From Heliocidaris erythrogramma (taxonomy: Eukaryota; Echinodermata; Echinoidea; Camarodonta; Echinometridae), in contig CM046856.1 of the NCBI GenBank assembly GCA_025617745.1, positions 38,326,092-38,390,091 on the forward strand: a stretch of DNA of 64,000 nt, given 5' to 3'. Positions 1 to 64,000 of this stretch are shown here, one piece after another; the stretch's first letter is position 1; every line of letters starts with the position of its first letter. Below the pieces are notes generated by a model. The model saw only the letters and a program-made list of their open reading frames with translations, did not search any database and was not told the origin of the DNA. The position numbers and the translations under genes are program-made.

Positions 1-91
1 ACTGAATCCTTGCATCTGATTGGCTGAGAGCAAATTTGTCGGATAAAATATCTGACAAGTCCTTTCATGAAACGCCCCCAGGTTCCCATAT
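1..91. mobile_element. Partial palindromic miniature element (family M1)
   Basis: The window opens inside a copy of a short palindromic element that recurs at 9838-9991, 44453-44594, 56149-56290 and 63046-63183. Diagnostic shared pieces are ATCCTTGCATCTGATTGGCT and a terminal GAAACGCCCCC. Only the right half is present, cut by the window edge. Confidence 0.7.
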
Positions 92-316
92 GCAATGGGT
101 TATTAAAGCAAGACAGACATCCAGGGGAAATTCAGTATGTTCAAGTACCACTTGCATAAAAAGACGTGATGAAACATGATTTCAAAGTTGATATGCAAGA
201 CCTCCAAACACAATATGCCTATTGTTTGAAAGCCAGTTTGAGTTTGATTTTGTTGAGTTTCGTTTTTTATCATTGCCCCACTCAATTCCTACAATGGTTG
301 TCGAGAAATATCTATA

Positions 317-489
317 CAGTCGGACCTCATTATAAAGAGCACTTATAACAAACTCTCATTATAGCAAGGTAATTTGGCCGGTCCTGCTTCTCTATATTCT
401 GTTGTTTTCTAGACCAGACATAACAATGCTTTCGATATAAGAGGTAATTTCAATGGTCCCAAAGAGTATGTTATAACGAGGTTGCACTG
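317..489. mobile_element. pogo/Tigger-like MITE
   Basis: The termini CAGTCGGACCTCATTATAA and the inverse of TTATAACGAGGTTGCACTG pair as imperfect inverted repeats. The element is bounded by TA on each side (315-316 and 490-491), the Tc1/mariner target duplication. The CAGT-N-ACCTC end resembles pogo/Tigger ends. There is no coding capacity. Confidence 0.6.
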
Positions 490-569
490 TATCTGTTTTG
501 ATTTTTTTGAGAAGTCCACTGTTTGCATTTTTCATTTTTCTTTTTTTTTTGTATCTTTCTTTTTTTAAC

Positions 570-736
570 CTCCAGCCATGCCAGTGATGTAATGGTGAAC
601 AATTTATCTCTGTTGGAAGGACAGGAGGGAATCGATGCATTCGTCAATAAAAGGTCACCAGTCTGGGGGCATAGCTTTGACAAGGCCCATGACTGAGCTT
701 CCTCTCTTTCTCCTCCTGTGAAAGCATCCTGTGCTT
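570..736 (-). CDS. Candidate isolated internal exon, product unknown
   Basis: On the minus strand a 167-nt open stretch is bounded by an acceptor (ttgatcacag before the exon) and a donor (CTGGAG followed by gttaaa). It encodes about 55 residues of mixed composition including EAQDAFTGGEREEAQSW. It enters in phase 1 and leaves in phase 0. No neighbouring exon was found, so this may be a chance open stretch or a stranded exon of a gene lying largely outside the window. Confidence 0.25.
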
Positions 737-1327
737 CTGTGATCAAATATGAGATCTTCCAAATCATCACCATTTTACCATCATGGACTGTACTATTGTG
801 GTCTCAGTTTTATCAGTTTTGTATTCTCTTGTTTATTAATGAGCCCTTCTTCATACCAAATCACAGCCAAAATTACAAAGTCATAAAGGCTTGAATTCAT
901 GAAAGAGGTTCAAATTTGAATCATGGTTTAAACTTTTAAACCTCTACATTGGACTAAAATAAGTGTATATATGTGTGCATTAAAGTGAATATTGCTCATT
1001 CATTGGATATGAGGATATTGAGGTTTTAAAAATATGGTTTAAGATAAACCTCCCTTGTAAACTCTGGCATTTTACAATCATGACAAATTTATCTTCAGTC
1101 ATTACTGCAGAGGTGAAGTAGGTGTTGGCGTAACCTAGTCAGTTTATGTCGCAATATTGATTGCTTGATAAAGAAAATCAGGATGTGAAATAGAATTCAC
1201 TCCTTTGGGGATATTGGTGTAAATAATATTCATGTCTGCAATTAAGGACTAACTGTTGCGCAAGTAAATCTGCAGTGACAACAACAACAGCATTATTACT
1301 TGCGTATCCTTATCCTTGGTCATTGTA
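737..1327. other. Intergenic, nothing recognised
   Basis: AT-rich sequence with no convincing exon, RNA gene or repeat structure by eye. Confidence 0.5.
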
Positions 1328-1687
1328 GATGCTGCACACCCCAAGTGTTCAAAGGCGACGCCTGGGATGGGCCTACTTGGGCGACGTCCGGATAAATTAA
1401 TTCAGGAACAGAAAATTTTACAAAGTTCTCGTCTGCTTTAGTCAAAAAGACATTCTTGTCAGAAGACAATTTTCTACTCCCTGGTAGAAAATCTCCAAAA
1501 CCTTCAGATTTGTGTATGTTACTCTGCCGAAGAGGCCCTCCTTATTGCTTTTCCCGGACTCGACTCTCGACTCTCTTTTCGTATAACTCGGAGCCTCTTT
1601 TTATACCACTTTTACATTGGGCAAAATTTCACAACTGCCACACCCCTTCTGCCCATTTCAATACCTTTTAACCAATCAATTGCCTTT
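1328..1687 (-). repeat. 3' LTR of the gypsy element
   Basis: This is a direct repeat of 6321-6678, starting GATGCTGCACACCCCAAGTG and ending CCAATCAATTGCCTTT on the plus strand. Because the coding frames run on the minus strand, this low-coordinate copy is the downstream LTR. A short ORF inside it has no coding relevance. Confidence 0.88.
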
Positions 1688-1851
1688 TAATTCACAATTA
1701 TTATTATCTTCTCCATCAACTTCTTCACAACATGCCAAGTTGTAGGGACACATTTTCCCTAACAATAAGACAACATATTCAACTCCAATTTGGGGAAAAT
1801 TTGCCTCCAAATTTTTTTTTTTTTCTTTTTGAAAAGAAAAAACAAATTATG
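1688..1851. other. 3' non-coding region of the gypsy element
   Basis: Sequence between the last reading frame and the 3' LTR. It includes a T-rich run near 1808-1834, which is purine-rich on the element's sense strand, a possible polypurine tract although it lies more than 100 bp from the LTR. Confidence 0.4.
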
Positions 1852-2541
1852 TTAACCTCGTCTATCAGACGGCCCTAAAGAGGTCTCATTAGGGGGCTCG
1901 TATGCCAAACCTCGAGCTACACAACTGAAAACCCTCAATAAATCTTGTCTTCCTAACTTACTAGCATAAACACCATATAACGCCATCATACCTATAGCAA
2001 ACATAACCTCTGTTAAGGACATACATGCAAGTAATATCTTTGTGAACATGAAAATGCACAATACTGGGACAACATTGGTTAAAATGGTGCTATCAATGTT
2101 ACATCGCGCCATAATTGGCTGAGAATAGACCAACCTGTCGGGTGGGCGGGAGCGTCTTTTTGACTTCCTTTGGGGAATATCTTCCTCTTCTTCAGAGGCA
2201 TCTTCATGCTCCACCTGAAAGCTGGGGCTATCTAAGGCATCATCCTTAGGTACAACAACATCTGACTCGGTTTCTATAATATCTGAATCAACTTCAGAAA
2301 TTATTTCTTCTCTATTTACATCTTCTATATTTACATGAGCATCACCGCTCTCCTCCTCTTGGATTACCTCTACCATATTTTCTGCATCCTTATCCTGAGC
2401 AGGGGGATCTCGTGGAACAAAATTTAAAGGGGTTTCAGGTACTCTCCTTCTAGGGTAACCCAAGTATCCTGACCAACCGACTAGCCCATCCCCATCTTCT
2501 TCCTCACTGTTTTCTACTTCTCTACTTCTAGTTGGGGGCAA
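1852..2541 (-). CDS. Acidic, membrane-segment ORF at the 3' end of the gypsy element
   Basis: This 229-residue frame follows and slightly overlaps the integrase frame (shared bases 2514-2541, different frame). Its N-terminal two thirds are very acidic with clusters such as SEEEDGDG and ASEEEEDI. A basic patch around RKSKRRSRPPDRLVYSQ resembles the RPPxRL tails that end many gypsy integrases. Then comes a hydrophobic stretch of about 45 residues (from TNVVPVLCIFMFTKILL) that could span a membrane. It may be the former C-terminal tail of Pol or an extra third ORF. I cannot call it an envelope gene on this evidence. Confidence 0.5.
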   Translation of the reverse strand: MPPTRSREVENSEEEDGDGLVGWSGYLGYPRRRVPETPLNFVPRDPPAQDKDAENMVEVIQEEESGDAHVNIEDVNREEIISEVDSDIIETESDVVVPKDDALDSPSFQVEHEDASEEEEDIPQRKSKRRSRPPDRLVYSQPIMARCNIDSTILTNVVPVLCIFMFTKILLACMSLTEVMFAIGMMALYGVYASKLGRQDLLRVFSCVARGLAYEPPNETSLGPSDRRG

Positions 2542-4388
2542 TCTTTACATTTGTCTACCTTGGGCTTTCTCGGCGGGGAGATCTTTCGGCTTGGGTTGGG
2601 AAGGAATCCACAAGGCAGTAATAAATTTCTGTGCAATGTTCTACTTGACTTACCACCCATTTCTGGTCTTTCCTCATAAACAGGGATATCAGGATTAGGT
2701 TGATTGGTCACAACATAAATGTCTCTTCCCCATTTATCTGCTAATTTATGCTTACCCTTGAAACCAAGGTTCTTAACTACATGTAGGACTCGATCTCCTA
2801 TTATCGGCTTATTCTCTCTAACCTGGGATTCACTTTTACCCTGATTCCTCTCCTGCTTCTCGGAATTATGTGCAGAAGCGAGTCGGTATGCATTGTCCAA
2901 CCTATTCCTAAGCCTCTGTATGTAGCTATCATTAGCACTGTTATTGTCCTTACCCGAGTCAAGACCCAAAATGACATCTATTGGTAATCTGGGGTGGCGA
3001 CCAAACATCAAATAAAATGGGGAAAACCCAGTGGAACCATGTTTACTACAGTTGTACGCATGCATGAGAGATGGGACGTGGGCCTTCCAATTTTGCTTCT
3101 GATCTTCATCTAGGGTGCCCAACATACTTAGTAATGTCCTATTCATTCTTTCACAAATTCCATTACCTTGGGGGTGGTAAGGGGTGGTTCGACTCTTTTT
3201 GATTCCAGCTAGTTTGCATAGTTCTTGGATTGTCTTGGATTCAAAATTTCTCCCTTGATCTGAGTGGAGACGTTCGGGGAAACCATAGGGTATCAAAAAG
3301 TTGTCAAAGAGTGCCTTAGCTGTCGTCCGAGCTGTCTGATTCGGGGTTATGACTGCTTCCGCGTATTTGGTAAAATGGTCTGTTATTACCAAAATGTTGC
3401 TCTGACCACCCTTCCCATTTTCTACAGTCAAATAGTCCATGCAAACCAATTCCATAGGCCTTGTCGTCCGTATGCTTACTAAGGCGGCAGTCGTTTGTGG
3501 AGTTGGTACCCCTTTTCTACGTAAACACCTAGCACATGTTCCTACATAATGCTTCACATCCTTGGTCATGTGGACCCAATAGAAACTTCTTCTGATAGAA
3601 TCTAAGGTTTTATTAACCCCTAAGTGACCGTTCTGGTTAAACATTTCTAAAGCAAAGCTATAGTACCTAGGAGGTAGGACTAATTGTTGAATCTCTTCTC
3701 CTGATATCATGCTCTTCCTATAGAGAATGCCATTTATAAGAGTCAGTTTCTCCCATTCCCTTAACAGCTTCTGAACAGCGGGACTTTCTTTTCTCCTTTG
3801 TCGAAGTGTGGGGCAATTTCCAGTTTCCCTAATTTGTATTACCCGTCTAAGTGTGGGATCTAGACGCTGTTCTTGGTACCAATCAGGGGGATCACCTTGA
3901 GGATGTGGGGAGTTGCCTACTTCTTCAGGGGAAGGTGGAAGATTAAGATTCCCATCATGCCCAATGATTTCAACATATGATGTGTCTGGAGCCCGTTTCT
4001 CAGTCATACCTTGCATTGTCGTGGTTACCACGGATGGAGTCACTGTTTCTTGCCTGTCATCAGGTAGATCTGACTGTGGGGGGTTTCGGGAGAGGAGGTC
4101 TGCATCTATATTCGTCTTACCTGTCTTGTAGTTGAGTGTAAGGTTATAGCTGGCCAATGCAGACAGCCATCGATGTCCTGTAGCATCCAGTTTGGCTGAG
4201 GTTAGCACATAAGTGAGTGGGTTACTGTCAGTGTATACCTGAACCTCTTGTCCATATAGAAAATCTCTGAACTTCTCAGTCACTGCCCACTTAAGTGCTA
4301 AGAACTCTAACTTGCGCGCGGGCCTGGGCGAGTACTGGGCCCTGGGAATTCCCTGCACTCCCTGGCAAAATGACCAACTTGCCCGCAC
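2514..4388 (-). CDS. gypsy Pol remnant: RNase H plus integrase
   Basis: This 624-residue frame starts in the gag/pol deletion junction. An RNase H-like segment follows, with EFLALKWAV, YTDSNPLTYV and ADLLSRNP. Next is an integrase: a zinc-binding HHCC-type domain (HLGVNK, then CARCLRRKG) and a DDE core with MDYLTVENG, HSDQGRNFES and the glutamate in GNGICERMNR. A basic C-terminal region ends the frame. The family inserts element cDNA into chromosomes. Protease and reverse transcriptase, which should precede RNase H, are absent, so the protein cannot support copying by itself. Confidence 0.85.
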   Translation of the reverse strand: MRASWSFCQGVQGIPRAQYSPRPARKLEFLALKWAVTEKFRDFLYGQEVQVYTDSNPLTYVLTSAKLDATGHRWLSALASYNLTLNYKTGKTNIDADLLSRNPPQSDLPDDRQETVTPSVVTTTMQGMTEKRAPDTSYVEIIGHDGNLNLPPSPEEVGNSPHPQGDPPDWYQEQRLDPTLRRVIQIRETGNCPTLRQRRKESPAVQKLLREWEKLTLINGILYRKSMISGEEIQQLVLPPRYYSFALEMFNQNGHLGVNKTLDSIRRSFYWVHMTKDVKHYVGTCARCLRRKGVPTPQTTAALVSIRTTRPMELVCMDYLTVENGKGGQSNILVITDHFTKYAEAVITPNQTARTTAKALFDNFLIPYGFPERLHSDQGRNFESKTIQELCKLAGIKKSRTTPYHPQGNGICERMNRTLLSMLGTLDEDQKQNWKAHVPSLMHAYNCSKHGSTGFSPFYLMFGRHPRLPIDVILGLDSGKDNNSANDSYIQRLRNRLDNAYRLASAHNSEKQERNQGKSESQVRENKPIIGDRVLHVVKNLGFKGKHKLADKWGRDIYVVTNQPNPDIPVYEERPEMGGKSSRTLHRNLLLPCGFLPNPSRKISPPRKPKVDKCKDCPQLEVEK

Positions 4389-5441
4389 CTATAGCATGGT
4401 CCTTTACCTTGTCTGTACCCTCGTGGTTGTCCTTCCCCCCTGGGGCACATGCTCCCTCGACACTCTAGCTCCTTTTTAAGCTCTCTCACCTCTGCCAATT
4501 CCTGTTGCAGTTGTTTTGTTAGGGATGGAGTAGATTCAGGGCTAGTTGGATGGTGCTGAATTTTGGAATGGGCACTCATGCCTTTAAATATCCCTCCCTT
4601 CGATAACTTCTTGTTCACTCGCTCTAGCAATCCGAACAAGTTTGTCAAATGTTCTGGTGGTCTCATAACGATGCCTAATCCCTTGCTTAACAGACTCATC
4701 CATCAACCCTCGCCAAAACACAACCCGGCAGGTCTCATCTCTGGCTGACGCCGCAATGCCTCCCCTACGCTCAGCGCGATCTATAAGCAATTGTAGCCTT
4801 GCACTATATGCTGTTATTGATTCATTAGCTGCTTGCTTGCTCGAGCACCTGCTGTAGGAGCACCGCGCCACTTTCAACAGTCCCATAGAATCCCTCTAAA
4901 TTAACTTACCTACTAAATCATCAACCGTTGCCTCGGGACCTAAACTAATTACCATTTGACTCGCCTCGCCCTTCAAAGAACGCCTTACTAATCGTGCCAA
5001 CATCTCTTCGGTATATGTTTCATCAGATTTCAAACATTCAATTTCATATTTCCAGGTTTCAAAGCTAACATCACCTTTTCCCTTTTCTCCACTAAAATTT
5101 GAAATCCTTTGACCTGGGTGTTGTAGAAAAAGTCCCACCTTTGGGCTCATGTTAGCATCGGGCTCATCCTTAATAACGGGTAAAGTAAGGGCAGCTATCG
5201 GAACGGGGGCAACCTGTACGGCCTTATGAATTTTGGGATTATCTATTTCCATTGCCTTCCCCGCTAGCTCGGCAGTGGGAAAAACAATAAATGCTGTACC
5301 AGTCCTTTCATTCGTAATTGTATCAATCCCTAAGGAAATTTGTATGGGTTCACCTTGGAAAAGGTCCCTAATATATTCCTCACCTGCTTCTGGGACTAGT
5401 CCCTTCAACATCACTACGTGGTCACCTCGAACACCTTCCAT
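4307..5441 (-). pseudogene. gypsy gag, disrupted
   Basis: Gag is spread over three overlapping minus-strand frames (5441-4896, 4886-4584, 4699-4307), so at least two frame disruptions separate start from end. The N-terminal part, from MEGVRGDHVVMLKGLVPEA, has an RRM-like pattern (VVMLKGL, then GTAFIVFPT) before the capsid-like region (ETWKYEIECLK, MLARLVRRSLKGEA). The C-terminal part carries one CCHC zinc knuckle, CYRCGQVGHFAREC, the usual nucleic-acid-binding motif. The frame ends at the deletion that removed protease and reverse transcriptase. Confidence 0.72.
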
Positions 5442-6320
5442 CTTGGTAAATTATATCAAATCCTAATAACCCAAATTCAACGAAGGGAAGTGAAATACTT
5501 ATTCATACATCTTAATGACAAGGGTAGCACCCACAAATATACCGATACTTACAACAAAATAGTCTTATTCTCTGATGGAAGTAATTATGCACTGGTGTAA
5601 AGCAGAACAATGATTCTGGGCAAGTCACAGGAGGGGAGAGGCGGGAGGTAGGATGTGTGGGATAATGCTCCTGAAAACTGGCCAAAATACATTTTACAAC
5701 GCATTTATGGTAGTGCGGAGTCGAGTGGGGAGTCAGGAGAAGCATGCATATGGGGATACCTAACAAGGTTGTATAAGATGCTATCAAATCATAATACGAA
5801 ATTTGGACACAATAATCCAATGCTTCAACAAAGTTGTCTACATCCGTACTCGGTAAAATGTAGTACTGGGATATAATTGCTCTACAAGTTTGTGGGGGAC
5901 TAGTAGGAATCCACACAGATAAATAATGTCTTCGAAAGGAACGTGCGTTTGAGACCGCCCGACAGGAAGGCCTAGAACACGTCTGTAAAAGAGTCTAAAT
6001 GCTTTCTTGGGTTTTCTTATATTCTCTGGAAGGAGCACAATGCACTCTTCGTTTGAATTATGCGTATCTGTTCCCTGCCTAAAATCCTAACTGAATTAAA
6101 ATATTCGGAATGTCTAGCCAATTGATTTACTTCTGCTGCAGTGAGAGAAATATGCAAATCTCCTGTATAGGGAGTCGTATCACCCACTGGAACATAACTA
6201 ACAAAGAAATTTATTAACAATTACATAATTATAGCAATATTCAACCAAAAGAAGACTACTAATTACTTAATTACAAGGTAGAGCATTGTGCTGATAACGC
6301 AGAAGAGGGTCGTGAGTTCT
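5442..6320 (-). other. 5' leader of the gypsy element
   Basis: This is 0.88 kb between the 5' LTR and gag with no convincing coding frame. The end next to the LTR (about 6273-6320) resembles a tRNA-Ile body; see the separate entry. No ordinary primer-binding site starting TGG was seen directly inside the LTR. Confidence 0.6.
6273..6320 (+). other. tRNA-Ile(GAU)-like sequence abutting the 5' LTR
   Basis: On the plus strand, a D-arm-like GGTAGAGCA is followed by an anticodon arm (TTGTG, loop CTGATAA, CGCAG) and a T-arm-like GTCGTGAGTTC. With U33 in place the anticodon reads GAT. Both acceptor-stem halves are missing. It lies where a primer-binding site should be, in antisense to the element. 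Confidence 0.45.
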
Positions 6321-6678
6321 GATGCTGCACACCCCAAGTGTTCAAAGGCGACGCCTGGGATGGGCCTACTTGGGCGACGTCCGGATAAATTAATTCAGGA
6401 ACAGAAAATTTTACAAAGTTCTCGTCTGCTTTAGTCAAAAAGACATTCTTGTCAGAAGACAATTTTCTACTCCCTGGTAGAAAATCTCCAAAACCTTCAG
6501 ATGTGTATGTTACTCTGCCGAAGAGGCCCTCCTTATTGCTTTTCCCGGACTCGACTCTCGACTCTCTTTTCGTATAACTCGGAGCCTCTTTTTATACCAC
6601 TTTTCCATTGGGCAAAATTTCACAACTGCCACACCCCTTCTGCCCATTTCAATACCTTTTAACCAATCAATTGCCTTT
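6321..6678 (-). repeat. 5' LTR of the gypsy element
   Basis: Near-identical to 1328-1687. It is the upstream LTR for the minus-strand reading frames and so should carry the element's promoter; a TATA-like TTTTTATACC lies within it on the plus strand only. Confidence 0.88.
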
Positions 6679-8565
6679 ATTCCTCCGATTGATTAAGATT
6701 TTGCACACCTTCCACTGCCCTAGCTAGTGGTAACCCCTTTGGTAATTTCTTATTATTTTAATAGTAATATACTCCCATTCAAATTTCATAACATTTTACT
6801 ATTCGGAACTCCGGTGTTTACACTTGTCCCAGTTCCCGAATTATGTTTCTCTCTGACTAAAATTGGGTTTGTTATGGAAATTTGCCCTGGTATTCACCTT
6901 GTATTAATTGGGTTTTTATGGAAATTTGCCCGGGTATTCACCTTGTATCCTTTTTTTTCATATTCTTTAAATCACCTTTAGTTCACCTTCTTATTATCTC
7001 CTTCACAATTTATTTCCCTAACCCACTTTGTGAATTAAGCTATTGACTCTCAAAATTTTCAGGATTCTACATATGGAAATCATAAGCCCAAGAAAAAGCT
7101 AAGCCTGACTATTTTTTCTTAATTTGCCATTCTCAATTTATAGATTAAAATTTAATTTTGGCCCTCTATATGTATTATAACACTTACAAGTGGTAAATCA
7201 TATATAATTAAATATCATAATTGATAGGTCGGGGCATTGTAATTTTCTCACATTTCTTTATGACATAAATCATATATGTTTTTAAGTTCTCTTTGTACTA
7301 CAATTACACGTACTTGGATATACATGTGTATAGTACATGTACTGTACTACTTTTGCAAGGCTAACAAAAATGTCAGATGATGCTGCAATAGAGCATATTC
7401 CAAACTTAATAAAAAATCACAAAACAGAATTAAACTAATAGATGCATTTATAAAGAATTAGGCTTTGGGGTTTTTCCTATATTTGAGGAATATTGGTAAA
7501 GTGTGCTAAGATTCATGTAGTTGCATTGATTTACATGTACGTTTAATACTCCTTGTGGAATGATGTATTTTCTTAGAAAAAAATAACATCGTGAAGTTAG
7601 TTTGAGTGTTTTACCATCTGGATAAACTTGTAGGTTCAATCTCCGGTGGGTGCCAGTCAGAAAGGGACAGTCTGCACAACACATACCTTTGTAGGAAATA
7701 GATAGCCTCCACAGGGCAATGTTCTAGTCATTCTCCTGGAAACGACCAGGGCGTACTGATCAAAATGTTGAGAAAAAAAAAAGCTCTTAATGGAGCTTAG
7801 AACTCTTTTCAGGGCTTTTATCCCTTTGAAAGGATAAGTGATGTAATCCTTGAAAGTTTGCTTACAACTGCAAATTCAGTTGGGGTAATTTTTGGTGATT
7901 GGTCTGTAGATGGAACTCCGTGGTATTTGTCAATATCAATGCTCAATTACAGGTTGATTTTTGAGTGGGCTTTGCTGCATTTGTATTTGTAATTTGACAA
8001 GAAATCATGTATTAAATTGTATATTTTAAAAGAAATAAAGATATTTTATCAGATCTAAGAATAAGCTCTGTATCGTGAATGCTTGTATGTTTTATTTGGA
8101 TAAGAAAACTCCATGGATGTATGTGTGTGTGCATGCTGTATATGGATAAAACACTAACACTTTATCTGGGAAAAAACCCCACTAAAATTGCTTGGGTTTG
8201 GTAAGCTTACTTTTAACTATTTTATACACTCAGTAATTTTAGAAACGGTGCATTTCTGTACCTTAAATCCTGTTTAATTTATTACTCATAAAGCATTGTA
8301 ATACATGTATTGCAGCTGTCTAGATTAGATAGTTGCTTTCCAAGTTACCATAGATAACTAAGGCAATTGTTAAATCTGGTCTACCTCCAAATACATGCCC
8401 AAATATCAAGAGATTTATGAACTATGGCATTATGGCATTTAAGATCCTTTGATATTAAGTAAAGCATTCCTAATTTCCCAATCAATTATAAGACAAGAAT
8501 ATTGAAACTGCCACCAATGCCTCGATAATACAGTGTAGTTTTAGTAATAATATGTAGTTCAGTAA
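6679..8565. other. Intergenic, nothing firm
   Basis: AT-rich sequence of 1.9 kb. A 78-codon minus ORF at 7448-7684 lacks a supported start or splice context. An AATAAA at 8034-8039 on the plus strand is not preceded by a recognisable gene. Confidence 0.5.
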
Positions 8566-8851
8566 GGCAAAAAAAAAAAATTGTTGTATTGGCCTAACGG
8601 GTCACTGAAAAATAGGGTAGGTAGGTTGGGATTTTTTTTTTTTTTTTTTTTTTTTTACGACAGTATAATGCATAATACATGCAGCTAGTTCTGTCCGCAA
8701 CACTTCCGGGTTTTTTTCGATCGCGATTGCGATCGCAAAGGCAGCACGATACACGATATCGATGGCCAAAAAAAACCAAAAAAACCTAGGGTCGGCGACA
8801 TTTTTAGGGTCGGGCGGGGTACGCCAATACAACAATTTTTTTTTCTTTGCC
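8566..8851. mobile_element. MITE with TAA target duplication
   Basis: The ends GGCAAAAA...ATTGTTGTATTGGC and GCCAATACAACAAT...TTTGCC are inverted repeats, and TAA occurs immediately outside both (563-565 and 852-854). A 3-bp TWA duplication fits PIF/Harbinger. Inside is a GC-rich palindromic GATCGCGATTGCGATCGC. There is no ORF of note. Confidence 0.65.
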
Positions 8852-9092
8852 TAATCAATGTGTACTTCAAAGAAAATGAGTGTGGTGTCAAGCCTCTTTT
8901 CCTTCCTGGTCTAGGGCTAGCTTGGCTATTTAAATTGAGTCTCCAGACTTCATCAGTACACAATAGGCTTTAGAGCTGGTTATGAGAAAGGTTTCTTTGA
9001 GGCTGTAGAATGTAAAAGATCCTTCATAAGGAGTTTTCACAATCTGCCTTGAATTCCATTGTGCTACAACAATAGAGTTGGCTCCATCAATA

Positions 9093-9513
9093 AGCGAGTT
9101 CGTAATTGGCCCATGAGCAACTTTTCCCAAATGACCTTTCCCTTTTTTCATTAGGATAGGCATCTTTTCAAAGAAAGATAATACGTAAGCTTGTCCGACT
9201 TAGCAACCTACAAAATTCAAACGCTATGAAAAAAGGACATCGTAGACCAGGTGACTAGAATAGCGCGTCAATGAACACTTGGGAAAGCGCATTGTTTGCA
9301 AGTTGGCTATCATTTGGCAGACTGTCAAATACCAACCATCAATGAACACTTTGTTGCTTTTCAGTGGATTTAATGAAAAGTATAATTAAATGAATATATG
9401 AATAATCATTACATCACAGTCGATGGTTATATCAGTGAATTTTAAACGAACATGCCAGTTTATCTCAAATGACCTTTATCTGCTCATGCGCAAATCCTAA
9501 TTACGAACTCGCT
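9093..9513. mobile_element. Possible MITE with AGCGAGTTCGTAATT ends
   Basis: AGCGAGTTCGTAATT at 9093 and its inverse at 9499-9513 are terminal inverted repeats; CATGAGCA and TGCTCATG also pair just inside. ATA flanks both ends. The right half is also present at the start of the duplicated unit at 11451. Confidence 0.4.
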
Positions 9514-9837
9514 ATACCTCATGTTGACAAGGATCCTCATCCTCATCAAATTGCAACAGACTTTTCCCCCAAGTGAGACTACATGCACAGCCACGGGGAA
9601 ATGCCTATGCATTGGTTGAGTATAACTGTCTTTCTGGTCTAACTTTCAAACCAACCAGGTTTGAATCTGAGAAGATCTTTTTGGGATGGTGATATAATAC
9701 AAGTTGCCTGTTGCTCTGACATATTCTTTGGCAACAATTGCTTGCTGCTTTATTTTATCAAAGATGCAGGGTTAGGTTTTGGGTTGTAGTAGGAGCTTTA
9801 CATGTACATGTAGGTATACTGGATAGTATTTGGTCCT

Positions 9838-9991
9838 GGGCCCTGTTTCATAAAACTTGTTATGAAAAACAAATACCCCATTTATATGACAAGTTTGCTC
9901 TTAGCCAATCAGATTCAAGGATTTCAGTAGCTTATACATGTAACAATTATTGTAACTTGTTATTGATAACAAGTGTTATGAAACAGGGTCC
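9838..9991. mobile_element. Palindromic miniature element, family M1 (inverted)
   Basis: The ends GGCCCTGTTTCATAA and TTATGAAACAGGGTCC pair. The interior carries AGCCAATCAGATTCAAGGAT, the inverse of the motif shared by the other copies. The equivalent copy in unit 2 is split at 11926/13219 by the tRNA-like array. Confidence 0.7.
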
Positions 9992-11926
9992 AGGTTTGAA
10001 GATTTGGTTAACGTAGGGTATCGACCATGGAGCAGCTGTCGCCGCTGGAGCATGTGTCGAACAACCATTGGTCCAAGGTCTGATTGATACTGTGTAAAAC
10101 CAGAATCTTTTGCTAATTGTAAAATTTCTGTGTTGTTATTCACTAACTTTGTGGCATGAAACTGTCACAAATATGGATCACTTAATTGTGAAGTTGCAAA
10201 AGTCTCTGGTTTTCACAGTAAATGTCTAGAGAAATATGATTTCACTCACATGCTAACATTCCAGACTGGCTCAACTAGGCTTACGCTCATATACTATCAG
10301 TACAAAAAGAAAAGGGAACAACCAGTAATGATTCATTGGTAATTTATATTTGGAAATATATTCTTAAAATATACATATATGTACACACATGCATTTACAA
10401 TGTAATTTTAACAATCATTTACGAGACAGTACATTTGCTTCTGGACGTGAGATACTGAGCAGCTTAAGATGGAATGCTATTATTTGTGGATATTTATAAT
10501 CACAAGTAACACTGCAAATATGAGGAATGAAGAAATTAGGAGTAAATAATATTCCAAATTTTGGAATGCATTACATGTACATTTATATCTCAAAGAAACG
10601 GCAAACACAAGACATTTCTGAAAGTAAGTCAACGTTTTATTCTAGAAAAAATAGCTTCCATCTATAATTTGATCATACTATTTAATTCACATACTGAGTG
10701 TTCACACAGTCTGTTTTTTCATTATAGCTCTGGCAATGCAGAGATATAAACGGGTGCAATACCTAATCAAATTCAATGTTTGAGTTTGTAGTAAAACACT
10801 TAGTTTGCGCACTACAATAAAAGGTTTACAACAGAACTATAAATATCTGTTTTCTGCTTACTACGGATACGTATAAATTAACATCTATAATTTAAAATTG
10901 CTAGTTGTTGGAAAGGAATGTCTAATTATTTCAAAGAAAAATTTGAATTCTGTTGTGATCGCACACTAGAGCCTAATATTTTCCTGCTAAGCATATACAC
11001 ATGCTAAAGAAAAAGATAATAGCGGACCAACCGATATATATAACCACTGCAAAAATCATCACTAATACTAAATATCATTTACGTAATTTTTAACTAGTTT
11101 GTTTATGAACAAAATAAACCTCTTCACAATTATAGCAGCCAAACGGTGGGCAATAAACTTTGAGAAATTATACCATACACACAAGGACATAAAAATACAA
11201 GTTTAACAGCAGAAAAGCAGAGGATAGACCAATGACAATGAAATCACAATACCTTATAATCTTTGAAAACAACTTGGTGCTCATGTACTCTTGGCAATAG
11301 GTATTAAATATTACCTGGTACCTCAAAAAGTACTACATAATGCTTTATGTTCATATCTAAAACATATTTTTACTCCTTGCGATCATATATGAAAAAAACC
11401 CAAACCTGAATCACATGTAAGGCACACATGTTATGTATTGTCCATATTAAATCATTACATCACAGTCGATGCTTATCTCAGTGAATTTTAAACGAACATG
11501 CCAGTTTATCTCAAATGACCTTAATCTGCTCATGCGCAAATCCTAATTACGAACTCGCTTATACCTCATGTTTTCAAGGATCCTCGTCCTCGTCAAATTG
11601 CAACAGACTTTCCCCAAGTGAGACTACATGCACAGCCACAGGAAAATACCTGTGCATTGGTTGAGCATAACTCTCTTTCTGGTCTAACTTTCAAACCAAC
11701 CAGGTTTGAATCTGAGAAGATCTTTTTGATGGTGATATATTACAAATTGTCTGTTGTTCTGACATATTCTTTGGCAACAATTGCTTGCTGCTTTATTTTA
11801 TCAAAGATGCAGGGTTAGGTTTCGGGTTGTAGTAGGAGCTTTACATGTACATGCAGGTATACTGGATAGTATTTGGTCTTGGGCCCTGTTTCATAAAACT
11901 TGTTATGAAAAACAAATACCCCATTT

Positions 11927-13218
11927 GTAAACAAATCTTTCGGCATATTACTCCCAGTGTTAAAGATCGTATGCTCGATCTGTAATGAAAAACACAAGTC
12001 AGAAAAAATTGGAACCAGCGGGATTCGAACCTGTCATCTGCTGCTTCTTCGTTTACTAACCATTGTTCCACGGCGGACCGTTTGAATATTAATGAGTCAG
12101 AAAGAAGAGGATCTTGGGTATTTGATTCTAGTTCGTCGTGACTTGGCCGTGAACCAGAATAGCCTGGTGGTTAAGTCGCTGCCCGGCAAGCAGCAGATGA
12201 CAGGTTCGAATCCCGCTGGTTCCAATTTTTTCTGACTTGTGTTTTTCATTACAGATCGAGCATACGATCTTTAACACTGGGAGTAATATGCCGAAAGATT
12301 TGTTTACAAATTAAAAAATTCCTCCCCAGTCAAGCTTCTTCGTTTACTAACCATTGTTCCACGGCGGACCGTTTGAATATTAATGAGTCAGAAAGAAGAG
12401 GATCTTGGGTATTTGATTCTAGTTCGTCGTGACTTGGCCGTGAACCAGAATAGCCTGGTGGTTAAGTCGCTGCCCGGCAAGCAGCAGATGACAGGTTCGA
12501 ATCCCGCTGGTTCCAATTTTTTCTGACTTGTGTTTTTCATTACAGATCGAGCATACGATCTTTAACACTGGGAGTAATATGCCGAAAGATTTGTTTACAA
12601 ATTAAAAAATTCCTCCCCAGTCAAGCTTCTTCGTTTACTAACCATTGTTCCACGGCGGACCGTTTGAATATTAATGAGTCAGAAAGAAGAGGATCTTGGG
12701 TATTTGATTCTAGTTCGTCGTGACTTGGCCGTGAACCAGAATAGCCTGGTGGTTAAGTCGCTGCCCGGCAAGCAGCAGATGACAGGTTCGAATCCCGCTG
12801 GTTCCAATTTTTTCTGACTTGTGTTTTTCATTACAGATCGAGCATACGATCTTTAACACTGGGAGTAATATGCCGAAAGATTTGTTTACAAATTAAAAAA
12901 TTCCTCCCCAGTCAAGCTTCTTCGTTTACTAACCATTGTTCCACGGCGGACCGTTTGAATATTAATGAGTCAGAAAGAAGAGGATCTTGGGTATTTGATT
13001 CTAGTTCGTCGTGACTTGGCCGTGAACCAGAATAGCCTGGTGGTTAAGTCGCTGCCCGGCAAGCAGCAGATGACAGGTTCGAATCCCGCTGGTTCCAATT
13101 TTTTCTGACTTGTGTTTTTCATTACAGATCGAGCATACGATCTTTAACACTGGGAGTAATATGCCGAAAGATTTGTTTACAAATTAAAAAATTCCTCCCC
13201 AGTCAAGCTTCTTCGTTT
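11927..13218 (+). mobile_element. Insertion of four 291-bp tRNA-like units with 5' inversion
   Basis: The 13-bp AAATACCCCATTT occurs at 11914-11926 and 13219-13231 and once in the empty site of unit 1 (near 9868), so it is a target duplication. The insert starts with 117 nt (11927-12043) that are the exact inverse of part of the unit. Four head-to-tail units that look identical follow (starts 12044, 12335, 12626, 12917), plus an 11-nt stub. Each unit has a tRNA-like box A and box B. This layout suggests reverse transcription of a multimeric or circular RNA. Confidence 0.85.
12151..12223 (+). other. tRNA-Ala-like sequence in the 291-bp unit (4 copies)
   Basis: GAACCAG pairs with CTGGTTC as an acceptor-like stem. 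GCTGC and GCAGC close a 7-nt loop CCGGCAA, reading anticodon GGC with C at position 33. GGTTCGAATCC is a perfect box B. The T-stem is poor, so this is more likely a Pol III promoter of a SINE-like element than a working tRNA. Repeats lie at 12442-12514, 12733-12805 and 13024-13096. Confidence 0.6.
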
Positions 13219-14806
13219 AAATACCCCATTTATATGACAAGTTTGCTCTTAGCCAATCAGATTCAAGGATTTCAGTAGCTTATACATGTAACAATTATTG
13301 TAACTTGTTATTGATAACAAGTGTTATGAAACAGGGTCCAGGTTTGAAGATTTGGTTAACGTAGGGTATCGACCATGGAGCAGCTGTCGCCGCTGGAGCA
13401 TGTGTCGAACAACCATTGGTCCAAGGTCTGATTGATACTGTGTAAAACCAGAATCTTTTGCTAATTGTAAAATTTCTGTGTTGTTATTCACTAACTTTGT
13501 GGCATGAAACTGTCACAAATATGGATCACTTAATTGTGAAGTTGCAAAAGTCTCTGGTTTTCACAGTAAATGTCTAGAGAAATATGATTTCACTCACATG
13601 CTAACATTCCAGACTGGCTTGACTAGGCTTACGCTCATATACTATCAGTACAAAAAGAAAAGGGAACAACCAGTAATGATTCATTGGTAATTTATATTTG
13701 GAAATATATTCTTAAAATATACATATATGTACACACATGCATTTACAATGTAATTTTAACAATCAATTACTAGTACATTTGCTTCTGGACGTGAGATACT
13801 GAGCAGCTTAAGATGGAATGCTATTATTTGTGGATATTTATAATCGGAAGTAACACTGCAAATATGAGGAATGAAGAAATTGGGAGTAAATAATATTCCA
13901 CATTTTGGAATGCATTACATGTACATTTATATCTCAAAGAAACGGCAAACACAAGACATTTCTGAAAGTAAGTCAACGTTTTATTCTAGAAAAAATAGCT
14001 TCCATCTATAATTTGATCATACTATTTAATTCACATACTCAGTGTTCACACAGTCTGTTTTTCATAGCTCTTGCAATGCAGAGATATAAACGGGTGCAAT
14101 ACCTAATCAAATTCAATGTTTGAGTTTGTAGTAAAACACTTAGTTTGCGCACTACAATAAAAGGTTTACAACAGAACTATAAATATTCTCTGTTTTCTGC
14201 TCACTATGGATACATATAAATTAACATCTATAATTTAAAATTGCTAGTTGTTGGAAAGGAATGTCTAATTATTTAAAAGAAAAATTTGAATTCTGTTGTG
14301 ATCGCACACTAGAGCCTAATATTTTCCTGCTAAGCATATACACATGCTAAAGAAAAAGACAATAGCAGACCAACCGATTATATATAACCACTGCAAAAAG
14401 CATCACTAATCTAAATATAATACGTAATTTTTAACTAGTTTGTTTATGAACAAAATAAACCTCTTCACAATTATAGCAGCCAAATGGTGGGCAATAAACT
14501 TTGAGAAATTATACCATACACACAAGGACATAAAAATACAAGTTTAACATATGCAGAAAAGCAAAGGATAGACCAATGACAATGAAATCACAATATCTTA
14601 TAATCTTTGAAAACAACTTGGTGCTCATGTACTCTTGGTAATAGGTACCAAATATTATCTGGTACATCAAAAAGTACTACATAAATGCTTTACGTTCATA
14701 TCTAAAACATATTTTTACTCCTTATTATTTGTGATAAGTGATATGTGAAAAAAACCCAAACCTGAATCACATGTAAGGCACACATGTATGTATCGTCCAT
14801 ATTAAA

Positions 14807-15900
14807 CAATCCTTAGTTTCATGTAGTTGAAACTGTGAAACAATAATCACACCCACTTTGACTAGTACATTTGTGTTTGAATAAAACTTCTGAATTTCCT
14901 TCCAATTATATCCAAAATTTCCTAACTTCTCAGGTGGTATTAAATATGAAAGACTTGAGGGGCAAATAATGATTGCCCAAAGGTGATCTTGAAACTGTGC
15001 TATGCCAAGATATTAAATCAAGGAGAGTAGAGTATATGGCGCAAAATTCCTGAGGGGGTTTAGTTTTAACTGACCTGACAAGTACTCACTGTATTTTTGT
15101 GTGGGTCTAGTAAGGTAATTTCTTTACAGTATATCAGTTAGTCATATTGCATTTTATTCTTGGAATGTTTACCAATCACTGTGTATGCAGTGTGCCTTTT
15201 CACGAGAGTCTATTTGATGTGCATATCCTAGCTCTGTACACACAAAAAGAACTATTGACCAGGAGATATTTTTTAACTATTGACATGTATTCGTGACTTG
15301 GAAGTCTACCTACTAGTCCAATGTATGCTCTTACTTTGGACTATTCAGAGGCATAGAATCTTGATATGCAGTACATAACGGCACAATTAAGAAGGTCTAC
15401 AAAATACAAATGAAGGCACTTTCAAACAAGGTTTGTCACCGATTCCTACACACTTCACTCACAAATAATTATACACACATAATGAAATAGCATGGAAAAT
15501 GTGCACCGCATTTTAACAGGTCTTTCATAAAACATAAAACAATATTAGCATCTTTCTATAATTGTAAACCATACAAGCATGTATGAATATAGCTGTCCAA
15601 TACTGGCTCTCTTTGAGAAAATCTGTGTCCTATATGAAGAAGGCACAACACTGTTGTATGTCTGTACACCTTTCTACCTCTCAAGAACATAAGTAAAATT
15701 TCCTAAGCAACTGCTTAATATAGTGACCTAGATGTTGACAAGTCATGGGAAATCCAAATTCAATTGCCAGTTGTTCTGAAGGAAAGCAGAAGAATCACAG
15801 AGGCAGATTAGTAAAAGTTTGAAATTGATCTCGATTAACCCATCATCCAAACATTTCAGTGGCCAGGACCCCCCATCCTTCAACTTCTCCAAAACAGTTC
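14807..15900. other. Intergenic, nothing recognised
   Basis: AT-rich sequence with no supported exon, RNA gene or inverted-repeat element. Confidence 0.5.
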
Positions 15901-16196
15901 TTCTAGAAAACTGGTGTAATGGACCTTGCTATGCACTCGGAAGGCTACTACTAAAACATGGACCTTGGCTCTCAATAACTCCCCCTGATTCCCCCCTCTC
16001 CCTATAATCCTTCATGAATACTCTGGGGGTAATGGACCATGCTGTCACCTGTTGGAGAGCTTCTTCATGGTTCCTGCTCTCTTCTCAAACTCAAACAAAT
16101 TTCTGGCTCTGGATGGTACCCTACCCCCCTTTGGATACCCCTTCGAATGCCTCTCCTATTTAATTTTTAATGAATACTCTGGTGTAATGGATCTTA

Positions 16197-16717
16197 AGCC
16201 CCGTCTTAACAGACCTTTCTGGAACTGAGTTGTCCAGACAATGTCCGGACAATGTTTTGTTACCCTTCCTGTTAAGATGCTCCACAAGGGGTGTTGTCTG
16301 GACATTGTCGCGACAACTTGGGCTTAAATTCTACCCTAGCCCGCCTAGGGTAACTTTCCGTAATTACCGCGACAACGTCCGGACAGCCCTCCTGTTAAGA
16401 CGCTCTTGAGGTAATTTTCTCCCCAAATACCGGAAGCTGACAAGACGCATGCGCAATAGACCATTGCAGATACATGATTTCAGTACAGGCACTAGATCGC
16501 ATTTCACGCGTTTGGTTTGAATCTCGCACGCAACCGGCAAGTGAGGTATACGTTGCTATGGAAACCTGCCAGGGGAAGGTTTTCAGCGTGTGTCTGTTAA
16601 GACGGTACGTGGGGCTCTCACCCATGTTTTTATTGCCTAATTGAGGAATGTTAGCCTAGATTTATTGTCAGGACGTTGTCGCGACATTGTCCGGACAAGG
16701 TCTGTTAAAACAGGGCT
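16197..16717. mobile_element. Harbinger-like MITE with TTA target duplication
   Basis: The ends AGCCCCGTCTTAACAGACCT and the inverse of AGGTCTGTTAAAACAGGGCT pair. TTA flanks at 194-196 and 718-720 (relative to 16000). Internal subterminal motifs TGTCCGGACAATG and its variants are repeated in both orientations. The 3-bp TTA duplication is typical of PIF/Harbinger. It interrupts one of the decayed last-exon copies. Confidence 0.75.
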
Positions 16718-16760
16718 TTACTCTCATGCTCTGAGAGAGTTTCTTCATGCTCTCTGCAAT

Positions 16761-17468
16761 CCTTTAAAGGTGTTACTCGGAGATGTACAAACAAATCAAA
16801 ATGCAATAAATTTGGTATCAACGGAAAGGGGAAGATGCCCTAAAACATTCCATCAACATTCGAAATCCATAGGTTTTCATAAATTAATATTATTCTGTTT
16901 CAAATGTGTGCCAAAATATTCGCATATTTTCGCCCCGCGAGCAGTTTCTTTTTCAACCTTGGAAATGTGACGTAATACTCGGGACACGCTTGCTTCTAGC
17001 TAGCTCACGATCACATCAATACAGCGCGCGCACATAACGTTCACGGTTCGAGGTAAGCTACTGATTTCTTCCAATCTTTGAAAATCTTGTCAACAAAATG
17101 TCTGATTTTGGCCCTGATTAAGATGTTAGAACCTGGAATCACACCGTCATTCCATCAATCACTGGGTGAATCACTGCAGCAGCCACACACACATATACGA
17201 TTCATACAGCTACAGTACAGTCAAGTCGTATACCGTAAGCTAGCTGTCCCTAGAATGACGTCATTTTTCTAGTGCAAGAATTCTCGCTTTCGCGGCTCAT
17301 CTGAGACCCTGTCAGGGGTCTTGAAAAAAAGTCCTGGTAATCTTTTTGAACAAGCTTACATCTCTAAAATTTAATTTCATTGTATTCTTTGGGGGATTAG
17401 CTTTCCAAAAATGTATAATTTGTCCTATTTCTTATTTTATGGGACATTTCTCCGGTTATCTGCTTTAA
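16761..17468. mobile_element. Possible second insertion in the exon-copy array
   Basis: CTTTAAAGGTGTTACTCGGAG at the left and CTCCGGTTATCTGCTTTAAA at the right form weak inverted ends. They separate two halves of a last-exon-like repeat (CTGCAATC before, TTTGACAACTTCTGGC after). The interior has a TGACGTCA site and no supported gene. Confidence 0.35.
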
Positions 17469-17950
17469 ATCTTTGACAACTTCTGGCTCTGCGTGGTGCT
17501 TTCTACTGCGGACTACCACACCTCTACCTCCACCCTAGCTACCCCACTCCCATCAAATTCGTCATGGCTACTCTGATGTAATGGACCTTGCTGCATGCTC
17601 TGCGAGAGTTTCTTCATGCTTTCTGTCATATGTTTTCAAACTCTGACCACTTCTGGCTCCGCATAGTGCTTTCTACAGCAGACGATGGCCCTCTACCCCC
17701 TTCTAACCTCCCTGCTCATGTAATCCTACACAAATGTTCTGGTGTTATGGGCCATGCTACAATGCTCTACAAATGTTTCTTTATGCTCTGTGCCATCTTC
17801 TTAAATTCAGACGAATTAGGGATCTGTACGCATGCTGCTTTCGCCTGCGGACTATAGTGACTCCTTTTTACCCCATTCAAATCCCCTCTTCCCCTATGAA
17901 TCCTATATCTATTACTCTCCGAACCTCCCTCATCCCTCTCATCTAATCCT

Positions 17951-18154
17951 TCATGAATACTCTGGTGTGACAGACCTCACTGTCATGCTCTTGGAGAGTT
18001 TCTTCATGCTCTCTGCCATCTTCTCGAACTCTGACCACTTCTGACTCTGCATGGTGCTCTCGACAGCAGACTGTCTGGACGTCTCATCCAGCCTGATCTC
18101 TAGGGTATGGATGTGACTGTGAAGACGCATCACCTCATGCTCCTTCTCTGCAAG
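17951..18154 (-). CDS. Coiled-coil gene exon 12 (last)
   Basis: Acceptor cttgatcag. 67 codons plus stop, from LAEKEHEVMRLHSH to SVTPEYS. Decayed tandem copies of this exon extend over the next 2 kb downstream. Confidence 0.85.
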   Translation of the reverse strand, partial: LAEKEHEVMRLHSHIHTLEIRLDETSRQSAVESTMQSQKWSEFEKMAESMKKLSKSMTVRSVTPEYS

Positions 18155-21100
18155 CTGATCAAGAAAGAGAACATATAACAAATACTGTATAAATGTTTCT
18201 TTAAATTTGTAAGGGAAAAAATGATTTTCTATCTTGGCTTATCAAATTAGTTTGGCATTTTGATGAATTATGCCTATTTCTATTCCTGGTTATATTCATA
18301 ACATCTTATTGATTAGAATAGAAGTTAGAATATATCTTTCCTTGAGATTTACACCCGAAAGTAAATTTAAGAAATGTGAATTCAGTGAATTTCCAAGGTT
18401 CTATAAAGACTATGTGGACATATTCATAGTGAAGGGCACAAAAAATGTGACATGGAAACAAACTTTAATCTCAACCTGTGAATTAACAGTTTTTGTTTTT
18501 GTATCTCTAAAATAGACAAGTCAGTTAAAGGAAATATCAAAATCTGAGTCAGTGATAAATATTCATTTTCCCCTTTAACGTGTACTTTCAAAATAACTCT
18601 ACACATACTCCCATAGAAAATTCAAAGCAGAACAGAACAACAGCTTCAGCAAAAGTAGTTTGTTCATCAAATAATATTTATATATTTGTGGTCTTAGATT
18701 TATTGCGGATATGCCAATAAAGAAGTTCCTACACGTACCTGTTTTTGAAGATCCGAGACATGATCGACCAGCAGCATCTTATCTCGTCTGAGCTGGGCAT
18801 TTTCCTGCTCTACCCCGCCCTGCCTGCCTTCTAGCTCAGCTAGACGACTCTTGGTGGTGTTATGGCTCAGTGTGTTGTGGGTGTGTCTCTCGTCTTGCTT
18901 GGATAGCTGATTATATAAAATATTCAAAAACAAAATGCACAAGTAAATATTAAAGTTTAATTCTATTTTCATTTTATGATACTAGTTTGTCAGTTCACCA
19001 ACATATTATTTCATCTTTCTTTTACACACACATACATCAATGCAGCCTTAAAAACGAAAACGTTAATTTCTGGTACAGGTGAAAAATCATTTATATTTTT
19101 TCTCATTCTTTTCATTCCCATATGCAGTAAAATCATAGTAGCAATGTCTCCTAAAGAGGACAGCTCTTGAAATGCCCTCATATTCCAAATAGAGTAAAAA
19201 TTTGGACCAAATGCACATGCCACACGTGTCCAATGTACATGTAGTCCCACATATACCCTGATCTGTAATCAGTGTTTTTCAGAGTTTGTGATTTTCACCA
19301 AGATTGAGCCAATTTTGATGATTTCAAATCCTTAAAAATCCTTAAAAATAAACAATTGTTCCTATTTACTACATAAATTCACAGAACTTGTTTCTTTCAA
19401 AATACAATGACATGACCAGTACTCAACCTACTCATTAAGATCTATAATGCCAATGAAATATGTATAAAAAATATATACCACTATATACATTATCAATAAA
19501 TCAGGAATATGAATGTGAAAAATGTATACCTACTTGTTTCATTAGATGTGCTCCTCTTTCTCTCTCCTGTTTGAGGGCTTCCCTAGCCTGATCTAGATCA
19601 AACTTGAGCTGCTTCTCTTTATCCCTGACTGTCACCAGCTCAGTGATGTGTGTGGAGTGACGGGTATCGCGAGACTCTCTTAACATCTTCTCCTGCAAAA
19701 ATAAAATCAAAATTACCATTATATAGTTATCATTATCAATAATCTGGCATGTGCCTGAGAAGAAGAAAAGCAAAATCAATCATAACAACCACCAAGACCA
19801 TGTCTGTCCTGGAATATGGCTTGTACTACGACATCTGCACCAAGCTTGGATTGAAACTCTCAAAATCCTTACTGAGTCATGCGAATGAACAATTACACCC
19901 TCCAAATAAATTGATGGCACCATAATTATTCCTTCTTCTCAATTTTGTTGGTAGGCGAGCAGCCAAACAGACAGCAACATACAAGCAACTGCTTAAGGTA
20001 AGTGTCTTGGAAGAGCTTTTTCTTAAAAGTAAAAGCAACACTGTAAGATTTGTCTGTTTTTTTGTCTAGTGCATAAAATCATCTGAAAATCCATACTAGA
20101 GTACCCTGTTCCAATGCAATTTTTCCCACTCCAAATGTTTGCATTTTCAACATTACTTCTTTAGCTGCTACTTCAAACACTGTCGTGGTACACATGTGTA
20201 GACATGAGTTTGATAATTGAAGATGATATATTGTTGGAAAGGAAAGAGAAATGACATATATTTACCCTGTCTAGTTGTTTCTGTAGTTCCAGTACCTGGG
20301 ATCCCATCAAGGCATTCTCTTTCACAAGATTATTCACATCCTCAGACATCTAAAAATAAAAATCATTCAAATCGGTGAAAAGATAATAAACAGTATCGAA
20401 AAGGAAATTTAAATGGTTTAATGAATGCAAGCATGATGAAAAGATGTGTGTGAAAAGATATTGGTAACTGTGTTCATTTTGAATAAATACCAAGGAACAA
20501 TGACGAAGATGATAACAAAACTTAAGATGAAGAGAAAATGAATTTACTTCGGTCCACTATCTATCAATTTGCTTATTCTTCTCAAATAAGTTATTGCATT
20601 TTTACACAACAGCATGAGTATGCAGAAATTAAGAATAATGACCGATACTGAAGGTACAAAATAATGTTGATCCCCCCAAAAAAATTTTTGTTAGAACTGT
20701 TACACCAGTTCCTCTTAATGACAAGAGTTGTGACATACCTTACTCTTTAGAAATCGATCTTGTTCTGCTTTCATCTCTGTCTCTTTCAGTTTCCTCTGCA
20801 ATTGTCTGATCTCCTCCTATAAACATATATGTAATAAAGAGATATGACATTTAAAAACCGCTGTCTACTTCTGTCAGCAAACTGTTGAAATAAAAGGTGT
20901 TATTTTAAGAGAGATAGAGGAGAGGAGAAGAGGAGGAAGAGGAGAGGAGAAGAGGAGGAAGAGGAGAGGAGAAGAGGAGGAAGAGGAGAGGAGAGAGAAA
21001 AGAGAGAGAGGGGAGAGAGAGAGAGATGGACGGTGGAGGAGGGAGGAAGGGAATGAGGGAGGAGGAGGAAGGGAAAAGGTAGAGGGTGGGAGGAAGTGGG

Positions 21101-24100
21101 GTGGAGTGAAGGAAGGAGACAGAGAGAGAGAGAGAGGGTAAGAAAAAGAGGACAAATGGTGATTTTAAAAAACACTTGAAAAAAGTGATAATTACAAGAA
21201 ATAAAGAATAATACTTGATGATGGAAACAATATGCCTCTTACAAAAGTTTTGTTGAAAAACTGGCAAAACAAACAAATAAAACTACCAAATCTGCGAGGG
21301 CTCTTACCCTAAATTCATCCACAGCTTGATCTTGAATGGAGGCTGTACTGGAGTAATACTTATCCTCTAATTCCTGTAGCTGGGTTTGGGTTTGCAACAA
21401 TTCTGTTCTCTTTTCTTCCAGGGAAAGCTGAGTGGCTCTCAAAGTGTCTGACTTTTGTTGGACCTATAAAAGAAAAATAATAATATCATATATAGTACTT
21501 AATTGAGTACTTGAATGCCTTTTTAATTTTTTTTCCTTCAAACATGAATATTGATATACATGTGTGTTTGTGTGAAGGTACATATAGCTGAGACAAAATA
21601 TCAACAGTGACTAATGACATTCTTAAGTTACATTTTTCTGCAGTAATTGATGCTGTGACTTTATCACAATACAATTTCTTTTTACTAAATATTTAGGTTT
21701 CATCTTTTTGACACTAGAGATACATTTGTAAATCTAAAGTTCCCTTTCTGAGTTGAACTATATAATCTTTCAATATGGCACGAAAAAGAGACATGATAAC
21801 GAAGCTTTTCGACCTGCACTCATCAGGTTATCACGCAGGTATATAACAAATTACTTGAAATCAACTATATTATACTCGATGAACCCGGACGCAACCATCG
21901 AGTATAATATAGTTGATTTCAAGTAATTTGTTATATACCTGCGTGATAACCTGATGAGTGCAGGTCAAAAAGCTTCGTTATTATGTCTCTTTTTCGTGCC
22001 ATATTGAAATTTTGTAGCACCAAGAAATTATTTGTATATAATCTTTCTTTTTAAACAAATTATCTTTTCTTGTAACAAACCCTTATCCCCCAACACCAGT
22101 GACATTCTCTCTTTCCCTCTATTCATAATTACATAGCAATTACTTTGCCATTCCTAATTTATTTTCTCCCCCTTTCTAAACCCCCGTTTATATCAGAAAA
22201 TTTGAGTCTTCTTTTTGACTTTGACATTTCAACTCCTGCATTTTTGCATCAAAACATTCACCCATTTCTGTTTTTTTCATGTATGCCACTTTCCTTTGAC
22301 TCTTCTCCATCTCTTGATCTCACTCCCTTTCCCTCTCCCAAACATGTCTGCATCCATATGAAACAAATATATATTCCAACTCACCTCTGCCTCCAACATT
22401 TGGATTTGATGCTCAGCACTGGACAGAGAGGAGGACCCCTTCTCTAACTCTCCCCTTGCCATGGATATCTGTTGTTCTCTGTCGTGAATCTCACGTTGTA
22501 TCATCTCATTCTGTTTCTTCAGCTGTACCACCTCTTCCACCAGGAGTTTCTTTTCACGATGATGATTATCTAGTAAATATAATATTGTAATTATAATTTG
22601 AATATCATAATTCTATTGCTATAGAAGAGAATTAGAACTATGCTTGTTAACCCCTTCCATGCCAGCAGATTTTTCAGCAATTGTCAAACACAAAGTTTCA
22701 ATAGTAAAATATTAACTTTCAATTTGTTGTTTTCTTGAGCAAACTGTGTAAAGTTACATTGCACAGGAATAAACATTATATTGAAGGCACAGGTTTCTGT
22801 ATGAGGAAGAATTTGCAAGCCATTCTGAGCCTAAACAAAATGGGATTTGCCGCCCACGGCATGGTAGGCGTTAATAGTATACAAGTGAAAAGTAAGTGAG
22901 CTGTCACATAATGATAATGATAATAGTTAAGATTTTTCTGAGGATACAAATTACTGAATATTATTATCATTCTTGCTTCAACCGAGCTACCCTGATAAGA
23001 TGAATTTCCTCCTGCCCATTTACCTCACCTGGGTGGAAAGTGGCAATTTAATAATCATGTCTTGCCATAGGAAATTAGTGCTATGGCCGGAACCATTTGA
23101 CCCACAGTCCAGTGACGTATCAACTAGACCACAACTCTTTTTCATAGTCTGACGTTTTGGATGTCCAGAATGAAATTTGAGGAGGGGGGGGGGTGGGGTG
23201 TGCGTGCACCAAACCCATTCTTACCTGATAGCACCTTGAGCCTCCCATCAAGCCTGTCCTTCTCGGTACTGACCATGTCCAAGTTGGATTCTTTCCTCCT
23301 TACTTCAAGATGGAGGCTGTCCACATCGGATTGGAGCTCCTGAGCAACGTCAAAGTAATCAGAAATTGAATATTGTTGTTATCAACTTATGACTTTTTTT
23401 CAATGCTCCATTCTTGTCTTTTTTCTCACAAAAACCTTAAAACAATTAGCAAACTATCTACAGTGTGTTTCTAAAAAAGGAAACCCAACTTTCTCCAACA
23501 ACATTTTGTCAAATAAACATTTAACTTGATTTATTGTAATTATATATCATAACATGAGAAATTTTATCCCCTTTCATATGCTACCACATTTGTGATGATA
23601 GAGCCTGGGATCCTTGAACTAAAATAATTTTAAACCAGTAATGTAAAAATGGATTTGCGGGATCTATTAACCTACGCAATGAATAACCACTCTGCTTTCT
23701 CAAGCACACACATGCTTGGACAGAAAAGGCGGTCATTTGGAAGGACTTTGGGGCTAATTTTGGACTCGCATCTCATCAAAGGTTGCATACATGAGACATG
23801 TCTTTATCACTTGTTTGGTTTCTTTGTATTGTACCTAATGGAATTACACTTTGCATTACTTCTGTGTGCAAACTAGTTTTGACATCACTCACTTTCATCC
23901 TTTCAAATATACTCATGCATGAAAATATCATTATATATTTGGTATCATATGATAGAGGATGAATTGAACTTTGACATGAATAATAAGAATCAACCTGGAA
24001 ATAAATATTTTTTCTAGTAATTGATGAGAAAAGGTCGCTTTTTTAAAGAAACACACTGTATTTTTTAAATGTGAGCCTGTTCCAACAAATTTAAACTACA

Positions 24101-27100
24101 CCTATTTGATTATTTAGCATGAAGAAAAATCTTGTAAAGTTTGCCTTTCCATTACTAGACATCCTACTCATGGGGTTGTAATTCCGATAGAAATAGTGAT
24201 GTCATAATGGCACTGCTGAGAGTGATGGGATACCCAGTGACCTTGATAACCCCATGAAAGAACTACTTTAACAAGTAACTTTAGTTGCACATTCACCAAG
24301 ATGAACAAAGTGTGTTATATCTTTCTAGGTCCAGCATTTAATTTATACATTTCAAGATCCACATATATGTCATTAATGATTATTTTAATTTGCAGGCATT
24401 ATTCATATACTTATACTGACATATTTCTTAAGCATGAAAAGCAAGATTATTGTTTAAAGGGTAATTCATTACTGATATAAACAGGAAAATATTACATTTT
24501 TAGCCTAGATGTATTTCATACTGTACAAGCCTGTTTGTTAATTACAGATAAATGTTCATAAATTGACAAACAATAAACAATAAATAAAGTATAGCTATAA
24601 ATGTATACCTATAGCTAGATATACATTTAAATCTCATTCTTTTTACAAGTCTTGCCAAGTTCGGCAGGCTGAAGACCCAGTTGCCAATTTGGACAAAGGC
24701 ATACATATTTTACAGTAGTGATTATGCGGGCTATGCTACAAATGATTTTCCAATACCTTTAGTCGGTTGAGCATCTTACTAGCTTCTTGAGTCATCCTTG
24801 GTTGAAGTTCAGTAGCTTTCTTGGCTTGGTCTCGCGTAAAGGGAACAGTCAAGGTCACAACAAGATCACAGCCATTAAAAAAACTACATCTTTAATCCTG
24901 TTCATTGATATGGCCTCATTTTACATACTGCATACTACATGACCACTAACAAGGTGGCCTAAGACAAGCAAAACAATGCATACTTAACGTAACTGGCTAC
25001 TTAAAGCAACCAACTGTATCTCATTACTATTAATTCAGTTGGTAAGAGTCAGCTTGCTTTAATCTTCAGTGGTTGAATTATGACCCCCTCCCCCCACTCA
25101 CAAATATGCGAACCTCGCACTCCGTACCTTAAGAATTGTCTCCCATAGCAAGTGTGTAATCTCCAGCATATATGGGTGCTGTAAAGGAGCAAGATCACCG
25201 GCCAAAAACAGCCTGAAAATTTCACTTGATCAAGATGATAAAGATCCTATTGAAGAATCTGGAATGGAATCAGATATTCCATATCATCCTAAAATGTAGA
25301 AGGAAGTATTTTCTCACAATTTTACTGATTATATTTGTGTTTTTACCTCTTCATCTTATAAATCGTGACTGCCGCCAAAATCCCGACATACCGGTAGTGA
25401 CGGTTCCATGAATGCCCTCCCCCTAAAAAGATTGACACGAGTAACAACAGTAGTTCTACAAGAGTAATCAAAGTTCAGGGCCGGGGTATACCTCGTTCTT
25501 TTCTTTTGGAAACAGTGGTAAATGATGCTAGTAAACTGAACCATATTATGGCACTTCAAAATTCTACACAACATCACACCATACCTTCTATCATAGAATA
25601 TTATTACTATCTCTATATTTATACCTCATTAGGATACAAGTATGAAGCGGGTAATGTTTGTTCGAAGTTACCATGCATAAATAGCAGAACTATGAGAGAA
25701 TAATTTGAGCGATGTGCAAATCATTCACAACTGTATACCCAAATATTATATATCTTACTTATATTCACAATAATGTCTTGACTGGTTCTTATATCATTAA
25801 AGGATATAGAAAATTGGCTTCCAGCTCCAGAAAGTAGATCTGTTGCTGCAGGTTCTTTATGTATTCTGCTTCTAGATTGTCATAGTCAGGTGCCTTGGTA
25901 GATTTCCTATAAGTTAAAAAAAAAATATATACTTCAGAATTCCTGTACTTGTAACATTATAGAAAATTTTTACTATTACATGTAGCTTACTCTCTTGTCA
26001 TTCTCGGAGATCTAATAAAGTGTTTTCTGTGTTCATTTCTCCTGACCTTGCAAATAATTTTTTTTAGCTCTGTCTGAATAACATAATGAGTAAAACTACA
26101 ATCACAACAATAAAAGCTGGATGACCTCAAATACAAACTCATGCAGATTTTTTTTTTGGGGGGGGGGGGGGGGTGGAGAGGGGAAGAGACAGGAATTTCA
26201 GAAAAAAAGGATACTGAACAAACAATATTAGTAGGAGAAGAAAAAAAGTTAAGAAAAACATTTTTCATGACAGGACTATTGTTTTGTTTTGTTTTATTGT
26301 TGTTTTTACGTAATGGACCACCACATTGCTCCAGCTGTATAACGTGACATCCTTTTTCATGATCAAATTCGGTAACTTTTACCTATTATTTGTAATTCAG
26401 ACAATTTCATATTGCTTGTTTTGTAATGACCATCATATTAAGTTGGAAAGAAATTTGATCATCAAAAAAATCAATGGGGCATACATTGTTCCTGAGCCAG
26501 TTCCAAAATTGGCAGCAATGTTGGCGGATGATCGTTTTGTCAGACTACCCATGCTGCCACTTCGTCGTAGAGTCGAGCCTCCTGTACCTGTTCCTGAAAA
26601 ACTGGGTCCTGTAGTCAAGAGAATAGGAATAATCAACAAGAGTTTTTCACCAATTCCAATACACTTTCTTTCTCTGTTTTAACATTGTATTAAATAAGCG
26701 CCAAGGGTGGGTTATATACCCAAGGGTTACTTAAATAAAGGAAAATACCGGACGACTTTGAGGTATGATCTGTGATGGAGTTTATTACCATGGCCAAGAG
26801 GGCGACGCCAGGTGGCGCTACTTCACTTCACATTTGTAGAATCATATCACACAATAACATACTGGCGTGACTGCCTAGTTCTTTCCCTTCTCTTCATGAC
26901 ATAACAATACACCGTATGATTTGCATAAAATCGGTTCACAAACTTAACGGCTACATAACCACAGGTGTAAAAACTCTGTAAACCAAAAAAAAATATATGC
27001 ATAATATTTGGTCTCAGCATGACACATGAAACTACAACACTATTAAAGAAGAATAACCACGTCCATAAACATGCGGAAGGATACAAATATAATCTACTAT

Positions 27101-28223
27101 AAACTCAATCGCCAAGGGTGGATTACATGTAAATACCCAAGGGTTACTTAAATAAAGGAAAATACCGGACGACTTTGAGGTATGATCTGCGATGGAGTTT
27201 ATTACCATGGCCAAGAGGGCGACGCCAGGTGGCGCTACTTCACTTCATATTTGTAGAATCATATCACACAATAACAACATTATGGCGAGGAAGAAGGATA
27301 ATTTCTGTGACTGTGGATTTGACACTTGTCTGATTTGTCATGCCTGGCTTGCTAGATGCCTGGTCCTCCAGACTAAAAGTTACACCCTATGAGATCAGAC
27401 AATGTCGGTCTCGTGGTTTGTCGGTCTACTGTACTGGGATGACCCCAGTCCTCCATACTCCTCGTCATGCTTGTGGAATTTTAACTGGCATGACTGGATT
27501 TTTTTTCTGCTGCCTTTTTTTGGCTTTGAGTTTGACTTTTGAGCATGCGTTGGGTCAGGGACAGGTGGCAAATCATTCCATGCTTAGAACTTCGTCTTAG
27601 TCAGTTTGGACATTTGTCATTTAATAGATCTATAGTCATTTAACATCAAGTCATCAGTGCTAATTAATTGGTGTAAATTTTATGGTCTACAGGTCTAGGG
27701 CCTACTCTTCATAAATATCCGACATAGAAGAAGACCTCTGACAATGCGCCCCCCCCTCCCCTCCCCCACCTCCCCGCCCCCCGCCCCCACCTCCCCGCCC
27801 CCCGCCCCACCTCATCCTCACTTTTACTCGGATCACATGTCCACCACAGTCGAGACGCATTTTCATGTTTATTCAATCTGACTGTGGCGGTCCTGCATGG
27901 TATCCTGGAATCTGTACCTTTCTAACTAAAAGTTAGACCCACGGATCAACAAATAAAGTATAAGTGAAAAGAGCAATTTAGCAAGGCAACAATAGTCAAA
28001 ATTGACTAGTTTGCCTATTTTAAAACAACAACAACTGACTCACACAGACATGACAATTGACATTGACAGACAGACACAGTGAGTGTTTGACTGGGTTATT
28101 TTTCAAATGACAACATGAATGACTTTTTATGAGCTCAAATGACACAATTATCTATCATTAGAATTATAGTTTGCTATAGTTTATACCTCTCGAAGACCTC
28201 GTTGGACTTTTGAATCTGGCCAT
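17951..28223 (-). CDS. Coiled-coil protein, 495 aa, 12 exons
   Basis: Twelve minus-strand exons join with matching phases into 1488 nt. Order from the start: 28187-28223, 26485-26608, 25808-25906, 24757-24835, 23225-23339, 22385-22569, 21308-21463, 20739-20816, 20266-20349, 19534-19692, 18739-18906, 17951-18154. Residues 1-55 are basic and Ser/Gly-rich (MARFKSPTRSSRG, TLRRSGSMGSLTKRSS). Residues from about 58 onward are almost continuous heptad-type coiled coil, starting NLEAEYIKNLQQQIYFLELE. The protein ends SVTPEYS. There is no signal peptide or membrane segment. A cytoskeletal, centrosomal or ciliary scaffold role is likely from composition only; I could not name the ortholog. It is divergently paired with VPS11. 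Confidence 0.88.
18739..18906 (-). CDS. Coiled-coil gene exon 11
   Basis: Acceptor tataatcag, donor gtacgt, 56 codons in phase 0, containing SRLAELEGRQGGVEQENAQL. Confidence 0.88.
19534..19692 (-). CDS. Coiled-coil gene exon 10
   Basis: Acceptor tttttgcag, donor gtaggt, 53 codons in phase 0, containing VRDKEKQLKFDLDQAREALK. Confidence 0.88.
20266..20349 (-). CDS. Coiled-coil gene exon 9
   Basis: Acceptor atttttag, donor gtaaat, 28 codons in phase 0 (MSEDVNNLVKENALMGSQ onward). Confidence 0.85.
20739..20816 (-). CDS. Coiled-coil gene exon 8
   Basis: Acceptor gtttatag, donor gtatgt, 26 codons in phase 0 (EEIRQLQRKLKETEMK onward). Too short to stand out as an ORF. Confidence 0.85.
20905..21140. 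repeat. GA-rich low-complexity tract
   Basis: GAGGA/GAGAGA repeats in the intron between coiled-coil exons 7 and 8. Ser/Leu/Pro-rich ORFs across it are artefacts. Confidence 0.9.
21308..21463 (-). CDS. Coiled-coil gene exon 7
   Basis: Acceptor cttttatag, donor gtaaga, 52 codons in phase 0, from VQQKSDTLRA to AVDEFR. Confidence 0.88.
21772..22034 (-). mobile_element. Palindromic insertion with hammerhead-like motifs and 13-bp target duplication
   Basis: TATATAATCTTTC occurs at 21759-21771 and 22035-22047, bounding the insert. Arms 21768-21881 and 21896-22009 are near-perfect inverted copies (114 bp each, 14-nt spacer). A 25-nt unpaired tail follows on the right (22010-22034). Each arm contains a hammerhead-like core; only the left-arm copy (minus strand) is intact. 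It lies in the intron between coiled-coil exons 6 and 7. The architecture resembles Penelope-like or retrozyme-like retroelements. Confidence 0.75.
21795..21832 (-). ncRNA. Putative type I hammerhead ribozyme
   Basis: Read on the minus strand in order: GATAAC, core CTGATGA, GTGCAGGTC, core GAAA, AGCTT, C, GTTATC. GATAAC/GTTATC form a 6-bp stem I. The A15.1-U16.1 pair and a 2-bp stem III with palindromic AAGCTT match the minimal-stem-III, dimer-type hammerheads reported in Penelope-like elements. Predicted cleavage is after TTC. Weakness: helix II (GTGCAGGTC) can make only about one canonical pair. The right-arm copy (plus, 21945-21982) has AAAA instead of GAAA. Confidence 0.55.
22385..22569 (-). 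CDS. Coiled-coil gene exon 6
   Basis: Acceptor tttactag, donor gtgagt. It encodes HHREKKLLVEEVVQLKKQ onward to QIQMLEAE, strongly coiled coil. Confidence 0.88.
23225..23339 (-). CDS. Coiled-coil gene exon 5
   Basis: Acceptor gttgctcag, donor gtaaga. It starts ELQSDVDSLHLEVRRKE and ends in phase 1. Confidence 0.88.
24757..24835 (-). CDS. Coiled-coil gene exon 4 (starts at an AC acceptor)
   Basis: It begins after CCCTTTAC, with CCTTGAC, a U12 branch-site match, 13 nt earlier. It reads RDQAKKATELQPRMTQEASK through NRLK, then donor gtattg. The join to exon 3 keeps the frame (ANFL-RDQ). Confidence 0.85.
25808..25906 (-). CDS. Coiled-coil gene exon 3 (ends at a U12 AT-AC donor)
   Basis: Acceptor acttatag. 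It encodes KSTKAPDYDNLEAEYIKNLQ onward to LELEANF plus two bases. No GT is available before the in-frame stop, but ATATCCTTT, the U12 AT-AC donor consensus, directly follows. Confidence 0.85.
26485..26608 (-). CDS. Coiled-coil gene exon 2
   Basis: Acceptor gactacag, donor gtatgc. It encodes the Ser/Thr/Gly-rich segment containing STLRRSGSMGSLTKRSS. It ends in phase 2. Confidence 0.8.
26699..27276. mobile_element. Small element with terminal direct repeats (TRIM-like)
   Basis: 26699-26859 and 27110-27276 are direct repeats, both from CGCCAAGGGTGG to CACACAATAACA, about 95% alike, around 250 bp of unrelated sequence. Terminal direct repeats with a short non-coding middle fit a terminal-repeat retrotransposon in miniature, though no primer site was identified. 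A local tandem duplication is the alternative. It lies in intron 1 of the coiled-coil gene. Confidence 0.5.
27745..27818 (-). repeat. C-rich tract, G-quadruplex-prone on the minus strand
   Basis: Runs of four to eight C separated by T, A or G and a CCACCTCCCCGCCCCCCGCC block repeated twice. The G-rich strand is the sense strand of the coiled-coil gene (its intron 1). Confidence 0.75.
28187..28223 (-). CDS. Coiled-coil gene exon 1
   Basis: ATG at 28223-28221 reads MARFKSPTRSSR plus one base, then donor gtataa. Phase 1 at the end fits the GA start of exon 2 to make glycine. The start was chosen because it is the only in-frame ATG close upstream with a usable donor. Confidence 0.75.
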
Positions 28224-28396
28224 ACTTGAAATAGACGTCATATTTAGAGAGAATTACAAAAAATTAAAGCAGAAAAATGTTATTCTCCAGCTGAAAGCGT
28301 TACTGGCAACGCGAATCCAAGGAGGGGTCAAAGGTCAAAATTTGTGGGAGGGACTGATTTGCTCGATCACGGATTGGCGACGTCTAAGCTTGGAAA
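28224..28396. promoter_or_regulatory. Shared bidirectional promoter region
   Basis: Only 173 bp separate the start codons of the coiled-coil gene (minus) and VPS11 (plus). The interval holds a CRE/ATF-like GACGTCA near 28233-28241, a second GACGTC near 28379 and an inverted CCAAT (ATTGG) near 28372. No TATA box is evident for VPS11. Confidence 0.6.
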
Positions 28397-28411
28397 ATGG
28401 CCTTTCTGCAG
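28397..28411 (+). CDS. VPS11: VPS11 exon 1 (MAFLQ)
   Basis: ATGGCCTTTCTGCAG followed by donor gtaatt. The five residues are the expected VPS11 start and join exon 2 (WRRF) in phase 0. Chosen over an ATG at 37053 that lacks family similarity. Confidence 0.85.
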
Positions 28412-31400
28412 GTAATTCTGATTTTCTGATTAAATTTTACTTTTTGTTTAACTTTATGGTTCATCATGCCCAATAAACAGGGTTCTTTGTATGTGGAGAA
28501 CGATATCTTTATGTTAATAAGATTTCACTTCAGTCCCATTCGTGTAAAATTGTGTAGGTTATCAGGGAATGTGTACGTATTGGTTTGTACACAAATTGGC
28601 TAGAGTGCCCAAGTCTGCGCAGTGCCCACATCAGCAAGCAATGGTCATATTGACCATTAGAATCATATACATGTGTGTATACTGGGTATTGGGGATACAG
28701 ATGTAATTTTGTTTGAAATTGATGTTTTTGTGGGCAAACTGATACTTAAGTATCATTCTTTAGATTTTAAGTTATCAGTTCGTTAAGATACAAAATGTAG
28801 AAAGTTATAAAAACTTACATTTACAGCCCTCTTTTTGGTACTTGTTACCCACATCTCCATACGGATCACGACTGCTCTCAATAATGTTGCGCACTAGTGA
28901 GGCCGCTCTACATGGTTACGCACCGTAGATACGTACGCAGAATGTTACGCACACAAGCTATTCTACGAAGACCTGCAAGGGGCAAACTGACGACGTAAAA
29001 AAATAAAAAATATTACGTACGTACGTAGTAATTATTACGTACGTACGTAATATTTTTTCTTTTTTTACGTCGTCAGTTTGGCCCTTTCAGGTCTTCGTAG
29101 GAGATCGACGAACCCATCGCGCCGGTACTACTACGAGCGCTGAGGGCTCCCTTCATCATAATCGTGAAAAATACAAACTGGATGCTGACGGGACAGTCTC
29201 GATAGCAGTTATCGACAAAAAGGACCCAAAATTTCAGGAAACCCTCTTCAAAGGTCACAAAACAACCTGGTAAGTTTTAATCATCTATTATTCAATATAA
29301 TTCTTTGGATGTAAGTAAAATGTAATATATTATATTCAATTAAATATAGCCAAAAATGCACAGTGATGCAGTTTAGGTATGGGATGTGTGTTGGCTGCGT
29401 TACTACACAGTCGGCAATGGCGTGTACCTATGAGTGGCAGTGCCCATGTCTGCGCACACGCGTAACTGCGCGATTAGTTTAGTTTAGTTTAGTTTATTTA
29501 TTCATCTTTCTTTAACATTTTACATAAATACATTGCCTTTAGGTACATAGAAACACAACAATTTGTGATACAGAATTTTTCAAAAAGATACACAAGTATT
29601 AGTTCAAGTAAAGAAAGACGAGGAGACCTTGGTAAAAAGCAAAGCTTGTAGTAGTAAGCACTCACGGGTACATTACTGTAAAATAGTTGGTATTTTCTGT
29701 CGCATGTACTAAAGGTATGGGGGGAAAAATAAGATAAATATTTTAAATACTTGCTTTCAAATTCAGCCCGTAAAAATCTCACTCCTACCTCAAATGGCCG
29801 TTAGGAAGAACTTTTGATATTTACAGCAAAATCCAAAGTCAAAATCTTGTCCAAAACCGGAGAAATCCCCGCCGATTTGTTTCGCGATCGCGTGTTGTTT
29901 ACAAACTGCCGATGTCTTAGACTAAAATCGGCCAATATAATTTTTGTCCACGAAGAAACTCGGGATCGCAAGGGCACATCGATCTTTACGATCGCGCACA
30001 CAGAAAATCGGAACTTTTCCGTGTACGCTATAGGGACCGAATTTTTGAGGACAAAACTCTTTTGGGGAGATGTCAGCGCCCGCGGCGACCAGGAAATGTA
30101 CACAATGACTCCGATAGCTCGTTTCGCGAGAATCAACAGAAAATTACGGATTTCATTTTTGTAAATATCTTTTCCAACATTGGTGAGTTGAATTTATTGT
30201 ATTTCTTGGATATTTTGGGGTCGGTTTTTGAAAATTAAATGCCGATTTTGAGTGAATATTGGTGACTTTTGTGCAGTGGTGTTTTAAAAAGATGAGGTGT
30301 ATGACTGCCTACATTATACACACGAAGTATAGGAATGTAGCTATGAGTGGTAGTAAGGTCTCCTCAGCACAGGTATTACGAAGTAGTTACATAGCAAAAG
30401 ATAAATTATACTTAATTAATTCCTAATCTAGGTAAGTAAAACACAGAGGGTAAATACAAGTTGTAAAATAAGTCAAAAAAATATACAGTATATACATGAG
30501 GTGAGGGTATAGGGGAGGGCTTTACATAACAAGACGAGATAGTATGAGAGGGGAAAAAAGAGAAGGGGGAAAGATACATTCAAGAAGGAAAGGATACAGA
30601 AAACTGACGGGTACACCACACGACAAAAACAAGAAACAGAGGGATTAAAGGCAATATGTGGACAAGAAAAAAGAAAAAAAAAAAAAAAAAAAAAGAAATT
30701 TACATTTAAATGTTACAACCGTACCCTATGAGTCATGGTAATTATTTAAAAGATAACCCTTAAGTTTATGCTTAAATACAGATTGGCTAACAGAGTGCTT
30801 AATATTAGCGTCAAGGGAGTTCCAGAATCTAGGACCAGTGCAGAACAGTGTATTAAAAGTAAACGTTGTCCTTACATGGGGCAGATGATATGCAGAACTC
30901 CAGAAGCATTTCGTGTAGCATGGTGACGAACTTGGCTATTTGTTCTAAATATACTGGCCAGAGCCAGTGGCAGAACATCAGCATTCAAGTCAAACATGAG
31001 AGTCCCAAGTTGGAAATGATAAATATCTTCCAATTTTAAGATCCTATGGCTATGAAAAAGTGGGTTAGTATGCTCACGAAAATTTACATTACAAATAATC
31101 CTCAACGCTCTTTTTTGAATCAAATATATCTTTTCAAGATGAGTTTTAAGTGAATTACCCGATGCAAGGACACCGTAATTGAGATAAGGAAGGATTAATG
31201 TTGAATACATAATAAGAAGAATGTCCTGAGGAAATGAAGATTTCAGTTTATGAATGACACCGGTATTTTTAGATAACACTTTACAAAGATGATTGATATG
31301 TACTTTCCAACTTAGTTGCTCATCAATGTATAGGCCAAGGAATTTTGTGGATGTTACTCTATCGACTAAAGCATTATTGAAAGTTACATTTCCTGGAAGC

Positions 31401-34400
31401 ACTTTAACTTTGTTACTGAAAAGCATGAAGTTTGTCTTTTGCAGGTTTAACGACAATTTATTTGCTTGAATCCACATGGTTATTTTACATAGCTCTGAAT
31501 TGACTGTTTCTAAAAGAGTCTGAGGATTCTTATGCGAGTAATACAAACTAGAATCATCAGCAAATAAAATGAAAGACAATATATCAGACGAGAAGTGGAA
31601 ATCATTAATATATATAATAAACAAGAGAGGGCCAAGAAGTGATCCCTGAGGAACGCCACATGTGACATTCCGTAGCCCCGAGTCAAAACCGTTCAAAGAA
31701 ACAAATTGTGTTCTTTCAGCTAAATAACTCTTGAACCAGTCCAGCGCTGTCCCCCTGATACCATAATGTGCTAATTTGCCAAGTAAAATTTTATGATCGA
31801 CCGTATCAAAAGCCTTGGAATAATCGAGAAATATACCAATTGTGTGCATCTTCTTATCTATGGCTTGCGAGATCTTATCAATAAAGTGCAGCAAGGCATG
31901 TGACGTGTGTTTTTCTCGAAACCCAAACTGAAAATGTGAAAAGATGTTACACTTTTTTAAAAATTTAACTGTTCTGACATAAATCATTTTCTCAAGTATC
32001 TTTGAAAAGGAGGTCAAGAGAGAAATAGGACGGTAATTGGACAACAATTGTGGATCCCCTTTCTTAAAAACAGGCACAACTTTTGCAATTTTCATGTCTG
32101 AGGGGACAACTCCATTTGACAAAGATAAATTAAAAATGTGAATTAGTGGTTGTACAACCGCTAAGACAATCAGCTGAAGCAAGTCATTGTTGACACTGTC
32201 ATAGCCAGGGCTTTTACCTTTTTTCAGGGAGTTCACAATTGCAAGCAGCTCTTCTCTAAGTACTGGTGCAAGAAATAAACTGTTCTCATTTGGTTCTCTC
32301 AAAAAATTATCATATAACGTGGAGAAGGTTTACGGTTCACCATGTGTGTTGGTAGGAGGAAAGGGAAAAGGAAATTAGAGATGGATAGACGAGAAAGGAT
32401 GACAAGAGAGAAAAGAAGAAATAATCTTTCGTGACAATGGGTGAAGTCCTGAAAAGGACTGTAGACCAGATGAGATGAGATGAGAAGACTTGGTTGATGA
32501 TCGGTGGATGAGCAGCGATGGATAGAGTAGCGAAGGTTGAGTAGATGAGGCTTGAGTAGGAGGTTACTCGACGTTTCGGACAGGTTGACTGTCCGTTGAC
32601 TGTCCGTCACCACTCCTGATGACGGACAGTCAACATGTCCGAAACGTCGAGTAACCTCCTACTCAAGCCTCATCTACTCAACCTTCGCTACTCTATCCAT
32701 CGCTGCTCATCCACCGATCATCAACCAAGTCTTCTCATCTCATCTCATCTGGTCTACAGTCCTTTTCAGGACTTCACCCATTGTCACGAAAGATTATTTC
32801 TTCTTTTCTCTCTTGTCATCCTTTCTCGTCTATCCATCTCTAATTTCCTTTTCCCTTTCCTCCTACCAACACACATGGTGAACCGTAAACCTTCTCCACG
32901 TTATAAGCTCCACCATGCAAACCTTCAAAGATCATCAAATTATCATATGTTTGTTGACAGTTTGGCACTGCCTTTGACAGATTTGGACCAATACTACAAA
33001 AATATTCATTGAATTTCTCCACAATGACATTCTTATCTTCCACTACACGACCATCAATTTTGATGGTCTTTACATTGATTTTTTTCCCCTTTGAATTAAA
33101 TACATTTTTTATCACTTTCCATGTTCCTTTAATATCATTACAAGTGGCTTGGAACTGGGAGAAAAAATAACCTTTCTTCGCAACACGTAGCACTGAAGTG
33201 AGAGTATTTCTATAATCAGTATATTTTTTTGGTGATAATTCTGACCCACTGATTTTATATGCATAATACAACTTATTTTTCTTATTAATTGACTTTAACA
33301 AAGCAGCATTAATCCATGGCATACGAGGAGTTTTCTTGCGATCTTTACCGTTACGCTTCACAATTGGTACATTATCATTATAAAATAACATGAATTTATT
33401 ACAAAATGCATTAAAAGAATTATTAACATCATTTTCATGTAAGACCTCACTCCAGTCTGTTGCCATAAGAACTTCTCTAAACTTTGCAATGTTTTTAGGA
33501 TTACTCTTACGAACATATTTATATTCATGATTGTAAGGGTTATTGCGTAAGTTCACCCTCGTAAAAATAGGAAAATGGTCAGAGATATCCGATACAATAA
33601 TCCCTGAAGATGGAAATGGTTGCATATTGCAGAATATGTTGTCAATAAGAGTAGAGGAAGTTTCAGTAATTCTCGTTGGCTTGATAATTAATGGCATTAA
33701 AGAAAAAGACAACATCAAGTTTAAAAAAGCATCAATACGTTCGTTTTCATCACACTGGAGCAAGTTTGCATTGTAATCACCCAACAAAAATACTGTCTTA
33801 TTAACAAGAATTGGGTTTAACAAAATTGTCTGTAGTTCATTTACTACAAGGTCAAGATTACTCTGCAGGGGCCTGTATACGACACCAAATATTACATTCT
33901 TTTTCCCTGGAATAAAACACTCCACAAAAATAGTCTCTAAATGGTCAGACATTACATTTCATTCACTCCGTACTCGATAATCTATTCCGTCTGGAATGTA
34001 TAAGGCAACACCACCTCCTCTCTTATCAAGCCGGTGATTAGACTCTAAACTATAATCACGAATTGAATATAAACTAACATCACCATCACTTGAGAACCAT
34101 GTCTCAGTGACTCCAATGACTGTAGAATTTACTTTGTCATTTCTCGTTAGGGCATTAAGAGAGTCAAAATTTTTATGCATACTTCTAATATTTAGGTGTA
34201 AAACAGTAAGTTGGTTTTCATGACCACTTTGATATTCATCAATGAATTGGTTTTCAGTATAATAGTTACAGACAATAGGAGAAACGTCATCAAGATCCAC
34301 ACCACCATTAAGGTCTAGTGTTGTAGCATTTCTTTCAAAAAAATTGATTGCTTCTTGCGCAATATTAGTCATTATTAATTTCAAATCCAAGCCCAAAAGT

Positions 34401-37400
34401 GATGTTTAACAGTATAGAATACATGTAATTTATGTTGCCAGCAAACATATAGACACATACACGGGGGTTAAATATATACATAGCACAACCGTGCACAGAA
34501 AAAACAATGAAAACATAATATAGAATGTCAAAAGATGACTTCATGAAGGCTAAAAAAATCATCAAGAGAAAGGAAAAAAAAAAAAACTAAATGAAAAAGT
34601 CACAGAATCAACAACAGAGAAAAATAACAAAAGCAATAATTATGAAAGTTACACAAACAACGAAAAACAAAACAAAACACGCATCGAACACAAACATTTC
34701 ATATTTATCATAGCAATAGGTATTCATGCAAAAAACGAGTCAAAATATTGAAATAGGTCTTATTTCATGCATTTCATTCACAAGCCTCAAAATGTTGCTG
34801 TTCACGTCAAAACTCCCGAACTGCGTGTAAAATGAATGAGTGCGCAGACATGGGCACCATTGGTTTTTTCAATGTTGAAATGACACGGCCGCCGTTTCTT
34901 GCCGTAAATGGCATTGTTCTTACTCTAATTTTGAGGACAATTTTTGCAAACTTACTCTTTAGAATATCAAGAATAATATAACATTAAGCTTTAGAGGAAT
35001 ATTAAAAAATATTTGTGTGAATTTCAGGTCAAATCCTTAGGTGCGCAGACATAGGGCTCCCCATCATACACAAATTTGAGAATGAGATCACATCAGCAAG
35101 ATTGACCATTAGGATCATATACATGTGTGTATACTGGGTATTGGGGATACAGATGTAATTTTGTTTGAAATTGAGGTTTTTGTGGGCAAACTGATACTTA
35201 AGTATCACTCTTTAGATTTTACGTTATAAGTTCGTGTTCGTTAAGATACAAAACATGACAAAATGTAGAAAGTTATAAAAACTTACATTTACAGCCTTGT
35301 TTTTCGTACTTGTTACCCACACCTCCATACGGATGACGACTGCTCTCAATATGTTGCGCACTAGTGAGGCCGCTCTACATGGTTACGCACCATAGATACG
35401 TACGCAGAATGTTACGCACACAAGCTATTCTACGAAGACCTGCAAGGGGCAAACTGACGACGTAAAAAAATAAAAAATATTACGTACGTACGTAGTAATT
35501 ATTACGTACGTACGTAATATTTTTTCTTTTTTTACGTCGTCAGTTTGGCCCTTTCAGGTCTTCGTAGGAGATCGACGAACCCATCGCGCCGGTACTACTA
35601 CGAGCGCTGAGGGCTCCCTTCATCATAATCGTGAAAAATACAAACTGGATGCTGACGGGACAGTCTCGATAGGAGTTATCGACAAAAAGTACCCAAAATT
35701 TCAGGAAACCCTCTTCAAAGGTCACAAAACAAACTGCTAAGTTTTAATCATCTATTATTCAACATAAGTATTTAGATTTAAGTAAACTGCAATATATGAG
35801 TTTCACTTAAATATAGCCAAAAATGCACAGTGATGCAGTTTAGGTATGGGATGTGTGTTGGCTGCATTCCTACACAGTTGGCAATGGCGTGTACCTATGA
35901 GTGAATGAGATGAGACTTATGTCATGAGGATAGAATTAAGTTAAATATGGAATGTCTTATTCATGGTGTGTGTTGTTGTTGTTGGTTGGTTTGATGGTGA
36001 TTTCCATTGGTGATTAGATGATTTTCGCCAGGGCCCAGGCAGTATGAGAGGGCGTTGTATCGAATGAATAAAAAAGTTAAATAAAAGAAAAAAAACAAAA
36101 AAATCGGCAGTTGTGATGAGGATTTTCTTACCTTGTAGTTCGTATATACAAGTTAATAAAAACCTGATCTCACCTGCCGATTTTTAAATGTTTTTTTCCT
36201 TTTTTATTCATTCGATTTTTACAATTTTAGTAGACTGGTAGAGCCTGGAAGGTAACCCCTTCAGCATGTTTAGCAAACTCTAAAGTAGACCGAAAAATCA
36301 GTCTATTTCGTTCGGGGATATGCTCCGCTGAGACTACGTCTGGCTTCGCGGAATCCCTCTCCTAAATAGACCGAAGTCTGCCCCAGCCACTCCCGCCCGG
36401 TCCATCGCTATGTGCTTTCCTATGGTGCTACAATTTTCGGCTCATCGCGGACGAGCTATACACCCTTGTGCATTACTTTTGCTTTGACCAAAGTTTGATT
36501 AAAATATTATAAATACCACATCACATAAAATCACCAGCTCTACTCATACTTACATGAAAATAAAAAAAACTTGCAATCGGAGAATTATACGTACGTTTTC
36601 AATAATTCTTTGGCGAAAAAATGCGATAGAAATGTCACAAACGATCTTTTCTCAGTGCTGGTCTCTCGAAAACCCGATTGCCAATCACCATTGCGCACGC
36701 GCAGTAGTGCTTCTACATGAGAGAAAAGATCGTTCGCGATCGTCCGCGATATAATATTCTCGCCTTTTTTTCATCGGAAAATATTCAAATCGTAAAATTC
36801 ATCCCCCTTCACGCAAATTTATGATATTTTATTGCATTTTAAGTAAGGTTTGTGAGATTTTCTTACGTGGTATTTGTAATATTTTTACCGAAATACGATG
36901 AAACAACAAATTTATTTATTTATTAGCTTTGACTGCGTTTGAGTCAGGAGCTCCACAGCTAAGCTGGGACCTACGTACGCGTACGCGCGCGTGTGCGTTC
37001 ACTACATTAGTATTCCGTTTGCCTCAATTCATTTGCTATAACCCCGCTGCATATGACAACATGTCACAATGAGGTTAATTTTGGATTAAATTTGGATTAT
37101 TTCAAAATTCAGGTGAGCGTACTATATTTAGTATACATTAGTTTTACTATATAAGTTAATTTATGTCGATCTACGACTTCTAATTAGTAATAAACGTGTA
37201 GGGTGAGATACCTCATACTTTTGGCCATAGACCTAGTGGTTAAGGCCTGCGGAGAGGTACTCGACTACGGTGACTATGGGAGGCTTCCGTCTATCTTGGA
37301 GGAGAGCCTCGAAAGTCAAAAATTGTTATAAAACTCCTCCAAACAGACAGATTTTTCTGTCTAACTCTGAAGGTGGTTTGCATGGCTCACAGTATGTGGG

Positions 37401-39056
37401 AATGGGTGATATTCAGATCTAGATTTCTGTGAGATATCCTTCTCCACACACCATTTATGCATCTTCTGTACAGCTCCGTGGACCAGTACCAGATTGATAA
37501 GCCACTGAGCTCGTAGAGATAGATTGGACCCAGGTTCAAAACTGAGTCATGTCTATCGAGTATCAGATGGTGACGTTAAACTTAAAGGTCAGTCCCCAGA
37601 CTTAAATAGTCATACCTATCTGATTGATACACTTAAGTAAAAGCCAGTTACACACTCAATCGTTGTGAACTATTGAAATCAAACCTACTGTAAACACAGT
37701 GATCCGAAAATGAGATTAGAAGAAGTATCGCCAGTCTCGCTCTTGCACATCTTCTCTCTTAACGGCTGTTTCACTGTTTTTATGGTACCTACGAGCAAAT
37801 TTACGATATTAGGGTTGTTGTTGTTTTTGTTGTTGTTGATCTTCTTCTTCTTCTTCTTCTTCTTCTTCTTTTTCTTCTTTTCATAACATCTTTTTCTTAA
37901 CTTTTCATAATTTCTTGTTCTTTTTCTTTTCTCTTATGCTTCTCATCTTTATTCTTTTATTACACTTCTTTATTATTAAATTCATTCTGCTTAAATTCAT
38001 CATGTGTAATTCCTTTTCATTTCTTCTACTTCATCCGGCCTTTCCTAGTTCCTTTTTATATTTTGTTTCTCTATTCTTTTTCTTTCAGTTTTGGTATTTA
38101 CTTTTTCTCCATCTTTATTTTCCTCTTCTGACTTGTTACTTTGTTTCTTCTGTCAGTACTTGTCGCTAACTTCTTCATGTATATTTTTAAAATCTTTGTC
38201 TTTTCAGTGGAGGAGATTCAACTTCTTTGACAAGGAGATAGTGAAGTATCCAGATAGCACTGAGATCTTTGCAAAGTTAAAGGTAAAAATATGAAGTAGT
38301 TGATCAGAAGTAATGTGGCAGGTGTGAGTGTGAGTGTAAATAAAACATTGAACATACACCTTTCAACTTCAAAGTTTACAAACTATTATTAGAAATAAAT
38401 TTCAATAGAGCATAAAATGTTTTCACATGCATGCAGTACATGTACAGTATAAGTTTCATGAAGTAAAATCTAGCTATATCTCAAGCTATATACTCCATGG
38501 GCAAGGAATGCATTACAATGCTCTTCTTTCAATTTGCACTTGTCCTTTTAAAATCTTGTTCATTGCACTTTTAAAAATGTCTCCCAGGGCTCCATCGAGG
38601 TTATATTGGATCATCTGAGTTTCCTAGTACTTGCAATATATAATCCCATATGTTTGATATCCATTATTTATTTGCATGTATTATAAATTAAGGAAATTAC
38701 TATAAATTAGTAAAAATGTTACTCCTAATTATTGTCTGTTCCATTGCGTCTATGAAGTACAATTTGTGCATGCACACCCATAAATCTCTCTTTTCATAGG
38801 ACATTGACATCACAGCATGTGCAAGTGGGCGTGGCCAGGTAACCCTGGGTGACTCGGAAGGCAATCTCTTGTTCTTAGACCGGAACCTGGAACTGGATGG
38901 TTTCAAGGCCTACGAGCTGAGAGTCACCCACATACACCAGCTCAAGCAACATAATATCATCTTCACTATAGGGGTAAGAATAAGACAAGGAGAAATAGAG
39001 GGGATAGGGGAGTGAAGGAGGAGAAGGAGAAAGGGGCAGATAAAGAGGGAGAGGGA

Positions 39057-39115
<59 letters not shown>

Positions 39116-39188
39116 GATGGAAAAAACAAAGAAAAAGAAAAAAAGAGAGTGAGAAAGGTAGTGAGATGATAGGGAGAGATAGAGAAAG

Positions 39189-39227
<39 letters not shown>

Positions 39228-42200
39228 TGGTGATAAAGATGAAAAGAGAAGGGTAGAGAGAAAGGGGGATCGGAGGGAGGGGTTAATGAGAGCAGTGATG
39301 ATAACATGTGTAGTGTTGGAGGAGGAGAAGTCATACAATTTAATGTGAGAAGAGGTTACATAAGTTGAATAAAATGTATTTATATGTAGTAGTTTGGTTC
39401 AATGTTACTGTTTTGATATCAGCCGAAGAATGTACACAAGATTTTAATGTGTGATGATAATAACAGACACAGAGATGAACATATAGTTCTATAGTAAAGT
39501 AAGTGAATATAATCAGTGATGTTTTTACAGGTTGGGAGGAGATTTGGGGATGAAATTAATCACATTTATTTCTTTTTTTACATTTTGTGTGCATTTTCTT
39601 TACAATTTTAGCAAGATGAAGCTGGCATTAACCCTGTTATCAAAGTCTGGAATCTGGACAAGGTACAGTATCAGATATCATTTTGTATTTTCAAAGATAA
39701 ATTAATCATTTTATCTGTTGAAAATTATCATTATGAATCACTCCAGTTTTCATTTCTGTGCATTGTTATCAAATTAGAAAGAATGGAGTAACTGAAAATG
39801 TGTATTTGTTTGCAAAGTGTTCTCTACTTTAATTATTTGATAAATGTTTTAACTTGTTTGTGCTTTGGGATGTCATGCTTTTTTTTACAATTTGTTCGTA
39901 AAGATTGTTTGAGGATTTGAATCAAATCATCAAATATACCCTAAAGCCAAAATATTACTCCTTTTGCAACATTTCCTTTTTGACCCTTCCCCTCATTGTA
40001 CGCCGCCTGCACACGCAGATACATAATGAATACATCATATCTAAGATTTATTTTCATCTGTAATTTATTTATTTATGATATGCTAAAGATTGAACTATCA
40101 GTAAGCAGTTGTTTGTATCATAAATTAAAGATGGAAGGATATTTGCCAGCAGGTGATGGCATGAACAATAAACTTCAATTGCAAACTGTTTTCTTTTGTT
40201 TACAATGTAGCGTGACAAGTCCAACAATCCATCATGCAGCAGGATAACCCGGGCATTGCCGGGGAGCAACGCAACGGCCAATGTGACGGCCATCGCGGTC
40301 AGCGAGAACCTCAACATGATGGCTATAGGGTTTCAAGATGGAACTGTGACGCTTTTCAAGGGTGATGTTACCAGGGATCGGTAAGCATGAAGGAGGAGGA
40401 GGCAGAGGAGGAGGAGGATGGGGAAGGGGGTAATAGTGATGATGATGGTGATGGTGATAAGGATGAGGAGAAGGATGATGGTAATGATGATGATGGTGAT
40501 GGTGATAATGATGAGGAGGAGAAGGATAGGAGAAGGATAGGAGGAGGAGGATGATATTGGTGATGATGATGGTGATGATGAAGATGATGGTAATGGTGAT
40601 GATGATGATGATGGTAATAATGATGATAATGATGATGATGAGGTAATGATGATGATGAAGTAATGATGATGATGAGGAGGAGAAGGATGATAGTGATAGT
40701 GATTATGATGATAGTGGTGGTGATTAAGATGATGATGATGATGATGGTAGTGGTAGTGGTTATTTCATGTTGATGATAATCGTGATGGTATGGTGGTTGT
40801 AATGATGCTAATGACCACGATCATTTTATTACTGATACTATCCTAAATATGTTTTCACCTTCATTTGTATTCAAAGTATTTCCTTCTTATCTTCCTTCTA
40901 ACATGTATTAAAAAGATGTATTCAAAAGTTGGAGGTACATTTGCATTGATAATTGACATGATACTTTACATGTAAGGGGGGGGGGGGACATGTTTATCAA
41001 ACACCTTTGGTCTGAAACATCCCTCTCAATACTTCTGTTCCATCTTTTCTATCCATTCAATTTAACAGACACAGCAAGTCACCCAAGGTTGTGCACAAGG
41101 GTCGTTCACAGGTCACGGGTCTGGCATTCAGACACACACAGCGCAGTAATGTTCTCTTCATCTCTACCGAAAATTCTGTCATAGCGTGTCACATCGGCAC
41201 CAAGGATGTCCGTACAGTGAGTACCGCTTTTTTTGACCGTGTTGATGATAGTGTGTTGATGATGGTAGTAGTGATTGTGTTGGTGGTGGTGGTGGTGTGA
41301 TGGTGGTGTTAATAATGATGGTGACTATGATTGGGATTTTAATATTGGTATTATTCCTTTGTCATATTGTAATCAAGAATATCTATTATAAAATAAGTTT
41401 TAAAAATTTAGTTTCAGAGTAGATAATGGTTACATCTACTTACTCATGGGCTCAATGAATATGATTTAAGACATGAATGGGTACCTTTCCAAAGTATCGG
41501 ATGTCACAAACTTGAAGTAGTTTGGAATTGCAAAAAACAGAGAAAATTGTGCTCTAGTTGTCACCTAATTATTTTCAAAATACAACAGAATTCTTTGCAA
41601 ATTATGTTCAAATCTGTTAAATTTAAAATTCAAACACTTAAAGATGAATATTTTATACCCGTGTTAATTCAACAGTACAACTTATACTAACATGACAATA
41701 CTGAGCATTGTTGTAGCAATTAAGCATCTATACTTTTAATGCTGTTCTGTACCTTAGGAGTCCTTTTCTTTGCCTTTGTCCTAGTTTTCAACAATTAAAC
41801 TGATTTTGATTTTGATTTGTTTTATTTCCCTGTAGGAAACCCTTGACCACCATGGCTGCTCACCTCATTGTGCTGTTATTAGTGATACGACACAAGACAA
41901 CCAGTTTGTCATTGGCAGAAATGATGTAAGTGAAAAAATGTGTCGGTGACTTACGATTTCTACATGTTTTCTGTTATTGAGCACTATTAAAGTTTAATAA
42001 TTGTGTCGAATTTTCCCTAGAAGTATTTCTATTTCCAGAGTGATCAAGAGAGGCATTATTGCGTGATAAAACTGGAAGTTTCATGCAGAGATCCATTTTA
42101 AAGCTTTCGTAGATTTCATAGATTTCATGTCATCTTGAAATTATTAGGAGAAGCATTGATATTGTATAGATTAAACATCAAAGCCATATTCAGTGTATTT

Positions 42201-43116
42201 TTAAAACAATTTAAAGGGACACGCCACCAAGCGGCCGTGGGGAAAGTTAAAATTGTTAAAATTATGTAAAATTATGTAAGCCATGTTTACTTGTACACAA
42301 AGTTTGTGCGTCGAACGTGTCCATTGGACTACGGTAATGCAATTACAAATCTCGCACGACAGCTCAAGCTCAAGCCGAGTGTGCATGTTGTGCAGCGACC
42401 AGTCTGTCCAAAGTTTGCGCCCCGCCGGGCTATGGCATCAGCAGGTAACAAAGTTTAACACAGTGCCTTGTCACAGCATAAAAGCATCCACAATCTGCAG
42501 TTAAATCTCTCTTTGATTTTCTCTTATCAAACAAATGGGGTGTTGCTTGCTGTTGCAAGAAAGTTGCAATCAATTGCAAATTGTAAAGCAAATTAGAACA
42601 ACCATCCTTAATGGTTCAGGGTCTGCCCATTCAAGAAGATGCGCTTGCAACAATGATTGTGATTGGTCAGTACCGATCAGTTGCAACTTGCAATCAATCG
42701 CAACTTTCTGCAACACCCCAAAAGACACAAAAAAATGTGATTTGTTTTTAGGCGGTGTACTTCTACCAGCCAGATGGGCGTGGCCCATGCCTGGCCTTTG
42801 AGGGGCGCAAGACCATACTCCATTGGTTCAGAGGATACTTGGTGGTGGTTACCAAGGATAGCAAGACTATACCAAGACAGATAGCTGGGTGAGAAATAGA
42901 TAGATAGATAAATGAATAGAATACTAGATAGATAAATAGATAGATGGATGGATGGATAGATAGATAGATAGATAGATAGATAGGTAGGTAGATAGATAGA
43001 TAGATAGATAGATAGGTATGTAGGTAGGTAGCCTGCTAGATAGAGAGTATAGATACAAGTACCGGTAGATAGATAGATAGATAGATAGATAGATGGGTAG
43101 ATAGATGGGTAGATAG

Positions 43117-43147
<31 letters not shown>

Positions 43148-46100
43148 AATAGATAGATAGATAAATAGATAGATAAATAGATAGATGGGCAGATAGATAG
43201 ATAGATAAATAGATAGATGATAAAAATTCTGCAAGAGAGATAATGTATCTATTGCCATTGTGCTTGTTATTGAGTATTAATGAGACTTAATCATGACTCT
43301 ACTTGCTACGGGAGCTTAATCCTGCAAAAGTTCTGCTATTATATTGAGGCTCCTCACATTTTACATTTTGATTATTCCCTGTTTATCTTTGTATCATACA
43401 GAGAAGGCATTGCCCGAATGATGGATACAGTGACAGTGTATGACATCCAGAATAAGTTCATTGGTAAGATCAGTGTCAGAAATTTACAATATTTACTATT
43501 TCTGTCACATTTAATGCTGGCTCACTCCTATTATACATGTACTACAAATGCATAGAAATGTATGTTATGCAGAGTTGACGTTAATCAGGATAAATATTGC
43601 TTTTCAGCTTTCCTCTACCAGATTTTATTGAGCAAGTTGTCAAATCAAAGAGACTATGATAGGCATAAGGTGTGTACCTATGACTAAATCTGTACTTACT
43701 GATTACAACAATACTTAAGGTTGAATTTGGGTTTTGGGGTGGTTTTTTTTTTAATTCACACTTTATATTCTATACCCAGGAGAGAAGAGGGATAAGGAAA
43801 TACGATGATAATAGTTGTAATGATGGGTGAGCCTTTTTCTGTATTAGGTTTTGGTGGTGAACGGTTCAGGTGAGTATTAGTCTTTGGTGTCTTATGATTG
43901 TCTTTCATCCAGCCTACTCTGTGCCAGTCCCAGAAGTACTGGACATCATTCAGGAGTGGGGCTCCCTCTATGTGCTCGGTGGAGACAGGAAAGTAAGTAC
44001 ATATACATGTTCAATCTGTTGTCAGTGGTCTTATTGTTGAAGTCTGATCATAGTAAAAAGCTTGTCCTCTTTTCCCCAAGGGCATTGCATCATATGCTCT
44101 AACCCCATATCATGTTCAGATTTAGAATTTGTGAATTAATGATACATCAGTATGAACAGGACGGACAGAGAGAATGGACAAAATATACAACTCCTCATTT
44201 TATCCTCCGCATTTGCTCTGGTAGACAAAAGAACATTCCTTCACTATTATGTAAAATGAGTAGAACAGGTGAATATTCATGTTACACCTGTTCTACATAC
44301 TTTTACATGATAGCAGTGAAGGAATGTTCTTTTGTCTACCAGAACCATTTCGTCTACTCTTTTTGTCCATCATTTTCATTATAGTGCTTGCAGTTGTCAA
44401 CTATGTCCAAACAGCAGATCTACATGTATACATCTTTTACTGAGTTGACATGCAGGGGAGCGTTTCATCAAGCATTTTGTCAGTGATTTTTTCTGACAAC
44501 TGTTATAAGCTACTGAAATCCTTGCATCTGATTGGCTGAGAGCAAAGTTGTCAGTAAAAATCACTGACAAAACGCTTGATGAAACGCTCCCCTGACCTAA
44601 ATATACATTGTACATGAATACTGTGAAACCAGACACTTTTGAATTTTCACAAATTGTAAAAGATAGCCTTTACGGTAAGAAACGTGCATGAATTGCACAA
44701 AAATCAGTGTTGTATCAGTTGTGATTCAATTACTTTGTTGACATTAAACATTGGCTACTCTGAACCTTGCGCAAGATTCATGAAAGTCTCATGCTCGAAA
44801 ATTTTCTGGTTTTACATAATATGTGCTTTGTTACATGAAGTTCAAAAGCAAGCTTTCAAATTTCACCCCAAATACTTTTTTCTCGAGCTGTATTGAGGCA
44901 TACATATACATAGTCAAACTCCTTAGGCTATGAGTTAAGCTACATGTATGTTTAACTATAGATTGAATTATAGCATTTTTTTTTTTGCCATTTGTTTCAA
45001 GTTGGGTTTTTTTCTTCTTCTTCTCGTTCCTTTGCAGCTTTATCAACTGCAAGAGAAAGACACTCAAACCAAACTTGAGATGTTGTTCAAGAAGAACCTC
45101 TATGTCATGGCCATCAAGTAAGTATTCTACAGTGGTTTCAGGAAGGGAAATCAGATGTTTATTGTTTGTATTAAATGGCAATATGAAAATTCTTCAAGTG
45201 GGTCACACCTTGCCCAAACCTAAACCATGGTCTGGACAAATGACTTACTTTGGGTAAAAGGTCAATTGATAAGTTGAATTTTAAAAAATAAAAGACATTT
45301 TTGAACTTTGACCTTTTCCCCCTTATTTTTGCCAGAGCAAACAAATATTTTTGTGATGACTTATTTCAGTCTTTTGGGCCATTCATACTAAGTGGTTTAG
45401 ATCATGGTTTAGGCTCAAATCACCACACAACTAATACACATGTTTAAATACCAAATGTCATTACAAATTAAAAGCTTTAATATCAAATTTCCAAACAAAT
45501 TACACATTTTCGTACCACATTTCACATTTTAATACCAAGTGTCCTTTAATGCAAATATGTTTTATATTTATGTGCAGCCTTGCCAAAAGCCAGCATTATG
45601 ACTATGATGGACTGATCGATATCTTCACTCAGTACGGAGACCATTTGTACAGCAAGGGTGATCATGATGGGGCAATAGCACAGTACAAGAAGACCATAGG
45701 GAGGCTCGAACCATCATACGTCATCAGGAAGGTTAGAAGATGGGTGGTGGTGGTAGTGGTGGTTTCGATAATAATAATACTCAGTTCTTGTATAGCTCAT
45801 ATCACATATTATATCAATGTCTCTATGCACTTCCAAAGAGCTTTGGATTATTACCCGGGTTCAGCCTAGTAGCCCTAATGAAGGCGAAAGGCTTCAAGGA
45901 AGTAATTCCTACCGGTATCCATTTACCGCACCTGGATCAAGCTTGGCGTATGTAGATTAGTGCCTTGCTAAAGGACGATAGTGCAGTGGCAGGGATTCTG
46001 TACCTTGTGCGCCGTAGTCTAGTCACTTGTCCACTAGACCAAAACACTTCTATTTATGATGGTGGCAAACGTTACATTGATGATGGAATGATGATGATGG

Positions 46101-49100
46101 TGATAATGATGGTGGTGATGATGGTGATGGCAGCAATGGTGGTGGTGGTGGTGGCAATGGTGACAGTGATGATAATGTTGATGGTGATGGTAATAGTGTT
46201 GGTGGTGGTGATGGCGATGGTGGTGGCAATGGTGGTGATGGTGGTGATGGTGGTGATGATGATTATGTTGATGGTGATGATGATGGTGATAGTGTTGGTG
46301 GTGGCAATGGTGGTGGTGGTGGTGCCAATGATGATAATGTTGGTGGTGGCGATGGTTGTGGTGGCAATGGTGACAGTGATGATAATGTTGATGGTGATAG
46401 TGTTGGTGGTGGTGGTGGTGGTGGTGGTGGTGGTGATGGTGGTTATGGTGGTGGTGATGATGATGAGCAAGGGTGATCACGATAGAGCCATAGCACAATA
46501 CAAGAAGACCATCGGGAGACTGGAACCGTATGTCATCAGGAAGATGAGAGGATGTGTGGTGGTGGGGTGGTGATTATGATGGTGATGGTGATAGTGATGA
46601 TGTGATACGATATGACATGATGATACTGGGGATTATGATAATGGCGGATGAGGGTCGTGGTAAGGATGATGTTTTTAATGATGATGATGGTGATGGTGAT
46701 GAAAATGATGTTGATGGTTATGGTGATGATGATGTTGATGATAGTGATAATGATGATGACGCTGTTGATTTGTGATCATGGTGTAGTAGGTTGAAATGGT
46801 AATGGTGATGCTCATGTTACATGAGGAGCAATTTTTGTTGGAGAAGCATGCATAATATTTCAGGACATTGATAAGTTTTGATATCCATGTGCTCCGTTAA
46901 ATTATCCTTTTACTAATCAAAAGACTACATCTCTTCCACCCTAATCCAGTTCTTGGATGCTCAGCGGATACATAACCTGACAGCCTACTTGCAAGAGCTT
47001 CATAAGCAGTCCATAGCAAACGAGGATCACACTACACTCCTACTCAACTGCTACACCAAACTCAAGGATACAAACAAACTAGATGAGTTTATCATGGTAA
47101 TTTCATTAAGAATATATTTCCACTTACAGCACTTAGTTATATACAAGTAGTAGAGAGACATTTTATATCTTGCTTTGATCCAAATGGTTACTGATTGCTG
47201 TTTGTCTTTTATCTACACTGAAATGTTATGGAGTGTGTCTGCAGTTCTAAGCCATTTTCATATAGTTGGCAAACATTCACCGTGTGATCCAATTTGTGCT
47301 GTCTTTCAGTGTAGGCAGGAAAGTGTCTTTATATTCATATTGATTCTTTCCATTAATATTGGTAAATTCCTTTTATGGATTTAGTTCCAGGGTGTGATTA
47401 TCTGATCATATTCGAATGGTTTGCCTCTTTAAAGCTGGTCAATACTACCCTTCACTGTGTGCCAAACATTTGAGTATGTAATGCAAATGTAATTTTGTCT
47501 CTTCTCATTGTTTGCTTTTTGTCAGGTTTTTTTTTTACTGTGTAAACATGTGTAGTTATTGAAATTTATGTCTTCTTACGTTATAGGAAAATTGCACTAA
47601 TTACATTCATTTTTATGTGAATCCCTCATAGGCATAGCAATTAGTTTCTTGATTTGTTGTACTTGTTCTCTTTTTCAAATTTTTACCTTCTCTTTCTAGA
47701 CAAAGGACAAAGATGTAGACTTTGATGTGGAAACAGCAATGAAGGTAAGTTTGTTAAGTGGTTATCTGGGAAACCAGCTTTCTGTTGCATACTTTTTTTT
47801 TTACATACTCCTGCCTCTTTCCTGCCTGTTTCCATGTGCATTGCGTCATAGCTCGCAAACACAAGACTTTGTGAAATTACCAGGGCATTACTATTTGTGT
47901 GCACAAATCTCACATGCAGCAGCAGCAGCAGCTAAACCCAATGTTCCATCTGGAACTTGCTGCGAGAGACTCGTAAAACTTTCTGTCATCTTTCCAGATT
48001 CAGCATTTATGATTAATGACTTTCCTTACAGGCAGTACTATTGTAGTGGATGGATGGTGAGCGCATTACGTAAGGCCTGTCGGTCGTAAAAGTGAAGTCC
48101 ACTCTCGATGATTGACAACACCTGTTAACCCTTTTGACCACATTATGTGGTTTGGCTCAAGAACTTTTAATTCAGAGCTCTAAAAAAATATACCAGATGC
48201 CATGAGTAGAAAGAGCAAAAATTTCTGCACACTCAGTGTCCTTTTTTGTTGCATGACCATATTGCGTTTGACGCCAGGAATTTTAAAAAGGAACATGTTG
48301 AGAGGTTAAAAATCATTGTTTTTTATCAAAATTGGCAATTTTTTTAACCTTTCAACAAATTCCTAATCATGTATATTGTTTTCAAAGACAGTACACCTTA
48401 TTAGAACCATGTAGCACTGAAAGAAAAAATGTTGCCAATTTGAAGAAGAAAATGTGATCAATTTAGCCCTTAATAATTCCTGTCCTGAAAGGGTTAAGGG
48501 GTAAATAGTCAAACAGTGTCACATTCCCCATGGGAACTACATGTATTACTGAAAAGTCAACACATGAAGTTGCATGTTGCAATACCTATTCATATACTGG
48601 GTGGCACAGTAATCGCTATCTCACTGAATGCTACATGTACTCTTGATCTTGGTTTGCCTCAGGTGTGCCGGCAAGCTGGTTACTTCAAGCATGCCCTCTT
48701 CCTTGCCGAGAAGCACAAGCAGCATGACTGGTATCTCAAGGTACAGCTAGAAGACATCAAGGACTACCAGAAGGCTCTCAATTACATCACAACTTTGGAA
48801 TTCTATGAGGTAGGACTGAGACCATCTGGTAGAATTTTTTTTGTCTCTGAAATCAGAAATAATTGTATCATTACTTTGGAAATCAATGAGGTATGATAGA
48901 AACTGAATTGTTGATTTCGCGTGGTTGATTATCATGGTGATTGGATGGTTTACACAGGCCATGTCACCTATTCTTGTCATGTTTCTTCAATAGATGACAC
49001 TTTGATAGTGTTGTGACCCTTGCAGCGACATGGTTGATAATACCAGCTAGAATTTAAATCAGTGTTTAGACTATAAAGAATTTGTCTATATTACTATGAA

Positions 49101-52100
49101 AAAAAGTATATTGTTCAAAAGTTGCGATTGGTTCCATAACACACTATTTACATAAAATGTGTTTCCTAAATCCTGCCTATTATACAATGTCAGTAATAGC
49201 TTTTGATAACAATAATATCTGCTAATATGGACTTTACTGTTTTGAATTATTCATTTTCATTACAGCTGGGGGATGAATTATACAATATTTTGACATCTGT
49301 TTTATACATACTTCATGGAATTCATTGCTTATGATTCAGTATGATTCGAAATACTACAAAAAGTGGATATACATACAAATTAAGCTTTAGATAGTGGCTT
49401 TATCTGAGTGGTTGCTTCTCCTGTCTTCCTTGCTTTCTTGTCCTCACGCCCTCTGCTGTACCCAGGCGATGGACAACATCAAGAAATATGGCAAGATCCT
49501 CATGACTGAGGTCCCCAAAGAAGCCACTGATTTCCTAAAGGTGTTGTGCACAGACTACAAACCTGCTGACAGTAAGTAATTTGACATTACACTGTGTTAT
49601 ATTGGTCAAGGCTCTTGACTCTTTAATATAGGAGAGATCCTGATTTCAATCCTCACTCAGTCCTTACACCTTGTCCATGGATGTAAGCATCGAGCGAGGA
49701 TCAAACCCATGACCTCTCGACAAGGTGTTTTACCCCCATTTTTCTTTCTTGACTCGGGTGTTAAATGGGTACCTAGCAATGTTGGGGGTAATAATAATTG
49801 CAGGGCCTGCAAGAAGAGCAGTATTAATACTGTGGCTACCCAGGGTAAATAAGACCCAGTTATTATTATTGCACTACATTATATTTTTTATTATAATACA
49901 AAATCTCATGAAAGAATTTTACAATTTACGATGTAAAATTTACAACTTACAATTGACAATTTACATGTTCAAAAGGAAATAAAATATCACATTCATACGG
50001 CTAGAGTAGCAATTGACCCAGTCAAATGCCATGTGTTGAAAAATATGTGATTTTTCAACAATATACAGTGTATAAGATTTTCTGTAATACATGTTTGTTT
50101 TGATGTATTTTACCCCACTGCTAATAGAAAACTTGTAAGCTTGGAAGTAAGTCACCAGGGGAACTACAGTTTTAAGTCCTTTCTGAGAGACTTGGTAATG
50201 AGGAATAATGCCTTACCAAAGGGTACTTATCTAGCACATCAACTTGGTTTTGAACGAGACCCTTTATTAGATCATTTATTGCTAGAAATCATCAGAATAA
50301 AGTAATTGGCATAAGGCACTGTAATGATTTCAGGTCCATCTTGTCATCAATGGTATCAACAAATGGCATATTTTATCAGTATAGTTATGATATGACTTAT
50401 ACTGATATGACTAGTACTAACTAGGCCCAATCGGATTTGAATATTTATCTTAATACTTTACAGCACAAGAATCCATGAAATCATCTGATAGTGAACATTC
50501 CAATGGTAATCTGCTTATACATACAGTATAGCACAGAAAGACTGCATGGTGTTCTTTCTTTTTTTTTTTCTAACACTGGTCAAGAAAAATTGGCATGATT
50601 ATTCACTGCAGACAGACCTTGTGATGATGCCCCAGAGTTTTGTCTTCTGCTTGAGTGATGCTTGAGTGATGCTTGACTGATGCTTGAGTGATGCTTGAGT
50701 GATGCTTGAGTGATGCTTGACTGATGCTTGAGTGATATTCTTTAGATGGATCTTCACGCTACTGGCCTGCAACAAATTTCTAGATTAGATAAAGAGGAAG
50801 GCATGATTATTCACTGCAGACAGACTTCCATTAATGCCTGTGATTATTTTCATTATTTTTTTCCTCTCTTGTATGATGCTTGAGTGATATTCTTTAAATA
50901 CATCTAAGAATATCATCCTCCAATAAAAGTTGGATTAGTTTGATAGTCAACAACAACAACAAATCCTGCTTGCAGAACTGACGTGGACTAGTTGCATTTT
51001 TAGCTCACCTGAGCCTAAGGCTCGAGTGAGCTATTGCGATGGAAATTTGTCCGGCGTCCGTCGTGCGTCGTGCGTTAACTTTTTACATGTTCATCTTCTT
51101 CTGCAAAACCCATGATCGGAATTCAACCAAACTTGGTAGGAATCGTCCTTAGTTGCTAAAATGGTACATGGAGGGCCCCCAATTGTAAAAGCTATGTAAA
51201 TTTCAAACATCTTCTTCTCCAGAACCAGGCATAGCTCAGACTTGGTATTGTGTATGGAGATACCTCTATAGATGAAGAATGAATGTTTTTCATGAAATTT
51301 CTCTGAGTGGCCCTATAGGGGCCCTGTGGGGGTAACATACTGGAGGGGGGGGGGGGGCGCTGCCAGGCAAAATGTACATTCTGATCTTCTCCAAAACACA
51401 TGATCGCAATTCAACCAAACTTGGTAGGAATCATCCTTAGGGGTAGGGGATCCAAAGTTGCTAAAATGGTACATGTGGCCCCCAGGGGGGCCCATGGGGG
51501 GCCCAGGGGGAGGGCCCCAAGTGTAAAAGCTATGTAAATTTCAAACATCTTCTTCTCCAGAACCAGGAATAGCTCAGACTTGGTATTGTGTATGGAGATA
51601 CCTCTATAGACGAAAAAAGGAAAGTTGTTCATGACATTCTCAGCGTGGCCCCATAGGGGTCCTGCGAGGGCGAGGTTAATATGCAGGAGGGGAAATGTAC
51701 ATTCTTTGCATGATTTGTTGTATGATTCAACCACACTTGGTGGGAATCATCCTTAGATGTAGGAGATTCAAATAATACATGACATTGTAGACCATGGGGT
51801 GGGGGGTTTGGGGAATTATGTTAATTTCTAACATCATCTCATGTACATCCTCCTAGTTGTTTCAATTTCTAACATATCTCCTGGTGGTGCTAGAGAGAAC
51901 ATGCACCAGATGTGAATTGATCCACCTCAGGTGAGCGTCGTGCCCCCTGGGGCTCTTGTTATAGGTAAAATAGAAACTGTATACATGTGCATCCTGACTG
52001 AATATTGTGTCATCAGTGCATATGTTTTATTAAGCACTACAGGTCACTATTGTTTACTATAAAAGTAATAAACTATAAGAGGATGCAAAGAATCCTTGGC

Positions 52101-55100
52101 ACAGAGAGAATGCAGATATTGTATTGAAAATTTTACCACAATAGGCTAATTGAAGCTATCACCACTTTTTCCCCTTTCCTCCTCCAAACATGATAGGGCC
52201 TCTCGTAGACCCCTCCACCCTGTCAGGGGGGATGCCCCCTCCCATCCAGAGGGCCTCGGTGGAGGAATTCATCCATATCTTTGTCAACAACTCGGCGCAG
52301 CTCATGGAGTTCCTGGAGCATATGATCAAGGTAAGAATCTTCCAGCAGACAGAACAAGACCAATATTTTGGACCAAGATAGAATTAGGTTTCTAGAATGA
52401 TACCTTACAATCCATTTTTAATGAGAATTATGATATTATTCTCGTATTTGCATTTTGCACATAAAATATTAAACAATAACTCTATGCACGAAGGAAATTA
52501 TTACCCTACATGCAGCTTTAGCTCTTGCAGGAGTTATCATAAACAGAGAAGTCTTCCCATGTACCCATTTGCTAAACATTGGTTGAAGGAAATACCTGTA
52601 TGAAAAGTTTTTTTAAGGACATATCCATCTGGAATTTATCGGTTAATTTCCTAATATGACTGTCAAATAGATCTGAAAGTATACCACAGAGCTCCAATGG
52701 TGCATTTACAAGTATACATGATATGAATTGAAATGTTATTTGTGTATTGGACTAGTAATTTAGTCATTATACATCTAGAGGTGTCATAGTCATGTGGTTT
52801 AAAGCCTTGACCAGAGATGCAAAGGTAGTGGGTTCAAACCCGTGCAAGGTATTAATGTCCTTTAACAAGATATTAGCCTACATTTGCCACTCTCCACCCA
52901 GGAGTAGTCAATGGGTACTTGGTATGAAGGCATTTGTTGAATGCTTTGAGTACCAAAATCGGTAGCCTAACCAAAAAAATTGGGGTAATATTGGAGCGCC
53001 TTGAGCACCTTGTGTGGTGGATATGAGTGCTATAAAAGTATCCCGTAATATTATTACCATAATGCATTTCCCTTTTCTTCATTGCTTTCTTGCTTTCTCG
53101 ATCAGGTCCAGACAGAATCTTCCAGTCAGATCTACAACACTCTGCTGGAGCTCTACCTTCATGATATGGCTCACGAAACAGAACGACGCCCTCGCTTGGA
53201 GCTTGAGAGGAAGGCCATGGCATTGCTACAGACTGGAGAAGTGAGATATCCATATGATTATAATTTTTAGCAGACAGACGGGTTGGGATTGGGGGATGTG
53301 TTGCATTTTTTTCATGATGATGATAATATCAGAAAGCATTCTGTTTGACCCACATGCTCATACAAATGTAATATCCGCAACAAAACAGACACTGTATTGC
53401 GAAACAGAGATCCAGAACCTTTGTTTTACAATTATCCATCACGATAATCAAAACGAAGATACCAGTTTTGGTACCGTATTCATATTTCATTTAATTAGTG
53501 AAATGACACAAATGTATCCTTGTTGATTCTCTCACTTCATCATATTTGACTGACTTCATTATATTTCTCTGACAACAGACCAGATATGACATAGACCAAG
53601 CCCTGGTACTCTGTCAGATGCACAGCTTCCAAAAAGGAATACTTTACCTCTATGAAAAAGCTCAACTGTAAGTGACTGTTTCCATCATTTATTCTTGTCT
53701 TATACTGATTTAATAGGAACTTTGTTTGCCTTTCTCTCCCTTTCTCTATCTCCGTCACCTTTTCTTTTTCGTTCTCTCTATCTCTCTCTCACTCTTACTG
53801 CCTCTCTTTTACTCTCACTATCTTTCTCTCTTTCCTTCCCTCCCACCCCCCCCCCAACTCCCTCACATTCTTACTCCCACTGTCTCTAAAATTTTGAAAT
53901 AGAGATTTTTTATTCCAAAAATCTTCTCATATATATGTGGAGATGTATCTTAATATGAAGAAATAAAAGAACTTCATTATGACATGTATGGCATTGAGTT
54001 GAACCTTTAACATGTTAATCTCCTTTATGTTACAGCTATCAACAGATACTCCATTTTCATATGGAACATGACAGCTATGACCAAATCATCGAGGACTGCA
54101 AGAGATATGGGTAAGAAAACATGTTCAAATAAAAAGCTCATTGAAAAAAATTCAAAGTATTAGTTATCAAGAGGCGATCCTTCTAAGATGTCATGAGAAT
54201 GCATGTTTTTTTTTTTATTATTTTCTTAATTTTTGAAACATATTTTCATTTTGAAGGGAGGGAAAGCTATGATATTTCATTTGTGATTGTGCAATTTTAA
54301 ACAAGTTCAAAATGGGGCACAGACTGTAGGGAAAAAGTATCAATATTATCTCCGAAGATTGTTCCTATGCATGTCGCTCCTATGAGTTCTAAGTAACAAT
54401 ACAGTGAATAATTGACACCTTGTCCCGATTCTGCTAAGTTCTTTAATAAAGTGCCCAGTGCTTCATTAAAAGATTTACAGAGCTCTAATAAGAGCATGTA
54501 GCTCTTTAAAGATACAAAGAATTGAAAATTAGATTAGAAAAAGCTCTAAGCAGGGATTATCAGCCAGTTTAATGATTCTTACATACATGTATGGTATGCT
54601 TTTCAACGAATAAACACGTTGTCAACCCTACAGAATTCTTTCACAAGATTATGGAATGTGTATCACTTGAACATTCCCATGACTCAAATTTTAACATGTT
54701 GCCTTTGTTTTACCTACCCCAGGAACCAAGATCCTAATCTGTGGGTACAGGCCCTCTCCTATTTTGCCGCCAAGGAAGAGAACTGCAAACCGTTCATTGT
54801 AGAAGTCCTGTCCCAAATTGACCGTAGGAATCTGCTGCCCCCTTTGCTGGTGATCCAGACACTGGCCCACAATTCCACAGCCACACTCTCTGTCATTAAG
54901 GTATGTATAAGATCAATGCTGTATGGTCACTTTAAGGAGTACAGTACTTCTTTTGCAGCAAACACATATAAAGCTAGAAGATGAACGCAACTGCAATGTA
55001 CATTAATTGGTACATTTGTGTAGAAACCAAAATCTCGCTCAAGAATATTGGTGATATATGATATATTTTTTAAATAGATTTGGATGAAGAATCTTTCTTC

Positions 55101-58100
55101 TTCTGTGAAAAGAAAAGAAATAAGTACATGTTGTATTTTATAAGATTACACTATATAAGGCAACAGTTTTTACAATTTTTTTCTGCAAATTTCATGAAAA
55201 AATGGCTCATGCAGTTGATAATCCATAGCCAAAATATTTATTAGCACAGATATACAAGGTAAAGGAGAAAACAAAAATGCTTGTGCCTGAGTATATACTG
55301 TACTATGAACTGCTTATAATATAATTTTAATGAATTGAAATTTTGATGGTAATACCCTTCGTTTGGCCCCTGATTCCTAGGATTACATTGTAAGACGACT
55401 GCAACAGGAGAATGATCAGATTGCTGAAGATGAGAGGCTGATCAAACAATACAGGGAAGAGACGAAGAAGATGAAGAGTCAGATTGAAGAGATGAAAACA
55501 AGGTTAGATTCAAGCTCCCTCAAACCCCCTCAAGCCCCCTCAAGCCCCCTCATGTTTTTTATCCACTAAGAATATCACAAATGCAGAAATGATAGTGCAA
55601 TAGATTGCAATGAATATTATTTGATTTTTGTTTGATACCTGTACATAATGCATGTAGATTGGAAGAGGTTCATCGTGGTGAAGAATAATTGAAGAGAGTT
55701 AATCAGTTGTCTCACGATGTGCAAACGTAAACGTAGGTCCTCGTTTACGTTTGCACATCGTGAGACAACTGATTAACTCTCTTCAATTATAATGCATGTA
55801 CTTTTAAAATCTTCTTCTTTCGTGATAAATAATGATCCCTGATAGTGATAAAGCTACATGTATATATATACATGTAGTGCATGATAAACATTATCAAGAT
55901 AAAGAAAGAAAATGGTACATGTTTACTACAATTCCAAACTCTTTATTTTTATCTGTCTTTATCTGTCTCTCTGTCTGTCTGTCTGTCTCTGTCTGTGTGT
56001 GTGTGTGCGTCTCTCTTTCTCTTTCACTCTGTACAGTGCCAAGATGTTTCAGGTGTCTAAGTGCAGTGTGTGCAATCATCCCTTGGAGCTGCCTTCTGTT
56101 CATTTCCTCTGTCAACACTCCTACCATCAGCAGTAAGTACTTCAATATCAGGGGAGCGTTTCATCAAGCGTTTTGTCGGTGATTTTTTACCGACAACTGT
56201 TATAAGCTACTGAAATCCTTCCATCTGATTGGCTGAGAGCAAATTTGTCAGTAAAAATCACTGACAAAGCGCTTGATGAAATGCTCACCAGTTAACTCTT
56301 ACTGTGCCAAGGGGTTTAGCTCTCTTCAAAATTTCACCCAAATGTGATCAATGCTTACTTTTCAAATGTCTGCACTTCATTATTAAACCATCTATCATTT
56401 CACAAAATATTATGTACAAAACTTGTATGAAATTTATTACCATTTCTTATAATTTACCAAACATTATTACTTTACCCAGCTTTATGCATAAGAATTATTG
56501 AAAATTACATTTGAGTTTCTTTTCTGTCCATTATTTTTTGGTTTCTCATTTGTTTACTATTGTTTAAGTTGAAATAAGGTAATATCTTTTTTAAAATCTA
56601 GAATTTTCTCTGAAAATTTCTATGGTAGCATGTAATTATAATCATATATTTAGAATGCTTGATTCATGCTCAAAGTTTTGATATACATTGACCACCATAT
56701 ACCTTTCCTGGGGTCGAGCAATTGGTGAATGAAAATGACAAGTCTGTCTGTCACATATACGTGACATAAGCACTGAAAGAGTTAATCTCTTGATTTGGAA
56801 AAAAATAACAAAAAAAAAAATGCCTGGAAAAAAGAAATAAAAGATGTAAGGTGTGCAAAACATGTACACATATGCCTTTATTCATCATGCTCTGACTGCT
56901 TCCAGCCATACCTTTCCCAGGAGTTCCTAGGTTTCCCAACATTTCTGAAGGTTTGCATTGTTTGGTCTATGACTTGGTGTGAAATCTTCAGGACATGAGT
57001 TGCAGTCTTCATCACATCCTATACTTCTGCAGGGCCAAAGGTGTAAGAGCAAATCAGATACCTCCTTGAACAGTTTCACAGTGTCCTTACCAAAATAATG
57101 ATTAAAAACACACCCTTTATGTTACAGTTGCTTTGAAAGTTATGCTGAGAATGAGCAAGAATGTCCTGCCTGTCTACCTGAGAATCGGAAGGTACTGGAT
57201 ATCATCAAGGCACAAGAACAGAGCAAAGACCTCCATGAACAGTTTCATCGACAGGTAAGAGAATATGCAGGGTTTTATGTCATCATTCCCAATACAGTAC
57301 TTAGTTCTAGCAATGTGTGATTCAGTAGTTACTCTTTGCTTTGGCCAGGGCACAAATCTTAATGTTTTGTATCCAACAATAAGAAATGAAAGGGACATAC
57401 ATTGTGGTTTTGTAGGAAAATATCAAATGATTCAGGATTCCTCCTGATTGAAAATTCAGCCAACAGTATTTTGTCTAGAGGCAATAGTGTAATCATATCT
57501 AGTAACCATGCAACCAGCCAGCTATTAAGAATAAGTGTTTCAGTTTCAAATTCAAGTGAATATATATCAATGTAATCAGAATTATATGTATTGCAAAAGT
57601 TATTTGTGTGATTGCAAAATGTGGATTTCCATTAAATTTTAAAGTCCTGTCAGATACATGTACATTTATTGATAAATGATGGACCATACCTCATGCAAAA
57701 TCTTATTTTGTCTAATTCTTTTATTTGCTCTTTAGCTGGAGAAATCAGCAGATGGCTTTTCTGTTGTGGCCGATTATTTTGGGAGAGGAGTTTTCAACAA
57801 GGTAAATGGGTATTTCATTTAGTTGGATCGATCACCATCATGCAATGTTTTGATCAGAATGATGAGCAATTTTTGCATTGTGAGACCTTTATGAGTTACA
57901 TTTTTGTAACTTTCTAACAATAGATATCTGTTCAGTTGACTGTTAACTTTGGATTTTGTGTTGTGAATTATAATTTTTTTGAAAAATTTGTTTTTACTTG
58001 GCTGTCAAATTGTAAATGTGATGTTGTCAGGGTTCCCAGCTATCCTGGAAATGAGAGGAAACCTGGAAAATAAGTCCCCCTTTTCCCCAGTCAGGGAAAA

Positions 58101-61100
58101 GACATTGAATTTGAGAGAAAAAAATTATTTAAAATCGGGGAAATATGAGGGAACATCATTGGCCTCAAAAGAAAGTAGTAAGTCTCTTGTACTTTGTCAT
58201 ATGTCCAAACAGCAAATTCACCTGCATGTGTATAATTGGTTATGCTGGGTTTTGAGTGTGTAAAATGGTTCCTTTTCTCTCTGTAAAGACCACTGCGCGC
58301 TCTATTATCCATATGCGATCTGATTTTTGAAGCAATCACTATTGCATTGAATATGGGAAGTTATATCAACATTATCTTCCAGTTTGAGGATTCTGTATAC
58401 GTAATGATGTGAATGCTAGATATGGAAAATTTAGGGCATTACTAGCCTTCTAGTCAGAGAAAAGGCCAAATCGGCTTTAAATCGTAGACAATCGCACGAA
58501 TGGTCTGAGGTCACTACGATTGGTAGCAAATTTTGCTTTTACTTTTACAAGGAGGCTTGCTATATCTCAAAATTACTATCTTATTCTTCATATGAATATT
58601 CAGAATCTCGATCACTAAGATTTTTCAGGATTGAACGTCCATATCTTGTTATTGCAAATTCATCCCAAATCGGATCGCAGTCAGATCGTGTACCGGTAGT
58701 GTTGGGTCGGCTTAATGATCCTAGAATTTTAAAACTCCTTCAGGCAAAAAATCAGTGAAAAATCGAGGGAATTCTTCTGTCATGAAATGGTGGGAACCCT
58801 GTTTAATTGGATGTTACCTTGTGAATACTGTGTTGTGCATTATACATGGTGCAACTTTATTTGTAATAATTGTCTTATACTTGACTGTCAAATGGTGAAT
58901 GTTGTTTTGTGCTGTGCATTTTGTCCTTTTGTGTAGATTAATATACTCTTATGCTTCTAGTGACAGACATACATGTACATGTAGCAACTTCAATAGATAT
59001 GATTCAAGACATTTAAGGCACTATATAAAGTCATACAATGGACCCATTTTGCTGTAAATTACCTTCTTGAATATGAATTTAGTCTTAAATTTTTGGAATA
59101 CATGTAGCCTAGGGAGAGAAAGGAGTCATGTTGTTTCGGGGGTAAAAAGTGTGTATGTTAAAAAAAAGCCACGAAAATACATGTAATTTCCCAAAGTTAT
59201 CTGTTATGGGTGGGTTTGTTTTTTTTAAATACCAAAATAAAATTCACCATCCCTTAAAAGCATTATTGATTTGAAAATACGAGGTTTATGGGTTGTTGTT
59301 TTTTCTTAGCGCTTCTACAAAAAGGAACCTGTACAGTACACTATACTTGTACCTTGATTAAAGGAGAATTAACCCCAGAATATAAATGTAATTATGTTCA
59401 AAGGTGTAATTATTTTAATATTTTTAGAATATATGTATATATTTGTTGAATATTTCAAATCTTAAATGGGATTTTGTATCAGGAAGAAAGACAATTTTGC
59501 ATTTGGATTAAAAAATATCTTTATATACACATCAAGAAAATGGCACCCCCAGGTATCACTAGCAGACGATAAATTTTGCTCAGAAAATCTTGATTTATAC
59601 CCATCTCGTATATTCTAATGCAAAACTACGTAGGACAACAAGAAGGAATAGATTACATCTTTGAATATAAGCACATTTATATTTTGAGGTTAATTCCCCT
59701 TTAAGGATCCCTCCCTCCCAAACTGTGCTTTACTGTTGTGATGTGTTGATGTAGACCTCATAGCCTACATGTATATGTAGTCTTCTCATCTTTCTGTCTC
59801 TAACCATTTTATTCGTCTTTCAACTTATGTCATCGTCAGTTGATTGTTTCAACCTCACTTTCTGCATCCATTTCCGACAACTCTCTATCCGATACCGTTC
59901 CCACTCGGACATTGACTTCTCGTCTCGACGACCTTTCCTTCTAAAAGCATGAAACCAAACGGTTGCCTGCTGATGCATTTTGTCTTTAGTTTGCATTTTT
60001 GTAAGTGTCGAGATTCATCTCATGGTAAAGCACAGTTTTGGCAAGGGTCATAAATTTAATGTCCTGTTTCATTTGAAGTAGTGGAAGTGAAGAAAAAGAG
60101 ATTTGAAGAAATAAAATATTTTTTTTAATGTCAATATAACAACATCTATTTACTCTTTATTTTTCATAAGGATTACCTTTTGACAAATTTGTATTTTTTC
60201 ATGAAATGTTACATATACTGATTCCTAAATTTGCATGTACATCTATTTATGTTATTACAAAGTGGGCAAATTTCCTGCTTCATGATATGGCCTTGACCAA
60301 AATCGTGTTTTACCTTCAGGCCTCCTGTTTAGTGTTAGAATTAAGCAGAAGTCTTGATTGCATGTGGGCTTAGAAAATGGGGGAAAAAAGGATGACTAAC
60401 AAATGTGACAAATACAGGCCTTGATTGGTCTGTCTTGAATGTAATGCAGTGGCTTGATCTCTGATTAATGAAAGGTAGGCTCATTGATTGCACATGTTTT
60501 CTGATTGCCTTGAAGTTCATGCATGTGTCAGAAAATATTCACTAGCGATATGGCAGACACAGAGAATGAAAACAGGAATGAAGAAATTTAAACCAGCCTA
60601 ACTAGGTGGATGTTTGTATAGAAATTTGCATATGGATGGTAAAGTTTTGCGCATATGAATGATCAAGTGTTACTTAGATTTAAAAGGTAATTTCACTGCT
60701 TGTGTAAAACAAATATTTTCTTAGATGTTGACAGTGGATTGATTCATTACATGTAGATATTCTAACAAGCACTTTCATTTCTGGATAGGTCACCCTTCTG
60801 ACTGACTCGTTTAGTAGTCTATCCACATCTGCGACCCCTGGTCCAAGGTCACAACCTAATCAGCCATCGAGACTGCCAACCAAATCAGCTCAACCAGTAA
60901 GGTCCACAGCCAATCCACCCCGCCCCACCCCGAGTGCAATGTCCAGTACCCCTAGACCCCAGGGAGGGATGCCCACCCAACAGCCGGTCAAGAGTCAGCT
61001 TACCAGGGCCCCTCCTGCATCCATGCCTAGCTCTCGTCAGCAGGCACCCCCACAGCGACCGTCAACGCCCCCAACAAGGAGAACCCCACCCCCATCCCAG

Positions 61101-61544
61101 CAACCTCCCCCGAGCAGGTCCATGCCACCTCCGACGCAAGCGAGCAGACCCAGCAGACCAGCCGATCCTCCCAAGCGGGTGCAAGTCCCACCCCAGCAGA
61201 GCCAAGCTCGAAGCACCCCGCCCGCCTCTGATTACAACCCATTCAATGAACCCCCATCCAAACCAGCATCCCAGCAGGGGCGGGGCACAGCTGCCCCTGT
61301 GGCACCAGCAAGGCGGGGCCAAGCTGGAGGTAAAGGATCAGGCACATCATCACCAGCAGAGTACAATCCATTCACCAACCCCAATTTCCAACCCAGTAAA
61401 GGATCCCCTTCATCATCAGCAGGAGGACAACAAGCTGCCCCTAAGAGGCCACTCACCCCTCCTAATCCGTTTGATGTTGCTGGAAATAATCCCTTTGAAG
61501 ATGATATGAATGATGAGGACAAGAATAACCCTTTCTTCAACTGA
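28397..61544 (+). CDS. VPS11: VPS11, HOPS/CORVET core subunit, 27 exons
   Basis: Twenty-seven exons join in phase into 3501 nt, 1166 residues. The protein opens MAFLQWRRFNFFDKE, matching animal VPS11. Residues 1 to about 400 form the WD40-like beta-propeller (VKVWNLD-type strands, HWFRGYL). Residues about 410-760 are the alpha-solenoid with the clathrin-heavy-chain-type repeat (NLAKSQHYD, YGDHLYSKGDHDGAIAQY, QALSYFA). A coiled coil (about 780-818) precedes a RING-H2 domain (CSVC, FLCQHSYHQHCF, CPACLPENRK). VPS11 scaffolds the HOPS and CORVET tethers that drive endosome and lysosome fusion. The last exon adds about 215 residues beyond the usual animal end, proline-rich with five NPF motifs. 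Intron 1 is 9.8 kb. Confidence 0.95.
28618..29432. repeat. 0.8-kb repeat, copy 1, with central palindrome
   Basis: Matches 35089-35903 in direct orientation at roughly 95%. It contains a 138-bp palindrome (28963-29100) with arms CTACGAAGACCTG and CTGACGACGTAAAAAAATA and a TACGTACGTACGTA core. A 61-codon minus ORF (29073-29258) is kept in both copies. It lies in VPS11 intron 1, just after exon 1. Confidence 0.8.
30872..32302 (-). pseudogene. LINE ORF2, reverse transcriptase part
   Basis: 476 residues open, with RT blocks KGKSPGYDSVNNDLL, VVPVFKKGDP, NYRPISLLTSFSKILEKMI, FLDYSKAFDTVDH, GVPQGSLLGPLLFIIYIND and catalytic FADDSSLYYS. It is separated from the endonuclease part by the 621-bp insertion at 32316-32936. 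CR1/L2/Rex-type by motif style; the exact clade is uncertain. Confidence 0.88.
32316..32936 (+). mobile_element. Palindromic insertion with hammerhead motif and 12-bp target duplication, inside the LINE
   Basis: AAATTATCATAT at 32304-32315 and 32937-32948 is the target duplication. Insert plus one duplication is 633 bp, a multiple of three, consistent with interruption of a once-continuous frame. Arms of about 285 bp run from TATAACGTGGAGAAGG (32313) to its inverse ending at 32905, around a short asymmetric centre. An unpaired tail of 31 nt (32906-32936) lies on the right. The arms encode the same chance ORF on both strands. Confidence 0.85.
32612..32652 (+). ncRNA. Putative type I hammerhead ribozyme
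   Basis: In order: ACTC, core CTGATGA, one C, GGACA, loop GTCAACA, TGTCC, core GAAA, CGT, C, GAGT. Stem I is ACTC/GAGT (4 bp), stem II GGACA/TGTCC (5 bp), and stem III the minimal A15.1-U16.1 with palindromic ACGT. Predicted cleavage is after GTC at 32648. Odd point: an unpaired C between CTGATGA and stem II. The left arm lacks the CTGATGA box, so only one strand is ribozyme-like. Confidence 0.65.
32937..34396 (-). pseudogene. LINE ORF2, endonuclease part
   Basis: AP-endonuclease-like motifs: LTVLHLNIRSMHKN, VIGVTETWFS, YSLESNHRLDKRGGGVALYI, and after the stop VIFGVVYRPLQ, FLLGDYNANLL and SDHFPIFT. A single TGA at 33959-33961 interrupts the frame, which continues in the same phase from 33952. 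The family endonuclease nicks target DNA to prime reverse transcription. Confidence 0.8.
35089..35903. repeat. 0.8-kb repeat, copy 2, with central palindrome
   Basis: Second copy; palindrome at 35430-35567. The 61-codon minus ORF (35540-35725) differs from copy 1 by one residue. The two copies bracket the LINE, so they may be ends of a larger element or a segmental duplication. Confidence 0.8.
36060..36214. mobile_element. MITE with TCGAATGAAT ends
   Basis: TCGAATGAATAAAAAAG at the left and CTTTTTTATTCATTCGA-like sequence at the right are inverted. AAAAATCGGCAG and CTGCCGATTTTT pair further in. No coding capacity. Confidence 0.6.
36215..38200. other. VPS11: Rest of VPS11 intron 1
   Basis: Non-coding. 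Holds a tRNA-like box A (CTAGTGGTTAAGGC near 37229) that may be a degenerate SINE, and a CTT microsatellite at about 37841-37880. Nothing else recognised. Confidence 0.45.
38208..38282 (+). CDS. VPS11: VPS11 exon 2
   Basis: Acceptor gtcttttcag, donor gtaaaa, 25 codons starting WRRFNFFDKEIVKY, the most diagnostic VPS11 N-terminal block. Confidence 0.92.
38800..38973 (+). CDS. VPS11: VPS11 exon 3
   Basis: Acceptor ttttcatag, donor gtaaga, 58 codons. It includes LDGFKAYELRVTHIHQLKQH, a close match to animal VPS11 propeller blades. Confidence 0.92.
39040..39240. repeat. GA microsatellite
   Basis: (GA)n and variants in VPS11 intron 3; it creates Ser/Leu-rich false ORFs on the minus strand. Confidence 0.9.
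39612..39662 (+). CDS. VPS11: VPS11 exon 4
   Basis: Acceptor caattttag, donor gtacag, 17 codons (QDEAGINPVIKVWNLDK). Confidence 0.92.
40211..40380 (+). CDS. VPS11: VPS11 exon 5
   Basis: Acceptor tacaatgtag, donor gtaagc, ends in phase 2. Contains ENLNMMAIGFQDGTVTLFKG. Confidence 0.92.
40385..40830. repeat. GAT/GGA-rich microsatellite
   Basis: Long run of GATGAT, GGTGAT and GAGGA repeats immediately after VPS11 exon 5. Confidence 0.9.
41069..41216 (+). CDS. VPS11: VPS11 exon 6
   Basis: Acceptor tttaacag, donor gtgagt. Encodes HSKSPKVVHKGRSQVTGLAF onward, returning to phase 0. Confidence 0.92.
41836..41925 (+). CDS. VPS11: VPS11 exon 7
   Basis: Acceptor ccctgtag, donor gtaagt, 30 codons (ETLDHHGCSPHCAVISD onward). 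Confidence 0.92.
42536..42720. mobile_element. MITE with TGGGGTGTTGC ends
   Basis: TGGGGTGTTGC and AGAAAGTTGCAATCAATTGC at the left pair with GCAATCAATCGCAACTTTCT and GCAACACCCCA at the right. It ends about 30 bp before VPS11 exon 8. Confidence 0.7.
42752..42888 (+). CDS. VPS11: VPS11 exon 8
   Basis: Acceptor gtttttag, donor gtgaga, ends in phase 2. Encodes AVYFYQPDGRGPCLAFEG and HWFRGYLVVV. A GATA microsatellite starts only a few bases after the donor. Confidence 0.92.
42890..43222. repeat. GATA microsatellite
   Basis: (GATA)n with GGTA and AATA variants, beginning next to the exon 8 donor of VPS11. The YLSI-repeat ORF on the minus strand is an artefact. Confidence 0.95.
43402..43463 (+). 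CDS. VPS11: VPS11 exon 9
   Basis: Acceptor tcatacag, donor gtaaga, 62 nt (MMDTVTVYDIQNKFI). Confidence 0.9.
43913..43992 (+). CDS. VPS11: VPS11 exon 10
   Basis: Acceptor ttcatccag, donor gtaagt. Encodes VPEVLDIIQEWGSLYVLGGD. Confidence 0.92.
44170..44375. mobile_element. Palindromic MITE
   Basis: GTAGACAAAAGAACATTCCT at 44221 and its inverse ending at 44339 pair, with AGAACAGGTG/CACCTGTTCT near the centre. Looser pairing extends outward (AATGGACAAAA with TTTTTGTCCAT). Confidence 0.65.
44453..44594. mobile_element. Palindromic miniature element, family M1
   Basis: Perfect 20-bp-plus ends, CAGGGGAGCGTTTCATCAAG and its inverse, around the shared TGATTGGCTGAGAGCAAA core. VPS11 intron 10. Best-preserved copy of the family. 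Confidence 0.8.
45038..45117 (+). CDS. VPS11: VPS11 exon 11
   Basis: Acceptor ctttgcag, donor gtaagt, ends in phase 2. Encodes LYQLQEKDTQTKLEMLFKKN. Confidence 0.93.
45578..45731 (+). CDS. VPS11: VPS11 exon 12
   Basis: Acceptor atgtgcag, donor gttaga. Encodes the conserved QYGDHLYSKGDHDGAIAQYK. Its second half is duplicated in decayed form at 46466-46543. Confidence 0.94.
45812..46065. repeat. Fragment of an interspersed repeat
   Basis: Contains TTTACCGCACCTGGATCAAG and a GTCTAGTCACTTGTCCACTAGA-type end. A related segment lies at about 22985-23130 (CATTTACCTCACCTGGGTGG, then CAGTGACGTATCAACTAGAC), so this is a dispersed family, possibly SINE-derived. Confidence 0.4.
46078..46465. repeat. 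GGT/GAT minisatellite
   Basis: Imperfect GGTGGTGATGGT-type repeats between exon 12 and its partial copy. His-rich and Thr/Ile-rich minus ORFs are artefacts. Confidence 0.92.
46466..46543 (+). pseudogene. Partial duplicate of VPS11 exon 12
   Basis: Encodes SKGDHDRAIAQYKKTIGRLE, then PYVIRK, matching the second half of exon 12 with one substitution and loss of one serine codon. The donor is replaced (AAG then atgaga), and repeat sequence takes the place of an acceptor. Probably a non-functional internal duplication. Confidence 0.8.
46556..46770. repeat. GAT-rich microsatellite
   Basis: GATGATGGTGATG repeats continuing after the partial exon copy. Confidence 0.85.
46950..47096 (+). CDS. VPS11: VPS11 exon 13
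   Basis: Acceptor ctaatccag, donor gtaatt, 49 codons (FLDAQRIHNLTAYLQELHKQ onward). Confidence 0.94.
47701..47745 (+). CDS. VPS11: VPS11 exon 14
   Basis: Acceptor ctttctag, donor gtaagt, 15 codons (TKDKDVDFDVETAMK). Confidence 0.9.
48663..48809 (+). CDS. VPS11: VPS11 exon 15
   Basis: Acceptor ttgcctcag, donor gtagga, 49 codons (VCRQAGYFKHALFLAEKHKQ onward). Confidence 0.93.
49466..49571 (+). CDS. VPS11: VPS11 exon 16
   Basis: Acceptor gtacccag, donor gtaagt, ends in phase 1. Encodes AMDNIKKYGKILMTEVPKEA onward. Confidence 0.92.
49590..49875. repeat. tRNA-derived SINE-like repeat
   Basis: Box-B-like GATTTCAATCC near 49641, then GTTAAATGGGTACC and a TTATTATTA-type tail. Structure resembles the copy at 52778-53065. 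Confidence 0.45.
50464..50505 (+). CDS. VPS11: VPS11 exon 17 (small, possibly optional)
   Basis: Acceptor actttacag, donor gtaatc, 42 nt (QESMKSSDSEHSN). It enters and leaves in phase 1, so skipping it would keep the frame. Low-complexity and poorly conserved position, hence the lower confidence. Confidence 0.6.
50652..50740. repeat. 11-bp minisatellite
   Basis: About seven repeats of GATGCTTGAGT, some with GACT. VPS11 intron 17. Confidence 0.88.
50999..51962. mobile_element. Interspersed repeat with TAGCTCACCTGAG end
   Basis: Starts TTTAGCTCACCTGAGC, ends CAGGTGAGCGTCGTGCC then GGGGCTCTTGTTATA. TTCAACCAAACTTGGTAGGA and neighbouring text are repeated about three times inside. This end sequence recurs in marine invertebrate genomes (general knowledge); no ORF of note. 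Confidence 0.6.
52197..52330 (+). CDS. VPS11: VPS11 exon 18
   Basis: Acceptor catgatag, donor gtaaga. Encodes VEEFIHIFVNNSAQLMEFLE, aligned to the FIPIFANN region of vertebrate VPS11. Confidence 0.92.
52778..53065 (+). mobile_element. tRNA-derived SINE
   Basis: Box-A-like CATGTGGTTTAAAGCC, box B GGGTTCAAACCCGTGC, then a GTAGTCAATGGGTACTTGG body and an ATATTATTA tail. VPS11 intron 18. Confidence 0.6.
53106..53240 (+). CDS. VPS11: VPS11 exon 19
   Basis: Acceptor tcgatcag, donor gtgaga, 45 codons (QIYNTLLELYLHDMAHE). Confidence 0.93.
53579..53667 (+). CDS. VPS11: VPS11 exon 20
   Basis: Acceptor gacaacag, donor gtaagt, ends in phase 2. Encodes DIDQALVLCQMHSFQKGILY. Confidence 0.93.
53727..53850. 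repeat. CT-rich low-complexity tract
   Basis: TCTCT repeats and a C run in VPS11 intron 20. Confidence 0.85.
54036..54110 (+). CDS. VPS11: VPS11 exon 21
   Basis: Acceptor atgttacag, donor gtaaga. Encodes YQQILHFHMEHDSYDQIIED. Confidence 0.93.
54723..54900 (+). CDS. VPS11: VPS11 exon 22
   Basis: Acceptor taccccag, donor gtatgt. Encodes NQDPNLWVQALSYFAAKEEN and LPPLLVIQTLAHNSTATLSV, very strongly conserved. Confidence 0.95.
55381..55502 (+). CDS. VPS11: VPS11 exon 23
   Basis: Acceptor attcctag, donor gttaga. Coiled-coil linker (DYIVRRLQQENDQIAEDERL onward). Confidence 0.93.
55657..55788. mobile_element. Hairpin insertion with 12-bp target duplication
   Basis: ATAATGCATGTA lies at 55645-55656 and 55789-55800. 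Arms 55685-55733 and 55742-55790 (49 bp) are perfect inverses with an 8-nt loop. A 28-nt unpaired segment is on the left. No hammerhead core was seen. VPS11 intron 23. Confidence 0.75.
56037..56132 (+). CDS. VPS11: VPS11 exon 24 (RING, first half)
   Basis: Acceptor ctgtacag, donor gtaagt. Carries KCSVCNHPLELPSVHFLC and the histidines of the RING-H2. Confidence 0.95.
56149..56290. mobile_element. Palindromic miniature element, family M1
   Basis: CAGGGGAGCGTTTCATCAAG at the left, CTTGATGAAATGCTCACC at the right, and the TGATTGGCTGAGAGCAAA core. VPS11 intron 24, starting 16 bp after exon 24. Confidence 0.78.
57128..57254 (+). CDS. VPS11: VPS11 exon 25 (RING, second half)
   Basis: Acceptor atgttacag, donor gtaaga. 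Carries CFESYAENEQECPACLPENR, the last zinc ligands. Confidence 0.95.
57736..57801 (+). CDS. VPS11: VPS11 exon 26
   Basis: Acceptor ctctttag, donor gtaaat, 22 codons (DGFSVVADYFGRGVFNK). Confidence 0.94.
58028..58801. mobile_element. Possible hAT-like non-autonomous element
   Basis: Ends CAGGGTTCCCA and its inverse TGGGAACCCTG. CAGGG-type ends are usual for hAT elements. No clear 8-bp target duplication, so probably old. VPS11 intron 26. Confidence 0.5.
59362..59700. mobile_element. piggyBac-like MITE with TTAA target site
   Basis: AGGAGAATTAACCCCAGAAT at the left and GAGGTTAATTCCCCT at the right are inverted, with TTAA immediately outside both (59358-59361, 59701-59704). VPS11 intron 26. 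Confidence 0.65.
59840..59944 (+). CDS. VPS11: Candidate alternative last exon of VPS11
   Basis: After a pyrimidine-rich stretch and acceptor catcgtcag, 34 codons are open in the phase required after exon 26 (LIVSTSLSASISDNSLSD onward) and end in TAA. AATAAA follows at about 60111. Using it would give a 949-residue protein, close to the usual animal length, without the NPF tail. Confidence 0.4.
   Translation: MIVSTSLSASISDNSLSDTVPTRTLTSRLDDLSF
60789..61544 (+). CDS. VPS11: VPS11 exon 27 (last, NPF-rich tail)
   Basis: Acceptor ctggatag. VTLLTD matches the family's usual LTLLTD just before its end. About 240 further residues follow, rich in Pro, Ser, Gln and Arg and probably disordered. NPF motifs are encoded at 61236, 61366, 61464, 61488 and 61527. 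The protein ends NNPFFN. NPF is the ligand of EH domains in endocytic proteins. Confidence 0.85.
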   Translation, partial: VTLLTDSFSSLSTSATPGPRSQPNQPSRLPTKSAQPVRSTANPPRPTPSAMSSTPRPQGGMPTQQPVKSQLTRAPPASMPSSRQQAPPQRPSTPPTRRTPPPSQQPPPSRSMPPPTQASRPSRPADPPKRVQVPPQQSQARSTPPASDYNPFNEPPSKPASQQGRGTAAPVAPARRGQAGGKGSGTSSPAEYNPFTNPNFQPSKGSPSSSAGGQQAAPKRPLTPPNPFDVAGNNPFEDDMNDEDKNNPFFN

Positions 61545-62160
61545 AATTTGTCGATGTTTAATACTACAGCTGTATTTCAGTTGTGGTGCCTGTATTATTA
61601 GAGCATCAACCTGCATACCGGTCCCGGTCCTTCAACTACTTCCTATATAGGTATAAATTAGGATTATGTCTTCTGTTATAAATGATTAAACCTGTTTGCC
61701 ATACAGATATACAATTACTTCTTCAATCTTGAATTTTCTTTACATCTGTCTCTTAGTAGCATCTAATGGCAAAAAATGCTGAACTAAAATGTTGATTTCG
61801 TCCAGAGTTTTGTCGTTAAAGTGTTTTTCTTTCAACAGAACATGATGGCAAAGACTTCCAAGGTATCAACTCAAGACCAATTTCAAGACCCTATTGTATG
61901 GCTTATTGAAATCGTTTATGTCATGTCCATGTTACAGTAATATGTCTTTGTAATATTCGCACATTTCAATATGCGATGCACAAGGCTATTGAAAATGCCT
62001 GAGATTGATATCTTGGAAGTCTTTATGATCATAATAATAATAATAATAAAAATGGATTTATACAGCGCATCGTAAACTATACAGTATCTCTATGCACAAC
62101 AATGTAAATACAACTAATCACAGAAGACAATCTTGTGGTTCAATTACAATGCAAATAAAA
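61545..62160 (+). other. VPS11: VPS11 3' untranslated and downstream region
   Basis: No further coding. ATTAAA occurs at 61684 and AATAAA at 62154; either could direct polyadenylation. An AAT microsatellite with TTTATACAGCGCATCG lies at about 62031-62070. Confidence 0.5.
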
Positions 62161-62350
62161 CAAATGACAACATTTACAATTTCATGGTTCTTTATTATGA
62201 TGATAAAAGCATAGCAAAATCGAAGAATGAAATCAGGTAATTTCTTAAACTTATTGTTTGATGTCACTTGAGATTATTATGTTAATTGTTGAGGCTGTAT
62301 AAACTGAAGCACCAATATGCAAGTGTAATTGATAAACATGCACACTTTCA

Positions 62351-62450
62351 TAATAATAATAATAATAATAATCTGCATTTATATGGCGCCTTTCCAGTTA
62401 GTAACTGCTGAAAGCGCTTTTACAGTGTATTATTACCCCGGTTATTGGAT
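62351..62450. repeat. (AAT)n tail with GGCGCC-type repeat end
   Basis: AATAATAATAAT then TTTATATGGCGCCTTTCCAG and AAAGCGCTTTTACAG, a small dispersed repeat tail also hinted at 62031-62070. Confidence 0.45.
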
Positions 62451-62568
62451 CCTATTACGATTCTGCACTTATAGTTATTTGCATTATGTCTTCTCTTAAT
62501 CATGATTTACCGTACAGTAATCGGTATATCAATTTTGAAGGTCCGTGTTAACTTCTGTGTAGCATCAA

Positions 62569-62712
62569 ATGGCCCAAAATGCCACTTCTACTTCCACTGG
62601 ATTCTACGGACCTGGTTGGTTGAACCATCTTAAAAACGAAAAGTGGTCCAAAGCGAAAAATCAAGAAGAATACCATCCAATATTCAAAGTGCTCACTGAC
62701 CCTTTCACTACG
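62569..62712 (+). CDS. Candidate first exon of a downstream gene
   Basis: ATG then 48 open codons (MAQNATSTSTGFYGPGWLNH onward, to DPFTT) ending exactly at donor gtatgt, phase 0. Composition is protein-like. An upstream acceptor gtgtag precedes CATCAAATG, so it may instead be a second exon holding the start codon. No later exon was recognised in the remaining 1.3 kb and the product is unknown. Confidence 0.4.
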
Positions 62713-63045
62713 GTATGTAATTTTCGAAGTCTTATTGCATAATAGGAGCCAAATAAGACCAAAGATTATTTATTTCTTTGAATTTGTTTGTCTGAGGTAT
62801 TTGTTGTTATTGTTTTTATGTTCTGCAGCGAGGGAGTGGTAGGTAGATGATGAGATTTTAATAGCCAGTTAGCTTGTAGATGATGATTATTGCTAACTTG
62901 GCATTGAATATAATTTGTTTCTCTTGTTGATAAAACGTATCAATGTACCTAAACAGATATACAGACTATGAAGTAGTTAATAAAACAATTTATGGAAGAG
63001 GAAGCATTAAAGCCCATGTACAATATTGGCTATTCCCCCAAATCA

Positions 63046-63183
63046 GGGCCCTGTTTCATAATATTTGTTATCGATGACAAGTTGCAATAACTGTTAAAAG
63101 CTACTGAAATCCTTGCATCTGATTGGCTGAGAGCAAATTTGTCGGTAAAAATCACAGACAAGACACTTGGTGAAACGCCCCCC
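63046..63183. mobile_element. Palindromic miniature element, family M1
   Basis: Begins GGGCCCTGTTTCATAA, ends GGTGAAACGCCCCC, with the TGATTGGCTGAGAGCAAA core. Ends are more diverged than in other copies. Confidence 0.7.
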
Positions 63184-64000
63184 AGTTTGCACAGTTTCTT
63201 TGACAGGAGTAACAAAAATGCTGACAAATCGAAGTGACTATCATTTTCATTTTCTTCTTCCAAAAGTGAATCTCGTAATGTATCTGGGATGACAAGCAAA
63301 GATAAATGTGATTGTTACTTTACTGTATATGGGCTTTAAAGCTGTGGTATGTTCATGTCATGTAATTTTATATTTTTTTTTATTATCGAGATATATATAT
63401 ATATATAACTTGTGATGTAACAAGGTGGTCAAAATGTTAACTATTCTATCCTTGGCAACATTACTATTTCAGGATCTTTGATCTTGTCAATTTAGATACA
63501 TTCAGCCAAGAGGCAGTAAATGCTTTAAAAAAATTAAATGAGATTAGAGCACTGTGCTTCATATTGTATCTTTTAACACTCACATGGGTAAGTATGCAGA
63601 GGGGCCATCGCTGTGTGCAGCTTCTTTTTTATTTTTAATGCTCTTGATATGCACATAAAAGTTTTGCTTCGTGTTGGTTTTAATAAAGCTGCTTTAATAC
63701 CATACTCCGTTTGAATAGGGCCATAGGAGTGATATTTTCAGGATTGGAGAATGTATTCTGCAGATGGCAAGGACTTTAATATATTGTGATATTTCAAACT
63801 CTCTCTTGATTTCACTTTTGTTTGAGAAGCCTTCTTGAATGGAAAAGGAATGGAAAAGGAATGGAAAAGAAAGGAGTCCTTGCAATCCAATCACTGTGGT
63901 TGAGACTTACGTGTCAATTGTGTAGAACAAGTGATATCTTGTAAACAAAGTGATAATAACAAAATATATAATAAAGAAATTCCACAAGGTTAGGGTGTTC
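63184..64000. other. Intergenic or intronic, nothing recognised
   Basis: AT-rich, a short TA microsatellite near 63390, no supported exon. Confidence 0.5.

Follow-up and report, generated by a model that had tools for sequence, protein, structure and literature searches.

What kind of mobile DNA leaves a near-perfect palindrome inside a LINE, with a short unpaired tail on one side only and a hammerhead motif at its centre, and how is such a palindrome made? The question is raised by positions 32316-32936 of the window, by which we mean the whole 64-kb stretch of DNA that was analysed. The palindrome is very probably what a retrotransposon of the Penelope type (a Penelope-like element, PLE) left behind as a broken insertion, that is, a head-to-head pair of its pseudo-LTRs (pLTRs). 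This kind of insertion is already known, and the sister copies of the one described here record how such insertions form.

The insert and its element

The features needed for the argument are listed below. Unit positions are counted along the pLTR, with position 1 at window position 32606.

30872-33958, minus strand: host LINE, split by the insert, with an RVT_1 match in 30872-32329
32304-32315: left copy of the target duplication, AAATTATCATAT, 12 bp
32316-32936: insert of 621 bp that interrupts the LINE, delimited by repeat and target-duplication comparison
32316-32596, minus strand: left pLTR copy, inverted, with a tailless outer end at unit position about 300
32597-32621: inner joint between the arms, with a short additional repeat of TTGACTGTCC
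32606-32905, plus strand: right pLTR copy in sense orientation, unit positions 1-300
32612-32652, plus strand: predicted type I hammerhead motif, from a descriptor search
32906-32936, plus strand: tail of 31 unpaired nucleotides, holding the probable ATG of the PLE ORF at 32915 (MQTFKDH)
32937-32948: right copy of the target duplication, AAATTATCATAT, 12 bp
21759-22047: another head-to-head insert, with a duplication of 13 bp, a tail on one side and a hammerhead-like motif on the minus strand

The arms (32313-32596 and 32622-32905) are 284 nt each with 25 nt between them, and their letters 32313-32315 are also part of the target duplication. They differ at a single place, unit position 30 (window 32635, partner 32583). 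An earlier reading made from the sequence alone had described a palindromic insert of this size within a LINE, with a one-sided tail and a 12-bp duplication, and that description stands. The host LINE ORF at 30872-32329 matches RVT_1 in Pfam (E 7.1e-33); for its 372-aa ORF at 32840-33958 no Pfam family was found at E 0.001.

The genome searched is a 1.06-Gb assembly of 26 contigs, in which the window lies in contig C4. In several other loci the arm is located directly 3' of ORFs that carry RYVDDTFVIW and GVYKIPCDCGKVYIGETG. Two ORF pieces beside the pLTR match RVT_1 in Pfam, and the GIY-YIG motif GVYKIPCDCGKVYIGETG is present in several of these ORFs. The GIY-YIG family of Pfam was matched by one of the six ORF pieces searched (E 0.001) and by the related protein P0002 (E 0.00029), with scores of 19.7 and 21.5 bits that fall below the curated cut-off of 22.6; the other five pieces gave no match to it. 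Judged by these motifs, the family encodes a PLE-type reverse transcriptase and a putative GIY-YIG motif, the latter by a weak Pfam match. The element has 3721 protein relatives, the best being sea-urchin proteins (Lytechinus, Strongylocentrotus) with 76-77% identity. The tail reads MQTFKDH, while P0002 from S. purpuratus starts with MQTFKHH and P0008 from L. pictus with MQTFKQH. A match of seven residues has no significance alone (E 0.43 for P0008); what argues for the tail being the start of the PLE ORF is that its residues fall exactly at residue 1 of the PLE proteins. The pLTRs of the family are arranged in direct or inverted orientation, as those of PLEs are. There is no PLE ORF within the 64-kb window, and none of the loci read is a complete copy in which the 5' pLTR continues into its own ORF. 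We hold with considerable confidence that the insert stems from a PLE of the Penelope/Poseidon type, lacks an ORF and consists of two head-to-head pLTRs.

Head-to-head pLTRs, tails, short duplications and pLTR hammerheads are among the PLE traits given in the accessible parts of three papers (PMC3846280, PMC11167929, PMC7761336). As described in such parts of the first two, Penelope/Poseidon elements like Pen2a of Adineta vaga, Poseidon PAc of Anolis and Penelope of Drosophila virilis share with the present family an ORF with GIY-YIG and reverse transcriptase, head-to-head pLTRs, a tail of 30-40 bp on one pLTR (31 bp in Pen2a), short target duplications and a hammerhead in the pLTR or at the ORF start. 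The present family differs from them in that 266 nt separate the predicted hammerhead cut from the ORF start downstream of it. Most of its duplications measure 12-13 bp, whereas the Adineta examples shown in the available part of PMC3846280 have 8-10 bp.

Outer ends and inner joints

The left arm, which as a query is free of the tail, was compared with the genome and 40 of 1155 candidates were scored. There are at least 54 arm matches in the genome, all covered by the loci fetched, which amount to 39 distinct loci. The best-scoring copies are about 99% alike, so that overall identity between the two arms of an insertion does not tell whether they had a common template; only linked polymorphisms help. 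The 3' ends of full copies cluster at unit positions 296-304 (tailless) and 325-331 (tailed); both L008 and L044 reach 331 in the arm alignment. With up to three mismatches allowed, the genome has 528 junctions of pLTR and tail, against 0 for the reversed control, a number large enough to be tested statistically with no work at the bench.

By BLAST, head-to-head pairs were found at 22 of the 39 arm-found loci. All but one of them have one tailed and one tailless end, and each of these 21 heterotypic pairs has a target duplication of 8-14 bp. No pair without any tail occurs among the 22, and the sole tail/tail pair (L032) has no duplication. The other 17 loci were surveyed with short end motifs, for inverted ends and duplications only, since such motifs are crude for the 3' ends of single copies. 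This survey gave one extra pair, L010, which is heterotypic, with a tailed arm of 11 nt and a 12-bp duplication. The arm-found total is therefore 23 pairs, 22 of them heterotypic and all 22 with a target duplication; for 16 of the 39 distinct loci no inverted partner was found. If the two ends were chosen independently and equally, 21 heterotypic pairs out of 21 would have a probability of 4.8e-7. Two loci (L016 and L038) have duplications of 12 and 14 letters but one pLTR end each, and two starts are therefore not obligatory.

A further sample was taken by means of the tail: the first 8 of the 528 junction places that lie outside the arm-found loci. It holds five pairs, of which four are independent (L062 and L063 have common flanks), all heterotypic and with duplications of 12-14 bp; being drawn by the tail, it cannot reveal tailless pairs. 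L063 was omitted from the pair counts for its flanks, and so were L043 and L061, where the second inverted piece ends at unit positions 34 and 70, which is neither of the two sites. L062 and L063 lie about 161 kb apart on contig C1 and hold the same insertion in the same flanks, through either a segmental duplication or a duplicate in the assembly. That one of the two inverted pLTRs may optionally carry a tail has already been stated, in the part of PMC3846280 that is available; the strictness of the one-tail rule is what is added here.

The inner ends behave differently from one copy to the next. The 15 inner joints that were printed all differ, six with 1-7 letters common to both arms and nine with letters in between, so every palindrome arose separately from pLTR RNA. 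Heterotypic pairs were compared in 25 cases (21 arm-found and four tail-selected, without L010): the tailed arm is at least 20 nt shorter at its inner end in 12 of them, and the tailless arm is shorter by as much in 4. In those 12 pairs neither arm could have served as template for the other, which implies two starts of reverse transcription. The arms are nevertheless related in origin. They are concordant at two linked polymorphic sites in all 11 pairs that span both (29 to 21 in the population) and at a third polymorphic site in 18 of 18 pairs (46 to 11 in the population). At a single-letter indel 8 of 10 pairs are concordant, the discordant ones being L017, with a deletion there, and L022, with no deletion. 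Concordance at the three polymorphic sites points to both cDNAs coming from one RNA or one source locus.

The hammerhead and the 5' ends of the arms

The predicted hammerhead at 32612-32652 has a stem I of ACTC/GAGT, a stem II of GGACA/TGTCC with an extra C in front and a self-complementary stem III, ACGT. With what we take to be the numbering of the core, the predicted cut falls between 32648 and 32649. The motif is in the right half only, as the left arm ends before CTGATGA. Its bare core (CTGANGA..GAAA) occurs 8 times in the window against 7.09 expected, which is not significant. When stems I and III are required, two matches are left in 64 kb, one per palindromic insert, against 0.1 per shuffle in 60 shuffles; when stem II is required as well, only 32612-32652 remains and none is found in the 60 shuffles. 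Rfam reported no hammerhead in the whole window at the gathering score and none in 21000-34000 at E up to 10. By the descriptor search, which finds all three stems, the motif has the core and stems of a type I hammerhead, and in this respect the earlier proposal of such a hammerhead at the centre of the insert is borne out. All 32 arms that span the region agree except at unit position 30; the arms compared are the best-scoring copies, and hence this conservation proves nothing. We also considered whether the ATG created by the A at 32635 is an ORF start and rejected it, as C occupies this position in the 31 remaining arms that span it and the ORF start is in the tail.

Minimal type I hammerheads of PLEs are reportedly the subject of work by Cervera and de la Pena in 2014 and Lunse et al. 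in 2017. The motif predicted here is like them in its short stems I and II and in a stem III without a loop, which would need a dimer; it is unlike them in the extra C between core and stem II that the family has.

Does the predicted cut leave a trace in the genome? In two of the eight tail-selected loci (L061 and L066) the end of an arm coincides with unit position 44, the base that directly follows the predicted cut. We counted 5' ends genome-wide as places where four upstream letters are all unlike the pLTR and 19 downstream letters all match it. There are 25 such places at position 44, against 0 at 40, 2 at 45, 0 at 48 and 4 at 53. The count at 40 is lowered by two fast-mutating CpG sites in its stretch, and the four places at 53 have two contexts, one of which resembles a small deletion. 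The 25 places at 44 have 10 upstream contexts, two of them contributed by L061. One context accounts for 11 of the 25; L066, L072 and L073, which are of this kind, have common flanks and represent one amplified insertion, of which the remaining places with this context are presumably copies too. The insertion in L066 was copied as part of a larger repeat, and at its inner joint there is a 20-nt filler that resembles part of the nearby flank. Of the 25 places, six were read: at L069 a single arm starts at 44 against unrelated DNA, in L068, L070 and L071 an inverted arm is joined to an arm that starts at 44, and L072 and L073 are the amplified locus. No pair found by its arm has an inner end at 44, and most arms read extend beyond the cut, so that cleavage would be partial at best. 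That 5' ends peak where the cut is predicted suggests that cleaved RNA probably serves as a template and that the built-in hammerhead really cuts RNA in the animal.

Possible routes to the palindrome

A single scheme could account for these observations. The enzyme of the element would cut both strands of the target, and each target 3' end would act as a separate primer for reverse transcription, at a site within pLTR RNA that comes from a single source. The start at the distal site would leave the tail; the other, about 31 nt upstream, would be tailless. Both cDNAs would run towards the 5' end of the RNA and then be joined together, often at a few common letters; where the RNA had already been cut by the hammerhead, the cDNA would run off at the cut. 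We give an even chance to a coordinated pair of starts at two RNA sites separated by about 31 nt, the RNA having sometimes been cut by the hammerhead beforehand. If this is right, the genomic 5' ends are footprints that self-cleavage by the hammerhead has left in vivo in an animal retrotransposon. In twin priming of L1, two target-primed cDNAs of opposite orientation are joined at microhomology. The scheme would resemble it in its opposed target-primed cDNAs joined at microhomology, and would differ in that both starts lie at two preferred internal RNA sites. In Anolis, according to the accessible part of PMC11167929, initiation occurs at 111-118 bp and the tail is the stretch between two initiation sites. 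When our tail is aligned with the Anolis protein P0116, probably from the element used in that study, its end falls near nt 118 of the Anolis ORF. An open literature search of partial depth found no report of the one-tail rule or of 5' ends at the cut, which is weak evidence of novelty.

Other routes can be suggested for the palindrome. The accessible part of PMC3846280 proposes for rotifer Penelope that the template folds back and copies itself. The near-perfect arms and the palindromes at some joints agree with such self-priming in the same PLE, yet a copy made in this way would have a tail on both ends, and where the tailed arm is the shorter by at least 20 nt neither arm could be a copy of its partner without later loss. 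Self-priming is thus refuted for those 12 pairs, while for nearly equal arms, such as those of the window copy at 32316-32936, it could hold; as a general explanation we consider it improbable. The one-tail rule and the pair geometry argue for two coordinated initiations instead. Still less probable is an animal non-LTR retrozyme that spreads via circular RNA. The insert is like these, as the available part of PMC7229834 describes them, in being small and non-coding with a type I hammerhead, and some 5' ends do lie at the cut; however, no tandem hammerhead-to-hammerhead monomers occur among the copies read, the sequence is that of a PLE pLTR, and many arms pass the cut into sequence common to PLE 3' ends. 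The sequence-only reading had favoured a hammerhead foldback family that moves as a palindrome, with two palindromic inserts bearing hammerhead motifs and duplications in one window as its basis. Against this, inner joints vary between copies, no inverted partner was found at the 16 loci mentioned, and the arm is part of a coding PLE, so we think it the least credible of these routes. Nor were fixed terminal inverted repeats with short duplications of fixed length seen: arm lengths vary, outer ends differ and duplications range over 8-14 bp. An inverted-repeat DNA transposon moved as a unit was rejected because the family has two unequal outer ends and variable inner joints. The earlier interpretation is partly supported, then, in that the palindrome is a mobile-element insertion, and not of a DNA transposon.

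The role of the hammerhead is a separate matter. The peak at 44 may instead come from a polymerase stop, from microhomology or from a few loci copied in larger repeats. The weight of the 11-place context and the common flanks of its three loci fit this, as do four of the ten contexts, in which AG directly precedes GAG and the joint may lie at microhomology. Six contexts are then left, though, and the adjacent positions 40 and 45 show no comparable count; a polymerase stop at folded stem I was rejected as the cause, since it is expected at 48, where the count is 0. We think such an origin without cleavage unlikely, if a serious contender, and the peak argues for a ribozyme acting on the template RNA. 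The Anolis hammerhead is dispensable in vitro and no RNA-seq ends lie at its cut, according to the part of PMC11167929 available, and this counts against reading the 5' ends as footprints.

The second insert of the window, at 21.8 kb, does have the architecture noticed before (inverted arms, a one-sided tail, a duplication and a hammerhead motif with stems I and III). Its hammerhead-like motif has a longer stem I, a self-complementary stem III and no 4-bp stem II. The two inserts do not belong to a single mobile foldback family, as had been supposed: the window's 30 longest inverted self-matches include no cross-match between them, each has its own genomic copies, and with differing joints the palindrome is not the mobile unit. 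Nine loci besides the window copy were picked for the 21.8-kb family with a query that includes the tail. Together with the window copy they give 7 heterotypic pairs out of 7 and three single arms; a locus that reaches no tail on either side (C14:16827741-16827959) is outside the seven counted. No ORF was found for this family, so its PLE membership is judged from architecture, which makes it look like another family of this type. Rfam microRNA matches at 21.8 and 29 kb were rejected and read as just long hairpins.

Other repeats were seen in the window. A remnant of an LTR retrotransposon at 1852-5450, on the minus strand, includes an ORF (2514-4388) that holds RNase H and integrase domains. 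At 12043-13219 a 291-bp unit is repeated four times with no mismatch, and a 124-nt stretch of it is found in inverted orientation immediately upstream (11923-12046). A 138-nt palindrome whose self-complementarity is 94% is present in two copies, 28963-29100 and 35430-35567, at a distance of 6.5 kb.
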